Positions 1 through 48,364 of a DNA stretch of 48,364 nucleotides are shown piece by piece. The stretch comes from a virus. The notes under the pieces are model-generated. The model was given only the letters and a program-made list of their open reading frames with translations. It was not told the DNA's origin and ran no database searches. The position numbers and the translations under genes were made by a program. The stretch's first letter is position 1, and the number at the start of each line of letters is the position of its first letter. Location of the stretch: IMG/VR virus record IMGVR_UViG_3300040758_000080, positions 1 through 48,364 of that record; one strand, written 5' to 3'.

Positions 1-127
1 CCTGGGCTGCACAAGCGGTCATCATCAGGAGGTATTTATCGTGAGCCAAATGGAAGAACAAATCAACAAAGTGACCCTTACCACGACGCTAAATCGTCTT
101 CGTTCCGCTGATGCCTGCGTATCACGA
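1..127. repeat. Terminal direct repeat, 127 bp (contig-end overlap)
   Basis: Bases 1-127 are identical to 48238-48364. The length of exactly 127 is typical of an assembler k-mer overlap on a circular or circularly permuted molecule, giving a unit of 48237 bp. The repeat covers the 3' end of one alanine-rich gene and the start of the next. The same 127 bases also occur at 47624-47750, so the overlap could come from the repeat family instead of true circularity. A biological terminal repeat is less likely. Confidence 0.8.
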
Positions 128-404
128 TACGCGCACCTGTTGCGTGCGCTCGGCCCGTCATTTGACCACGACGCGCCGATAAACCTGTTGACTATCTTGG
201 AGCACAACGGGACCGAAGATTGTCTATGGGCTTTGTGCGCCACGGCGGAGAACTGCGATCAAGTGGCGCGATTGATGGCGGCCGATTTTGCCGAGGCGGT
301 GTTGCCAGTGTTCGAGTCCCAATACCCGAATGATTCTCGCCCGCGCGCAGCTATCGAAGCCGCGCGGAAATTTGCAACTGGAGAGATTACGGCTGCCGCC
401 AGGG
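1..404 (+). repeat. Long direct repeat, copy 1 (other copy 47624-48027)
   Basis: Reading the two stretches side by side shows no difference over 404 nt, from the end of the repeat tract of the upstream gene, through the ribosome binding site and GTG start, to the first repeat unit of the alanine tract. Identity stops abruptly at 405/48028, where the tracts diverge. This implies recent duplication or gene conversion of the constant part. Confidence 0.9.
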
Positions 405-661
405 ATGCCGCCAGGGTTGCCTCCTGGGCTGCCGCCATGGCTGCCTCCGAGGCTGCCGCCTGGGATGCCGCCAGAGCTGCCTCCTGGGCTGCCGCCAGGG
501 CTGCCGCCATGGCTGCCTACGATGCCGCCTGGGCTGCCTCCAGGGCTGCCGCCATGGATGCCTCCGATGCCGCCTGGGCTGCCGCCATGGCTGCCTCCAT
601 GGCTGCCTCCGATGCCGCCTGGGCTGCACAAGCGGTCATCATCAGGAGATATCTTTCGTGA
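41..661 (+). CDS. Alanine-rich repeat protein, Imm-5-like family, copy 3 of the array
   Basis: A 206-residue protein. Residues 1-117 are a constant domain ending in a YPNDSRPRAAIEAARKF segment, which resembles phage and bacterial proteins annotated as putative immunity (Imm-5-like) proteins; function unknown. Residues 118-196 are a low-complexity tract of Ala-Ala-X and Ala-Ala-Ala/Ser-X units where X is R, M, D, W or E. The C-terminus [11 protein letters not shown] is shared with the other copies. GTG start at 41 after AGGAGG at 28-33. The last codons carry the ribosome binding site of the next gene, whose GTG overlaps this stop (GTGA). The tract probably forms a long alanine-rich helix. Confidence 0.85.
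   Translation: MSQMEEQINKVTLTTTLNRLRSADACVSRYAHLLRALGPSFDHDAPINLLTILEHNGTEDCLWALCATAENCDQVARLMAADFAEAVLPVFESQYPNDSRPRAAIEAARKFATGEITAAARDAARVASWAAAMAASEAAAWDAARAASWAAARAAAMAAYDAAWAASRAAAMDASDAAWAAAMAASMAASDAAWAAQAVIIRRYLS
399..630 (+). repeat. 9/12-nt degenerate coding repeats (alanine tract)
   Basis: Units of GCY-GCC-(KCC)-NNN, 9 or 12 nt long, encode A-A-(A/S)-X. Variation is limited almost entirely to the X codon (AGG, ATG, TGG, GAT, GAG) and to the A/S/Y position. Unit order differs completely from the tracts at 48016-48250 and 47506-47640, while the flanks are identical. Confidence 0.85.
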
Positions 662-846
662 GCCAAATTGATGTTGAATCCGCCCTGCGGCGGGCGTGGA
701 ACCGCAAGATGTTGGACACGGGCTACACGCCGTACTTGGAGACTCGCCGATGGCGCCGGCTGGCGATAGCTTCGACGACGATTGCGGCCATTCAGGCGGT
801 GGTGATCGCCGTCGTGCTGATCGGCCGCTGGCTGGCGTTGGGGTAG
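658..846 (+). CDS. Small single-pass membrane protein
   Basis: A 62-residue protein. GTG start at 658 overlaps the stop of the alanine-rich gene, with AGGAG at 643-647. The N-terminus MSQI and the DNA around its start copy the start region of the alanine-rich genes, so it seems to occupy the last slot of the array. Residues about 37-61 (LAIASTTIAAIQAVVIAVVL onward) form one hydrophobic helix after a basic RRWRR stretch, predicting the N-terminus inside. No family recognised. Confidence 0.75.
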   Translation: MSQIDVESALRRAWNRKMLDTGYTPYLETRRWRRLAIASTTIAAIQAVVIAVVLIGRWLALG

Positions 847-927
847 CGCGGCTCCTGGCGCAAACCTGCCCTTGCTGGAAGGCGACAGGCGGAGAGGCGC
901 GGGGCCGCAAACGTGAAAGGAGCAATC

Positions 928-1398
928 ATGAGAACAAACGACAATATCGAGAATCACATGGTACTGAACACGCCGGATGCGCCGTGGAATCAACCGGACG
1001 CTCCGGAGGAAAGCGCCGCCGAGCGCGCGGCGCGTGAAAAGGTTGAGGATGCTGCCAAGAAGCGCGACTTGCTGGTCGAAAGCCTGCACGATCTGGCAGA
1101 CTTTCTGGAAGAGCGGACAGATATCGAAATACCGCGCGTGCTGGCCTACAATTCCTTTTACAGCCGGGAGTCGTTTCTAGCAGCCGCCGCATTACTGGCA
1201 AAGGGCGGCAAGATAGAGAAGGCAGTGGACCCGGAAACGTCCAGTTATCCGATGTACCACGTTGTGCGATGGTTCGGCGCCATCAAGCTGGAGTACGACA
1301 TCCCGCGCAAGACCATTTGCCGCCTCGTATCCCCGGCGGTGTACGACTGCCCCGATTCGCTGCTTGAAGCGGGCAAGGAATTCGAGGAGGCCCAGTGA
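928..1398 (+). CDS. Hypothetical phage protein, 156 aa
   Basis: Start chosen at ATG 928 because AAAGGAG at 916-922 sits 5 nt upstream; a GTG at 913 lies in frame but has no such site. Acidic, mostly helical N-terminal half (ESAAERAAREKVEDAAKKRD) that could form a coiled coil, followed by a mixed globular part. The stop overlaps the next GTG (GTGA), so it is translationally coupled to the recombination candidate at 1395. Function not recognised. Confidence 0.8.
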   Translation: MRTNDNIENHMVLNTPDAPWNQPDAPEESAAERAAREKVEDAAKKRDLLVESLHDLADFLEERTDIEIPRVLAYNSFYSRESFLAAAALLAKGGKIEKAVDPETSSYPMYHVVRWFGAIKLEYDIPRKTICRLVSPAVYDCPDSLLEAGKEFEEAQ

Positions 1399-2255
1399 CA
1401 CCTGACCCCCAGGCGGTAGCGCGGACAATCAGCGCAGAGGCCATGGAGGCCGTTCTGGTTGGCGGCAACCTCGCGGCCATGCGGCCGGCAGACAGGGTGC
1501 AATACTACCAGGCCGTCTGCGAATCGCTCGGGCTGAACCCGCTTACCCAGCCGTTCGCGTACCTGAATCTCAATGGCAAGCTGGTGCTGTACGCGAAACG
1601 GGACTGCACGGACCAGCTTCGGCGCATCAACAATATCAGCATCACCATCCCGGCGCGGGAAGTGGTGGAAGGCTGCTACATCGTGACGGCGCGGGCGCAG
1701 ACGCCACAGAACCGACAGGATGAAAGCCTGGGGGCGGTCCCCATCGACGGGCTGAAAGGAGAGGCCAGATCCAACGCCATGATGAAAGCGGAAACGAAAG
1801 CCAAGCGGCGCGTCACGTTGAGCATCTGCGGGTTGGCGTTCCTAGACGAATCGGAACTCGATTCCGTTCAGGGGGCCGTCCACGTCACAGTGGACCCGCA
1901 AGGGCAGATCACGTCGGGAACGAAGGAATGTGCTCAAGCCGTGGCGGAATCCAAGATCGCCGGTAAAACGCCGCTGATTAGTGCACCAAAGCAGCCAGCG
2001 GAACGGTTCATCCCGCCCGAACTTACCAAGGTTTTCGAGCGGATGCTGAAAGAACCGGCTCACTTTGCCGAGGTGTGTGAAATGCTCATGCATAAGCTGG
2101 AAGATGAACAGGGCAACGATGGCCGGCGGAAGTATGATACCGTGGCGGATAAATTCGCCGCAAGGTTTAGCGGTAAGAATCAGCCTGGCCCGAAGGATCT
2201 CCAGAATTGCATCCTTGACTTGTGGGAGGCGGCGGACGTTTCGCCGAAAAACTGA
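1395..2255 (+). CDS. Candidate single-strand annealing/recombination protein
   Basis: A 286-residue protein, GTG start overlapping the previous stop. It belongs to a conserved phage family with an N-terminal YYQAVCESLGLNPLTQPF segment, a LYAKRDCTDQLRR segment near residue 60, and a basic helix NAMMKAETKAKRRVTLSICG near residues 127-146. The basic helix resembles segments of Rad52/Erf-type annealing proteins, but the functional assignment is inference. Its position before a Gp157-like gene and nuclease genes fits a phage recombination cassette. The C-terminal third (after about residue 175) is less conserved-looking and may be a linker plus helical domain. Confidence 0.7.
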   Translation: MTPDPQAVARTISAEAMEAVLVGGNLAAMRPADRVQYYQAVCESLGLNPLTQPFAYLNLNGKLVLYAKRDCTDQLRRINNISITIPAREVVEGCYIVTARAQTPQNRQDESLGAVPIDGLKGEARSNAMMKAETKAKRRVTLSICGLAFLDESELDSVQGAVHVTVDPQGQITSGTKECAQAVAESKIAGKTPLISAPKQPAERFIPPELTKVFERMLKEPAHFAEVCEMLMHKLEDEQGNDGRRKYDTVADKFAARFSGKNQPGPKDLQNCILDLWEAADVSPKN

Positions 2256-2932
2256 TGGCTGAAAAATCACTGACCCTTTGGACCATCGAAGATTCCCTCG
2301 TGCAGCTCGTGGGCGCGCGCGAAGACACGGCGGCCGATCCGAACATCTGCGAAGAGGAACGTGCCGACCAGTTGCGCGCTATCGACACAGCTTTGGCCGA
2401 TTACATCCGCCAGGAAATCACGAAGGTGGACAACGTGCGGTCGTACCTGCTTCACTGCCGGTTGATGGCGGATGCGGCCAGGACGGAGCGCGCGGCAATG
2501 GAGGCCCGTGTGCGGCTCTGGGAGGACCGCGAAGCGCGGCTGAAGGGAATCTGCATCGCGGCCCTGGACGCTGCAGAGAAGAAGCGCGTGGAGGGCAAGA
2601 CCGGCTCGTTATCCGTGCGCGGCAATGGCGGATTGCAACCGCTGGTGGTTGACCAACCGGAAATGCTGCCGGATGAGGTCTGCGTGTGGTCGGGCACAGT
2701 GGGGCCGGCGGTGTGGCGGAAAATCCAGATGCTCGCTATCACGGACCCAGCGACGAAGTTGGACCGCCAGCCAAGCAATGCGGCCATCCGTGAGTCCCTG
2801 GGCAAGCCGTGCCCGGAGTGCGGGGCGCTCCCGGCGCCGTCCGATGCCTGCCAAACTTGCGGCGGTACGGGAATGATGGGAGTACCGGGCGCGCACCTGG
2901 AATCGCGCGGTCGGTGCTTGGTTGTGAAGTGA
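2255..2932 (+). CDS. Gp157-like siphovirus-family protein with zinc-finger insertion
   Basis: A 225-residue protein; ATG 2255 overlaps the previous stop (TGATG). Residues about 1-110 are a long helical region with the pattern of Siphovirus Gp157 proteins (dnV..yl...r.mAdaarteraameaRvrlWedRearLKgi). The family-typical ending MGVPGAHLESRGRCLVVK is present. Unlike ordinary family members there is a CPEC-x9-CQTC zinc-binding motif at residues 186-202, inserted between the core and the last strand. Gp157 proteins sit beside recombination genes in many phages; their biochemical role is poorly defined. Confidence 0.8.
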   Translation: MAEKSLTLWTIEDSLVQLVGAREDTAADPNICEEERADQLRAIDTALADYIRQEITKVDNVRSYLLHCRLMADAARTERAAMEARVRLWEDREARLKGICIAALDAAEKKRVEGKTGSLSVRGNGGLQPLVVDQPEMLPDEVCVWSGTVGPAVWRKIQMLAITDPATKLDRQPSNAAIRESLGKPCPECGALPAPSDACQTCGGTGMMGVPGAHLESRGRCLVVK

Positions 2933-2973
2933 AGACCTACGGGCCGCCGCTGCGGTCAAAGGAGATTGCATAA

Positions 2974-3234
2974 ATGAAGCTGTGGGTGGTGTTTATTTCC
3001 GGCCGATTCGCGGACAATTGCAATGAACGCTGGATTGACAGCATGTGGGCCGCCGGTGGCAATGCTCGGAACCGAGTTATTGAAGTGCGCGACTCAATGA
3101 GAGCGTGCGGCGCTACGCGGTTCGAAGTTTCATACACTCAGACCACAAAGGTGGCAGATACGCGGATTGTCGAAACGCCAGCGAAGCGGTCGCACCACAA
3201 AGCAAAGGAGGTGGTCACCAAACCGGAGAAGTGA
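2974..3234 (+). CDS. Hypothetical protein, 86 aa
   Basis: ATG 2974 with AAAGGAG at 2958-2964. A compact N-terminal part (MKLWVVFISGRFADNC) and a basic, lysine/histidine-rich C-terminus (AKRSHHKAKEVVTKPEK) that could contact nucleic acid. No family recognised. It is followed by a hairpin at 3246-3268. Confidence 0.7.
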   Translation: MKLWVVFISGRFADNCNERWIDSMWAAGGNARNRVIEVRDSMRACGATRFEVSYTQTTKVADTRIVETPAKRSHHKAKEVVTKPEK

Positions 3235-3245
3235 TCCAACACGAC

Positions 3246-3268
3246 GCCCGGCTCTTGGGATGCCGGGC
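3246..3268 (+). terminator. Intergenic hairpin, possible attenuator or terminator
   Basis: GCCCGGC (3246-3252) pairs perfectly with GCCGGGC (3262-3268) across a 9-nt loop, in the 103-nt gap between two genes. There is no T tract, so it may act as an RNA stability element or attenuator instead of a terminator. Confidence 0.4.
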
Positions 3269-3337
3269 AGCGCGCAAGCTCTCACCTCCGCGTGGTGCGC
3301 GTGGAAGCAGTAAGCCAACGAGAGAGAAAGGGGAACA

Positions 3338-3547
3338 ATGCAAGCATCAGAACTGCTGGCCGCGAAGGAAGAGGCCAACAAAGCAATTCAGGACCGTATC
3401 GAGGAACTGAAGCTCACCATCGAGCAGGCGAAAGCCGAGTTGGTGGCGCTCGGGGCGAAGCGGGTCCGCAAGCCGAAGGACGCGGGAAAGAAGCGCGGGA
3501 GGCCCGTGGGAAGCCGCAATCAGACGAAGATCGTACCGGAGGCGTAA
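3338..3547 (+). CDS. Small coiled-coil protein with AT-hook-like tail
   Basis: A 69-residue protein; GAAAGGGG lies upstream of ATG 3338. Residues 1-42 are heptad-like and helical (EEANKAIQDRIEELKLTIEQ). Residues 43-63 are basic with KKRGRPVGSRN, which matches the RGRP core of AT-hook DNA-binding motifs. This suggests a small DNA-associated dimer; a specific role is not known. The TAA stop overlaps the next ATG (TAATG). Confidence 0.75.
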   Translation: MQASELLAAKEEANKAIQDRIEELKLTIEQAKAELVALGAKRVRKPKDAGKKRGRPVGSRNQTKIVPEA

Positions 3548-3855
3548 TGCAGGTCCAGAGCACGAAACCAACGGAAACACCATGGTGCATGGGTCAGCAC
3601 CGAAAGATCGAGCGTGGTAGCTGGGCCGAAGAGCGTCATGAGTGGACCATCCATGTCGGCTTCGGTCCGCGGAGCGGCAATTGCATCGCTATCGTTCACA
3701 TGGGTGGCCGTGGCGCGACGGTTAACAGCGAGGAGGCGGTCAAGGCGAATGCCGAGCTTATCGTGCGGGCCGTCAATCGCTTGCCATTGCTCACTGCTGA
3801 AGTAAAAGCGCTGCGCGCCGAAGTGCGCCGCCTGAAAAAAGGACTGGTGGGGTAG
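3547..3855 (+). CDS. Small phage protein with Ea22-type C-terminal helix
   Basis: A 102-residue protein starting at ATG 3547, coupled to the preceding stop. The N-terminal 55 residues look beta-rich (WTIHVGFGPRSGNCIAIVHM). The C-terminus NAELIVRAVNRLPLLTAEVK followed by a basic helix is a motif seen in many small accessory phage proteins, including Ea22-like ones. Function unknown. Confidence 0.7.
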   Translation: MQVQSTKPTETPWCMGQHRKIERGSWAEERHEWTIHVGFGPRSGNCIAIVHMGGRGATVNSEEAVKANAELIVRAVNRLPLLTAEVKALRAEVRRLKKGLVG

Positions 3856-3857
3856 TC

Positions 3858-4196
3858 ATGCGGCGCGCGGCACACATTGACAAGAGCCAGCCGGCCATCG
3901 TTGCCGCGCTGCGGGCAATCGGGGCGAGCGTGCAAAGTCTCGCCCCGGTGGGCCAGGGGTGCCCGGACATCCTGGCCGGATACAAGGGCGTCAACGTCCT
4001 CATTGAATGCAAGACCGTGGGCGAAGGCCACGACAAGCTGAACGCGCTACAGACCGAGTGGCACGCTACCTGGGCCGGCCAGGTGAGTGTCATTCGCAGC
4101 CCCGAAGAGGCCCAGACCGAGGTTATCCGCATCGCCACGGCGCTGGATGCGGTTGGGCAGTTGAGGGCGGCCCTGGGGGTGAAGGAACCGAAATGA
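3858..4196 (+). CDS. VRR-NUC-type nuclease
   Basis: A 112-residue protein. It has the minimal VRR-NUC (PD-(D/E)xK superfamily) pattern common in phages: basic start, then PD at residues 36-37, IECK with E50 and K52, and Q-x-EWHATWAGQVSVIRSPEEA downstream. Stand-alone VRR-NUC proteins can cut branched or Holliday-type DNA, which suits DNA processing during phage recombination or packaging. Its last bases overlap the ATG of the next gene (ATGA). Confidence 0.85.
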   Translation: MRRAAHIDKSQPAIVAALRAIGASVQSLAPVGQGCPDILAGYKGVNVLIECKTVGEGHDKLNALQTEWHATWAGQVSVIRSPEEAQTEVIRIATALDAVGQLRAALGVKEPK

Positions 4197-4480
4197 CTTG
4201 TTCAATTTGCCATGTGGAGATGTATCGCAGTGACTCAAATGGGCAGTACTATTGCCGGAACTTCGATTGTCCTCCAGGTAACTCGGAGGCACACAAAAAG
4301 AGTTGGGAACTCACGGAATACTGGCGTCCACGACTGCTACGGCAGAGTGCGTCTTTGTTCACCGTGGCAGAGGTGGCTTTAATTATTAAACCCGGATACG
4401 ACAAAGGCAGTGGCCTAATGCTATCCCGCCTTGCTGAGAGGATTGGTTTACGTCATGATGACGAATCGGGAGTGAAGTGA
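4193..4480 (+). CDS. Small zinc-finger-like protein
   Basis: A 95-residue protein from ATG 4193, chosen because it overlaps the preceding stop. An N-terminal CSIC...CRNFDC arrangement (residues 3-6 and about 22-27) is likely to bind zinc. The C-terminal half (SLFTVAEVALIIKPGYDKGS) resembles a small helical DNA-binding segment. No family recognised. Ends in TGATG with the next tiny ORF. Confidence 0.7.
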   Translation: MTCSICHVEMYRSDSNGQYYCRNFDCPPGNSEAHKKSWELTEYWRPRLLRQSASLFTVAEVALIIKPGYDKGSGLMLSRLAERIGLRHDDESGVK

Positions 4481-4551
4481 TGGCCGCCGCTGCCATGCTG
4501 CTGGTCTTCGCCGGGGGAATAATGGAGTGCCAAGGGATGTGCGGGGTATGA
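4480..4551 (+). CDS. Tiny hydrophobic peptide, 23 aa
   Basis: ATG 4480 overlaps the preceding stop (TGATG), and the stop overlaps the next ATG at 4548 (ATGA). MAAAAMLLVFAGGIMECQGM is hydrophobic enough for one membrane segment. Support comes mainly from exact coupling on both sides, so confidence is limited. Confidence 0.4.
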   Translation: MAAAAMLLVFAGGIMECQGMCGV

Positions 4552-4619
4552 CCGCTGACACCCGACGCCCGCTGGCGGTGGACCTTGCCCGTTGGGTGGC
4601 GAGGGTATACAAACCGTGA
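4548..4619 (+). CDS. Tiny basic peptide, 23 aa
   Basis: Reads MTADTRRPLAVDLARWVARV then YKP. Its ATG overlaps the preceding stop and its TGA overlaps the GTG of the next gene at 4616, so three genes form an unbroken coupled chain. The sequence looks like an amphipathic helix. No homologue recognised. Confidence 0.45.
   Translation: MTADTRRPLAVDLARWVARVYKP
4594..4610 (+). repeat. 17-nt exact repeat, copy 1 (copy 2 at 4918-4934)
   Basis: GGGTGGCGAGGGTATAC occurs at 4594-4610 and 4918-4934. In copy 1 it encodes the end of the 23-aa peptide (VARVY); the copy 2 surroundings can be read as VARVYRP followed by TGA in one frame. The second copy looks like a decayed duplicate. Confidence 0.7.
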
Positions 4620-4804
4620 CTGAATATCTGTACTCCTGGGGTCCGCGCGGAAACATGCCTGGCGCGATGAATCGAAAGGGTGAGAAGTGCCGGATTATCG
4701 CGCCGCCCCCAGGCAAGAAAGCCGGAATGAATAGTGCGCTCGTGGAGTTTTCCGATGGATACCTGGCTGTAATCAGCCGGAATGCGCTACGGAAGGTGCG
4801 GTGA
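4616..4804 (+). CDS. Conserved small phage protein, 62 aa
   Basis: GTG 4616 is preferred over an in-frame GTG at 4592 because it overlaps the upstream stop. The core GEKCRIIAPP...MNSALVEFSDG and SRNALRKV is a recurrent pattern in phage early regions (a small SH3-like beta-barrel is plausible). Role unknown. Confidence 0.7.
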   Translation: MTEYLYSWGPRGNMPGAMNRKGEKCRIIAPPPGKKAGMNSALVEFSDGYLAVISRNALRKVR

Positions 4805-4811
4805 GGGAAAC

Positions 4812-4917
4812 ATGAATCAAGAGCAGAAAATCGATGAAATACTGGCCATCGTGCCGAGAGCACATCTGGGCGCCAGAGGATGATCCGTACTATGACCCGA
4901 ACGCCGGCCAAGACTGA
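4812..4917 (+). pseudogene. Short gene with an apparent +1 frameshift
   Basis: ATG 4812 follows a GAGGGA site. Frame 1 gives MNQEQKIDEILAIVPRAHL, then runs off into GARG and a stop at 4883. Skipping one G in the GGG at 4868-4870 instead gives APEDDPYYDPNAGQD, ending at 4917, a composition much more like a real protein. Either the gene is broken, the assembly has one extra G, or frameshifting occurs. Confidence 0.45.
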
Positions 4918-5069
4918 GGGTGGCGAGGGTATACCGGCCATGATTTCGCTTGCATCCCGCCGCGGACGGGGGGATAATGGAGGTGTCGGGTCCGGTGCTC
5001 GACATGGAAAGCCGGGACCGCGGCGGGTGCCCTTAACACCCGCCACCCGGCGCCCTTTAAGGGAGGGTT
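4918..5069 (+). other. Intergenic or decayed coding stretch
   Basis: No convincing gene. It holds the second copy of the 17-nt repeat, a promoter-like pair TTGCAT (4950-4955) and GATAAT (4973-4978) with 17 nt between them, a possible 19-codon ORF from 4977, and the GGGAGGG ribosome binding site of the gene at 5070. A 75-codon frame from 4880 crosses it, but its composition (RRGRGDNGGVGSGARHGKPG) looks non-coding. Confidence 0.5.
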
Positions 5070-5924
5070 ATGGTACTGAAAATCCGCGACTGGAAAGACC
5101 ATTTTGAGAACGCATCCAGCCTAAAACTGGTAAGGCTCTACTGGGTTCCCGTTCCCAACAAGACCGACGGGGAAGGATACACGGCGCTGGTGGATCACCC
5201 GAACGGCGCAGCACATCTCGGCGCGTGGTACGCCATTGTGGAGGCCGCCAGCCGTCAAATGCCACGCGAGCGCCGCGGCGAACTCCCTGGCGGAATCCCC
5301 AGCGACATCGGCGGAATCTGCCGATCCCTTGGCAGAATCTCCCGACTCCCGCCAGCGATCTTTTCTGAGGTGATCCCCAGGCTGTTGGAAATAGGCTGGT
5401 TAGAGAAAGTGGTAGAATCTGCCGACGTAGTGGCGGATTCTCCCAACGCAGTGGCGGAATCTGCCGAACGAATAGAACAGAATGGAATGGAATTGAATAG
5501 AAAAGAACAGACACACACAGAACCGCTTGTGTGTGCGCCGAAACCGAACCACTCCAGACCGCCCCGCGCCGCCGATGTCGGGCAAGTCTCGCAGAGGTTC
5601 GATGAATTCTGCGAGAAGTACCCACGCATCACAGATATCGACGGCACCGGGCACTTGTGGGTGTCACACGTAACGGTGGACAACGAGGCGGCGGTGTTCT
5701 CCGAGCTTGACCGCTACCTGGCAAGCTCTGAGGTTGCGCGCGGTGTGATTCTGGCATCGCCGCGGTATCTGCTGGAGGGACACCGCGACCGGTGGAAACG
5801 GAAGTGGCCGGCGGCGGAACAAATGACGCGGCGCGGTGCGCAGGCGGCAATAGACCACCGGGCGGCCGGAATTGCGGAGCGGCGCCGGGCTGAGGCGCTG
5901 GAACTTCAAGGGAGGCGCGCATGA
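5070..5924 (+). CDS. Phage replication-type protein, N-terminal winged helix
   Basis: A 284-residue protein. The N-terminal 100 residues (KIRDWKDHFENASSLKLVRL, then WVPVPNKTDGEGY, GAWYAIVEAASR and EIGWLE) match the DnaD-like or winged-helix N-domain of many phage replication initiator and loader proteins. A polar linker follows (residues about 115-180), then a C-terminal helical region (RFDEFCEKYPRI onward; SPRYLLEGHRDRWKRKWPAA) like that of helicase-loader-type proteins. Probable role: recruiting host replication machinery, since no phage helicase or polymerase is present. It is the largest gene of the rightward early operon. Confidence 0.75.
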   Translation: MVLKIRDWKDHFENASSLKLVRLYWVPVPNKTDGEGYTALVDHPNGAAHLGAWYAIVEAASRQMPRERRGELPGGIPSDIGGICRSLGRISRLPPAIFSEVIPRLLEIGWLEKVVESADVVADSPNAVAESAERIEQNGMELNRKEQTHTEPLVCAPKPNHSRPPRAADVGQVSQRFDEFCEKYPRITDIDGTGHLWVSHVTVDNEAAVFSELDRYLASSEVARGVILASPRYLLEGHRDRWKRKWPAAEQMTRRGAQAAIDHRAAGIAERRRAEALELQGRRA

Positions 5925-6139
5925 TCTACGAAAACGGCCGGCCATTCGACGAATCGTATTGGGGGCCTGACGGTCCGCAGCCGGAGAAGCGATGGGGCGC
6001 GCAATGCGCCCGAGGCATCCAATACGCCTTCACAGGGGCCGCGGCGCCATCCGGGACAAAAGGCGTCCAGCGAAAAATCAGCACCGGGCGCAAGTCTTAC
6101 CGGGGTATGTCGAGCGATTTTGTGAAGGAGCGCGCATGA
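5921..6139 (+). CDS. Hypothetical protein, 72 aa
   Basis: ATG 5921 overlaps the preceding stop (ATGA). Polar, Gly/Pro-rich (MIYENGRPFDESYWGPDGPQ) with a basic C-terminal half. No motif recognised. Its own stop overlaps the ATG of the next small frame at 6136. Confidence 0.65.
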   Translation: MIYENGRPFDESYWGPDGPQPEKRWGAQCARGIQYAFTGAAAPSGTKGVQRKISTGRKSYRGMSSDFVKERA

Positions 6140-6212
6140 TCCGCCGGCGATCCAAGCCGCGGGGGGGCCCATGCTGGAACGGCGCATAGCTGAATTGGAA
6201 GGCCGGTTATGA
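6136..6212 (+). pseudogene. 25-codon gene split by a G7 homopolymer
   Basis: ATG 6136 overlaps the previous stop; frame 1 reads MIRRRSKPRGGPCWNGA and stops at 6189. The -1 frame entered at the G7 run (6161-6167) reads on as P, then MLERRIAELEGRL, and stops at 6212, exactly overlapping the ATG of the gene at 6209. Coupling at both ends implies one intended gene of about 25 codons. A miscounted homopolymer, a real mutation or slippage could explain the break. Confidence 0.45.
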
Positions 6213-6787
6213 GCCTATCTCATGAGCATCTTTGCGAGCGTGCCCGGCGGTGGTTGTCCGGCACTCGCAGATGCGATCCAGTGTTCTCTGGCATCGCCTC
6301 GTGTGCTGAGATCCCGGACGCCATCGGCTGGTCAAGCCGCTATGGATGGTACGGCAGCACGGTCGTGGAATGCAAAACTTCTCGATCAGACTTCTACGCG
6401 GACAAGAGGAAGTATCAATACTACCAGCACTCCGAAGACCTGGAGGGTATAGGTGTTCGGCATTCAGTGGATCGCATGGACGCAGAGTTCGCGGTTGAGA
6501 ACGGGTACGTCCTGAAAGATTCTGGGCGCATGGGAGACTTCCGCTTTTTCATGTGCGAGATTGGCATCCTGCCTGTGGAGTTGGTGGATCGAAACGCACC
6601 TGACCACGGGCTGCTTTATGTGGATGGCAGAAGCGTGCGCGTTATTCGCCCGGCGCCCCGGAGGGTAGCCCTTGTAGACAAAGACGCGGAGATCCGATAC
6701 CTCCGTTTTGCCATCATCAACGGAAAACGCAGATTTGAACTCGGGGATGAACTGCCCGAGTGCGAGGAAATGGAGAAACAGGCATGA
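6209..6787 (+). CDS. MmcB-like PD-(D/E)xK nuclease family protein
   Basis: A 192-residue protein. The segment IPDAIGWSSRYGWYGSTVVE with CKTSRSDFYADKRK carries PD (36-37) and ExK (54-56), followed by the SDF..DK pattern typical of MmcB-like repair proteins and related prophage proteins. The C-terminus (DHGLLYVDGRSVRVIRPAPR then AEIRYLRFAI) is also conserved in phage members. Likely a DNA-processing nuclease or inactive relative; the substrate is unknown. ATGA overlaps on both sides. Confidence 0.7.
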   Translation: MSLSHEHLCERARRWLSGTRRCDPVFSGIASCAEIPDAIGWSSRYGWYGSTVVECKTSRSDFYADKRKYQYYQHSEDLEGIGVRHSVDRMDAEFAVENGYVLKDSGRMGDFRFFMCEIGILPVELVDRNAPDHGLLYVDGRSVRVIRPAPRRVALVDKDAEIRYLRFAIINGKRRFELGDELPECEEMEKQA

Positions 6788-6960
6788 AAGGCACCGATGT
6801 AACGCCAGACGAGCGCAAATGCGAACACGGTTACTGCGACTCAAAGGATTGCCGCTGCCTGTGTCACGATAAGAGCCTGCATGAGCCGCCAGATACAAAA
6901 GCTGGGCCGGGAGACTGCATGGACTTTGGGACGAGGAAACGCAATTGCCCGTCCCGATGA
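6784..6960 (+). CDS. Cysteine-rich small protein
   Basis: A 58-residue protein from ATG 6784 (overlap with the preceding stop). It contains seven cysteines (CEHGYC, CRCLC, GDC, NC) and two histidines among few hydrophobic residues, which suggests a zinc-binding mini-domain. No family recognised. Confidence 0.6.
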   Translation: MKGTDVTPDERKCEHGYCDSKDCRCLCHDKSLHEPPDTKAGPGDCMDFGTRKRNCPSR

Positions 6961-7346
6961 CACCCCCGCCGCCACCCGACAACCGCATGGCCGAGCTTGA
7001 CGCTTTGCTGCGTAGGAAGCCCCAGGACGCGCCGCGCCGCCAGGTGGCACCCAAGGCACCCCCAGCCTACCTGACCGGCCTTGCAGCCGAGCTACGCGCC
7101 AGGGCGGTGGCAAGGGCAGCGCACGCGAGGGAATGCCGAGCGCGGATGAGGGCAGAGCGGAAAGAGACCACCCGGAAGAACCGGCAAGCGTCGGCGACGC
7201 ACGCCCGCGAGGTTTACTTGGCGAACATCCGCGCCGAGAAGCGGGCCATTATCCGCGCGGCGCTGGCGAACGGGCCAGTTTCGGATTCGACTGTGCCGCT
7301 GGAAAAGCGGTTCGCGGCGTTTCGGATGTTGAGGGCCGGGGCATGA
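6957..7346 (+). CDS. Basic, helical small protein
   Basis: A 129-residue protein from ATG 6957 (ATGA overlap); a TTG at 6945 is an alternative start. Proline-rich N-terminus (MTPPPPPDNR), then long Arg/Ala-rich helix (ELRARAVARAAHARECRARM). Strongly basic; probably binds nucleic acid. Function unknown. Confidence 0.65.
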   Translation: MTPPPPPDNRMAELDALLRRKPQDAPRRQVAPKAPPAYLTGLAAELRARAVARAAHARECRARMRAERKETTRKNRQASATHAREVYLANIRAEKRAIIRAALANGPVSDSTVPLEKRFAAFRMLRAGA

Positions 7347-7792
7347 AGCCATTAGGGACACTACGCGCGTTTGAAAAAACAATCACTGCGAAAGTAAGCC
7401 CGGCGGAGAGCTACACCTTCAAGCAGAACAAATTTCGTTGGCGCAATCGCGTTAGGAACGTGGCCGAGGACGTGGCTAATCCGCATTCACGCCTATCTCC
7501 ATGCAAATGGGCTTTTCGCATGGCGACGTGCGCATCCGTGCTGAAGTACTTTGCCTCTCTTCCCAACCAGGCGGCGGTGGACGCCCATGCAAAGTTTATC
7601 GAGGCATCGCCGAATGTGATTATCCAGTGGATGAAGGCATGCGCCGAACATTGCCGAGCAGAAACGGCACGTTGCAGGCGCGAAGGCATAAACCCCGAAA
7701 CCAGACTGTTCGAAGACTGCTTCATCAAGGCAAAAACCGCTATCCTGGCGTGGAAGAAACACCTTGATGACGAACGCGCTGGAATTGAATAG
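7343..7792 (+). CDS. Hypothetical protein, 149 aa; last gene of the rightward early operon
   Basis: ATG 7343 overlaps the preceding stop. A longer frame opens upstream but runs inside the previous gene. Mixed composition, helical C-terminal half with several cysteines (MKACAEHCRAETARC). No motif recognised. Two hairpins follow it before the convergent operon. Confidence 0.7.
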   Translation: MKPLGTLRAFEKTITAKVSPAESYTFKQNKFRWRNRVRNVAEDVANPHSRLSPCKWAFRMATCASVLKYFASLPNQAAVDAHAKFIEASPNVIIQWMKACAEHCRAETARCRREGINPETRLFEDCFIKAKTAILAWKKHLDDERAGIE

Positions 7793-7818
7793 AGCCGGAA
7801 TGCCACGGGAGGGGAAAA

Positions 7819-7841
7819 GGCAGGGCTTAACGCACCCTGCC
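7819..7841. terminator. Hairpin 1 between convergent operons
   Basis: GGCAGGG (7819-7825) pairs with CCCTGCC (7835-7841) over a 9-nt loop. A further CCACGG (7803-7808) could pair with CCGTGG (7840-7845) as an alternative outer stem. It lies 27 nt after the rightward stop, in a position fit to stop transcription from either side. No T tract on either strand. Confidence 0.5.
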
Positions 7842-7844
7842 GTG

Positions 7845-7863
7845 GCGAGGCGTCCAACCTCGC
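7845..7863. terminator. Hairpin 2 between convergent operons
   Basis: GCGAGG (7845-7850) pairs with CCTCGC (7858-7863) over a 7-nt loop, directly after hairpin 1 and 24 nt beyond the end of the leftward operon. Two stable hairpins in tandem suggest a bidirectional, possibly Rho-assisted, terminator. Confidence 0.5.
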
Positions 7864-7886
7864 GGCGCTTGCGAGATGCGGAGGCC

Positions 7887-8084
7887 CTAACGTGGGCGAG
7901 ACACCTCTACAAAACTCGATGCGATCTCTTCCTCCAGAACCTTCACCTCCAAGGCGTCTGAAATCCTTTGCCGCATCCTGTTCGCGATGATTCGAGGGAT
8001 GACTGGGTTAACGGACCACCTCATCATCGCGGAGCACTCCTCGTCGAACTGATCGAGGACGTACTTGGCCTCTTCGAGTGTCAT
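7887..8084 (-). CDS. Hypothetical protein, 65 aa; last gene of the leftward operon
   Basis: Start on the minus strand at 8084, preceded by AAGGAAAA about 8 nt upstream. Helical, acidic (MTLEEAKYVLDQFDEECSAM, ISDALEVKVLEEEIASSF). No motif recognised. It does not have the leader hairpin of its upstream neighbours. Confidence 0.65.
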   Translation of the reverse strand: MTLEEAKYVLDQFDEECSAMMRWSVNPVIPRIIANRMRQRISDALEVKVLEEEIASSFVEVSRPR

Positions 8085-8109
8085 CGCCCGATTTTCCTTT
8101 CAGGCCGAA

Positions 8110-8424
8110 TCAGCATCGGTTCATCTCCTTGGTGCGCTGGCAAAAGAACCGCCCGCACTCCAATCCGTGACCGTGCCAGAAAGCCGTAACAGGCTCCCAT
8201 CCTTCCGCGAATCCGAAGGACGCCTGAATCGTGATATCTCCGTCTCCGGCTGCGTTGCGAACCGTGGCGCGATATCCCATGTGGACAGGCGGCAACACTT
8301 CAAGGAAGTAGTACCAGAGTTCCTCGTCAACTTCCACCATGCGGCCAGTGTCGCGGGCTTCGCAGAACTGCCGTATTGTGTTCATACTGAACACTTGCGG
8401 CGCTTCGGTCGTAATCGTTTCCAT
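8110..8424 (-). CDS. Conserved small phage protein, 104 aa
   Basis: Start at 8424 with GGAGAAAAAAA just upstream. The segment MVEVDEELWYYFLEVLPPVH and the ending GFAEGWEPVTAFW recur in phage accessory proteins of unknown role. Its ribosome binding site is immediately 3' of a perfect TCCCGC-loop-GCGGGA hairpin (8436-8452), so translation is likely controlled. Confidence 0.7.
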   Translation of the reverse strand: METITTEAPQVFSMNTIRQFCEARDTGRMVEVDEELWYYFLEVLPPVHMGYRATVRNAAGDGDITIQASFGFAEGWEPVTAFWHGHGLECGRFFCQRTKEMNRC

Positions 8425-8435
8425 TTTTTTCTCCT

Positions 8436-8452
8436 TCCCGCTGGATGCGGGA
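8436..8452 (-). promoter_or_regulatory. Leader hairpin with AUCCA loop, copy 4
   Basis: In the leftward mRNA the element reads UCCCGC-AUCCA-GCGGGA, directly followed by AGGAG. The 6-bp stem is perfect and differs from the other copies, but the loop is the same. Confidence 0.6.
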
Positions 8453-8508
8453 GTCTAATTGCAGTTTCGGTTTGCCACAGGGCACGCGGCGGAGGCACAC
8501 GGCGAAGA

Positions 8509-8718
8509 TCAAGCTTGCCACGGGCCGTAGTTTTTGCGACCACCATTGATCTCGGTCTGCCGTGTAGCACCACAAGAGCAGATGTCGGTACGGATGATAT
8601 TGCCATGCGCGCGTTGACGCTCGGGGTGTGCGGCGCATTGCTCTGGGGTGACGCAGGTGGTCCAGCCATAGTCCTTACTGGCCTCGGGGTGTGCTGTTCG
8701 GTGGGTGTGGTTGCTCAT
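8509..8718 (-). CDS. Small conserved phage protein with CSCGATRQ motif
   Basis: A 69-residue protein. Start at 8718 with AGGAGAG upstream. Residues HPERQRAHGN and ICSCGATRQTEINGGRKNYG with terminal PW match a recurrent small phage protein; His/Cys spacing suggests zinc binding. Role unknown. Leader hairpin copy 1 precedes its ribosome binding site. Confidence 0.7.
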   Translation of the reverse strand: MSNHTHRTAHPEASKDYGWTTCVTPEQCAAHPERQRAHGNIIRTDICSCGATRQTEINGGRKNYGPWQA

Positions 8719-8728
8719 TTTCTCTCCT

Positions 8729-8745
8729 GATCGCTGGATGCGATC
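8729..8745 (-). promoter_or_regulatory. Leader hairpin with AUCCA loop, copy 1
   Basis: The mRNA reads GAUCGC-AUCCA-GCGAUC, then AGGAG. A 6-bp perfect stem. Together with upstream bases to about 8756 (CAGAATCGTAATA on the minus strand) it is shared with copies 2 and 3. Confidence 0.65.
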
Positions 8746-8747
8746 TA

Positions 8748-8813
8748 TTACGATTCTGCTAATGTTTCCAACACAATCCAGTCCTTCATTCCAAGGCGGT
8801 TTGGCACGCCCAC
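8748..8813 (-). CDS. Possible 21-aa peptide
   Basis: A minus-strand GTG at 8813 with GAGAGG 6 nt upstream encodes VGVPNRLGMKDWIVLETLAES, ending in TAATAG inside the conserved leader element. An internal ATG lies at 8789. Composition is protein-like, but it rests only on the ribosome binding site and reading frame. Confidence 0.35.
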   Translation of the reverse strand: MGVPNRLGMKDWIVLETLAES

Positions 8814-8823
8814 ACGGTACCTC

Positions 8824-9150
8824 TCATTCGGACTCCGGTGTGGGGTATCCGCGCCACCCGCCACATGGCCAACGCAACTCCGCCGCTGCTCCAGAATCGA
8901 GTGCGGCGCTCGACATGTCAGACGCCGATCTAACCAGGGTGACATCGGGCAGGTCTTGACCCCGGCGCGGCATTCCACCAGCCTGCATTGTGGCGCTAGC
9001 CCCGGATATGTCCACTGTCTGTGTTGCCACCCCCTGAAGGTACGAAACGCGAGCGTCGAGCGCCTTCAGTATCGTTGGGCGGGTTCGATGTTCACGCCGA
9101 ATCCACGCCGCGAAGTCACGTAACTCGTTGATGACTAATTCGTTATCCAT
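8824..9150 (-). CDS. Hypothetical protein, 108 aa
   Basis: Start at 9150 chosen because GGAG lies about 10 nt upstream; the open frame extends further but inside the next gene. N-terminal helix (MDNELVINELRDFAAWIRRE), then a low-complexity, possibly flexible C-terminal half. The N-terminus overlaps the end of the gene at 9143. No family recognised. Confidence 0.6.
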   Translation of the reverse strand: MDNELVINELRDFAAWIRREHRTRPTILKALDARVSYLQGVATQTVDISGASATMQAGGMPRRGQDLPDVTLVRSASDMSSAALDSGAAAELRWPCGGWRGYPTPESE

Positions 9151-9400
9151 GAATGTCAGGCTCCGGTTGACACGATGGCATTTCGTCCAACCACTCCATC
9201 TCATCCGGCTTGACGCCTAACCATCCGCCAACCCCAAGCACTGCCACTGCCCCATGTGGATTGAGATAGATCTCGTCGGCACTATAGATGCCAGCAGACG
9301 CGACATTGCGATGCCCAATCGGCCAATCTCCGTGAATAGTGCGAAGCAATCGCAGCCGAGATTTGGGATGAGTCGCCCATGTGGGTATTGGCTCACGCAT
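9143..9400 (-). CDS. Conserved small phage protein (GDWPIGH family pattern)
   Basis: An 85-residue protein; start at 9400 after AAGGAAA. The order GDWPIGHRNV, then YLNPHGAVAVLGVGGWLGVK and PDEMEWL is a pattern seen in small phage and prophage proteins of unknown function. Overlaps its neighbours by a few bases at both ends, so it is tightly coupled. Confidence 0.65.
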   Translation of the reverse strand: MREPIPTWATHPKSRLRLLRTIHGDWPIGHRNVASAGIYSADEIYLNPHGAVAVLGVGGWLGVKPDEMEWLDEMPSCQPEPDIHG

Positions 9401-10232
9401 TGCGTTTCCTTCGGCTGCTCTGGATTGCGGCCACAGCCAACGCGGCAACGTGGATCATTTGCTTCTCGAAATCAAGCGATGCGTCGTAATCTCCGGTGAG
9501 ACGAGTATTCCAGCCGGCTACCTGGGCGCGACAGAGGTATGTGTGCGCGAACGCAACCCACTCGGGCAGTTTATGCGTATCGTCATGCGCTGGACCTCCC
9601 CACTTGAAATCCTGAGATTCGCGCCGACGCGCAATCTCTCCAAAGATATGTGACAGCGAAGTTTCAGCCTGTAATCGCGTGTCGGCGTTCTTGACGTGGC
9701 AGGCATCTGCTGGCATCTCTCTCCCATCGGTACCAAATTCCCGAAGCCGAGCGTGTTTAGTAGCAGTGCATTTCATCCCCATCAACCCGTCTCCCAAGCA
9801 GATACACCCAGGCGGGATATCGTAGAGAGATTTAGGGTTAGCGCAAGTGGCTTCTGGTTCTGGGTCGATGGCTGAATAGTCTGGGTATCCGCTTGATTTC
9901 GCAGGCCGATTGTCCACAGGTGGGGACGGGTCGTGGCATTCGCAATGCTTAAACGTAGGGGATACGCAATCGCACACCCCGGTCATAAGATCCGCACCGC
10001 GATTGGCGCAAATACAGTGCTCTGCTTTCTGCCAATCCTCGGGTCGGTTCATCAGGTTCTTGGCGCAGTCTCGCAGGCTCGTAATCTCTCCGGCCATCAG
10101 ATCGATGGCCGTAATCGAGTCGGTCCATACCCAATTTGGGAAGAGTTCGGCGTACCGAGATAACAGTCGTATCTCAATATCCACAAACGCCATTGCTCGA
10201 ACTTCCGTGACGGTAAGGGGCGTCTCGCTCAT
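9393..10232 (-). CDS. Phage protein with conserved C-terminal helical domain
   Basis: A 279-residue protein, the largest of the leftward operon. Start at 10232 with TGGAG upstream. A central cysteine-rich part (HCICANRGADLMTGVCDCVS, KHCECHD, CICLG) is followed by SLSHIFGEIARRRESQDFKW, GGPAHDDTH and HVAALAVAAIQS, a pattern of a widespread phage domain that may be related to all-alpha nucleotide pyrophosphohydrolases (inference). The Cys clusters and the C-terminal domain look like a fusion of two modules. Confidence 0.65.
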   Translation of the reverse strand: MSETPLTVTEVRAMAFVDIEIRLLSRYAELFPNWVWTDSITAIDLMAGEITSLRDCAKNLMNRPEDWQKAEHCICANRGADLMTGVCDCVSPTFKHCECHDPSPPVDNRPAKSSGYPDYSAIDPEPEATCANPKSLYDIPPGCICLGDGLMGMKCTATKHARLREFGTDGREMPADACHVKNADTRLQAETSLSHIFGEIARRRESQDFKWGGPAHDDTHKLPEWVAFAHTYLCRAQVAGWNTRLTGDYDASLDFEKQMIHVAALAVAAIQSSRRKRNA

Positions 10233-10492
10233 GCAGATACTCCATGGAAGCTATGGACGTGCCCGCGCGGGTCGGCCTTAATCCCGAAGCGGTTGGCGCG
10301 TTCCAACTGCTCAGGCGTGGTAGCCTGCCCGCATTCGCAGTGGAGCATATTGCGCTCATACCGCGCCCGGTCCTGAAGGTACTGGCGAGCGTTGTACAGC
10401 GTGTCGCTGGCGGAGCTTTCCATGTAGGCCGCGCGAAGGATTCGGACGGCTTCTTTATCGGCTTCGGTGTAGGCTGTCAGTGTGTTTTCCAT
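10229..10492 (-). CDS. Small protein with zinc-finger-like CxC motif
   Basis: An 87-residue protein. Start at 10492 with AGGAGAG upstream and leader hairpin copy 2 before it; the track upstream in the same frame is the duplicated control region, not coding. Helical N-terminus (DKEAVRILRAAYMESSASDT), then HCECGQATTPEQLERANRFG. The stop overlaps the next start. Confidence 0.65.
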   Translation of the reverse strand: MENTLTAYTEADKEAVRILRAAYMESSASDTLYNARQYLQDRARYERNMLHCECGQATTPEQLERANRFGIKADPRGHVHSFHGVSA

Positions 10493-10630
10493 GTTTTCTC
10501 TCCTGATCGATGGATGCGATCTATTACGATTCTGCGCCTCTCCCACTTCCCGCACAATCCCCACTTTGCGGGTTTCGAAAAAATCAAATGCGGGTATCGC
10601 ATTACCCCAATTCCGCGCTAAAATGCTGAT
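10493..10630. repeat. Duplicate copy of the divergent control region
   Basis: Matches 10884-11045 almost base for base from the CTCCTGATCG hairpin to GCTAAAATGCTGAT, apart from a handful of substitutions and a gap of roughly 25 nt. Similarity ends exactly where the small terminase ATG would begin. The 3' end of the gene at 10602 (HQHFSAELG) is encoded inside this copy. Confidence 0.85.
10505..10521 (-). promoter_or_regulatory. Leader hairpin with AUCCA loop, copy 2
   Basis: The mRNA reads GAUCG, loop CAUCCAU, CGAUC, then AGGAGAG. A 5-bp stem with the conserved loop core. Confidence 0.6.
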
Positions 10631-10883
10631 GCGGTATCTCTCCGCTCCATTCGTAGTGCCGAATTGGGAACCGCGCGCCGCGAGCCTGCCCATAGTACCA
10701 GCCGTACATCCTAAACATTAGGTAGTTGCAGTCTCGAACCGTGCGAAACTTGTACTCGCGCTGCGGAACTCCGCTGAGAACCTCTTCGCGCCCGCGCCGA
10801 ACTGGAAGGATGCCGGTTTCTTCGATCAATCGCTCAATCTTGCCATACTCAGGCGGAATGTACCAGCATGAAGTGTTAGTCAT
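10602..10883 (-). CDS. Hypothetical protein, 93 aa; first gene of the leftward operon
   Basis: Start at 10883 with AGGAGAAAA upstream and leader hairpin copy 3 before it. Aromatic-rich (YGKIERLIEETGILPVRRGR, YLMFRMYGWYYGQARGARFP). Being first behind the divergent promoter makes it the earliest product of this operon. The last residues are encoded in the duplicated control region. No family recognised. Confidence 0.65.
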   Translation of the reverse strand: MTNTSCWYIPPEYGKIERLIEETGILPVRRGREEVLSGVPQREYKFRTVRDCNYLMFRMYGWYYGQARGARFPIRHYEWSGEIPHQHFSAELG

Positions 10884-11045
10884 CTGCTTTTCTCCTGATC
10901 GTTGGATGCGATCTATTACGATTCTGCGCCTATCCCACTTCCCGCACAATACCCACTTTGCGGGTTTCGACAGAATCAATTGCGGGGAACCGCAACCCCC
11001 AAATGGGGGTATCGCTCTACCCTCATTCCGCGCTAAAATGCTGAT
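10884..11045. promoter_or_regulatory. Divergent control region (leftward operon / small terminase)
   Basis: 162 nt between divergent starts. It contains: leader hairpin copy 3; an inverted pair CCCGCA (10941-10946) / TGCGGG (10959-10964); two perfect palindromes, TTGCGGGGAACCGCAA (10980-10995) and CCCCCAAATGGGGG (10996-11009); and TAAAAT (11034-11039), 7 nt before the rightward ATG. The palindromes are good candidate operators. A leftward promoter must also lie here but could not be placed with confidence. Confidence 0.7.
10897..10913 (-). promoter_or_regulatory. Leader hairpin with AUCCA loop, copy 3
   Basis: The mRNA reads GAUCG, loop CAUCCAA, CGAUC, then AGGAG. The 5-bp stem is kept although the closing base differs from copies 1 and 2. 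Confidence 0.6.
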
Positions 11046-11046
11046 A
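11034..11046 (+). promoter_or_regulatory. -10 element for small terminase; likely leaderless start
   Basis: TAAAAT at 11034-11039 is followed by six bases and then ATG 11046. Transcription normally starts about 7 nt after a -10 element, so the mRNA would begin at the start codon. No ribosome binding site is present. No good -35 sequence is visible at the expected place, which may indicate activator dependence. Confidence 0.5.
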
Positions 11047-11537
11047 TGAAAAGAAAACGCGGCCGGCCCTCCGCTTACAGCCACGCTCGGGCTGATATGA
11101 TTTGCGCGAGGCTCGCAGAGGGCGAGTCCCTACGCTCAATCTGTGCCGATGCCACCATGCCAGCGGCTTGCACAGTGCGAGAGTGGATTCTCGCGGATCT
11201 CCATCATTTCGCAACACGTTATGCGCGCGCGAGAGACAAAGGGCTGGACAACATGGCGGATGAGTGCCTGGTGATCGCGGACTCGGCTACAGCAGAGGAT
11301 GCGCAGGCCCGGCGCCTGAGTGTTGACACGCGCAAGTGGTATCTGAGCAAGCTGGCTCCCAAGCGATACGGCGACCAGCAGGTGGCCAACGCCCAGGCCG
11401 GCGTGACGATCCAGCTCGCGGTGTTGCCGGCGGGCGCCGACGTGTCGAGCGGGTCAGTGGACTTGCGCGCGATGATCCGAGGTGGCGAGGTGCGGGCGTT
11501 GCCGGCGCCGGCGTCAGGTGACGATGACGCCTCGTGA
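11046..11537 (+). CDS. terS: Small terminase subunit (DNA packaging)
   Basis: A 163-residue protein. KRKRGRPSAYSHARADMICA, then RLAEGESLRSICADATMPA, TVREWI, FATRYARARDKGLDNMADE and DTRKWYLSKLAPKRYGD follow the order of Sf6-type small terminases: N-terminal helix-turn-helix, central oligomerisation helices, then the conserved RKW...LAPKKYGD motif. It would recognise the packaging site and recruit the large subunit. It is separated from the large subunit by about 2.3 kb. Start ATG 11046 lacks a ribosome binding site. Confidence 0.85.
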   Translation: MKRKRGRPSAYSHARADMICARLAEGESLRSICADATMPAACTVREWILADLHHFATRYARARDKGLDNMADECLVIADSATAEDAQARRLSVDTRKWYLSKLAPKRYGDQQVANAQAGVTIQLAVLPAGADVSSGSVDLRAMIRGGEVRALPAPASGDDDAS

Positions 11538-11709
11538 GCCGCGCGCGATGACGACCAGCTCGAGAAAACTCGATCGCTGGGACGCAATCAGATCTCGAGA
11601 CCGGCAGGCGCTGGCCAATCTGAGGATGGTCGGCCGGCGGGTGGATTGCGAATCGTGGTGTCGAGAGGTGGGACGGATGCTGCGCGACGAACTGCACAGA
11701 TCCCCCTAA
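11524..11709 (+). CDS. Small basic protein overlapping the terminase end
   Basis: A 61-residue protein from ATG 11524, or 53 residues from ATG 11548 just after the terminase stop. Arg-rich helical sequence (RKLDRWDAIRSRDRQALANL, WCREVGRMLRDELHRSP). No family recognised; support is coding-like composition and position. Confidence 0.5.
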   Translation: MTPREPRAMTTSSRKLDRWDAIRSRDRQALANLRMVGRRVDCESWCREVGRMLRDELHRSP

Positions 11710-12031
11710 CCCCCTTGGATTCAGCTAATTCCGCGCGCTGCAACGGCAGATTTACGCCGCGCCCTGGTTTCCCTGACAGGCTACCGCACTCCGCTCTCGG
11801 GTCGCGTCATTCACCGCGCCCCCGGTCTTGCGGACGGTCTTGCTTTCGGAGTCGCGCTGGGCATAGCGGCCCATCCCCACCCCGCCCGCGCATAGGATCG
11901 GCCGTCACGGGTGACTCAGCCGGATTGCGCGGTATTCTCATGGTTGTTCGCTTGATCCCGCAATCTTGGAGGTAGACATCTTTGATGTCGTCTGGAAGGA
12001 AGATCGCAGAGAGGTTCTTCACACGGTTATT

Positions 12032-12092
12032 ATGCTCCCTGAGTGCTTCAGTCGTCAAGGAAGACTTGACGACACGGCGCGACCGGGAGCAT
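12032..12092. promoter_or_regulatory. Nested inverted repeats (possible operator or structured leader)
   Basis: Outer arms ATGCTCCC (12032-12039) and GGGAGCAT (12085-12092) are perfect 8-bp complements. Inside lies a second perfect hairpin, TCGTCAAG (12052-12059) / CTTGACGA (12065-12072), loop GAAGA. The inner arm contains the TTGACG -35-like sequence, so the structure could be a repressor site over a promoter. Confidence 0.55.
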
Positions 12093-12095
12093 GAT
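12066..12095 (+). promoter_or_regulatory. Promoter-like element for 12114 gene
   Basis: TTGACG (12066-12071), 18 nt, CATGAT (12090-12095). The surrounding sequence CTTGACG...GGGAGCA..ATGGCG is repeated at 12439-12471, upstream of the next gene. Confidence 0.45.
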
Positions 12096-12113
12096 GGCGA
12101 CATTGGAGAAACC

Positions 12114-12443
12114 ATGAACGGCATCGAACGGATTGCCACCGAGCGGAAGCGGCAACTCAAACAAGAAGGTCGTGGCGCGGCGGAGCATGATGACAAGTGC
12201 GAGGACGGCCAACTAGCAGACGCCGCAGCCTGCTACGCGGCGACGTACCCCATCAAGAGAAACGACGGAAGTGATCCGTGGCCTTTTAGGTGGGTTCCGG
12301 CGCCGATCTTTAGAAATGAACCAACGCTGAAAAGAATCAAGCAATTATCCTTGGCCGGAGCGCTAATTGCGGCAGAGATCGAGAGGCTCCAACGGCTGAG
12401 GACAAACATGCGCCCGTGTCGACCTGGTTGTCAAGCCGCTTGA
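12114..12443 (+). CDS. Conserved phage accessory protein, 109 aa
   Basis: ATG 12114 with TTGGAG upstream. The pattern IERIATERKRQLKQEG, AEHDD...GQLADAAACYA, WPFRW, then KRIKQLSLAGALIAAEIERL is that of a common small phage protein of unknown function. The end is cysteine-containing and variable. A 7-codon ORF (12094-12117, MATLEKP) overlaps the start by ATGA and could act as a coupling leader. Confidence 0.7.
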   Translation: MNGIERIATERKRQLKQEGRGAAEHDDKCEDGQLADAAACYAATYPIKRNDGSDPWPFRWVPAPIFRNEPTLKRIKQLSLAGALIAAEIERLQRLRTNMRPCRPGCQAA

Positions 12444-12468
12444 CGCTGGCCGCCGGCGGGAGCACAAT
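12440..12468 (+). promoter_or_regulatory. Promoter with likely leaderless start
   Basis: TTGACG (12440-12445), 17 nt, CACAAT (12463-12468), then six bases and ATG 12475. A short hairpin GTCAAG-CCG-CTTGAC overlaps the -35 box, as in the related element at 12052-12072. Confidence 0.5.
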
Positions 12469-12474
12469 GGCGGT

Positions 12475-12669
12475 ATGGCGTATCCTTACGAAATGACCGA
12501 GAAGGCCCAGTGTACTACTGGGTTGGATCGCCCGCTGGAATTGCGGGAAAGTATTCAGTATGATCTGTCGCAGGCCGAAGCGAGGGTTATTCGGCTCAAG
12601 GAACTGCTCACCCTTCTCGAAGCACACCCGGAGGTCAACCGGATCATGGAGTTGCTGGCGAATCGGTGA
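12475..12669 (+). CDS. Small helical protein, 64 aa
   Basis: ATG 12475 lies 7 nt after a -10 box; GGGAG at 12458-12462 is 12 nt away, too far for an ideal site. A leucine-rich coiled-coil-like helix fills most of it (LRESIQYDLSQAEARVIRLK, ELLTLLEAHPEVNRIMELL). No family recognised. Confidence 0.65.
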   Translation: MAYPYEMTEKAQCTTGLDRPLELRESIQYDLSQAEARVIRLKELLTLLEAHPEVNRIMELLANR

Positions 12670-12679
12670 CGGAGGCCGT

Positions 12680-12877
12680 ATGGGAATAACGAAACTGCTG
12701 GTGATCCCCAAAGCCGGCCGGCTGAGGGAGATCCGGTGCCTGTTGAGCGCGCCGGTATTCGGGCTTGCGGCGGAGTGGCGGGCGCTGGACATGATGGAGA
12801 TAGCACACGTGAGTCGATCATCTCTGGCGCGTTACCGCCGCAACGTTATGATGCGAGCGGGAGTCGAGAAGCTGTGA
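12680..12877 (+). CDS. Small helix-turn-helix-like protein
   Basis: A 65-residue protein from ATG 12680 with GGAGG at 12671-12675. The C-terminal half, LDMMEIAHVSRSSLARYRRN, has the shape of a helix-turn-helix. Possibly a regulator. Its stop overlaps the next GTG (GTGA). Confidence 0.55.
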   Translation: MGITKLLVIPKAGRLREIRCLLSAPVFGLAAEWRALDMMEIAHVSRSSLARYRRNVMMRAGVEKL

Positions 12878-13092
12878 GCAAGCGCAAGCGCAAGCGTCAT
12901 TCCCAGATGACTGAGGCGCTGGAAAACATCTCGAGCGATGCTTTTGCATCTCATCCCGGAAGATCGCCAGATGTTTTGGTGGAAGGGTACGAGACAGCTC
13001 AAACCTTGTATTTAAAATTGCCTATTCGGGGGGCGAGACTGCCAAACGCAGACGAGCAGGCAGGCGACTGGGGAAGTGAGGATTGCGAATGA
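12874..13092 (+). CDS. Hypothetical small protein with basic N-terminus
   Basis: A 72-residue protein from GTG 12874, overlapping the previous stop. Starts MSKRKRKRHSQMTEALENIS and ends in an acidic stretch (DEQAGDWGSEDCE). No motif recognised. Stop overlaps ATG 13089. Confidence 0.55.
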   Translation: MSKRKRKRHSQMTEALENISSDAFASHPGRSPDVLVEGYETAQTLYLKLPIRGARLPNADEQAGDWGSEDCE

Positions 13093-13268
13093 CAACATTC
13101 GTGACCTTTGCCTCCCTTCGAAGGAGATTCTGGTCTCGGTATGCGCGAGTACGATTCTGGATAAAAAGGCGGCTGTGCTGCACCGAGCGCACGCGGGAAG
13201 CGGACGTGTTCGCCGGCATGGTACTGGCCGTGGTGCTGGTGGTGTTATGGCTCTACTCGCGATTGTGA
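13089..13268 (+). CDS. Small membrane protein, 59 aa
   Basis: ATG 13089 overlaps the previous stop. Strongly basic N-terminal 35 residues (RRRFWSRYARVRFWIKRR), then one membrane segment FAGMVLAVVLVVLWLY at the C-terminus. The basic domain would face the cytoplasm. An unusual location for a membrane protein, between the two terminase genes. Confidence 0.6.
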   Translation: MTTFVTFASLRRRFWSRYARVRFWIKRRLCCTERTREADVFAGMVLAVVLVVLWLYSRL

Positions 13269-13462
13269 CCGGGTACGTGCAGCGGGTGTACCCGGCTCGA
13301 GCTCCGGTGTACGCGCCATGGTGGTGGTTCTACGGTGTGCTGCTGGTGATCGGTGCGGCTTTGGTTGCGCTGGTGACGCTTCCCTGGTGGGTCTGGCAGG
13401 ACTGGCACAGGTACGATCCGCCCTTGACACGCTCCGAGCGCAGGCGCAAAATGAGGACATGA
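13247..13462 (+). CDS. Small membrane protein, 71 aa
   Basis: ATG 13247 lies 22 nt inside the previous gene. One or two membrane segments: weak MALLAIVTGYV, then WWWFYGVLLVIGAALVALVT, flanked by tryptophans, followed by a basic tail RSERRRKMRT. It overlaps the preceding membrane gene in another frame, so the two are probably co-translated. Could be an envelope-interacting pair. Confidence 0.55.
   Translation: MALLAIVTGYVQRVYPARAPVYAPWWWFYGVLLVIGAALVALVTLPWWVWQDWHRYDPPLTRSERRRKMRT
13424..13452 (+). promoter_or_regulatory. Promoter-like element inside a gene end
   Basis: TTGACA (13424-13429), 17 nt, CAAAAT (13447-13452), then six bases and ATG 13459. It has the same geometry as the elements at 12440 and 47303. 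The downstream gene is also coupled by ATGA, so function is uncertain. Confidence 0.4.
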
Positions 13463-13623
13463 TGCGGTGGCTGCGTAATCTCCTCCGAATGCGTAAGGCT
13501 TCTACCCCTTCAAAGCCATTGCCACCGCCGGCGCGGGACGTTGCTCACGGCGACAGCGCCCCGCGTCCATACCGCGACCTTGACGACTTCATGCGGCCGG
13601 CGAACCCGCCGGACTGGGAATGA
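13459..13623 (+). CDS. Small protein, 54 aa
   Basis: ATG 13459 overlaps the preceding stop (ATGA). A short basic amphipathic start (MMRWLRNLLRMRKA), a proline-rich middle, and an acidic end (YRDLDDFMRPANPPDWE). Too short for family recognition. Stop overlaps the next ATG. Confidence 0.5.
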   Translation: MMRWLRNLLRMRKASTPSKPLPPPARDVAHGDSAPRPYRDLDDFMRPANPPDWE

Positions 13624-13847
13624 TGGAGCACGTATCAAAGCAAAAGCTTAGGCTACTTCCATGCAGTTCTCCTACGCACGCCGATTTTGAGGAAACGGTC
13701 AACCGACCAGTTTCCATCAGGGACGGCCTAATCTATCCAGACACGAATGTTCTCTCACAAATGTGCTCCACAGGGATCATTGAGCATTCCTCGATTCAGG
13801 ACTACGCAGAGGAAATTGCATGGCTCAGGAAGTCACCAAGCCGATAG
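13620..13847 (+). CDS. Hypothetical protein, 75 aa
   Basis: ATG 13620 (or 13623), coupled to the preceding stop. Mixed composition, no motif recognised. Its 3' end overlaps the large terminase start by 28 nt. Confidence 0.55.
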   Translation: MMEHVSKQKLRLLPCSSPTHADFEETVNRPVSIRDGLIYPDTNVLSQMCSTGIIEHSSIQDYAEEIAWLRKSPSR

Positions 13848-15502
13848 CCCTACAGCCCAACCAGATGACGCTGTTGAAAGCGTGCCTTGACCAGAGGCCG
13901 GAAGCGCCGACGGTATTGGGATTCGGGGGTAGCCGTGGGTGTGCCAAGTCGTTCTGCGTTCGTGCGATAGCGTTGATTCTGGCGATGATGTTTCCAGGTT
14001 GTATCGTGTGGATCATCCGCCGCGTGTGGGACGATTTGAACAAAGACCATGTACAGCCGTTGCTGCGTGATGAACACCCGGAGTTGAAGGCATTCTGGCG
14101 GGCGCAGGACAAGGAATTGCGGTTGCCGAACGGGAGTTCGATATTCTTCATTCACGCGGGCGATACGGGGCGGGCGAAGCGGAAGGCGCGCGGTCCGCAG
14201 GCTCGGTACATCTTTTTAGAGCAGGCAGAGGAGTTCAGCGAGGAAGAGATTCAGCAGTTGGACGGGTCGAACCGCGAGGCTGGCGTGTCGCCAGGCGTCT
14301 GCAAGAAGATCCTGACTTTCAATCCTGGGGGCATCGGGACGGCGTATCTTCGGCGGGTGATGTGGCTTCGGCAGTTCCATGATAACGAAGACCCGGCGGC
14401 GTTCATGTTCATCCAGGGGTACGGGTGGGACAATTACGAGTGGTTCCGCGGCCTGGGTATCGTGAGTGAGAAGGACTTCTACGAGTCGCCGGAGTGGAAC
14501 GAAGGGCCAGAGGTGCCAATTGAGCAGACACGTCGGTTCAAGGTGTTCACAGAGAAGACCGATTTCGGAAAGAAGTTGGCCGCATTGCCGCAAAGCCAGC
14601 GAATCGGTGAGTTGATGGGTAGTTTCGAGAAATTCGCGGGGCAATACTACTCCGAGGTGTGGGAAGAGAGCGCCACAGTGCTTCCCTACACTCTTCCTCC
14701 AACGAAAAACGGGCCAGCAGTTGACCGTATTGTGCAGCCGTGGTGGAGGCGGTGGCTGACAACGGACTGGGGATTCAGCCACTACGCGGCGACGGGATGG
14801 TTTACGAGCGGGATTCTATCGCCAGAGCAGGTTTTGTCGCTGTTTGGCGTGAACATGACGGGAATGCTGCGAATTATCATCCTTTATCGGGAATTGGTGG
14901 TGAATGACGTTGCGGAACCGGACCTTGCGAAGCTGATTTTGCACTTGACGCCTGAAAGTGAGCGCCGGGAGATTCGAGATCACTACATCGGGCACGACGC
15001 CTGGGCGAAACGGGGAAGCGCAAACACCGTGGTTGAGCAGATGGAGCCGGTTTTCGTGAATGGAGGGTTGCCAAGGCTGTCGCGGGCCGACATCGACCGG
15101 GTTGGAGGCTGGCGGTTGCTGTTCAACTGCTGGGCGACGGCACGACGGCTGCGGAAATGGCCCGGTGGAGTCGATTTTCAGCAGGAAACGCAGGACCAGC
15201 CGGCGTTTTTCGTGTCCTCGGGGTGCCCGGAGACGATTGCAGCGGTCCCGATGCTGATTTGCTCCGAAAAAGACCCTACCGACATCGAAAAGATGAGCGG
15301 GCAGGCATCGGATGACATTGCGGACATGGTGCGGTATGGGTTGAAGACGCACCTTTCGGCCAAGACTGAGGCTCCGTTTGAGAACCGGGCGGCGGAGACG
15401 TATGCGAAGTACGAAGACCCGACTTCGAGGGCAATGGCGATGTTGCGCTTGACATCCCAGGAGAAAAGTGCTCAGTATATCCATAGGAGACGGCGCGCGT
15501 GA
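13820..15502 (+). CDS. terL: Large terminase subunit
   Basis: A 560-residue packaging motor. ATPase domain: Walker A GGSRGCAKS (about residues 36-44) and Walker B RYIFLEQAEEF (about 130-139) with the catalytic glutamate. C-terminal nuclease domain: TTDWGFSHYAATGWF near residue 316 carries the first metal-binding aspartate, and DDIADMVRYGL near 497 carries late acidic residues. Typical length for the family. GAGGAAA upstream of ATG 13820. It pumps DNA into the prohead through the portal and cuts the concatemer. Confidence 0.95.
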   Translation: MAQEVTKPIALQPNQMTLLKACLDQRPEAPTVLGFGGSRGCAKSFCVRAIALILAMMFPGCIVWIIRRVWDDLNKDHVQPLLRDEHPELKAFWRAQDKELRLPNGSSIFFIHAGDTGRAKRKARGPQARYIFLEQAEEFSEEEIQQLDGSNREAGVSPGVCKKILTFNPGGIGTAYLRRVMWLRQFHDNEDPAAFMFIQGYGWDNYEWFRGLGIVSEKDFYESPEWNEGPEVPIEQTRRFKVFTEKTDFGKKLAALPQSQRIGELMGSFEKFAGQYYSEVWEESATVLPYTLPPTKNGPAVDRIVQPWWRRWLTTDWGFSHYAATGWFTSGILSPEQVLSLFGVNMTGMLRIIILYRELVVNDVAEPDLAKLILHLTPESERREIRDHYIGHDAWAKRGSANTVVEQMEPVFVNGGLPRLSRADIDRVGGWRLLFNCWATARRLRKWPGGVDFQQETQDQPAFFVSSGCPETIAAVPMLICSEKDPTDIEKMSGQASDDIADMVRYGLKTHLSAKTEAPFENRAAETYAKYEDPTSRAMAMLRLTSQEKSAQYIHRRRRA

Positions 15503-15753
15503 AGCGATTGCTGAACTGGCTACGAAATTGGCTGTGTTCGGATCTTGAACGGCGGCACGGAGTTCTTATTACGGCGTTGGACCGGCAGATGCGGGAACAG
15601 AATGCCGTTATTTCCGGGTTGCTCTCTGACATAAACCGCCTCCGCGACCAGTTCAACGAGCGCCAGGCTGAACTTCCAGCAGGCCGGCGTGTGGCGCGCA
15701 CCTTCAGCGAATTTCGAGCGGCTGCCGAAGGGCGGCCCCAGGAGAAGCGATGA
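15499..15753 (+). CDS. Small amphipathic helical protein
   Basis: An 84-residue protein from GTG 15499, overlapping the terminase stop. N-terminal tryptophan/leucine-rich helix (MKRLLNWLRNWL) could associate with membrane or DNA; the middle is coiled-coil-like (LDRQMREQNAVISGLLSDIN). No family recognised. Stop overlaps the next ATG. Confidence 0.6.
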   Translation: MKRLLNWLRNWLCSDLERRHGVLITALDRQMREQNAVISGLLSDINRLRDQFNERQAELPAGRRVARTFSEFRAAAEGRPQEKR

Positions 15754-16190
15754 GCATAGCAGACACCATGGCGGATATGGCCCGCGGCGGAAAGAAACCC
15801 GGTATCGGTGAGGAAACCGAGCGACAGATGGGCGGCAAGTCGAACGGAGATGGCGGAGAACATTCCAAACTGTTCGACCACGGCGACGGGACGTTTCACA
15901 GCGTCACCAGCGACGGGGAGCGCACGGAACACCCGCACATCGGTCACGCCGTCGTCCACTTGGCCGCGCACCACGAGCCGGAAGGCAAGCACTTCCACGT
16001 CCACCAAGACGGAGGTGGAGGACACACGAGCCACCAGGCCGCCGAAGGTGGTAAGGCCGAGGGACCGCATGACCACGAGAACATCGAGGCCCTGGACCAG
16101 CACATGCACCAGTTCTTGCAGGAAGAGGAACATGAGGGCGAAGGTGGCTACGGCGCCCATGGCGGCGGCGAAGGGTCGATCTTCGAGTAA
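15750..16190 (+). CDS. Histidine-rich conserved phage protein
   Basis: A 146-residue protein with more than 20 histidines, in a pattern seen in phage genomes between terminase and portal: LFDHGDGTFHSVTSDGERTE, HPHIGHAVVHLAAHHEPEGK, HFHVHQDGG and EGPHDHENIEALDQH. Histidine spacing suggests metal binding; it may be a minor virion or assembly factor (inference). ATG overlaps the previous stop. The last 35 bases include a 28-nt sequence repeated exactly at 45663-45690. Confidence 0.7.
   Translation: MSIADTMADMARGGKKPGIGEETERQMGGKSNGDGGEHSKLFDHGDGTFHSVTSDGERTEHPHIGHAVVHLAAHHEPEGKHFHVHQDGGGGHTSHQAAEGGKAEGPHDHENIEALDQHMHQFLQEEEHEGEGGYGAHGGGEGSIFE
16156..16183 (+). repeat. 28-nt exact repeat, copy 1 (copy 2 at 45663-45690)
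   Basis: Begins CCCATGGCGGCGGCG and ends GGTCGATCTT. Both copies lie at the 3' end of a gene just before the stop codon, but are read in different frames (HGGGEGSIF here; MAAAKGRS there). Confidence 0.9.
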
Positions 16191-16217
16191 CCGGGCATCA
16201 GCCCAAAAGGAATTACG

Positions 16218-16991
16218 ATGAATACCAAACGATTGATTTTCGCGGGCCTTCTGGCTCTTGCCCTGGCCCTTTCTTCAGCAGCGCAGACGATTCCTGGCAC
16301 CACCTACACTTACGGCAGTTTCAAGCCGACCCTGACCGTGTACATCGGCACGTCATCGGCCACCACGACGCAGACGCTCACCGTGGATATTGGCCAAGTA
16401 CCGGGACCGAACGGAATCGTTTTCTATCCGCTGGCGGCCGGCGCGGTTGGGCAATCGGTCATTGTGGGGACTGGGACCAACGCCGATACCGTGACCATTT
16501 CGGCGGTGAACTGCTACACGCCACTGGTTTATGGGACGTGCTCCTTCACGGCGTCCACCTATTCGCACAGTCATGCTACGGGAGAGCCGGTTTTCTTCCC
16601 AACGGCGGTTGAGGCCACGAAATTGGAAGGCGCTTGCACGGGTACGGCCACGGCCAGCCAGACGCTCGGCCTGTACGGACTCGGGCAATGGGCAGCGCAG
16701 GCTTGTACACAGACGGCGGTGGCTCTCGGCAGAACACTTACGCAGCCTGGGACCATCCGTTTCCTTGGAGTCGCGGTATCGGTAGCCGGGACCACAGCAA
16801 ATTCGGGCGTGTTCACGGTTCTGAAGAACGGATCGACCACGACCATTACGTGCACTGTCGGAACGAACACCAGCTGTTCCGACTCCTCGCACTTCATCAC
16901 AGTATCGGATGGCGACATCATCAGCGTGCAATTCACCACACAAGCTGCGGAAACGCTTGCGGGAGCCAAGGCATACGTCTTGATCTACTAA
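16218..16991 (+). CDS. Secreted fibre-like protein with signal peptide
   Basis: A 257-residue protein, ATG 16218 after AAAAGGAA. The N-terminus (MNTKRLIFAGLLALALAL, then SSAAQ) is a clear Sec signal with probable cleavage before Q or T near residue 22. The remainder is Thr/Ser/Gly-rich beta sequence. The last 80 residues (FLGVAVSVAGTTANSGVFTV, LKNGSTTTITCTV, DGDIISVQFT) resemble a beta-sandwich domain found in phage fibre and collar proteins. Unusual position between terminase and portal. Possibly a host-exported protein or a decoration with a hydrophobic anchor. Confidence 0.75.
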   Translation: MNTKRLIFAGLLALALALSSAAQTIPGTTYTYGSFKPTLTVYIGTSSATTTQTLTVDIGQVPGPNGIVFYPLAAGAVGQSVIVGTGTNADTVTISAVNCYTPLVYGTCSFTASTYSHSHATGEPVFFPTAVEATKLEGACTGTATASQTLGLYGLGQWAAQACTQTAVALGRTLTQPGTIRFLGVAVSVAGTTANSGVFTVLKNGSTTTITCTVGTNTSCSDSSHFITVSDGDIISVQFTTQAAETLAGAKAYVLIY

Positions 16992-16992
16992 C

Positions 16993-17325
16993 ATGGCGAA
17001 AATCATCCAGATCATCGACACGGACTCGACCGGGCACCGGGTCCGTTTGGACGACGGCTCGATTGTCTCGCTGAAACACTCGCATGACGTTCCTACCGTA
17101 GGCGCCGAACTGAACGAAGACGACTTTCTGTTCGACCACGGAAAGCCAATGAGCATCGAGCAGATGAAAAGCGATGCCCAGGTAGCGGCGAACGTCCTGA
17201 GCGAGATTGTGAAGCCGACCGGCCCGCGAGACGCCACCGACGCGGAGATTCTGGCCGCCGACCGAGCCGCCGACCGAGCGGAAGACCGGGCGGAGGAAGC
17301 CCGCGACGACAGAAAGAGGGGATAA
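16993..17325 (+). CDS. Hypothetical protein, 110 aa
   Basis: ATG 16993 with no evident ribosome binding site, 2 nt after the preceding stop. N-terminal small beta-barrel-like part (IIQIIDTDSTGHRVRLDDGS), then a charged helix with DRAADRAEDRAEEARDD. Role unknown. TAA overlaps the next ATG. Confidence 0.65.
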   Translation: MAKIIQIIDTDSTGHRVRLDDGSIVSLKHSHDVPTVGAELNEDDFLFDHGKPMSIEQMKSDAQVAANVLSEIVKPTGPRDATDAEILAADRAADRAEDRAEEARDDRKRG

Positions 17326-17489
17326 TGCCCTTCCTATCGAAAGCGCAGCAGCGGTGGGGCCATTCTGAGAGCGGAAAGAAGGCTCTCGGTGGCGAATCGG
17401 CGGTGAAAGAGTGGGACTCCGCGACGAACTTCAAGAAGTTGCCCGAGAAAAAGGGGAAGCTCCGGCGCGCGGCGGAATCACGGAAATGA
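17325..17489 (+). CDS. Small conserved phage protein, 54 aa
   Basis: ATG 17325 overlaps the previous TAA. Begins MPFLSKAQQRWGHSESGKKA and ends KLPEKKGKLRRAAESRK, a pattern of a small protein often found near phage portal genes. Function unknown; basic and helical. Stop overlaps the ATG at 17486. Confidence 0.65.
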   Translation: MPFLSKAQQRWGHSESGKKALGGESAVKEWDSATNFKKLPEKKGKLRRAAESRK

Positions 17490-17656
17490 GAAGGAAACCG
17501 CACATTTACAAATCTCCGCTTTTGGACCACCTCGGGCTTCCGTGCTGGATACTCAGCATCCCGAGATTCGGACCGGTGACACGGCACCGAACCTGGGCAA
17601 ATGCTCTTGAATGCTTGATGCAAGTGCAGCGCATGGGAATAGGGATTTCACGGTGA
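17486..17656 (+). CDS. Small hypothetical protein, 56 aa
   Basis: ATG 17486 (ATGA overlap). Reads MRRKPHIYKSPLLDHLGLPC and continues with an aromatic, basic sequence (WANALECLMQ). No motif recognised. Stop overlaps the next GTG. Confidence 0.55.
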   Translation: MRRKPHIYKSPLLDHLGLPCWILSIPRFGPVTRHRTWANALECLMQVQRMGIGISR

Positions 17657-17901
17657 ACGCCCGCGAGAAAGTCATCGAAGCCGAGCGGCAGATCCGCTGC
17701 GTGATCGCCGGAACCTCAAAGGAGATTCACTGCCCATTCTGCGGTGAGACTTCGACCGCCGGCCAGGAACTTCTCTGCTGTGAGAACCTGTGCAACGTAG
17801 TCAATGCGGTTCTGGATTACGTGGACACCAGGGCGAACCTGGAAGTGGTTGACCGCGTGATGGACCGGCTCGCTGGGCAGAGTCAGGCGGTGCTGAATTG
17901 A
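17653..17901 (+). CDS. Small zinc-ribbon-like protein
   Basis: An 82-residue protein from GTG 17653 (GTGA overlap). A CPFCG...CCENLC arrangement (about residues 30-49) is zinc-ribbon-like, flanked by helices. No specific family recognised. Its TGA overlaps the TTG start of the next gene. Confidence 0.6.
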   Translation: MNAREKVIEAERQIRCVIAGTSKEIHCPFCGETSTAGQELLCCENLCNVVNAVLDYVDTRANLEVVDRVMDRLAGQSQAVLN

Positions 17902-18122
17902 GCCTCTGGCTTCTGCTTCGAGTGGACAAGTCAGTACTCTACGACACCGCTGACGGATTTGTAGTCAGGGCCGGTTCGGAACTCAGCGCGAGGATAATTG
18001 CAGCGCTAGACTGCGGAGACGAACAGGCTGAAACGTGGCTGAATATCAGGACATCAACATGCACCGAATTGAGCGCTGATGGGGAAGAAGGCATAATTCT
18101 GAGGGATTTTCGTGCTGGTTGA
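17898..18122 (+). CDS. Small conserved phage protein, 74 aa
   Basis: TTG start at 17898, part of a TTGA overlap; no ATG is available. The order LWLLLRVD, LYDTADGFVVRAGSELSARI, TSTCTELSADGEEGIILRDF matches a small protein common near phage portal genes. Role unknown. Confidence 0.6.
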   Translation: MSLWLLLRVDKSVLYDTADGFVVRAGSELSARIIAALDCGDEQAETWLNIRTSTCTELSADGEEGIILRDFRAG

Positions 18123-20403
18123 AGCAACACAATCCGATGAGCTTTTCAGCCCTCCGAACGAAGGCCAGGACTCCGAGCGCGAAGCCCCGGATGATGTTTC
18201 CGCCCCGCAGCGACCACAGCCCCGCACCTATGGAGACGAAAACAAGGAACTCCCCGAGGAGCTTCAGAACGCCGGCCTCGCGCTACTTCAGGAAGCTCAG
18301 AGGCAGGAACTCTACCAACGCCGCATGGAGGTCATGCGGGCGCGCCGCAACCGGTTCTACGAGCGCGGTCTACAGCACATCTACTACGATATTCTGAGTG
18401 GGGTATTCGTGCAGGGGGCGCCCGGCCAGTTCGTTCCCGACAGCGGCCATGGAGAGATTCAGTGCGGCGAGTACATCGCGGACTACAACATCTTCGCGCG
18501 CGCGCTGCAAATCATCATCGCCAAGTTGACCGAAAATCAGCCGGGAATCGACTTCCAGCCGGATAGCGGGAACTCTCCGGTCGATCTTCAGGCGTCGGAT
18601 GCAGCAGAGGCTTATCGGATTCTGTATGACCGGAGGAACGATACCAAGGATCTACTCACCGCCATTACCCGCATGATGGGCCTCGACGGGCGCACGGTGA
18701 CGTGGACTCGCACGATGGCGAATGAGCAGAAATGGGGAACGGATGAAAACGGCGTACCGCGGCGGGTGCAGACCACTTCCGTGTACGGCGTTCTCGAAAC
18801 CAAGGTCCCCATCGTCGCAAAAACCTTCGAGGAATGGCCCTACTGCATCATCACTGAAGATCCGCACATCTACACTGCCCGAAAAGAGCATCCAGACTTT
18901 GCGGACAAGATTGGAAAGTTCGGCGAGGAAGGAATAGCCGACACCCAGTTTGAGCGACTGGCCCGACTTGGTGCGTTACAAGGGAACTCCGCCGCTTTCC
19001 AACTGACCGACACCTACGACCATTACACCGAGCGCAAATACTTCTTCTTTCGCCCATCCATGCTGACCGATGAGGAATTGGATTCGGCGTATACGGACGA
19101 AGTTCACCAAGCCGAACCTTGGACGCTTCGGGATGCGTTGAACGAAGCGTTTCCCGATGGCGGTGTGTTCATCTTCGTCGGGAAGCAATACGTCGGATCT
19201 CGTAACGTCTGCATAGACGATGAATTGAGCGTTGACTTCCCGTATGCTGGCGATGGCATGGCGCGCATGGCGATCATGGACCCGGCGGTAGTCATTCAGG
19301 ATCGTTTCAACGACGACATGAATCTGTACGCCGAGTGGAAGGACTTCGGATCACCTTCGACGTGGCTCCGCGCCGGCCGCGCACAGGTTGCCGCCATCAA
19401 CGATCAGACCGCCGCTCCATTCTGCTTCCGGCCGGCCATGGAACTTGAGGTGTTGCGCGACCGCCCGCTGGCCGACAGCTTCTACCGTGAACCGAACCCC
19501 GAACTTCCAGAGACGTTCATCCGGCATACCGAGTACCTGGCCACCGCCCTTTTGCAGTACATTCTGGCAATCCCCTCCGCAGTCCAGGGAGCCGGGATGC
19601 CGGATCAAAAGACCAAAGGCGGCTACCAGGAGGCCATCTATCAGGCCATGGGGCAGCTCGGAGTGATCTGGGGAGCAGTCCAAAGGCTCATGTCCAAGGT
19701 CTACCGGCAGGCTGCGCTTGCCGCGGCGCGCGACGATAAGGAAGGAAAGCCGCTCATCATCCCCGGCCCAAAGGGTGCTGTGACATTGGACATCTCCGCT
19801 CTTGGCAAAGGGCACTTCCTGGCCCATCCCGACACGGACAGCGGCTACCCAGAATCCACGATGCAGAAGCGGGTGACGCTGAGCAATATCCTGGAAATGG
19901 CGATGAAAGACCCTGTGATCGGGCAGGCGCTTCTATCGTCTCCAGACACCTGGGATTTCATCTTCAGGACGTATGGGGTGCCAGAGATTGTGATTCCAGA
20001 GGCGCGCGTTCGGCGCAAGCAGTCCGCAGAGATCGAGATGCTGATTCAGCAAAGCCCACAGCAAGGGCCGCCCGATCCATTGACCGGGATACCAGGCGCG
20101 ATGGTTTCTACCGTGCCTGTGGACCCCCTGGACTACCACGATTGGGAATTCGAGGAGTGCCGCGAGAAACTGTCCGACTGGCCGTGGGTTCAGCAGCAGT
20201 TGACTGCTGGGAATCAGGCTGGGATCGAGAATATCCGGCTTCACGCGCTCGAGCATCAGAAGTTCATGCAGCAGGCGGTTGAAGCGCAGCAGCAAGCGCA
20301 AGCAGCCGCGATTGCTGCCACAAATCCGAAGGCGACCGAGAGTTGGAAGCCTGAACTACCAAAAGAGGCTCCCGGGCCGCCAGCACAGGAGAACAATGCC
20401 TGA
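18112..20403 (+). CDS. Portal protein (P22-like)
   Basis: A 763-residue protein from GTG 18112, overlapping the previous gene by 11 nt. The length and sequence fit P22-type portals: conserved ADYNIFARALQIIIAKLTEN near residue 124, a long mixed core, and a C-terminal glutamine/alanine helical tail (residues about 715-763) resembling a portal barrel. It forms the dodecameric ring for DNA entry and exit. This long portal, with no tape-measure gene in the window, argues for a podovirus. Confidence 0.85.
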   Translation: MLVEATQSDELFSPPNEGQDSEREAPDDVSAPQRPQPRTYGDENKELPEELQNAGLALLQEAQRQELYQRRMEVMRARRNRFYERGLQHIYYDILSGVFVQGAPGQFVPDSGHGEIQCGEYIADYNIFARALQIIIAKLTENQPGIDFQPDSGNSPVDLQASDAAEAYRILYDRRNDTKDLLTAITRMMGLDGRTVTWTRTMANEQKWGTDENGVPRRVQTTSVYGVLETKVPIVAKTFEEWPYCIITEDPHIYTARKEHPDFADKIGKFGEEGIADTQFERLARLGALQGNSAAFQLTDTYDHYTERKYFFFRPSMLTDEELDSAYTDEVHQAEPWTLRDALNEAFPDGGVFIFVGKQYVGSRNVCIDDELSVDFPYAGDGMARMAIMDPAVVIQDRFNDDMNLYAEWKDFGSPSTWLRAGRAQVAAINDQTAAPFCFRPAMELEVLRDRPLADSFYREPNPELPETFIRHTEYLATALLQYILAIPSAVQGAGMPDQKTKGGYQEAIYQAMGQLGVIWGAVQRLMSKVYRQAALAAARDDKEGKPLIIPGPKGAVTLDISALGKGHFLAHPDTDSGYPESTMQKRVTLSNILEMAMKDPVIGQALLSSPDTWDFIFRTYGVPEIVIPEARVRRKQSAEIEMLIQQSPQQGPPDPLTGIPGAMVSTVPVDPLDYHDWEFEECREKLSDWPWVQQQLTAGNQAGIENIRLHALEHQKFMQQAVEAQQQAQAAAIAATNPKATESWKPELPKEAPGPPAQENNA

Positions 20404-20602
20404 CACAGATCAACTACCACCAGACTTGTTTACAGTCGATGGGAAGACGGTTTTTCCTCAGATTGATATGTCTACAGGAAGAATCCTGCGGTATCTTTCG
20501 TACAGAGCTGTAGTTGTGCCCAAACCGGAAGGAGATCAAGAAGTAGGGGAAATCTCGGATCTCTGGAAACTGGCGAATGGACAACGGGGAATAAATGCCT
20601 GA
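20396..20602 (+). CDS. Small protein between portal and scaffold, 68 aa
   Basis: ATG 20396 with AGGAGAACA upstream, overlapping the portal end. Begins MPDTDQLPPDLFTVDGKTVF and ends WKLANGQRG. Its first codons (ATGCCTGACACAGA) are repeated at the start of the scaffold gene at 20595, suggesting local duplication of the start region. Function unknown. Confidence 0.6.
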   Translation: MPDTDQLPPDLFTVDGKTVFPQIDMSTGRILRYLSYRAVVVPKPEGDQEVGEISDLWKLANGQRGINA

Positions 20603-21815
20603 CACAGACGTTTTGGAAGTAGAACCGCTCGAAGGCGCGGAAGAAACCACGCTTGAGCAACAGCCCGTCGCGGCTGGCGAAGAGAAACCGGCGGTAGAGG
20701 GGGAAGAACAGACTGCTCCGGTAACGTCGCTCCTGGGGCCGGACGGGAAGAAACTCGATCCCACGGTTCGAAGCCTCCTGAGTGAGATCCGCACGAAGAA
20801 CGACGCTGCGGGGAAGCTTTTGACGAAGGCCGTCTACCGCGTGGCGGAACTCGACCGTGAATTCCCCGGCGGGTTGACCGAAGCACGCGAACTCCGCGAC
20901 AAGATTGAAGGACTTGGAGGAGTCGAAGGCATCGAAGGGAAACTTGAAACGCTTGCGGAACTGACAGGGCTTTCCAAACAGTTCATGGACGGCGACCCGG
21001 CTTTCGTCGAAGACATGGCCACCAGCAGTCCAGAGGCTTTTTCGGCGCTGGCCCCCGCCATCTTCGCCAAGTATGCCAAGACGAACCCGGATGGGTTCAC
21101 GGGATATATCGGTAGGGTGGTGTGGTCGCATCTGCAAAGCAATGGAGTCCCGTTGCTTCTTCAAAGACTTGCGGACTTCATTCCCGCCGACAAGCCGCAG
21201 GCTCTCGAACTACTGAACACGCTGAATGGTTTCCTGAACGAGTTTGCGGAGATGTCCAAGAAAGCTCCGGCCACGGCAAAACCACGAGTCGAAGCAAAGC
21301 CCGATGACCTGACGGCGCGTGAAGAGGCCCTGCGATCCCGCGAATGGAGGGCTGAACGCGACGGAATCCAGCGCGGAATCGTCCGCGATGAGGAAACCAA
21401 GTCCCTCGCCGGCCGGAAACCAGACACCGAGGAACGCGCCCAGATCCGCGAACTGTTTATGACCCGCTCCCAGGCGGCGGCAAACCGCCTATTTCCAGGC
21501 TGGAGCGAGAAGGCGCAGCGATTCATCAAATCTGGTGACAAGGCCGGGTACTTGCGGTACATGAAGTCGATCTACAGCAGGGTGGTGCCCGAAGCGATGG
21601 CAAGCGCCGTGAATTCGACGATGCGGCACTCGAAAACGACTCCGGTGGTGGCAAAAACCGCGACTACGCGCCCCGGAGCTACGGCAGCGCCAGCAAACGG
21701 CTTCAAGCCGGTGGCTTCCATCCCCCAAAACATCGACTGGGGGCGAACCTCGAAGCAGATGGTTCAGGAAGACCGCTACATTCTGACGGATGGCTCCCGC
21801 GTTCAGGTGAGATAG
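20595..21815 (+). CDS. Scaffolding protein (probable)
   Basis: A 406-residue protein located between portal and capsid genes. Acidic low-complexity N-terminus (about residues 1-45), long helical middle, and a basic helical C-terminal part (REEALRSREWRAERDGIQRG). Charge distribution, position and lack of other domains fit a procapsid scaffold, but sequence identity to a named family was not recognised. The C-terminal basic segment would be the coat-binding end by analogy with P22. Confidence 0.7.
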   Translation: MPDTDVLEVEPLEGAEETTLEQQPVAAGEEKPAVEGEEQTAPVTSLLGPDGKKLDPTVRSLLSEIRTKNDAAGKLLTKAVYRVAELDREFPGGLTEARELRDKIEGLGGVEGIEGKLETLAELTGLSKQFMDGDPAFVEDMATSSPEAFSALAPAIFAKYAKTNPDGFTGYIGRVVWSHLQSNGVPLLLQRLADFIPADKPQALELLNTLNGFLNEFAEMSKKAPATAKPRVEAKPDDLTAREEALRSREWRAERDGIQRGIVRDEETKSLAGRKPDTEERAQIRELFMTRSQAAANRLFPGWSEKAQRFIKSGDKAGYLRYMKSIYSRVVPEAMASAVNSTMRHSKTTPVVAKTATTRPGATAAPANGFKPVASIPQNIDWGRTSKQMVQEDRYILTDGSRVQVR

Positions 21816-21999
21816 CCCTTGACACGGGCGTATAATGGAAATGATGTAAAGTTCGACGCGCGGTAAGGAACGGGAACCTTCAAAACTGGCACGCGCGACG
21901 GATTGTAGCAAACGGTGACTGCGAAACGGTAGGGCGCCGTCCAGCCCGGCCAATGGCCGAAGGATCGCATGACACACTTCAAATCTGAGAGGTGTAGAC
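21816..21999 (+). promoter_or_regulatory. 184-nt leader of the capsid gene
   Basis: No gene here. It contains TTGACA (21819-21824) followed only 6 nt later by a consensus TATAAT (21831-21836), so the two cannot form a normal promoter pair. ATGATGTAA at 21841-21849 is a two-codon ORF. A short hairpin CGGCC-AAT-GGCCG lies near 21946-21958. The long leader before a highly expressed capsid gene probably carries its own promoter and mRNA-stabilising structure. Confidence 0.5.
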
Positions 22000-23265
22000 A
22001 TGCCTGTTGGCAATCTCGCAGCCTCAATGGGGCTGCAAAAAGAGTATGTGGTTCCGAAGGTTGAAAAGCTGGCCCTTGCCAGTTCGCGCCTTTGGAAGCA
22101 CATCAAACTGAACACGAAGATCAAGCCGGTTTCCAACCGGCCAACCAGAATCCCCTTACAACCGCTCCAGTGGGGCAATTTCGCAGTCGCCAACCTCGAC
22201 GGCGGCGCGTTCCCGAATGGATCCGGTCCCCAAGTAATCCCCGGCACGATTTCCTGCGTGTCCTTCGTTCACGCGGCCCAGTGGACCGCCTTGGCCGAGT
22301 ACACCACGGACACCGACGAAAAGGCCGTTCAGGATTACGCCACCCTCTTGACCAGCCAGCAAACCGAGATGATCGCCGGCTGCATGGATGCCCTTCTCCA
22401 GTCGGACGGCAGCAACACGCTGGACACCGTGGTTTCGGTTTCCGGAAACGTTCTGACCGTGAACAACCCGAACGCCTTCATGGACGGACAGACGCTCGAC
22501 TTCTACAACGGCCTGCTGGACGCGGGCGGGGTCTTCCTCGGCAGCGCCACCGTGCTCGGCGTGGACGCCATCAACGTGGCGATCACCTTGACGGGGGCAC
22601 CTCCGGCGGGAACGACTGGCGGGACCAGGCTGTTGGTGAGCGGCAGCCCCGGTGTGAGCAACGCCGGTCTGCTGGGCCTGCGCGCCTACAATGTGGCGGG
22701 CAACACCGGCCTGTACATGAACATCCAGAAATCGGCATTCCCCGGCAAGTTCAACGTGCCGAACTTCAACGCGCCTGGCGTGCTGACGCCTTCCCTGGTG
22801 CGTGCAATCGACGCCCTCATGGAGCTTTCCATGGGCGTGGAAAAAGCGCAGGAAGCCGATCTCACCCCCCACTGCAACGTGGACATGGTGACGGCCTGGG
22901 AAAACCTCAGCCTGAACGTGCAGCGTGTGGACGTGCCCACGATCCGCGGCGACGAACAGCCCGACATGCTGAAGAGACGGCGCCCGCGCACCATCGGTGG
23001 CCGCGAGGTCATCGTGAACGAACGCGCCCGGCCCGGCTACATCGACTGGCTGGCCCTGGCCCACTGGTTCCAGGTGCAGTCGAAGGCCCTCTCGCTCTAC
23101 GACGTGAAGGGACAGGTGGTCTTTCCCGCCTACGGACCGGCCGGAACCATCGCGGCGAGCAACCTGATGTACCTGGTGATAATGCTCCAGTTCGCGAGCG
23201 TGCAACCACGATTGAACGCATACCTGAGTGGCGTGACAATTCCGCGCTACCTATTCGGGCATTAG
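22000..23265 (+). CDS. Major capsid protein (HK97 fold, P22-like type)
   Basis: A 421-residue protein, ATG 22000 after GAGAGG. Length, position after the scaffold and sequence style fit P22-gp5-type coat proteins: helical N-arm (LQKEYVVPKVEKLALASSRL), E-loop region, an inserted beta domain about residues 135-215 (VVSVSGNVLTVNNPNAFMDG, TLTGAPPAGTTGGTRLLVSG), and a final P-domain segment with SLYDVKGQVVFPAYGPAGTI. The insertion may be a surface I-domain analogue. A 392-codon frame in +2 is a shadow of its codon bias. Confidence 0.85.
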   Translation: MPVGNLAASMGLQKEYVVPKVEKLALASSRLWKHIKLNTKIKPVSNRPTRIPLQPLQWGNFAVANLDGGAFPNGSGPQVIPGTISCVSFVHAAQWTALAEYTTDTDEKAVQDYATLLTSQQTEMIAGCMDALLQSDGSNTLDTVVSVSGNVLTVNNPNAFMDGQTLDFYNGLLDAGGVFLGSATVLGVDAINVAITLTGAPPAGTTGGTRLLVSGSPGVSNAGLLGLRAYNVAGNTGLYMNIQKSAFPGKFNVPNFNAPGVLTPSLVRAIDALMELSMGVEKAQEADLTPHCNVDMVTAWENLSLNVQRVDVPTIRGDEQPDMLKRRRPRTIGGREVIVNERARPGYIDWLALAHWFQVQSKALSLYDVKGQVVFPAYGPAGTIAASNLMYLVIMLQFASVQPRLNAYLSGVTIPRYLFGH

Positions 23266-23273
23266 GCTAAGTC

Positions 23274-23933
23274 ATGTCTTTTGAATACGATCCGGCAAGT
23301 TCATTACGACACTGGCCCACGCCGATGGGTCGGTTTGGGAAGAATCCGTTTGGAGAGAACCTCTACCGGATCGTACTCACGGAGTCACGGCGGCATCTTG
23401 TCGGCGGCCTATGGCCGGACGGTGCGACGGGCTACCATTGGGTGCCCAAGTATCGTTCGGTCAAGGCCCCGTGGATTTTGGAGCGGTGGCGCTGGGAAAT
23501 GCTTTCCAAGGCCAAGTGGGATGAATTGGTGGACCCGGTATCCGGCTGGCCACTGTTCGGGCCGTACCCGACTCGCGGCGACTACGAACTGGTCTGGGAG
23601 TTCGACTCCGGGGTGGACGCCGACAACCTGGACAACATCATCGGGTTCGTCAATCGGCGCGATTCGTGGTCCTTCCAGGATCACCGGGATCGGGTGGCCG
23701 CCGAGTACCAGCAGGAAGAGAACGACATCCGCAAAGCGGGGCGGGATGAGATTCGGGATTGCATGACCGCTTTCGGCGGGGCACCGATCTCGTATGGACG
23801 GTTTGGAAGAGGCACGAAGACACAACGGGATTTCGCCACCGCCCAAGACATGAACCTGCCAATTCCATGCGGCCGGCCGCAGAACCTCAACGGCCTTGAA
23901 GTCACGAGTTCGATGTTTGCAGGGGGAGTTTGA
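23274..23933 (+). CDS. Virion-associated hypothetical protein, 219 aa
   Basis: ATG 23274 shortly after the capsid gene. Aromatic-rich N-terminal half (YHWVPKYRSVKAPWILERWR) and helical C-terminal half (YQQEENDIRKAGRDEIRDCM). Position suggests a head-tail or decoration role; no family recognised. Stop overlaps ATG 23933. Confidence 0.65.
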   Translation: MSFEYDPASSLRHWPTPMGRFGKNPFGENLYRIVLTESRRHLVGGLWPDGATGYHWVPKYRSVKAPWILERWRWEMLSKAKWDELVDPVSGWPLFGPYPTRGDYELVWEFDSGVDADNLDNIIGFVNRRDSWSFQDHRDRVAAEYQQEENDIRKAGRDEIRDCMTAFGGAPISYGRFGRGTKTQRDFATAQDMNLPIPCGRPQNLNGLEVTSSMFAGGV

Positions 23934-24697
23934 TGCCGATTACAGCCCAAGAAGCCCAAGCGATGCTCACGCAGGAGCAGCGCAAACTGAACCAGGGCCG
24001 CGTGTTACCGCCGGTCCTAGACCGAATCCGCGTGCTAATGCGGGATGAGACGTTTCCGATCTGCAATGTGGGTCCGTGGGAGTACCGGGCGGAGCGCGGG
24101 TGTCTCGCGGTCTTCATCCCGGCTTACGACCCGGCGAAGGACACCGAAAAGGCGGGGTATGCCCGCAGCGAGCCGCTGGCAGTCATCCGGCGCGAGGCGA
24201 AAATCATCAACGAGGATGAGTTCGGCTTCATCGAAGACGACGGGCATATGGTTGCCCAGGATCTCATCGGGATCGGATGGGGAATGCACCCGCAGAACTC
24301 CCTGGTCCCGTTCGGGGTATTCGTGCCCGCCGGCAAGGAGCCGACGCCAGCGGAGATTGCCGCGGCGAAAGATCAGCTTTCGCTGTACTACGACCGGCTG
24401 ATTGAAGAGGCTCGGGACGCCTACGACAAGGGGCCAGAGGCGCGGAAAAACACGATCACCGACCGGCACTTGACCGCGGCACGTATCAAAGGCATCGACG
24501 AAGCCTGGACCCGCCACCAGCACACAGAGGCGTCCGTGCGCTGCCAGATGTGCGGGAAGTTCAACCCGGCGGGGATCGCCAAGTGCGCTTGTGGTCAGAT
24601 TCTCGACTTCGAGCTTTTTCAGAAGCTCCAGAAACAGCAGGAAGAGATGCTGGAAAAGGCCACACGGCCAACACCCATCAAACCACCCGTGAGGTAG
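23933..24697 (+). CDS. Hypothetical virion protein with zinc ribbon
   Basis: A 254-residue protein. ATG 23933 (TGATG overlap, GGGGGA upstream) preferred to TTG 23930. A globular domain up to about residue 130, then helices, then CQMCGKFNPAGIAKCACGQ near residues 203-221 with four cysteines in a zinc-ribbon arrangement, then a coiled-coil-like end (FQKLQKQQEEMLEKA). A zinc ribbon in a morphogenesis cluster is uncommon. Possibly an assembly factor. Confidence 0.65.
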   Translation: MPITAQEAQAMLTQEQRKLNQGRVLPPVLDRIRVLMRDETFPICNVGPWEYRAERGCLAVFIPAYDPAKDTEKAGYARSEPLAVIRREAKIINEDEFGFIEDDGHMVAQDLIGIGWGMHPQNSLVPFGVFVPAGKEPTPAEIAAAKDQLSLYYDRLIEEARDAYDKGPEARKNTITDRHLTAARIKGIDEAWTRHQHTEASVRCQMCGKFNPAGIAKCACGQILDFELFQKLQKQQEEMLEKATRPTPIKPPVR

Positions 24698-24698
24698 A

Positions 24699-25526
24699 AT
24701 GCCCGTTGTCGCTCCAGTTCCGATGGCACCGTATGACACGGTGGAAACCGCGCTCCAAGTGGCGCGAGTCCGCCTGAACGACGCCATCCAGAGCATCGGC
24801 GGCGACGTTATCACGGATACACAGCCTTTCACCCAAGTAGGAACGAATGCCGCTTGGCGTCGCATTCAGGAGTTTCTGGCGAACGCCGGATGCACTAGGT
24901 TCCACCAGGAGACGGTGCTTTTCAGCATACCGGCTTGTGCAAACGCCGATTTGGTAGCGCAAGTCTGGCTGAACTGGACTCAGTATTTCGACGGCTCGAA
25001 CTATTTCATGCCGCCGGCCTGCCCGGTTCTTCCACAGAACTTCATTTCTCCATTATCCCTTCAGGAGCGGATCTCTGGAACGACCGGGCAGTTCACCCCA
25101 ATTGACCAAGTTCTCAAGGGGCTTCCACGAATTAGCCGAGCGCCCATCAATCGACTTTGGGAGTGGCGGGATGAGACGATTTACATGCCGGGAGCGACCG
25201 GCCCAACGGATATCATCGTTCGGTATCTGGGTTTCCTTCCCGATTTCGTTCAAACTGGTCCGACAGCATGGACCGCGCAACCCATTCCCATCATGCGCTG
25301 TTTGGACCCGCTTTCGTGGGCGATCTGCGCTGAATTCGCCAGAGCGCGCGGGGATCTCGACGCCGCGTATTTCGACCAAGCGGCCCAAGCGTCCGCGTTG
25401 ATGATTTTGGATCGTGACACCGCTTATCCATCGGAACTGTTCAAGCAATCCGAACGCGGAAAGATGCCGGATCGCTACACGCCGGTAGGACCGGCGCAGG
25501 CGAAGAACCCGGCGGGAGCGAAGTAA
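24699..25526 (+). CDS. Neck/adaptor-type protein, paralogue 1 of 3
   Basis: A 275-residue protein. Shares with the next two genes: APYD..V..A...A..RLNDAI near the start, AWRR...FL, a WTQYFDG segment, LWEWRDETIYMPGAT near residue 152, IIVRYLGFLPDF near 170, and QPIPIMRCLDPLSWAICAEF near 195. Position between capsid and hub fits a portal-attached tail-adaptor ring, but no named family is certain. Confidence 0.7.
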   Translation: MPVVAPVPMAPYDTVETALQVARVRLNDAIQSIGGDVITDTQPFTQVGTNAAWRRIQEFLANAGCTRFHQETVLFSIPACANADLVAQVWLNWTQYFDGSNYFMPPACPVLPQNFISPLSLQERISGTTGQFTPIDQVLKGLPRISRAPINRLWEWRDETIYMPGATGPTDIIVRYLGFLPDFVQTGPTAWTAQPIPIMRCLDPLSWAICAEFARARGDLDAAYFDQAAQASALMILDRDTAYPSELFKQSERGKMPDRYTPVGPAQAKNPAGAK

Positions 25527-25527
25527 C

Positions 25528-26340
25528 ATGCCAGCGACAGCACCTTACGATATTGTGTACGCCGCCATGCTCATGGCGAAAACGCGGCTGAACGACGCCA
25601 TCAACACCTTGACGCCCGTAGGCGGCCAACTGCTCGATAACGCGCAGGCGTTCACTCAGCAGATTATGAACACGGCCTGGCGCCGGATGTTGTCGTTCCT
25701 GTCCGAGCGGAACTATTCGCGCCTGTTCCCTGAACTCCTGATTTCATCTCTGCCAGTGGCCGCGACGAACGACCCCGCTCTGGAAGTTTCGCTTACATGG
25801 ACCGGATATTTCGACGGGTTGAATCAGTTCTCTACGCCAGTTCTGCCCCAAGACTTGATTACGCCCGCGAAACTCTGGGAACGCGCCAGCGGTCAGACCC
25901 CTCCTGGTGGGCTATACGAGATGGACCGCGTTTTCAATGGCCTACCGCCGATTCCGAAGCAATTCCGTAACTTCGTTTGGGAATGGCGCGACGACGGGAT
26001 CTACATGCCGGGCGCCAGCGGCGCAACCGACCTGAAGATCAGATACGCTGCCTATCTGCCAGATTTCCTGGACAACTCGCCTACGGCGAATACTCCGTGG
26101 TTTCAGCAGCCCATCCCAATCATGCGGTGTCTTGACCCGCTTTCCTGCTACGCCTGCCACGAGATCGCCAAGGGACGAAAAGACCTCGACGCGGCTGTTT
26201 TCTTGCAGGACGCGGAAGCCGCCGCAATGCTGGTTGTGAACCGTGACAGCGCACAGCCGAGGGCCATCCTGAAGCCGTCCGAGTACGGAAAGATGCGCGA
26301 CCAGTACACCCCCGGAGGACCGCCCCCGCCTAAGGTGTAG
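25528..26340 (+). CDS. Neck/adaptor-type protein, paralogue 2 of 3
   Basis: A 270-residue protein starting 1 nt after the previous gene. Same order of blocks: APYDIVYAAMLMAKTRLNDA, AWRRMLSFLSERNYSRLFPE, LTWTGYFDG, WEWRDDGIYMPGASGATDLK, QPIPIMRCLDPLSCYACHEI. It is clearly homologous to its neighbours but diverged along its whole length, so the duplication is old and all three are under selection. Ends in a flexible proline-rich tail. Confidence 0.7.
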   Translation: MPATAPYDIVYAAMLMAKTRLNDAINTLTPVGGQLLDNAQAFTQQIMNTAWRRMLSFLSERNYSRLFPELLISSLPVAATNDPALEVSLTWTGYFDGLNQFSTPVLPQDLITPAKLWERASGQTPPGGLYEMDRVFNGLPPIPKQFRNFVWEWRDDGIYMPGASGATDLKIRYAAYLPDFLDNSPTANTPWFQQPIPIMRCLDPLSCYACHEIAKGRKDLDAAVFLQDAEAAAMLVVNRDSAQPRAILKPSEYGKMRDQYTPGGPPPPKV

Positions 26341-26343
26341 CCT

Positions 26344-27129
26344 ATGCCCACCGCGCCCTACGATTCGCTGATGGTTGTCAAGAACACCGTGCAGGCTCGC
26401 CTAAATGGCGCACTGGACAGCCTTCAGCCGATCAGCGGGCGGATTCTGGAGAATTCCTCGTATTTCTCACAGCAAGCAGTGAATGACGCTTGGCGGAACG
26501 CCCAGGATTATCTCGCAGAGCGTGGCTTTGCGGACCTACTCAATGAAGCGGTAATTTCCGGCTTTCCGATAGTGGCATCGCTTGACCCCGCCACCCAAGT
26601 CCGGCTCGACTGGACAGGATGTTCAGACGGTGTGACCAGTTATACCACTCCGTTCCTGCCTTCGGAATGCACTCACCCATTGAAGATTTGGGAGCGATGG
26701 AGCAACCAAAACGCTGAGTTTTCCAAGACGCCGATGGAAAAGATCCTCGACGGGCTGCCGGCATGGCAGAAAGCGATGGCCAACCGCTGCTGGGAGTGGC
26801 GGAACAACGCGATCTGGATGCCAGGGGCCTTGATGGTGGAGGACTTCAGAATCCGGTATGTGAAGTACTTGCCGGATTTTGTGGACGTGGGACAGTCACC
26901 ATGGTTTGTGCAGCCGGTTCCGATCATGCGGTGTTCGGACGGGTTCTCGTGGTTCATCTGTGCCGAATTCGCGGAGGCGCAGGGTAAAGTGGAAGTCGCA
27001 GATCGGTTCCTCCAGAGGGGGAAGGATGCCTTTGGCAGAATCTTCAATCTGGACGCGGCCGCGGATCAGCGAGTGAACATCCGGCGCCGGCCGCACAGCG
27101 CCCGTGGAAATGGAAGATCGTACTATTAG
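26344..27129 (+). CDS. Neck/adaptor-type protein, paralogue 3 of 3
   Basis: A 261-residue protein. Blocks: APYDSLMVVKNTVQARLNGA, NDAWRNAQDYLAERGF, LDWTGCSDG, CWEWRNNAIWMPGALMVEDF, QPVPIMRCSDGFSWFICAEF. The most diverged of the three at its C-terminus (RRRPHSARGNGRSYY). Three different rings, or one mixed ring, are possible structures. Confidence 0.7.
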   Translation: MPTAPYDSLMVVKNTVQARLNGALDSLQPISGRILENSSYFSQQAVNDAWRNAQDYLAERGFADLLNEAVISGFPIVASLDPATQVRLDWTGCSDGVTSYTTPFLPSECTHPLKIWERWSNQNAEFSKTPMEKILDGLPAWQKAMANRCWEWRNNAIWMPGALMVEDFRIRYVKYLPDFVDVGQSPWFVQPVPIMRCSDGFSWFICAEFAEAQGKVEVADRFLQRGKDAFGRIFNLDAAADQRVNIRRRPHSARGNGRSYY

Positions 27130-27138
27130 GAGAAAACT

Positions 27139-27522
27139 ATGTCGGCAGTAGCAACGGTTTCACAAATCGACAGCACCCAGAAGAGTTTCATCGCGAGCGG
27201 GACCATTGCCCTGACAGGCAACTACGGAACCAGCGGTGGTGCGTACCCCCACGGGGACTTGCTGGATCTCTCCCAGTTGGGCGTAGAAAGCAACGAACTC
27301 CCCTACTGTGTGGAGATTTACGAGATGTCGCCCGCGGGAGCGCTTTCCAGCGGCAACACCTACGAATACATGCAGGGGACGACACAGGCCAACGGGCAAA
27401 TCCAGATCAGGGCCTCCGGCGGGTCGGAAATCACTCCCGGCGGTGCCTACGGAACGCCTCCGTTCTCAATCACCGGCTTTGTCCTGGCTTTTCGGGCTTT
27501 CTTTGCGTCTTTCACGGCGTAG
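27139..27522 (+). CDS. Small beta-rich virion protein, 127 aa
   Basis: ATG 27139 with AGGAGAAAA upstream. Beta-rich, Gly/Ser-rich sequence with DLLDLSQLGVESNELPYCVE and YEYMQGTTQANGQIQIRASG, a style typical of phage decoration or collar proteins. Location between neck genes and the hub supports a structural role. No named family. Confidence 0.65.
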   Translation: MSAVATVSQIDSTQKSFIASGTIALTGNYGTSGGAYPHGDLLDLSQLGVESNELPYCVEIYEMSPAGALSSGNTYEYMQGTTQANGQIQIRASGGSEITPGGAYGTPPFSITGFVLAFRAFFASFTA

Positions 27523-27534
27523 GCGGGAGGTCAC

Positions 27535-30500
27535 TTGGCCTTCAACGTCCAGGGCGGCGTGGAAGTGCCGCTCAACACATTCGGGTCATTATGCACCGAG
27601 ACGGCCCCGGAGCAGTTGCCCGAGGGCGTGTCGCCGGACAATCAAGACGTGGTGTATGCTCCCGGCCAGGTAGGGAGCCGGCCAGGACTCCACAAGGTTC
27701 TGGAGACCCCACTGGCAGCCGGTGGCCCAAACAACCTCGTACCGACGCTTATGAACGGCGGGAGTTTCGTTGACCCGACAGGGACGCTGCGGAACCTGTA
27801 TTTCGACTCGAACGGTACGATCTGGGTGGAAACGACGCTCGGGACGCTGGTTGCGGTTTCCACCCCTTCCACGCCCGGCTGCTGGATGAAGTCGATTACC
27901 GCCTTTGGGCGCCAGTACGTCGCCATCAGCGACGGCTTGCATGGACAGGAAGTGCCGCTCCAATTCGATGGCACAAACTGGGACCGGGTGACTCAGGACG
28001 GCCCCGGCGCCCCGCCCACAGTCGCGTCTGTGGCGCTTCCTCCCGTTCTACTGGTAGGCAGCGGATCGGCAAGCTTGACACCCTACGAGGTTCAGCCGGG
28101 AGCACAAAACCCCGATGGTTCCTATTCGCAGATTCTCGCCTTCACCAGTAGCGCGTGGCCGCTGGCAATTGGTCCAGGCGATTCTCTCACACTCGCGGGA
28201 TACACCGGAACGAATGACTCGAACTACAACGGCACGTTCACGGTTCTGGCGACCTATCAGGGCAGCACGAATTTGCTGGTGCTCGGAGCGTACCTCCCGG
28301 CTGGAACGGTATACAGTGAGGTGACTGCGGGGATCACTTGGAGCGCGGTTACGGGGAGTTTGGTTCGATCTAGCAATACGGTTACGGCCACCACAGCGAA
28401 GGCGCATCAACTTCAGGTCGGATACCAAGCACAGATTGCAGGAGTCGGTGCAACCGCGGTGGGCGGCGGCATTTCCTCGATTGTCATTGACAATGAAGAT
28501 CTGCCAGGATTGGCGACGGTGACTACTGCCTCGGCGCATGGGCTTGTGCCCGGATGTCAAGTCATTCTCGCGGGCGTTCAGCCGGTCGCGGTTGGCGGCG
28601 CGATCAGTGCGACCGCACCGCCAACCTGGGCCGGAGGAATTGCTGAGATCACCACCACCAGCGCACACGGTCTAACGCCAGGCTGCCAAGTGACCGTAGC
28701 CGGCACTGGATCGGCGGGTGTGGATGGAACTTTCTCTGTTCTAACCGTTCCTTCGCCAACAACATTTACCTACGCCTTCACACCCATAGCGACGGTCACG
28801 ATCTCTCTGAGCGGTCCAACGGTTACACTCGTTTGGCCGATTCCAGACAGCAGTGCGCCTACCTACTTCGAGGTCGTCGCTGCTCCAACGCCTACGACCT
28901 TTCAGGTGGAAGTGACGTACTCTGACGGCACCTGGACGACCGGGAACGTCTCTTTCGGGTGGAATGGGACATTCTTCGTGGCCTCGGTTCCCTCTACTAC
29001 GTCGTTCACCTATCAGCAATACGGCCCGAATGCCAAATCTTCCTCGACCACCGGAACCGTAACCCCTTACGGCCAAGCAGCCCCCGGAATCCACCAATGC
29101 CGGATGAGCTTTTTGACGCGCCAGGGGGCGATTACCAAGCCAAGCCCGCCGGTTCAGTTCGTGGCGAACGGCGGCCAATATATCAGCATCTCGAACATGG
29201 CTACCGGACCATCGAACATCGTTGGGCGCATACTTCAGTTCACCGGAGCACAGGGGGATTATTTCTTCTACATCCCGGTTCCAGCACAAGTGAATGGCCA
29301 GCAGGTTTCGACCGCCACGCAGATTGACGACAACACGACGACTGCCGTTCTGCTGGATTTCTCTGACGTAACGCTCTACTCTTCTCTGGGAGTCTCGATT
29401 CCAGGAAACGATCTCGCCAGCCAAGTCATTCTCGATGGAGCTTTGGGGTTCGGATTCTACGGTTCCCGGCTGTTGGCTTACGGCCAGCGGAACACGGTTC
29501 AGAACTTCCTGAACATGAGTTTCGACGGCGGCGCTCTGCCGACAAGCCCCACGGCACCTGCCGGCTGGACACTCTCAGGAACAGCAGTTCTGGCCGCCGG
29601 CCATTTTGGGGAAGGTCTGAGCATGTCGACAGGGTCTTCGATCTCTCAGTCGGCCTACCTTGACGCCTATCAAGGCGTTCCAATTCTCACTCCGAACACC
29701 GCCTACAAGTTTCGCGCATGGCTCAAACCAAGTACCGCCGGTCTGACCGTAACCGTCACAGTCAGTTCCATTCTGGGAACCTTTTCCAGCAGTATTTCAT
29801 TCTCAACCGGAATGAGCACCAGTGGTTCATGGCTGGAGGCAACTTTCGCTACGAAGACTCCGAGCGTGATCCTGAGCGACATGCTTTTGACGATTGCTGT
29901 AGCCGGTTCCGCGGGGACGGTTCTGGTTGATGAATGCAGCCTAATCTATGCCGATTCTCCTTACACCGATCAAATGATTTTCGCCAGCTACATAGACAAC
30001 CCGGAAGCGTTCGACGGAGTTTCCGGCAAGTTTGGGCCATCCGAAGACGTTCACAAGGTCATGGACTTTGCCATTGTGCGGGACAACCTGTACATCCTGA
30101 CCCAAGACCCGGCGGGGCGCCTGCACGAGACCAGCGACAACGGAACGACGGAACCGTCCGGTTGGACCGTGCGCGAGATCGGAGCCAACTGCGGAGCGCT
30201 GTCGGCGTTCTGCACGGCGCATTCCCAGGCTGACGATGCGAGCGCAGGCGGCGGCGAGGAGTGGTTTGCGTGGGCGAGCGCGAGCGGTGCGCGGATTTTC
30301 GGCGGGGACCAGCCTTACAAGATAAATCAGGAACTCGCGCCGGATTGGGCGAACATCAACCCGGCAGCAGCATTGACCATCTGGGCGCTGAACGATCCGG
30401 TTTCCAGGACGCTATATTTCGGCCTTCCGATGGGAAGCGCAACCGCAGCTAGTCTAGTCTACCCGATGAGTTACCGGCAGTTGGACAGCCCGGCCCAGAT

Positions 30501-31101
30501 CGCCGCATCGCCGCCAATTCACGTCTCGTATACTGGGCGGTTGATCGCCACGGACAACACCCGAAAGTGGACGCGCTGGAACCTGCCTATAAACGGAGCC
30601 GCGCTGATGTACCGCGCTGCCGGAGTCCTCTCGGTCGTATTCTTCGGTGGCAACGGGCAGGCACCTGGCGCGGCGGCTGGATTCGGCAACGCCTACACCC
30701 TGGACCCGACGAAGTTGACGGATGACGATTACGGCCAGATTGTCCCGTACTACACCACATACTTTTTCGTGGGCCACGACAATGAGAGGATGTTAAAACT
30801 GGACTCACACCGGAAGATGCTGGCCTATCTCGCAGCGGCGATTCGAGGAACCGGGACGCTGACTATCACGGTATTTGCGAACTCCCTGACGAACCCCTGG
30901 TCGATCACCGGATCGCGTCCATTGTCCGCTACCCCGCAGAACGATATTGGATGGGCTGGTGGTTCGGCCACAGCGGAGCGCATTGCAATCAAGATCGCCA
31001 GTTCCCCGCTTCCCGGTCAGACCGATAACGGGTTCCTTCTGACCAAGCTGGTCCCCACGTTGCGGCCGGCTGCCCGGCTGCCTGTCAGGGGTGCACCATG
31101 A
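27535..31101 (+). CDS. Large tail hub protein (gp10/beta-propeller-like) with inserted repeats
   Basis: A 1188-residue protein from TTG 27535 after GGGAGG. The start (PLNTFGSLCTETAPEQLPEG, NQDVVYAPGQVGSRPGLHKV) and the C-terminal half with repeated WxxxxxxGARIFGGDQPYK and KWTRWNLPINGAALMYRAAG strands resemble hub/propeller proteins such as P22 gp10. Residues about 200-500 contain four or five beta modules with AHGL.PG.QV.IAG pattern. About residues 660-800 form a carbohydrate-binding-like beta sandwich (TPNTAYKFRAWLKPSTAG). It would close the head and connect fibres. Confidence 0.7.
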   Translation: MAFNVQGGVEVPLNTFGSLCTETAPEQLPEGVSPDNQDVVYAPGQVGSRPGLHKVLETPLAAGGPNNLVPTLMNGGSFVDPTGTLRNLYFDSNGTIWVETTLGTLVAVSTPSTPGCWMKSITAFGRQYVAISDGLHGQEVPLQFDGTNWDRVTQDGPGAPPTVASVALPPVLLVGSGSASLTPYEVQPGAQNPDGSYSQILAFTSSAWPLAIGPGDSLTLAGYTGTNDSNYNGTFTVLATYQGSTNLLVLGAYLPAGTVYSEVTAGITWSAVTGSLVRSSNTVTATTAKAHQLQVGYQAQIAGVGATAVGGGISSIVIDNEDLPGLATVTTASAHGLVPGCQVILAGVQPVAVGGAISATAPPTWAGGIAEITTTSAHGLTPGCQVTVAGTGSAGVDGTFSVLTVPSPTTFTYAFTPIATVTISLSGPTVTLVWPIPDSSAPTYFEVVAAPTPTTFQVEVTYSDGTWTTGNVSFGWNGTFFVASVPSTTSFTYQQYGPNAKSSSTTGTVTPYGQAAPGIHQCRMSFLTRQGAITKPSPPVQFVANGGQYISISNMATGPSNIVGRILQFTGAQGDYFFYIPVPAQVNGQQVSTATQIDDNTTTAVLLDFSDVTLYSSLGVSIPGNDLASQVILDGALGFGFYGSRLLAYGQRNTVQNFLNMSFDGGALPTSPTAPAGWTLSGTAVLAAGHFGEGLSMSTGSSISQSAYLDAYQGVPILTPNTAYKFRAWLKPSTAGLTVTVTVSSILGTFSSSISFSTGMSTSGSWLEATFATKTPSVILSDMLLTIAVAGSAGTVLVDECSLIYADSPYTDQMIFASYIDNPEAFDGVSGKFGPSEDVHKVMDFAIVRDNLYILTQDPAGRLHETSDNGTTEPSGWTVREIGANCGALSAFCTAHSQADDASAGGGEEWFAWASASGARIFGGDQPYKINQELAPDWANINPAAALTIWALNDPVSRTLYFGLPMGSATAASLVYPMSYRQLDSPAQIAASPPIHVSYTGRLIATDNTRKWTRWNLPINGAALMYRAAGVLSVVFFGGNGQAPGAAAGFGNAYTLDPTKLTDDDYGQIVPYYTTYFFVGHDNERMLKLDSHRKMLAYLAAAIRGTGTLTITVFANSLTNPWSITGSRPLSATPQNDIGWAGGSATAERIAIKIASSPLPGQTDNGFLLTKLVPTLRPAARLPVRGAP

Positions 31102-31652
31102 CGATTCCGCACCTTGACCGAATCCGCAGCATCCCCGAGCACGGCCAATGGCTATACGAGGCGCTTCAGGCCATCCAGCAGCAAGCCACGACCCATGAAC
31201 AGCAAACGAACTCGAACCCCAAAGGGGCACCGCAGCCACCGCCTCCTGTGGATGGAGTCAAAGTCACCGGGCGAGACGGGTATCTCCATGTCGCCATCAC
31301 GGATAATGGGCAGATCTTCAGGGGAATCCGGTACTACTGTGAGCACGCCGACAACCCGCATTTCACCGACGCCCAAATAGTGCCGATGCACGATTCGCGG
31401 AACGTCTCGATCCCCGTGGGAAACCAGGCGCGGTATGTGCGGGTGTTCTCCGCATATTCGGAGAGCGCGTCATCCGCGCCGGTCTACCACGGTGGCGCCG
31501 CGGCTCCGAAGGCGGTAAACGGCGGCGGTTCTGGTCCGGGACCGGCGTTCCTGCCATCTCAGGGGAGCGGGACTGGCGCAGCGGGGCAGGGATTGAGCGG
31601 GCCTGGGCCGGTGCCCTTCAGGTCCGCGACGGGGGCGCCGCCAGTGAGGTAA
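31098..31652 (+). CDS. Fibronectin-III-like phage protein
   Basis: A 184-residue protein from ATG 31098 (overlaps previous stop). Helical N-terminus, a linker with PKGAPQPPPPVDGVKVTG, then an FN3-like domain: GYLHVAITDNGQIFRGIRYY, then DSRNVSIPVGNQARYVRVFS and PVYHGG. A Gly/Pro-rich tail follows. This composition is common in phage tail accessory proteins. May join fibre to hub. Confidence 0.7.
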   Translation: MTIPHLDRIRSIPEHGQWLYEALQAIQQQATTHEQQTNSNPKGAPQPPPPVDGVKVTGRDGYLHVAITDNGQIFRGIRYYCEHADNPHFTDAQIVPMHDSRNVSIPVGNQARYVRVFSAYSESASSAPVYHGGAAAPKAVNGGGSGPGPAFLPSQGSGTGAAGQGLSGPGPVPFRSATGAPPVR

Positions 31653-31653
31653 T

Positions 31654-32031
31654 ATGCACGTTCGCGGGCTGAAAATCTCGGACATCCCGATCCTCCGCCA
31701 GATGGCAGAGGCAAGCGGATTCCCATACCCGGACCCGCTGAAGCTCGAAGCCATCCGCGTGGTAGCGGACGATGAGGACCGGCCAATCATGGCAGCGGGA
31801 GCGGAGCGGCTGATTCAAGCATACCTCTGGTGTGGAGATTTCCAACGGCCACATGCAAAAGTCTTCGCCATGCGGCTTCTCCAGGACGAAATGATTGCCG
31901 TGTTGAAAGCAAAGGGGTACGATAGTATCGAAGCGTTCATCCCGCCGACCTTGGCAAAACGCTTCGCGCGGCGATTGGTGAAGACATTCGGCTGGAAACC
32001 AAACTGGCCGTCGTGGGAAAGGAGGTTCTGA
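31654..32031 (+). CDS. GNAT-fold-like phage protein
   Basis: A 125-residue protein. Starts MHVRGLKISDIPILRQMAEA, as GNAT acetyltransferases do, with a hydrophobic PIMAAGAERLIQAYLWC strand and a C-terminal RLVKTFGWKPNWPSWERRF. Similar proteins occur in phage tail regions as putative acetyltransferases or tail-assembly factors. The acetyl-CoA loop (Q/RxxGxG/A) is not evident, so it may be a non-catalytic relative. Confidence 0.65.
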   Translation: MHVRGLKISDIPILRQMAEASGFPYPDPLKLEAIRVVADDEDRPIMAAGAERLIQAYLWCGDFQRPHAKVFAMRLLQDEMIAVLKAKGYDSIEAFIPPTLAKRFARRLVKTFGWKPNWPSWERRF

Positions 32032-32610
32032 ATGGCAGCACGGAATAACCAGCAGGCAACCGGGGCGGCGACAACCGCCAGCGATCTTGCAAACACGTAT
32101 TCCGGCAATGCCGCTTCGCTGTTCTCGACCTTGGAGCCGACGCTGGCGACCGAGGCCGCGCATCCGGCGGGGATGTCTCCCACGGACCTTGCCGCGGCGA
32201 CCACGGCTGGAATGCAGTCTGGTGGCGGAACCCAAGCGGCGGCGACGGGGCAAGGCGCGCTCCGGGCGGCGCGGACACGGAACATCGGCGGCGGGGATGC
32301 GGCGATAGCATCGGCGGCGCGTTCCGGCGGCCAGCAGGCATCGAACGCGGCGCTTCAGACGGTTCTGAAGAATTCCGCGCTCAAACAGACCCAACAGCAG
32401 GCAGGGATCAAGGGAGAAGAGGGGCTTTTCTCCGAGAACTTGGCCGGCGGGAACCAGGCACTCGGGCAAGTGGCGGGCGACGTGAACGCGAACACGAACG
32501 CGGAAACTGCCTCGTGGGACTGGGCCAAGGATCTAGCCGATCCGCTGCTGTCCGACGTTACCCAAATCGGACTTGCCAGAATCAAGGCGAATGCCGGTGG
32601 AGGGTCGTAG
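32032..32610 (+). CDS. Internal (ejection-type) virion protein, probable
   Basis: A 192-residue protein directly following the previous stop. Very rich in Ala, Gly, Gln and Asn (GGTQAAATGQGALRAARTRN, AARSGGQQASNAALQTVLKN), with predicted helices. Position and composition are like small ejection proteins (P22 gp7-like place). Assignment by context only. Confidence 0.6.
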   Translation: MAARNNQQATGAATTASDLANTYSGNAASLFSTLEPTLATEAAHPAGMSPTDLAAATTAGMQSGGGTQAAATGQGALRAARTRNIGGGDAAIASAARSGGQQASNAALQTVLKNSALKQTQQQAGIKGEEGLFSENLAGGNQALGQVAGDVNANTNAETASWDWAKDLADPLLSDVTQIGLARIKANAGGGS

Positions 32611-32613
32611 AGC

Positions 32614-34218
32614 ATGGCACTTCTCGATCCCTACAACCCGGACGAGTTCGAGCGGTTGCGGCGCGGGCCACCGAATCAGCCGCCAGTAGGCTACCCGGAA
32701 CCGCCGGTGCCCGGAGCGATTCCGACTCCTCGTCTGGCACCGCCTGCGCCCGAAGTACCGAGCCTTGTTCGCGCTCCCCAGACTGGAACTACGGTTCCGC
32801 TCCAGACTGGAACTACGGTTCCGACCTCATCCACCCCGGATCAACAGGAATTGACGCGACTTACAAAACCTCCGTTATCAGGACAGATGGCGCATACGAA
32901 GGCTGACACCGGGCAGAGCGGAGTAGGGCAGATCAAACATGCCGGTCTACGCATCCCGCTCCAAATCCTGAGCGCCTTGGGTGATGCCGTAGTTCCTGCA
33001 CTGACCATGGGAATTCCGGGTACGCAACTTCATCACGACATGCTGGTTCACAATGCAAGGCGGAACGTGGGAGACGAGCAGGCAGCGGCGGCCGCGAAAT
33101 CGAAACAGGAGTTGGAGGCGGCGCAGACCAAGAATCTGACCTCTGAGGCCGAAGAACGGGCGCATCCAAAGCCTAAACTTGGGCAACCGATTCTCACGGA
33201 CCAGGGCTATGTCACCCCCAACGAGACAGAGGGCACCGCCGCGCCACTTCTGGGACCGAATGGACAACCTCTCAAGGCTGGCGAGAAGCCAACGGCTGAA
33301 AGAACGGCCATTCCGAAAATCATCAAAGATGCGGATGGTTATCTGTACCGAGATACGGGAACTGGAGAGCCGACGCCGATTGTAGTTGATGGCCAGCATG
33401 TCAAAGGCCCGATGCCTGCCCCGAAATCCCCGGACCGGGACACAGTTTATCAGGGGATTTTGAAAAAGATCGCTTTGGGTGAACCTCTTAGCAAGGATGA
33501 GGCAGCGGAAAAGCAGGCGTTCGAAGAATGGGTGAAAACCAAAGTCACTGACCCAGCCGTGGCGCGGATGCTTGCGTTGGCGCAGGGCCGCCCGGTTCAA
33601 GTTACCGGAGAAGATGGGACCGCGCATTGGGATCTCGCTGGCCACGCGATTGCAAGTCAGTCTGGTACGACCTCCAGTATCCCGTTTCGCACCGCTGCCG
33701 GGGTTGCAAGGGATTTCACCAGCGGACCCGATGCGCGGACGCTGAATGCGATCAACACGGCACACGCGCACATCACCCAACTCGGGGCAATCGCGGATGC
33801 TCTGAAAAATGGAGATATTCCGTTGGTGAATAGGCTCGCCAATGCCTACTCGCAACAAACCGGACAACCTGCACCGGCCAGTTTCCAACTTGTGAAAACC
33901 GCCGTCGCAGCGGAAATCGCCAAGACGACACATGGCGGTCAGGCCACCTTGGAGGAAACACGGGAGATCAGCAAGGCTATCAATGCGGCGAACTCGCCTG
34001 AACAGTTGGCGGGCGCGTTGGGAGCGGCCCGCACTTTGATGGAGTCGAAACGCGAACAGTTGCGCGGGCAATTCGAGCAGGGCAAGCAAGGCCAGCCGAA
34101 TTTTGGCAGAGCGGGCGAGAAAGCAGCGCCCCCAACGATCACGACCAAGGACGAATACGACAAACTTCCCTCCGGCGCACATTACATCAGGGACGGGGTC
34201 GAAAAGACGAAGCGGTGA
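32614..34218 (+). CDS. Internal (ejection-type) virion protein, probable
   Basis: A 534-residue protein. Proline-rich N-terminal 90 residues include a 24-bp tandem repeat (from 32778) that encodes QTGTTVPL twice. A hydrophobic stretch with helix-breaking residues follows (IPLQILSALGDAVVPALTMG, about residues 112-131), then extended charged helices. The C-terminal 200 residues are helical. Context next to two other Ala-rich proteins suggests an ejected protein that may line a channel; no peptidase or transglycosylase motif seen. Confidence 0.6.
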   Translation: MALLDPYNPDEFERLRRGPPNQPPVGYPEPPVPGAIPTPRLAPPAPEVPSLVRAPQTGTTVPLQTGTTVPTSSTPDQQELTRLTKPPLSGQMAHTKADTGQSGVGQIKHAGLRIPLQILSALGDAVVPALTMGIPGTQLHHDMLVHNARRNVGDEQAAAAAKSKQELEAAQTKNLTSEAEERAHPKPKLGQPILTDQGYVTPNETEGTAAPLLGPNGQPLKAGEKPTAERTAIPKIIKDADGYLYRDTGTGEPTPIVVDGQHVKGPMPAPKSPDRDTVYQGILKKIALGEPLSKDEAAEKQAFEEWVKTKVTDPAVARMLALAQGRPVQVTGEDGTAHWDLAGHAIASQSGTTSSIPFRTAAGVARDFTSGPDARTLNAINTAHAHITQLGAIADALKNGDIPLVNRLANAYSQQTGQPAPASFQLVKTAVAAEIAKTTHGGQATLEETREISKAINAANSPEQLAGALGAARTLMESKREQLRGQFEQGKQGQPNFGRAGEKAAPPTITTKDEYDKLPSGAHYIRDGVEKTKR

Positions 34219-34221
34219 GCC

Positions 34222-35271
34222 ATGGCAAAGCCTGAAGACGATTGGGGAAAAGACGATCTGCCGGTGGCGCGCATAAATGGCGGCCGGGGTGGCGGAAGTC
34301 CCGCTCCGGCTCCTGATGACTGGGGCCAGAATGATGCCCCTGTGCAGTCTCCCGCGAAGCCCGCTCCGTTGGCAACGATGTCGGCCCAACCAAAGCCCGC
34401 CGGATGGGGCGCGCGGCTTTCCCAGTGGGCCGGGAATGCGGCAGACGATCTGCGGTACGGTGGAGATCAGACCATCATCGGGCGTGGTTTTCGAGCCATG
34501 GGTGGCACGCCTCTACTGCGCGACGTTTCACCCGAAACCTCAGAGTTCATGGCCAGCCCTGAGTTGGGTGCATTGAAGGCCGCTCGTGGCGCCGGGGAAG
34601 TGGCGCAATCTGGCAAGCGATGGGAGGGGATGAAAGACCTTGCGGGCGGAGCCGCGCAAGCGGCAGAGATTCCCCTTTCCTTCATGGCTCCTGAAGGCGT
34701 GGCGTCCGGGGCTTCCAAGCTCGGGGAACTTGTGCCGAGCGCGAAGAGATCCGGGGAAGCTCTTTCCCACATCGAGAGTCTTATCGGCCACCAGCCAATC
34801 GACGTAGCAAGGCCGGGGGAAGCTGCGTTGCGGTCTTTCCAGTTGGCCCGCGAAGGCAACCCAGCGCCGGGTAAGCCGATCCGGGATTTCTTGGCCAGGA
34901 CTACGGCCCCGGACCGCTTGACTGCGGGCGGAGCGGAGATCACACACCCTCCATTGACCTTTGGAGAAGGGCGCAACTTGTATTCGGCTGGGCGCGGCAA
35001 ATTGGCAACCGATGAGATGACCCGCATGAACGGAAAGCAGATCAAGGCCCTTGGCGATTTCACGAATGATCTGGGAACCTCTCTCAGCAATACCGCCGCC
35101 GAGCATGGGCAGGGCGAACAGTATTCTAAGGCACTGACGGAATATCGCCGCGCAAAGCAACTCCAGTCGGGCTTGAAGACCGCGGGTAAGATCGCCGGTG
35201 GCGCTGCGGTTGCCGGCGCCGGAGTCGAAGCGGGACGAAGAATTCTCGCTCCTTTATGGAGTTCACGATGA
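34222..35271 (+). CDS. Internal (ejection-type) virion protein, probable
   Basis: A 349-residue protein. N-terminal DDWGKDDLPV and DDWGQNDAPV repeats (about residues 6-15 and 33-42) in a disordered region, then helices. A glycine/alanine-rich segment (GKIAGGAAVAGAGVEAGRR) near the C-terminus could insert into membranes. The DDWG repeats may be docking sites. Function inferred from position. Confidence 0.55.
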   Translation: MAKPEDDWGKDDLPVARINGGRGGGSPAPAPDDWGQNDAPVQSPAKPAPLATMSAQPKPAGWGARLSQWAGNAADDLRYGGDQTIIGRGFRAMGGTPLLRDVSPETSEFMASPELGALKAARGAGEVAQSGKRWEGMKDLAGGAAQAAEIPLSFMAPEGVASGASKLGELVPSAKRSGEALSHIESLIGHQPIDVARPGEAALRSFQLAREGNPAPGKPIRDFLARTTAPDRLTAGGAEITHPPLTFGEGRNLYSAGRGKLATDEMTRMNGKQIKALGDFTNDLGTSLSNTAAEHGQGEQYSKALTEYRRAKQLQSGLKTAGKIAGGAAVAGAGVEAGRRILAPLWSSR

Positions 35272-37757
35272 AACTGAAACTGCTGATTCCCTTTCTCGCC
35301 GCGCTCGCCTGCTACGGGCAGGCTGTCCGCGTCGATCCGATACCAGCCTTCACGGTGGCAAGCAACGTGCCCGCCGGGGCGAACCCGCCGATTCTGGCGC
35401 TGCCTGGGGCGACCGTGGCGGTGTGCGCGGATGCCGGTTGCTCTGCTCCGTTGACCACATACACGGACGCTGGAGGTGCAACCATTTGCCAATCGGCTAC
35501 TCCTCTGGTGCCAGCCGGAACCGCCTCATGTGCCGGTACAACGGATTCCCGGGGAAACTTCGGTTTCTGGGTGACGGCTGGAACGAACGGCTGGTACAAG
35601 ATCACGACGTTGAGCACCACCTATGGTCCATACCCATTCAGCGCGCCCGGTGGCGGGGGTGGCGGCGGCGGAGGATCATCCTTCTCAGCGATCACCGGAG
35701 GCACGAATAACGCTTCTCTGGTAATCGGGCCGAGCGGTTCGCTTACGAGGTCAGGAGGAACGATTGACGCGAGTTCCTGGGTGGGAGTGGGCATCTCGCC
35801 ACCGACGACCGCAAACCAAGTTGCGCTTACGACATCAACCACGGCGGCAGCTTGGAAAACAATTCCAAATTGTCCAGATGGAAGCGGGCACCTGAACTAC
35901 AATGGCACGTTCACATGCGGCACCAGCGGCGGAGGATCTTCCACCGCAATGGTCTATTCCTTCAACCCGAATTCCACATCCACTTTGACATGCGGCTCTG
36001 CCACGAGTTACTGGTTCGAAGCCAGCACCACCCTTACCGGAGCCGCAACAATTTCCTCAGTGACATGCCCTCCGCCATCTGGTGGCTATGTGCAGGTGTC
36101 TTTTACCTTCAGCCAGGGAAGCACGGTCTACGGAGTAACGCTTCCGGCACCGTTCAATTCTGGACTGTGGTCGCTCATGCCTGCCAATTCAAGCATGACG
36201 TGCTCTGGGCAGTACGACGGTACGAGTTGGCCGGCTGTTTGCGGTTCCTCGGCCAATGTAACGATCCTGCCCGGCACCGTGATTTTATCCGGCATGGGAG
36301 GAATTGTCCAATGTCTCGGGCTGAACACCTTGAATCAGATGGTCGGAACCGGAACGCCTTGCGGAACCGGGGGCGGAGGCGGGACGCCAGGTGGGACGAA
36401 CGGGCAACTCCAGTGGAATAATGGAGGCGTATTTGGAGGTTTCACCGCTACTGGAGACCTCACCTTCTCGGAGCCGAATTTTACGCTCAATACGGTGAAC
36501 ACCAGCCCCGGAGTGCCGGGTACATTCGGCGATTCAAGCCATGTCGCACAGATCACGGTCAATGCAAAAGGTCTTGTGACTGGAGTAACAGCAGTTTCCA
36601 TATCCGGTGGTGGCGGAGGAAGCCCTGGGGGTTCTAATGGGCAGATCCAATACAACAACTCTGGAGCCTTCGGAGGATTCACGGCCGGCGGGGATCTTAC
36701 TTTCTCTAATCCGAACTTCACCCTAGCGACAGTGAATTCCAGTGTAGGAGACTGTGGGAGTTCTTCTCGTTTCGCTGTCCCGACGCTGGACGGTAAAGGG
36801 CGCACAACAGCCTGCACTTCATATGCTTTTCCCAGCGCGCCCTCCGACATGATGACCACCGATACCGCGCAGGCGGTTACGGGCACCAAGGATTTCCAAA
36901 TTAACCAAAGATTTGACGCGCTCCAACAGTTCTACTACAGTTCAAGCGCCCCCTCGTTTTCCTGGATGCAAGGTATCAGCGGAACTTATAATTTCGGATG
37001 GTGGGATTCGTCCTCAGTACTGCGAATGTACCTAAACAACAGCGGCATGTCTCCGCTGGGAGGATCTGGAATCACCTTGGTCGCGCCGAGTGTATGGGCC
37101 TTAGCAACAAGCACCAATACACCATCCATGCTGGTCCAGGGAGCAACATCTTCTTCAACATACGTCCTTGGGGTTCAAGGTGGATCTGGCAGCACCTCGG
37201 ACCTGGAATCGTTTTTCAATAGTAGCGGCAGCAAAGTCGCATATGTCGGATATCAAGGTAACATCCAGGGTTCAACTATATACACAACATCCACGGCGTA
37301 CCTGAGCGACATAATGGGGCCTATAGTCTTTTCCGGCGTATCGGCAACAACCTCGACTTCTACACTGCTTCAATTGGGGAATTTAGTCGGATTGTACAAC
37401 AACGTGGCGACCGCAGGCATGGGCATTCCGCCGATCTACTTCACGGAGGCTCTTACCGGGCAGACTGGAAGCATCAGCACAACAAGTATCACGTGTGGTG
37501 GTTCGATGTGCCCAGCTGGTCAGTACCGACTGGCCGTCAATATGCTTGGAACGGGGGGATCTGGTGCTGTCACGTTGAATATTGGTTGGCATGATGCCTA
37601 CTCATTAAACTATGAACTTTGCGACATAACTGTGACTGGCAGCCCATGCCAAAGTGAGCTTCCAATCCATACTGATGGCAGCCAGCAGATAAGTTTCTTC
37701 ACTACGTACACAGGGTTGACATATCAGCTTTTTTTTGTATTGGAAAGGTTGCAATGA
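35268..37757 (+). CDS. Tail-fibre-like protein with N-terminal signal peptide
   Basis: An 829-residue protein. ATG 35268 overlaps the previous stop and has GGAG 6 nt upstream; ATG 35256 is an alternative. Starts MKLKLLIPFLAALACYGQ, a Sec signal; Cys15 is in a weak lipobox context. A classic phage fibre body follows: Gly-rich linkers and two repeats of GQLQWNNGGVFGGFTATGDL / GQIQYNNSGAFGGFTAGGDL with NFTL.TVN, then a beta C-terminal domain (TSITCGGSMCPAGQYRLAVN). A fibre that carries an export signal is unexpected, because tails assemble in the cytoplasm. Confidence 0.75.
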   Translation: MKLKLLIPFLAALACYGQAVRVDPIPAFTVASNVPAGANPPILALPGATVAVCADAGCSAPLTTYTDAGGATICQSATPLVPAGTASCAGTTDSRGNFGFWVTAGTNGWYKITTLSTTYGPYPFSAPGGGGGGGGGSSFSAITGGTNNASLVIGPSGSLTRSGGTIDASSWVGVGISPPTTANQVALTTSTTAAAWKTIPNCPDGSGHLNYNGTFTCGTSGGGSSTAMVYSFNPNSTSTLTCGSATSYWFEASTTLTGAATISSVTCPPPSGGYVQVSFTFSQGSTVYGVTLPAPFNSGLWSLMPANSSMTCSGQYDGTSWPAVCGSSANVTILPGTVILSGMGGIVQCLGLNTLNQMVGTGTPCGTGGGGGTPGGTNGQLQWNNGGVFGGFTATGDLTFSEPNFTLNTVNTSPGVPGTFGDSSHVAQITVNAKGLVTGVTAVSISGGGGGSPGGSNGQIQYNNSGAFGGFTAGGDLTFSNPNFTLATVNSSVGDCGSSSRFAVPTLDGKGRTTACTSYAFPSAPSDMMTTDTAQAVTGTKDFQINQRFDALQQFYYSSSAPSFSWMQGISGTYNFGWWDSSSVLRMYLNNSGMSPLGGSGITLVAPSVWALATSTNTPSMLVQGATSSSTYVLGVQGGSGSTSDLESFFNSSGSKVAYVGYQGNIQGSTIYTTSTAYLSDIMGPIVFSGVSATTSTSTLLQLGNLVGLYNNVATAGMGIPPIYFTEALTGQTGSISTTSITCGGSMCPAGQYRLAVNMLGTGGSGAVTLNIGWHDAYSLNYELCDITVTGSPCQSELPIHTDGSQQISFFTTYTGLTYQLFFVLERLQ

Positions 37758-38062
37758 AAAACACAAGGATAATTCTGTTTGCTCTTACTCTGGCTGTCAT
37801 GCCAGCCTGTCACATTACAGAGAAAGTACCTGCCGAGGTACAATTTGTACGTGACGAAGCTACGCGCTTTCAGCAGTACACCGATCTTGTAAACCGCCAG
37901 AAAGAAGACGCGGCGTCCACCCAGAGTTTCATCAAGCTCTGGGGCGATACCGTTTGCAAGAAGCGCGACCAGCAGTTGATCGCCTTCGGGGATCGGGTTG
38001 GATGCGGAACTCCGCCACCCGCCGCGCCACCAGTAGCACCTCTTCCGAAGGAGAAGAAATGA
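37754..38062 (+). CDS. Small lipoprotein
   Basis: A 102-residue protein, ATG 37754 overlapping the previous stop (ATGA), GGAAAGG upstream. The N-terminus (MKNTRIILFALTLAVMPAC) has a basic start, a hydrophobic core and a lipobox-like MPAC, giving a lipid-modified Cys19. The mature part is helical (FVRDEATRFQQYTDLVNRQK) and ends in a proline-rich tail. It could be a spanin-like outer-membrane component or a superinfection-exclusion lipoprotein; context does not decide. Confidence 0.65.
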   Translation: MKNTRIILFALTLAVMPACHITEKVPAEVQFVRDEATRFQQYTDLVNRQKEDAASTQSFIKLWGDTVCKKRDQQLIAFGDRVGCGTPPPAAPPVAPLPKEKK

Positions 38063-38568
38063 TCCCGCTGCTCTTTGCTGCGCTGCTCATGGGGCCATTC
38101 ACGGCCAGCGGAAACTTTGCCTACAACCTCTACGGCACCTTGGACACGCGCCCGCAGACGTTTGGGTATCAGGATTCTCAGGAAGCAGTTCTCACGTTTT
38201 CGCCGCCGCCGGGCCTCCGCGTCCGCATAACCAGGCTGCGCGGCGATTTGGTGGCGTGGGCCACCCCCTCAACCGTCCCCGCGCCACCACCCCCAGGAAC
38301 CGCGGCTGGCGTGCTCCTGGCCTTCCACGACAGCACTCCCGATGGTTCTACGCGCTGTGACTACTGCGCGGACAACACTCCCCTCTACCTTCAGGACTCC
38401 GTAACCGCAGCGAAGCCAAACACGCGGGCGCCGTTCGACGTGGCGGTGGATTGGGTGCTGCCAGCCGACAATCGTATGATCGTGAAGGCCGCGAGCTACC
38501 TGAACACGACCGGCCAGACCATACACGCCGAGGCCACGTTCACCGTGACCTTCAAGGAGCAACCATGA
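38059..38568 (+). CDS. Secreted beta-rich protein with signal peptide
   Basis: A 169-residue protein from ATG 38059 (ATGA overlap, AAGGAG upstream). Short signal MIPLLFAALLMGPFTASG without basic residues. The mature part is beta-rich (RVRITRLRGDLVAWATPSTV, RAPFDVAVDWVLPADNRMIV). Resembles accessory beta-sandwich proteins in phage fibre clusters. Role unknown. Confidence 0.65.
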   Translation: MIPLLFAALLMGPFTASGNFAYNLYGTLDTRPQTFGYQDSQEAVLTFSPPPGLRVRITRLRGDLVAWATPSTVPAPPPPGTAAGVLLAFHDSTPDGSTRCDYCADNTPLYLQDSVTAAKPNTRAPFDVAVDWVLPADNRMIVKAASYLNTTGQTIHAEATFTVTFKEQP

Positions 38569-38933
38569 ACCTCTACGGAAGTCTGCAACCAGGCGGTGTG
38601 CTGACCGCCCTGTACCCCGGCAATTCCATGACGCTGTTCGACGGGACGGAGACGCCCGCAGGCGGCATGAAATCGCTGGCCTTCGCGCGCGCTATGGGAG
38701 GCTCGCCGACCGACAACGGCATCACGTTCTACGCCTCGGCGCTGCCCGCCGGCTCGGTAGTGGAGATCGAGGGTGCCAATGAGGATATCGACACGAGCTA
38801 CCAAGTTTTGCAAGCGTTGAGTCCCGACACGAACGGGAATGCCAGCTACACCGACATCGGCCGTGCGGCGTTCTTCCGAGCCGTGCTTAGTACTGCGGGC
38901 GCCACGATGCCCCGCGTGATCGCCCAGAGGTGA
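38565..38933 (+). CDS. Conserved beta-sandwich phage protein, 122 aa
   Basis: ATG 38565 with AAGGAGC upstream and overlap with the previous stop. No signal peptide. The order ITFYASALPAGSVVEIEGAN, EDIDTSYQ, SYTDIGRAAFFRAVLS and MPRVIAQR matches a small protein found in many phage tail or capsid-decoration clusters. Likely a virion surface protein. Confidence 0.65.
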   Translation: MNLYGSLQPGGVLTALYPGNSMTLFDGTETPAGGMKSLAFARAMGGSPTDNGITFYASALPAGSVVEIEGANEDIDTSYQVLQALSPDTNGNASYTDIGRAAFFRAVLSTAGATMPRVIAQR

Positions 38934-38936
38934 ACC

Positions 38937-39575
38937 ATGAAACGCTTGATCTTTCTCTCGCTGTTGATCGCCCTTTGCGCGCTCGCCCAGAATCCAGCCA
39001 CACCACTGCCTACCACGGCGACGAATCCGAACGGCCACGCTTGCCAGTCGAACGCCATCCTGAACTACGTTCCCTCGGGCGTGATCTACACATGCCAGAA
39101 CGGATTCATGGCGGTAGCGGGCACCGGACCCTGGACCCGCACCGGCAACACGATCTCCCCAACGAATGCGGGGGATAGCGTAGCGATACCGACTACGTTA
39201 CCTGGGAGTTTACCGACCTCGACAGGGCCAAGTGGTGTTCTGGTTCCTGTGCTAATCTCCACTTCCGGCCCGGTTTCGGCAGTCGCTACGGGGTTCTACA
39301 TCAACAACGCGAGCGGGGCGTTGACGTACACTTTGCCCGTGATTACCAGCGCCAACGTCGGGCTGCAATTGTGCTTTCGCAACGCTGTCACGCGAACCGG
39401 AGCAATCACGCTTACGGCACCCGCTTCCACCTACATTGACGTAGCGGGGGCCGTGGGAAGCGCGGCAGGCAACTTGGTGAGCGGTGGGGCACTTGGGGAT
39501 GCGGCGTGCGTGGTCGCAATCGACACCACGCACTACTACGCCTACGTTGGCAATGGCACTTGGACGGGGAGTTAG
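38937..39575 (+). CDS. Secreted fibre-like protein with signal peptide
   Basis: A 212-residue protein. The N-terminus MKRLIFLSLLIALCALAQ is a strong Sec signal with cleavage expected after Ala17. The mature region starts NPATPLPTTATNPNGHACQS; the C-terminal half (GALTYTLPVITSANVGLQLC, TLTAPASTYIDVAG) resembles a fibre-tip domain found in phage structural proteins. Unknown function. Confidence 0.7.
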   Translation: MKRLIFLSLLIALCALAQNPATPLPTTATNPNGHACQSNAILNYVPSGVIYTCQNGFMAVAGTGPWTRTGNTISPTNAGDSVAIPTTLPGSLPTSTGPSGVLVPVLISTSGPVSAVATGFYINNASGALTYTLPVITSANVGLQLCFRNAVTRTGAITLTAPASTYIDVAGAVGSAAGNLVSGGALGDAACVVAIDTTHYYAYVGNGTWTGS

Positions 39576-39579
39576 AACC

Positions 39580-41817
39580 ATGCGCAAACTATCCATCATT
39601 CCCGCGCTACTTCTGTCCGGTGCGCTTGCCGCGCAGATCCTCGGGCCAATTGTCAGCGGTGGCAAGCAGTGTTGTACCTATTACGTAGATCCTTCCGGCA
39701 GTGACTCGGCTAATGGCCTCACGCCTGCGACCGCCTGGCAGACCATCGCCAAAGTTAACGGCACCACGCTTACGCCGGGCCAGTCGGTCGGGTTCGCCCG
39801 CGGCGGGGTGTGGCGAGAGCAGTTGACCCCAGGGCAGAGCGGAACAGCAGGAAGCCCGATCACGTTTGGAGCGTATGGGAGTGGGGCGACGCCGATTCTT
39901 ACTGGCGCCGATATCTTTAGCTGGACCACAGAGGCGCAGGCTGGAACTAGTTTCACTTCAGACGCGAATCTACAGGCATACTATTATTTGGAAAACAACT
40001 GGAATGATGGAACAGCGAACGCCAATACCTTAACCGCTTCCGCAACTCCCCCAACGTTCGTCACAAGCTCTCCGAGTCCAGTACAAGGAACTTACTCTGC
40101 CGCGTTTGTATCTGCTAGTAGTGAGCAAGGGTCTAGAACGAATGCAAATCTATCGGCAGCGTTTCCAGGGAAAAACACCTACCAATCAGCAATTACAGTG
40201 GGGGGCTGGATACAGACTACCTCTAGTGCTGGCGTGCGAATGAATGCCATTACCAAAGCAGCAGCATGGCAGGTTCGAAAGGATAGCAACAATTATTGGC
40301 AGTTCATCCTTTTTGACTCTGGAGGAACTGGCCAGACGGCGCAGGCTAACGCAATCAACACGGATGGCGTCTGGACTCACGTTATTGGACGTTGGAACGG
40401 GGCTGATGAGGTAGCGCTGTTTATCAACGGTGTCAAACAGACCACCACTGCTACAAGCGCAAGCATGAAGACGGATACCGGAGCCTTTTCCATCGGCACG
40501 TATTCTACCAGTTATCTCAACGGCCATGCTGACGAGGTAGTGGTATTCGACAGAGCCTTGACGGATGCAGAGATTTTATCTCTGGCGACACACGGTCTTG
40601 ATGGCGCTCGCAATGGTTTCGATTTATACTACGCCTCTACTTCGGTGCAACCAACTCAGGTATTTCGGGATGGCTTGCGCCTTACTTTAGCGGCCTCAAA
40701 GGTATCTCTTGCTTCTGGTATGTACTGGTGGGATTCAGGAAATGAGCGCATTTACGTTTTTGATAACCCGTCGGGCCACACGGTTGAGGCTAGTCAAAGA
40801 AGCTATGCAGTACAGATTAGCGGTCGCAGTTATTTGACCGTACAAGACCTTACGCTTACTCAGGCGAACGCAGCCAACTTATATGCGAGCGGAAATTCGA
40901 ACTGGCTTAGAGTTATAAATAATACTCTGTCCTACGCTGGTACGGCAGTGTGGGAGTCAGCGCTGATGCTAAATGGGGCGTCGAACTGTTTAGTTGCAGG
41001 AAATCGAGTGGCTTACAGCCCTATTGGAATCTATCTAAGCGGGTATGGACCAGCCACGACAGACAACAACCTAGTATCAGGCAATACCGTGAGTTACACG
41101 AGTGACGACGGGATTGAAATAGGGCCGGGGGGGGATCGAGGGCCGGTTGGCAACCTGATAACGCAGAACAGTTGCTCTTATTCCAATCAGACGGCAGACG
41201 ATGGGGCGTGTATCCATGTCTTTGATACTGGAACAGGCAATATTATTAGCTACAATGTCGTGTTCAACTCAGGCACCGCGTCAACCAAGGCGGCTGGCAT
41301 TATGCTAGACACTCCAGGTGGGGGAACGGAGCCGACTCTCGTAGCCTACAACGTGGGATACGGAAACACGAATGGTTGCATTGATGTCGGATCGGAAGCC
41401 GCAGACCTAATCTACAACAATACATGCTACAACAACAACACACAGAGCTACAATGCAGGCGAGTTAAACACTTTCAGCCCGGCCACCGGGTTCATCTTCA
41501 AAAATAACCTCGCATGCCCCTCAAGTGGGAAGTATGTCACAAGTGCATATTCCGTGTCGGGCACCACATTCGACTACAATTTCTATTGCAGCGGCGGTGC
41601 AGCCAGTGCGTTTTATGGCGATGGGACTGCCTATAGTTTCGTGAATTGGCAGGGGGCTATCACTGGAGACGCACACTCAAGTAGCGGTGGCGATCCCTTA
41701 TTCACCAACGCAGGCGCTGGCAACTTCACCCTCCAGCCTGGCTCCCCCGCCATCGGAACAGGCGTGTACATCCCTGGCGTGAGCACGGCGAATCCTCCGA
41801 ACATTGGAGCGAAATAG
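39580..41817 (+). CDS. Secreted tail-spike-like beta-helix protein with LamG domain
   Basis: A 745-residue protein from ATG 39580; the longer frame to 39484 lies inside the previous gene. Signal MRKLSIIPALLLSGALAAQ. Residues 27-110 begin a parallel beta-helix (YYVDPSGSDSANGLTPATAW). About 130-340 is an inserted LamG-like sandwich (YYYLENNWND, THVIGRWNGADEVALFINGV, LNGHADEVVVFDRALTDAEI). Residues 400-700 are right-handed beta-helix repeats (NNTLSYAG, NRVAYSPIGIYLSG, NTVSYTSDDGIEIG). Polysaccharide lyase or depolymerase activity is plausible for this architecture. Confidence 0.8.
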   Translation: MRKLSIIPALLLSGALAAQILGPIVSGGKQCCTYYVDPSGSDSANGLTPATAWQTIAKVNGTTLTPGQSVGFARGGVWREQLTPGQSGTAGSPITFGAYGSGATPILTGADIFSWTTEAQAGTSFTSDANLQAYYYLENNWNDGTANANTLTASATPPTFVTSSPSPVQGTYSAAFVSASSEQGSRTNANLSAAFPGKNTYQSAITVGGWIQTTSSAGVRMNAITKAAAWQVRKDSNNYWQFILFDSGGTGQTAQANAINTDGVWTHVIGRWNGADEVALFINGVKQTTTATSASMKTDTGAFSIGTYSTSYLNGHADEVVVFDRALTDAEILSLATHGLDGARNGFDLYYASTSVQPTQVFRDGLRLTLAASKVSLASGMYWWDSGNERIYVFDNPSGHTVEASQRSYAVQISGRSYLTVQDLTLTQANAANLYASGNSNWLRVINNTLSYAGTAVWESALMLNGASNCLVAGNRVAYSPIGIYLSGYGPATTDNNLVSGNTVSYTSDDGIEIGPGGDRGPVGNLITQNSCSYSNQTADDGACIHVFDTGTGNIISYNVVFNSGTASTKAAGIMLDTPGGGTEPTLVAYNVGYGNTNGCIDVGSEAADLIYNNTCYNNNTQSYNAGELNTFSPATGFIFKNNLACPSSGKYVTSAYSVSGTTFDYNFYCSGGAASAFYGDGTAYSFVNWQGAITGDAHSSSGGDPLFTNAGAGNFTLQPGSPAIGTGVYIPGVSTANPPNIGAK

Positions 41818-41818
41818 C

Positions 41819-42199
41819 ATGAACCGAACCCTTCTCCCCCTTCTCCTGCTCTGCGCTACGGCGTGGGCGACGATCACGTATACACCCGGCTCTACCACCT
41901 GCTCAGGTCACCCCTGCGTGGTCGCGGTAACGTGCGCCACGGGGACATGCGCCGCGACCTTCACAAATGCCGACGCCGCGGACCTTGGCACTGGCGCGGC
42001 GGCTACCTGCTCATTCACGGGAGGGGTGCCGAGCGTTCAGGTCACAAATGGAGGTTCGAACTACCGCATTGCAACGCCTACCGTGGTGGCAATCACCAGC
42101 ACTGGCGGGGCGCCGACTGTGCCAGCGAGTTTGACGCCAATCATCAGCCCACATGACATTGGGCCGGTGCAGATGACTTTGATTCCGGGGGCGATGTGA
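41819..42199 (+). CDS. Small secreted protein with signal peptide
   Basis: A 126-residue protein from ATG 41819 with GGAG about 10 nt upstream. Signal MNRTLLPLLLLCATAWA, cleavage before TITYTPG. Mature part is Thr/Ala/Cys-rich and beta-like, with an SVQVTNGGSNYRIATPTVVA segment like those in collagen- or fibre-associated phage proteins. Stop overlaps the GTG at 42196. Confidence 0.65.
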   Translation: MNRTLLPLLLLCATAWATITYTPGSTTCSGHPCVVAVTCATGTCAATFTNADAADLGTGAAATCSFTGGVPSVQVTNGGSNYRIATPTVVAITSTGGAPTVPASLTPIISPHDIGPVQMTLIPGAM

Positions 42200-45045
42200 C
42201 AATTTTATCCGTTGAATTCATGCGACAAAAAGCTTTTTATCCTCTTGTGTTTCTCGCGATCCACGCAGCTTTCGGCGGGCAGTCACTTGTGGTCGGTGGA
42301 ACTGGTACGCCACCAAGCGTTACCCTTCCCAACACAGCCCCTTGGACCACCATTGGGGTGAACACTCAGCCGATGCGATGGGAGATGCGATTCCACGGGA
42401 TGGTTAGCAACCTACCCCAATTTGGGATTAGCTACGGCGCATCTTCGATGTACCAAGACACCAACAATAATGAATACTCTGGCACTGCGGCATTCATGGC
42501 AGACAGTGATTTGCGCGCTGTCATCTATGGGTGCTGTGCGGGGATCTCGGATTTGCTGGTTCGCATTCAGCGAGACGTGGTGAACTCGCGGTATACCTTT
42601 GAGGTGTGGAACACTCAAACAGGGGCGTATCTGTCAGCGGTCAGTTCTACGATCACCTCATGGTCTGGGTCAAGTTGGGCCGGCTACACACTGAACGCAG
42701 TGACTGGAGAGGATACGGCTTGGTTCCGGTGGTACGGCAGCGCCGTCACTATGGGTACTCCCATAAACCAAACTGCAACGGGAGACTTGGCGGACTGGGA
42801 ATTCGAGGGGAATCTGAACGATTCGAGCGGGCATGGTCTCACGATGGTCGCTGGATCTGCGTCAGTAGGATACGTTGCCACCCCGACGTATATGCCGTCG
42901 TGCAGCGCGGGGACTACCCAGACAATTCGTGTGGGAACATCAGGGACGTTGCATGGCACAGGAAGCGCTAATGATGGGGGAAGCACGCTTACCTATGCGT
43001 GGACGCAGACTTCAGGCCCCACTCTGGCGATCACTGGAGCCACGACAGCTACTCCCACTGTAGGGCCAGCAACGGCCTTCGCAGATTATGTGTTCTCGCT
43101 GGCTTGTACTGACGGTTCGAGCCAGACCACCACGAGCACGGTTGAGGACGGCTCAGTGGTCGCGGACGCCAGTGGTATAGTGACCACCGGCAATTCCGCT
43201 TTCGATACACTGGTGGGCGGGCTGGTCATGGACGGCATGAATCCCTGGCCTTATGCTGATACCTCCTATGCGGCGGATGCCAGTATTCAGTACCAGGATT
43301 TGACCACGTTGCCCAACTCCACAACTCCGTACTACTTTCCCTGGTGGGACGTTGCGGACGCAGGGACAATCACCGTTACGGCTGGTTCTACGGCAGTTGT
43401 GGGAGTCGGCACCACGTTTACGACAACTTTCTGTCAAGGTCCCGGCAGTCCTACGGTTGTGCAGTCTGGCGCAGGTATTATCGTCTGTTATCCGTTTGGC
43501 TCCCTAACTGGGCATCGCCTGATGCCAATAGCAAGCTGCACGGATAACACTCACATGACCATGCAGCAGCCGTGGGGCACGGACGTATCCGATTGTCATT
43601 CAGGAGGGTGTGGATATGCGGACAATTCGGCTGCTGGAACCTGGGAGTACAGCAGCTCGCCCGCGAATTATTACGATAACGTGGTCGCTTTTTACGGGGA
43701 ATACTATCGAACGGGACTGACCAAATGGCAGACGGCTGCCCGGCTGCTGGCGGATCGATTCTGGGAAGGTCCAGATATGGATAGAGGAAACACCTACACC
43801 CAAGGTGGGTACGCTGAGAAAGATCCACGTACGCACAGTCTTATGGGCTTGGTGTTGCGGGCACTGGACAGCCCCCCGCAAGACATGTGGACTGGGCTGG
43901 AAAAGCTGTTCGCTAATAGCCCAGAGTGGATTGACACTGGATACCCAAGCACTTGGCTCCCGGGGGTGTACGATGTGAGAGAATCGGCCTACTCATTGGC
44001 GGAACTCGCAGAGTGTGCATTATTCGATCCCAATGCCTACAAAACAACGTGCCAGTCAGTGGTCAACCGTGTAATCACTGGATACTACACAACGGCCCGA
44101 TTCTCGGACGGAAGTTGGCGAGATTTCTATGGGACAACGGATCTCACAAGCTATGTTACGTTGACGCATGGTTCGACCGCAGTGACGGGGGTGGGGACTG
44201 CCGGGGATTGGGCGAGCAGCAACTTCAACCCCACGACGCCTCCCTACAATCAGATATGGTTCTTTGATGCCACGCACAACGCGACTCCCTGCACTAATCC
44301 ATATTCGTGTATGCCAGACAATAATGGTGACAACACTGCCTATACACCAACATGGGTTAGCACCACAAGCCTGACGCTTGATCGCCCTTACGCCGGGACT
44401 ACAGGAACATACGGTTGGGTGCTTGGGCTGGGTGGAGTCCAGATTGGATATGGCGCGCTTCCCTACATGGAAGGGCTGCTCACCAAAGCGTTTGGGCTGG
44501 CCGCGAAGTCAATCGAGACTGCCTATCCGACAGCAGCAGCGCTTGCCAGCAGCTACGGCGTGGACGCTGCCAACTGGATTCGGACAACAGGATACAGTCC
44601 CGACTTGAAGGCAATCTGGTATGCTGCCGGCTACGTGAACTGTCAGCCACCAATAAATCCAGCAGGTAATACTCCCTGCACAATGGACTATGCAGCAAGC
44701 ACCGAGCGCGAGGTGAATCTGGAAACAATCGGTGGGATCACGATGGCCTATGAATACAACCACAACTCTGCTCTCTTAGCATTCGCCCAGACTCTCTACA
44801 ATGCGGTATGGGCCAAGCCCGGGACATGCGTGAGTTCCCTGTGTGTGTCGGATGGGACCTATGTCAATGCTTGGGATAGTTTCTACATCAGCGGTGCTCC
44901 TCCGGTAAGTGGAGCAGCCCCTAAGTATTTTGGCCAAGCATTTGGCTACTCAATGTGGGATTTTCCGGCGGTCGTGTCATCGTCGTCAAGGCCGGTGCCG
45001 GTGTTTGGTCGTGGAGCAGTGATAGGTCTGGGAGTAGTGAGGTAG
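42196..45045 (+). CDS. Large secreted multidomain spike-like protein
   Basis: A 949-residue protein from GTG 42196 (GTGA overlap); ATG 42220 would give a tidier signal, MRQKAFYPLVFLAIHAAFGG. Domains in order: N-terminal LamG-like sandwich (about 40-225); an Ig/PKD-like domain (SGTLHGTGSANDGGSTLTYA, about 250-315); then an alpha-helical region that may be an (alpha/alpha) barrel (ASIQYQDLTTLPNS, YYDNVVAFYGEYYRTGLTKW, EYNHNSALLAFAQTLYNAVW). Two beta modules with TVTAGSTAVVGVGT / TLTHGSTAVTGVGT interrupt it. The helical part could be a glycan-active domain; no catalytic residues can be assigned. Confidence 0.7.
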   Translation: MTILSVEFMRQKAFYPLVFLAIHAAFGGQSLVVGGTGTPPSVTLPNTAPWTTIGVNTQPMRWEMRFHGMVSNLPQFGISYGASSMYQDTNNNEYSGTAAFMADSDLRAVIYGCCAGISDLLVRIQRDVVNSRYTFEVWNTQTGAYLSAVSSTITSWSGSSWAGYTLNAVTGEDTAWFRWYGSAVTMGTPINQTATGDLADWEFEGNLNDSSGHGLTMVAGSASVGYVATPTYMPSCSAGTTQTIRVGTSGTLHGTGSANDGGSTLTYAWTQTSGPTLAITGATTATPTVGPATAFADYVFSLACTDGSSQTTTSTVEDGSVVADASGIVTTGNSAFDTLVGGLVMDGMNPWPYADTSYAADASIQYQDLTTLPNSTTPYYFPWWDVADAGTITVTAGSTAVVGVGTTFTTTFCQGPGSPTVVQSGAGIIVCYPFGSLTGHRLMPIASCTDNTHMTMQQPWGTDVSDCHSGGCGYADNSAAGTWEYSSSPANYYDNVVAFYGEYYRTGLTKWQTAARLLADRFWEGPDMDRGNTYTQGGYAEKDPRTHSLMGLVLRALDSPPQDMWTGLEKLFANSPEWIDTGYPSTWLPGVYDVRESAYSLAELAECALFDPNAYKTTCQSVVNRVITGYYTTARFSDGSWRDFYGTTDLTSYVTLTHGSTAVTGVGTAGDWASSNFNPTTPPYNQIWFFDATHNATPCTNPYSCMPDNNGDNTAYTPTWVSTTSLTLDRPYAGTTGTYGWVLGLGGVQIGYGALPYMEGLLTKAFGLAAKSIETAYPTAAALASSYGVDAANWIRTTGYSPDLKAIWYAAGYVNCQPPINPAGNTPCTMDYAASTEREVNLETIGGITMAYEYNHNSALLAFAQTLYNAVWAKPGTCVSSLCVSDGTYVNAWDSFYISGAPPVSGAAPKYFGQAFGYSMWDFPAVVSSSSRPVPVFGRGAVIGLGVVR

Positions 45046-45062
45046 GCTGGGCGGAGATAAAC

Positions 45063-45428
45063 ATGGACATCGTTGAACTCACGATTTGGCGCGAGGCCCG
45101 CGGTGAAGGCGAGCCGGGAATGGCGGCGGTCTACCACGTCATCGCCAACCGCGCGGCGGCCGGCCGGAGTTGGCCCGCGGACCCGGAGCGGGTGTGTCTT
45201 CAGGCGCATCAATTCTCGTGCTGGGATTCCAGCAACCCGCAGCGTGACCTGTACCAGAAGGCGGGCGACAACGCCTATGCGCTGGCGGTAGCGATCTGCA
45301 TGCAGCCGGGAGCGGACCCGACCGGCGGGGCGACGGCATACTACGATATCAGCATCCCGGCGCCTTCCTGGGCCACGCCGGAGAATTTCACCGTCCAAAT
45401 TGGTAGACTTCGATTCTTTAAGGTGTAG
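45063..45428 (+). CDS. Endolysin, SleB-type cell wall hydrolase
   Basis: A 121-residue protein from ATG 45063 with GGAG 8 nt upstream; a longer frame opens inside the previous gene. It matches the Hydrolase_2/SleB family: LTIWREARGEGEPGMAAVYH with the catalytic-type Glu11, VIANRA, CLQAHQFSCW, and a C-terminal ATAYYDISIPAPSWA. It cleaves peptidoglycan glycan strands. No signal peptide, so it needs a holin-type exit. Confidence 0.85.
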   Translation: MDIVELTIWREARGEGEPGMAAVYHVIANRAAAGRSWPADPERVCLQAHQFSCWDSSNPQRDLYQKAGDNAYALAVAICMQPGADPTGGATAYYDISIPAPSWATPENFTVQIGRLRFFKV

Positions 45429-45437
45429 AATAAAGCC

Positions 45438-45692
45438 ATGAACACTCAACTCGATGTCGCACTACAGGCGGCCTCAGCCGCCGAAGCAACCTACAATGCG
45501 GACGTGGCAAACATTGCCAACATCCAAACGGCCATTTCAACCGCCTCGGCTCCGCTGGCGCCGGCCCAGGCCAAACTTTCTACGGATGCCTCGGCATTCA
45601 ACGCCACGCTGGACGATCTTAGCGCCGCAGCCCTGGCCGCCAAGGTGCCGGCGGATACGGCTCCCATGGCGGCGGCGAAGGGTCGATCTTAG
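45438..45692 (+). CDS. Small alanine-rich helical protein
   Basis: An 84-residue protein, ATG 45438. Helical, low complexity (LQAASAAEATYNADVANIAN). Positioned between the endolysin and a secreted protein. The final ten codons (PMAAAKGRS) are encoded by the second copy of the 28-nt repeat. Function unknown. Confidence 0.6.
   Translation: MNTQLDVALQAASAAEATYNADVANIANIQTAISTASAPLAPAQAKLSTDASAFNATLDDLSAAALAAKVPADTAPMAAAKGRS
45663..45690 (+). repeat. 28-nt exact repeat, copy 2 (copy 1 at 16156-16183)
   Basis: Identical to 16156-16183, with mismatched bases immediately on both sides. It brings its own codons and the stop follows at once (TAG, 45690-45692). Confidence 0.9.
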
Positions 45693-45710
45693 CCACTCCC
45701 AAACTGAACC

Positions 45711-46196
45711 ATGGGAACACGATTTGGACTCGCGCTTCTGTTCGCTTCGCTGGCATGGGGCCAAGTCCCAGCGCCTGTGGCCTATTCCTACTTTGCCGAG
45801 ACGGGGATCTCCCTCGATTACTTTGCACAGACCATGGCCAGCACCACCGGCTTTGGCGTGCGAATCGGAAGCAGTAATGCCTTCAGCGTCACCGACATAG
45901 ACACTCCAATTGCGCAGCCGGGGGTGAACTATGCGACGTTGCGGACGGCCATCGAGTACCATGTGGCGGCAAGCAAGCTGTGGGAATTTATGGGACTGGG
46001 AGGCGTGGGAATAACGACCAATGGCAGCACGAGTCTGGCATCGTTTGCCGGTGGCACGGCGATGTCATTCGACATCGGAAGCTGGTTGTCCAAAGGGAAA
46101 TTCAGTCTTCCGGTGCTGGCGCAAATGCGAATTATAGCGATCACTGCAAGCCAGGTGAAGCCGACGTATGGTTTTCTATTTCGGAAGACGTTTTGA
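45711..46196 (+). CDS. Secreted, outer-membrane-like small protein
   Basis: A 161-residue protein. Signal MGTRFGLALLFASLAWGQ, cleavage expected before Gln18. The mature part has alternating beta-like segments (GISLDYFAQTMASTTGFGVR, GKFSLPVLAQMRIIAITASQ) and ends in aromatic phenylalanine (FLFRKTF), as outer-membrane beta-barrel proteins do. Might sit in the host outer membrane; ribosome binding site is weak. Confidence 0.6.
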   Translation: MGTRFGLALLFASLAWGQVPAPVAYSYFAETGISLDYFAQTMASTTGFGVRIGSSNAFSVTDIDTPIAQPGVNYATLRTAIEYHVAASKLWEFMGLGGVGITTNGSTSLASFAGGTAMSFDIGSWLSKGKFSLPVLAQMRIIAITASQVKPTYGFLFRKTF

Positions 46197-46203
46197 GGGA
46201 CGT

Positions 46204-46503
46204 ATGGAAAACAATAGCGCGGCGGACAGGGTCTACGAGACGTTGCCGGAGGCAGCGCCGGGTACACCAGCGGAGGTCCTGGGCCAGTACGTGGCACTGA
46301 GTAACGACACTCTACGGGCGCTGCGGGATTCGGGGCGCTACATCACGCCCGAGAATCTCAAGCTGGTGACAAATGGAATCCTGGACTGTCCCAGGACGGT
46401 TCGGGCGGCGATGCGTGCGCTGCTGGATTGCGCGGATGACTACCAGGAGCGCGTGGAAGGGTACGCGCGGAGGGCGAGAGGCCATGGACCTGACTGGAGC
46501 TAA
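46204..46503 (+). CDS. Hypothetical protein, 99 aa
   Basis: ATG 46204 with GAGGGAC upstream. Predicted helical (LRALRDSGRYITPENLKLVT, TVRAAMRALLDCADDYQERV). No motif recognised. Lies in the lysis region. Confidence 0.6.
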   Translation: MENNSAADRVYETLPEAAPGTPAEVLGQYVALSNDTLRALRDSGRYITPENLKLVTNGILDCPRTVRAAMRALLDCADDYQERVEGYARRARGHGPDWS

Positions 46504-46654
46504 GGGAGCGGTGGATGGGATCAACGAGAAGACCATCCCGGAGTTAGAGGGCGCGTTCAAAAACGCGGTCCAGGACCTACACGAGCTGTTGGACCGGCTG
46601 AACGGGATTTCAGTTGTCGTGATTGTGCCGCCGAGGAAATGCGGCACGCCATGA
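46484..46654 (+). CDS. Small helical protein, 56 aa
   Basis: ATG 46484 overlaps the preceding gene by 20 nt; GGAGGGCGAGAGG lies upstream. Amphipathic helix (LEGAFKNAVQDLHELLDRLN), then a short hydrophobic strand (ISVVVIVPP). Stop overlaps the start of the holin-like gene (ATGA). Confidence 0.55.
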   Translation: MDLTGAKGAVDGINEKTIPELEGAFKNAVQDLHELLDRLNGISVVVIVPPRKCGTP

Positions 46655-47088
46655 ATGCACTTTTCGCAGTTCGCTCCGTCGTTATTCTAGCGGTGCTGAA
46701 TGTCGCACAATTGAGTGCTCATCTGCTTTGGCAGGATCAGGGGCCGGGGGCTTTACCAAGCAGCGATTGGATGTCCGCTGCCGAACACCTCACGCTATCG
46801 GGAGCACTCATTCTGGCCGTATTCGTGCTCTGGAAACAGGTAGGGAAAAAAGACGCGGACATCGGCCGCAAGGATGACTTGCTCATCGAATCCGCCAAGA
46901 CCGTGACAGCGGCGCTTTCGGCGGCGTCGGCGTCCAACATCGAACTCCGGCGCATCATTGAGGAGTCCGTAGCAGCCAAGCGAGAATTGGCGCTGTCTAT
47001 CGAAGGGCTGCGTGGTAGCCTGCAAAAGCTGCCATGCACTGAGGGCGATACGTGGACGGTGAGCCGCGGGCGCCCGGAGAGGGAATAG
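46651..47088 (+). CDS. Holin-like membrane protein
   Basis: A 145-residue protein; ATG 46651 overlaps the previous stop and is preferred to ATG 46639. Two membrane segments: about residues 5-28 (AVRSVVILAVLNVAQLSAHL) and 47-65 (LTLSGALILAVFVLWKQ), then a long charged coiled coil. Two membrane spans plus a soluble tail near the endolysin fit a class-II-type holin or related protein, but topology is inferred. Confidence 0.65.
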   Translation: MNALFAVRSVVILAVLNVAQLSAHLLWQDQGPGALPSSDWMSAAEHLTLSGALILAVFVLWKQVGKKDADIGRKDDLLIESAKTVTAALSAASASNIELRRIIEESVAAKRELALSIEGLRGSLQKLPCTEGDTWTVSRGRPERE

Positions 47089-47092
47089 GATT

Positions 47093-47299
47093 ATGCGCAC
47101 CGACGTTATGGCGACGGTTTGGCGCGTGGTGAGCGGCGGCGCTGCGGCGCTGGTCCTTTCGGCAGCCGCCCGCGCGCTACCGGACCCGCTGCCCCTGGGA
47201 AGCCGGTTCTATCTTTTCTTCTACCGATTCGCCCAGATCATGCTTGCGAACTTCGATAAGAGCCACCCGCCGGACGGCTTGCCGGGGCCGCCGAAATAG
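47093..47299 (+). CDS. Small membrane-associated phage protein
   Basis: A 68-residue protein, ATG 47093. A moderately hydrophobic N-terminal segment ([17 protein letters not shown]) and [20 protein letters not shown] followed by DK resemble a small protein found near phage lysis genes. Might be a second holin or antiholin. Last gene of the late operon. Confidence 0.6.
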
Positions 47300-47302
47300 C
47301 CT

Positions 47303-47331
47303 TTGACGCCGGCTCCCGACCGCCGCCTGAT
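47303..47331 (+). promoter_or_regulatory. Promoter with likely leaderless start
   Basis: TTGACG (47303-47308), 17 nt, CCTGAT (47326-47331), then six bases and ATG 47338. The same geometry is seen at 12440-12475. It probably drives the alanine-rich gene array and the early operon. Confidence 0.45.
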
Positions 47332-47337
47332 ACCCGC

Positions 47338-47412
47338 ATGGGGGGATGTCGACTCCCCACATTTGCGGATATCTCTTCCCCGCATAGTTGCAGGCACAAT
47401 CCAGGAAAATAG
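47338..47412 (+). CDS. Possible 24-aa leaderless peptide
   Basis: ATG 47338 sits 7 nt after the -10 box at 47326. Reads [20 protein letters not shown] then NPGK. No ribosome binding site. It could be a leader peptide for the array. Evidence is the promoter geometry only. Confidence 0.3.
47343..47359. promoter_or_regulatory. Palindromic operator-like site
   Basis: GGGGA (47342-47346 or adjacent) pairs with TCCCC around GTCGAC, giving GGGGATGTCGACTCCCC with a single unpaired base. It lies 12-28 nt downstream of a promoter -10 box, a good place for repression. Confidence 0.4.
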
Positions 47413-47415
47413 GCG

Positions 47416-47428
47416 GATAATCGAACCA
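47416..47428 (+). promoter_or_regulatory. -10 element 7 nt before an ATG
   Basis: GATAAT (47416-47421) followed by six bases and ATG 47428. No clear -35 box at 17 nt; TTGCAG (47388-47393) is 22 nt away. Same -10-to-ATG spacing as at 11034, 12463, 13447 and 47326. Confidence 0.4.
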
Positions 47429-47667
47429 TGGAAGAACAAATCAACAAAGATTCTCGCCCGCGCGCAGTTATCGAAGCCGCGCGGAAATTTGCAACTGGAG
47501 AGATTACGGCTGCCGCCAGGGATGCCGCCAGGGTTGCCGCCAAGGATGCCTCCTGGGCTACCGCCAGGGATGGCTCCGGGGCTGCCGCCAGGGATGCCGC
47601 CAGAGCTGCCGCCAGAGATGCCGCCTGGGCTGCACAAGCGGTCATCATCAGGAGGTATTTATCGTGA
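47428..47667 (+). CDS. Truncated alanine-rich repeat protein, copy 1 of the array
   Basis: A 79-residue protein. It keeps MEEQINK of the full-length copies, then jumps directly to [20 protein letters not shown], so about 90 codons of the constant domain are missing by a clean in-frame deletion. The alanine tract is short (about residues 32-68) and includes unusual units with G and T. The shared C-terminus [11 protein letters not shown] and downstream GTGA overlap are intact. The remaining protein is mainly the repeat helix. Confidence 0.75.
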
Positions 47668-48027
47668 GCCAAATGGAAGAACAAATCAACAAAGTGACCC
47701 TTACCACGACGCTAAATCGTCTTCGTTCCGCTGATGCCTGCGTATCACGATACGCGCACCTGTTGCGTGCGCTCGGCCCGTCATTTGACCACGACGCGCC
47801 GATAAACCTGTTGACTATCTTGGAGCACAACGGGACCGAAGATTGTCTATGGGCTTTGTGCGCCACGGCGGAGAACTGCGATCAAGTGGCGCGATTGATG
47901 GCGGCCGATTTTGCCGAGGCGGTGTTGCCAGTGTTCGAGTCCCAATACCCGAATGATTCTCGCCCGCGCGCAGCTATCGAAGCCGCGCGGAAATTTGCAA
48001 CTGGAGAGATTACGGCTGCCGCCAGGG
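47624..48027 (+). repeat. Long direct repeat, copy 2 (other copy 1-404)
   Basis: Identical by eye to 1-404. It shows that the end of the window, 48238-48364, is present at three places in the sequence as given. Confidence 0.9.
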
Positions 48028-48281
48028 CTGCCGCCATGGCTGCCGCCAGGGTTGCCGCCAAGGATGCCTCCGATGCCGCCTGGGCTGCCGCCATGGCTGC
48101 CTCCGATGCCTCCGAGGCTGCCGCCTGGGCTGCCGCCAAGGCTGCCGCCTGGGCTGCCGCCTGGGCTGCCGCCAGGGTTGCCGCCAAGGATGCCTCCGAT
48201 GCCGCCTGGGCTGCCGCCTGGGCTGCCTTCGATGCCTCCTGGGCTGCACAAGCGGTCATCATCAGGAGGTATTTATCGTGA
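47664..48281 (+). CDS. Alanine-rich repeat protein, Imm-5-like family, copy 2 of the array
   Basis: A 205-residue protein. The constant domain (residues 1-121) is identical to that of the gene at 41-661, but the alanine tract differs in order and content (more K and V, fewer M). GTG 47664 overlaps the preceding stop. If the molecule is circular, its stop at 48281 equals base 44 and it overlaps the GTG of the next copy at 48278 (= 41). Confidence 0.85.
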   Translation: MSQMEEQINKVTLTTTLNRLRSADACVSRYAHLLRALGPSFDHDAPINLLTILEHNGTEDCLWALCATAENCDQVARLMAADFAEAVLPVFESQYPNDSRPRAAIEAARKFATGEITAAARAAAMAAARVAAKDASDAAWAAAMAASDASEAAAWAAAKAAAWAAAWAAARVAAKDASDAAWAAAWAAFDASWAAQAVIIRRYLS

Positions 48282-48364
48282 GCCAAATGGAAGAACAAAT
48301 CAACAAAGTGACCCTTACCACGACGCTAAATCGTCTTCGTTCCGCTGATGCCTGCGTATCACGA
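48238..48364. repeat. Terminal direct repeat, second end
   Basis: Equals 1-127. It includes the start of the next alanine-rich gene (GTG 48278), cut off by the window end after 29 codons. See the entry at 1-127. Confidence 0.8.

Follow-up and report, generated by a model that had tools for sequence, protein, structure and literature searches.

A set of fibre- and spike-like proteins of a tailed phage carries predicted signal peptides, and export of the signal-bearing proteins is well supported by sequence comparison. The window, 48,364 bp, is an entire IMG/VR phage record with a podophage-like gene set. The data suggest that among the tailed viruses of soil Acidobacteria there is a family which, unlike textbook tailed phages, has signals and paired cysteines on its spike-like proteins, and that these proteins pass through an oxidising space outside the inner membrane. 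The cytoplasm is the assumed site of folding for receptor-binding proteins in tailed phages; should entire lineages export their spikes instead, a different assembly route would underlie spike stability, the control of superinfection and the recognition of hosts among soil phages. A signal combined with paired cysteines would also offer an easy way to pick out receptor-binding candidates by sequence when the host bacterium is uncultured and fibre genes are the hardest to annotate. As the arrangement is present in cultured phages, it is directly testable.

Signal peptides in the fibre and spike cluster

We sought signals with a scorer of our own, using E. coli K-12 proteins for calibration (cut-off of at least 10). 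It passed 17 of 19 exported, 1 of 39 cytosolic and 6 of 14 inner-membrane proteins and thus tells exported proteins clearly apart from cytosolic ones, though not from N-terminal membrane anchors. Nine genes had originally been listed as signal-bearing. Eight of them scored 10.0-13.9, with a basic n-region, a hydrophobic core and small residues at -3 and -1; when residues 2-40 were shuffled, these scores were reproduced in only 11-49 of 500 shuffles per gene. The ninth, 38059 (38059..38568), was dropped as it has no basic residue ahead of its hydrophobic stretch and fails the scorer; its orthologue in the related contig G002, 94% identical, likewise has no score. Alternative upstream starts at 35256 and 42196 were rejected, 35268 and 42220 being the better ones.

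Across the window and 15 related contigs, only 1 of 200 core virion and packaging genes scored as signal-bearing, versus 41 of 118 non-core genes of at least 250 aa, mostly fibre or spike candidates; signals are therefore more frequent than expected by chance. None of the 27 control fibre and spike genes of P22, HMO-2011, N4 and crAss001 passed the scorer. The predicted signals of the eight genes are almost certainly functional.

All the genes described here are on the plus strand. Two virion-module genes without a signal (32614 and 34222, spanning 32614..35271) are counted within the core set, have homologues in most relatives and lie directly 5' of the first spike gene (35268..37757, 829 aa, score 11.1). 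Its predicted signal occupies 35268-35318 (17 aa; CYG/Q, where the slash marks the junction), leaving a mature protein that starts with Q-AVRVDP. It is followed by a putative lipoprotein gene (37754..38062, 102 aa, score 11.1), and the starts of both genes overlap the preceding stop as ATGA. The lipobox anticipated for 37754 is there, though imperfect (MPA/C), while the G002 orthologue has a good one (GMAG/C, score 12.6). The product has the lipobox and small size of an o-spanin or phage lipoprotein; the gene is about 7 kb from the endolysin gene.

Further signal-bearing genes encode a short fibre-like protein (38937..39575, 212 aa, 4 Cys, score 13.9, ALA/QNP), a Laminin_G_3 (concanavalin A-like) protein (39580..41817, 745 aa, score 12.6, LAA/QIL; PF13385, E 6e-18), a small protein with weak PHROG matches to baseplate wedge proteins (41819..42199, 126 aa, score 12.7, AWA/TITY), a protein with a PKD-like domain (42220..45045, 941 aa, 17 Cys, score 10.0, FGG/QSL; PF22352, E 8e-12) that also matches a PHROG tail fibre (E 2e-5), and a small cysteine-free protein near the lysis genes (45711..46196, 161 aa, score 10.2, AWG/QVPAP). 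L002, a phage unrelated to this one, shares the C-terminal part of the 38937 product at 79% identity, fused behind a different signal-bearing N-terminus; the signal and N-terminus of 39580 are 67% identical in L002/G001. The remaining signal-bearing gene, 16218 (16218..16991, 257 aa, score 13.1), codes for a fibre-like protein with a 22 aa signal (16218-16283, SAA/Q) and the mature start QTIPGTTYTYG. Gln at the junction, predicted for six of the proteins, was indeed found in those encoded by 16218, 35268, 38937, 39580, 42220 and 45711. For most proteins of the cluster, neither PHROGs nor NCBIfam supplied a helpful name.

Two further genes inside the cluster show no signal. One encodes a cell wall hydrolase, the endolysin (45069..45428; PF07486, E 6e-15; G002 orthologue 81% identical). 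The other, 38565 (38565..38933), codes for a small conserved cysteine-free protein and is located directly 5' of a signal-bearing gene in the window and in G002, G006, G007, G012, G013 and G014; its product is a candidate virion-side adaptor.

The host is probably a member of Acidobacteriota: the only two genome matches of this TerL family are a Bryobacterales MAG and a Granulicella MAG. A TerL search of 396 Acidobacteriota genomes matched only two, and most such phages are therefore probably not integrated.

Two forms of 16218 and the paired cysteines

The 65 orthologues of 16218 include forms with the signal (SP+) and without it (SP-), a natural experiment that provides the best evidence for export. 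Counts are based on 16 SP+ and 27 SP- orthologues; L019, L023, L026, L062 and L108, with GTG starts or distant signals, were set as SP+ by hand, and the partial L023 was left out of the counts. SP- orthologues begin at the SP+ mature junction (M-ANRTRFAG versus A/QNRTRFGG). A particular Cys pair, whose columns were picked after the alignment had been viewed, is present in 16/16 SP+ and 0/27 SP- orthologues. The total Cys count is even in all 16 SP+ orthologues (binomial p 3e-5; Fisher test against SP-, p 1.3e-5); in 16218 itself the cysteines are 77/86, 118/141 and 190/198 in mature numbering. The 16218 gene tree offers only four supported independent contrasts, all in agreement (sign test p 0.125). 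In the TerL tree 7/7 contrasts agree for the signal and the Cys pair (p 0.016), and one of these may be L092/L094, a single phage with both forms of 16218 in tandem. The best match of the AF2 domain of 16218 was the JBD30 baseplate (8rk3_b, Z 8.2).

Downstream starts omitting the hydrophobic segment had been named beforehand as grounds for abandoning the export proposal. Such starts occur among homologues of 16218 only, and there they are informative because the Cys pair goes with the signal. Cysteines of signal-bearing proteins in general are locally paired, with an observed to expected span of 0.48 versus 0.87 in core genes. The presence of the pair with the signal, the even counts and the local pairing together suggest that the mature proteins are suited to an oxidising compartment.

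Export by the host secretion route, as originally proposed, thus has strong support from the conserved signals, the junction Gln, the SP- orthologues whose start coincides with the mature N-terminus, and the cysteines, which are even in number, locally paired and tied to the signal. The same evidence disfavours the proposal made alongside it, that the hydrophobic N-termini are uncleaved anchors to the virion or a membrane. Such N-termini do exist, and the scorer passes a part of the inner-membrane proteins, but Gln is kept at the junction in nearly all homologues of the 35268 domain, SP- orthologues of 16218 begin exactly there and paired cysteines are found only alongside the signal. Nor would a tailed phage be expected to contain a membrane. 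We regard anchoring as very improbable.

The first spike and its possible route to the virion

The 35268 protein consists of the signal, an N-terminal domain with four cysteines, repeats and a variable C-terminus; its 18 cysteines are arranged as nine close pairs. The signal is conserved in related phages: it is found in 15/15 homologues of the N-terminal domain, with Gln+1 in 14/15 (13 homologues were scored or have a signal identical to that of the window, two were judged by eye). The four cysteines are kept in 13/13 aligned rows. Sequence searches with the domain in Pfam, PHROGs and PDB gave nothing firm, the isolate phage collection held no relative of it, and a narrower alignment-based scan for further copies returned only contigs already known. 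In a PDB fold comparison, ranks 1-7 were taken by tail chains of Pan3, Pam1, P22 and Sf6, i.e., head-binding domains of podophage tailspikes, although the match is weak (Z about 3-5; 4.1-5.2 for ranks 1-7; model pLDDT 71, pTM 0.61). The model is also close to the N-termini of phage pectate-lyase/tailspike models. Secreted proteins and virion fibres had initially been set against each other; export held up, while the fold comparison suggests that the 35268 product could be a tailspike and an exported protein at once. We infer that the window has no other clear receptor-binding gene.

In the route that we propose, tailspikes and fibre-like adhesins would be made as Sec/signal peptidase I precursors and cross the host inner membrane, where removal of the signal would usually expose Gln, and local disulfide bonds would form in the periplasm. 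DNA-filled virions would be assembled in the cytoplasm without spikes. At lysis the mature spikes would meet the particles and attach via the head-binding-like N-terminal domain, while some proteins would probably stay unattached and bind glycans in soluble form or at the envelope. The signals, their conservation and the agreement between signal and paired cysteines are observed; removal of the signal, disulfide formation and attachment to virions, including when it happens, are inferred steps. Late joining is physically feasible, since the tailspike of P22 is the last part to be added and can attach to heads in lysates. To our knowledge, no tailed phage has spikes that travel through the periplasm. 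Spikes that are large and probably trimeric would need unfolded translocation and maturation outside the cytoplasm, and the weakness of the fold match of the 35268 domain also speaks against this route. We give this route, with spikes exported, cleaved, oxidised and mounted at lysis, close to an even chance. That such two-compartment assembly, with cytoplasmic capsids and periplasmic spikes joined only at lysis, is widespread among phages that infect Acidobacteriota or other bacteria of the soil is a more tentative proposal, somewhat short of an even chance.

The exported proteins may instead not be virion parts at all but secreted or envelope-bound glycan binders, depolymerases and adhesins, which would remove exopolysaccharide, block superinfection by masking receptors or spare progeny from binding to debris. 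The uses first suggested for such proteins, namely removal of biofilm or capsule, superinfection exclusion and a coat on virions, are hypothetical. The Laminin_G and PKD domains, the ice-binding domain of one relative, and the beta-helix and chitobiase-type domains of Tunturi_1 gp17 would fit such roles, as would the lipoprotein, the position of 16218 apart from the tail genes and the presence of several signal-bearing proteins per phage, exceeding the needs of one spike. However, the phage would then have no evident receptor-binding protein, and the first spike has a head-binding-like domain and is conserved directly 3' of the virion genes; we consider this possible but doubtful. A division of labour, with the 35268-type spike on virions and the products of 16218, 37754, 41819 and 45711 in the envelope or outside, would agree with the restriction of the head-binding-like domain to 35268 homologues, the lipoprotein-like nature of 37754 and the location of 45711 beside lysis genes, and seems unlikely. 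The host-like domains (Laminin_G, PKD, ice-binding) could also point to recently captured host secreted proteins with relic signals, but signals are retained among 35268-domain relatives only 32-51% identical, and the 16218 signal is lost together with the Cys pair, making mere relics highly improbable.

Comparison with known systems

With respect to the preferred route of exported, late-mounted spikes, the P22-type tailspikes (P22, Sf6, Pam1, Pan3), composed of a head-binding domain and a beta-helix, are the nearest, if weakly, in fold to the mature N-terminal domain of 35268. The late virion gene position and the podophage-like setting are shared as well. The P22 tailspike is cytoplasmic and has no signal, whereas the 35268 domain is located behind a signal peptide in every homologue and has four conserved cysteines. 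No description of signal-bearing tailspikes was found in the literature searched. Virion proteins with cleaved signals are known from filamentous phages, namely the coat proteins pIII and pVIII. These coats are assembled in the inner membrane, whereas the window phage is of the tailed dsDNA type with cytoplasmic capsids.

Q-rule proteins of Bacteroidetes have the same signal peptidase I signal with Gln+1 (PMC5837995), in hosts other than the one presumed here. Host-style signals are likewise present in genes of Porphyromonas gingivalis phages, where the Q-rule proteins are five genes of unknown function and not a spike module (PMC10367356). A small residue followed by Gln occurs at the site in 59% of the phage signals, 36% (13/36) in the Bryobacterales MAG, 26% (5/19) in the Granulicella MAG and 27% (4/15) in E. 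coli, a loose measure with host samples too small to define a Q-rule in Acidobacteriota. Relative to the Q-rule systems, the paired-Cys evidence is new.

The cultured Tunturiibacter phages Tunturi_1, 2 and 4 (PMC11924767) show no homology to the TerL, 16218 or 35268-domain profiles of the window in the stretches compared, and their description does not mention signal peptides. Tunturi_3 and Tunturi_5 have no such genes in the first 50 kb, the stretch scanned; the signal-bearing genes of Tunturi_4, gp113 and gp114, lie beyond its first 50 kb. Tunturi_1, 2 and 4 have acidobacterial hosts and, like the phage described here, carry predicted signals on Cys-rich spike and structural genes.

Signal peptides of the fibre and spike genes

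The window, 48,364 bases long, is an entire virus record of IMG/VR. TerL is encoded at 13820-15502 (PF04466, E 1.6e-5; PHROG 2, E 1e-18), a putative major head protein, from a weak PHROG match, at 22000-23265 and a cell wall hydrolase at about 45069-45428. TerL relatives are found on 133 IMG/VR contigs and in two of the 84,980 bacterial and archaeal genomes scanned, a Bryobacterales MAG and a Granulicella MAG, both belonging to Acidobacteriota. Acidobacteriota are the likely rather than proven host, since viral contigs can be misbinned. Alanine-coding 12-base tandem repeats (GGCTGCCGCCAG) lie close to both window ends (391-627, 47508-47633 and 48014-48247); the ORF at 47664-48281 reads through the last of them.

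Signals were scored by a program written for this analysis, based on a basic n-region, a hydrophobic core and the -3/-1 rule, which accepted 17 of 19 exported, 1 of 39 cytosolic and 6 of 14 inner-membrane proteins encoded in 100 kb of E. coli K-12. The original prediction attributed signals to nine genes, 16218 (named, as below, by start coordinate) and eight of the 35268-46196 fibre/spike cluster: eight pass the scorer and 38059 fails, and the six predicted glutamines are present, directly after the predicted cleavage site. Starts of 35268, 37754 and 38059 overlap the upstream stop codon (ATGA), in favour of the start codons selected for 35268 and 37754. The small signal-bearing protein encoded near the lysis genes (45711-46196) ends with Phe, as outer-membrane proteins often do.

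Related contigs were fetched and their genes called. In the window and 15 relatives, only one of 200 homologues of the packaging and virion core scores as signal-bearing; among other genes of at least 250 aa the count is 41 of 118, mostly fibre/spike candidates. None of 27 tail fibre/spike genes of P22, HMO-2011, N4 and crAss001 does. The signals in fibre/spike candidates are thus not due to chance.

The 35268 N-terminal domain and spread of signals among phages

Conservation in related phages, a question raised with the prediction, is complete for the N-terminal domain of the first spike, 35268: its homologues (32-51% identical to the window copy) occur in 15 distinct places, all 15 with a signal at the start and 14 with junctional Gln, after which comes an xxRxD-like motif. 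Each aligned row has four cysteines; the whole 35268 protein has 18, spaced as nine close pairs. The moderate AlphaFold2 model of the domain (pLDDT 71, pTM 0.61) aligned best, among solved structures, with the Pan3 tail complex (Z 5.2), the Pam1 tail machine (4.9) and the P22 tailspike head-binding domain (4.3), followed by further P22 and Sf6 chains. These scores are individually weak, and what is informative is that podophage tail chains occupy all first seven ranks. Among viral models, the hits come from the N-terminal parts of pectate-lyase and tailspike proteins.

Among diverse contigs retrieved via 35268 or 39580 (a Laminin_G_3-domain protein), 25 complete genes lay at the match, and 14 of them score as signal-bearing, mostly with Gln and numerous cysteines. 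An unrelated 83 kb phage (contig L002) carries six signal-bearing genes inside 7 kb, two having domains in common with window genes 38937 and 39580. Window 38937-39575 and L002:8948-10465 place one C-terminal domain behind different signal-bearing N-termini, which is domain swapping among spikes. Another signal-bearing family (mature start QCNGVFP) was seen in fibre genes of four phage contigs (L039, L046, L051, L055).

Signals also mark a series of neighbouring genes in the isolated Tunturiibacter phages Tunturi_1 and Tunturi_2; those of Tunturi_1 are gp12, gp13, gp14 (annotated by homology as tail spike), gp16 and gp17 (likewise, virion structural). The siphophage Tunturi_4 has them on gp113 and gp114, the latter sharing a spike domain with Tunturi_1 gp17 (47% identical). 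The text of the paper describing these phages mentions neither mass spectrometry nor signal peptides (PMC11924767).

Paired cysteines

Signal-bearing proteins contain 1.89% Cys versus 0.82% in core proteins. Their cysteines are paired locally, the total span of the pairs being 0.48 times the random value, versus 0.87 times in core proteins. Cys counts are even in 39 of 52 (p 0.0004) versus 74 of 139 core proteins, the p values overstating the case because homologues are not independent. In ordinary bacteria disulfides are formed mainly outside the cytoplasm, so paired cysteines provide independent evidence for working signals.

The fibre-like protein 16218 (257 aa) has 65 orthologues, usually encoded just downstream of TerL, in two forms: with a signal ending ...A|QNRTRFGG (bar, predicted cleavage site) or starting directly as M-ANRTRFAG. 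Of 43 non-redundant orthologues, 16 carry the signal and 27 lack it. All 16 have an even cysteine number, versus 6 even, 14 odd and 7 without cysteine among the signal-less (Fisher p 1.3e-5), and one specific cysteine pair occurs in 16/16 of the signal-bearing but 0/27 of the signal-less forms. In the predicted model of the window protein this pair (C77/C86, mature numbering) sits at the ends of two successive strands, within a confidently modelled region. Counted on supported branches, signal state changed at least four times in the gene tree and seven times in the TerL tree, hence the association is not one frozen event, the independent contrasts being modest in number. In four members lacking the signal, one of the two paired cysteines persists alone, which fits expectation after signal loss. 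One signal-bearing orthologue (L154:7506-8798, on a related contig) includes an ice-binding domain (PF11999, E 1.7e-32), and one phage (L092, ORFs from 2868 and 3710) encodes signal-less and signal-bearing copies in tandem.

Probable export route and known systems

Most likely, spike precursors would leave the cytoplasm through Sec, lose their signals to signal peptidase I and then be oxidised, while capsids would mature in the cytoplasm and be joined by the spikes at lysis via the head-binding-like domain. A conserved small protein lacking both signal and cysteine (38565-38933) is encoded directly 5' of a signal-bearing spike gene in seven contigs; our guess is that it may be a virion-side adaptor. 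For 16218, 37754, 41819 and 45711, free or envelope-bound action fits the data equally well.

No description of signal-bearing tailspikes was found in the literature searched, subscription journals being mostly outside its coverage. The Q-rule is known from Bacteroidetes (PMC5837995); five phage proteins of unknown function from P. gingivalis phages were noted to obey it as well (PMC10367356).
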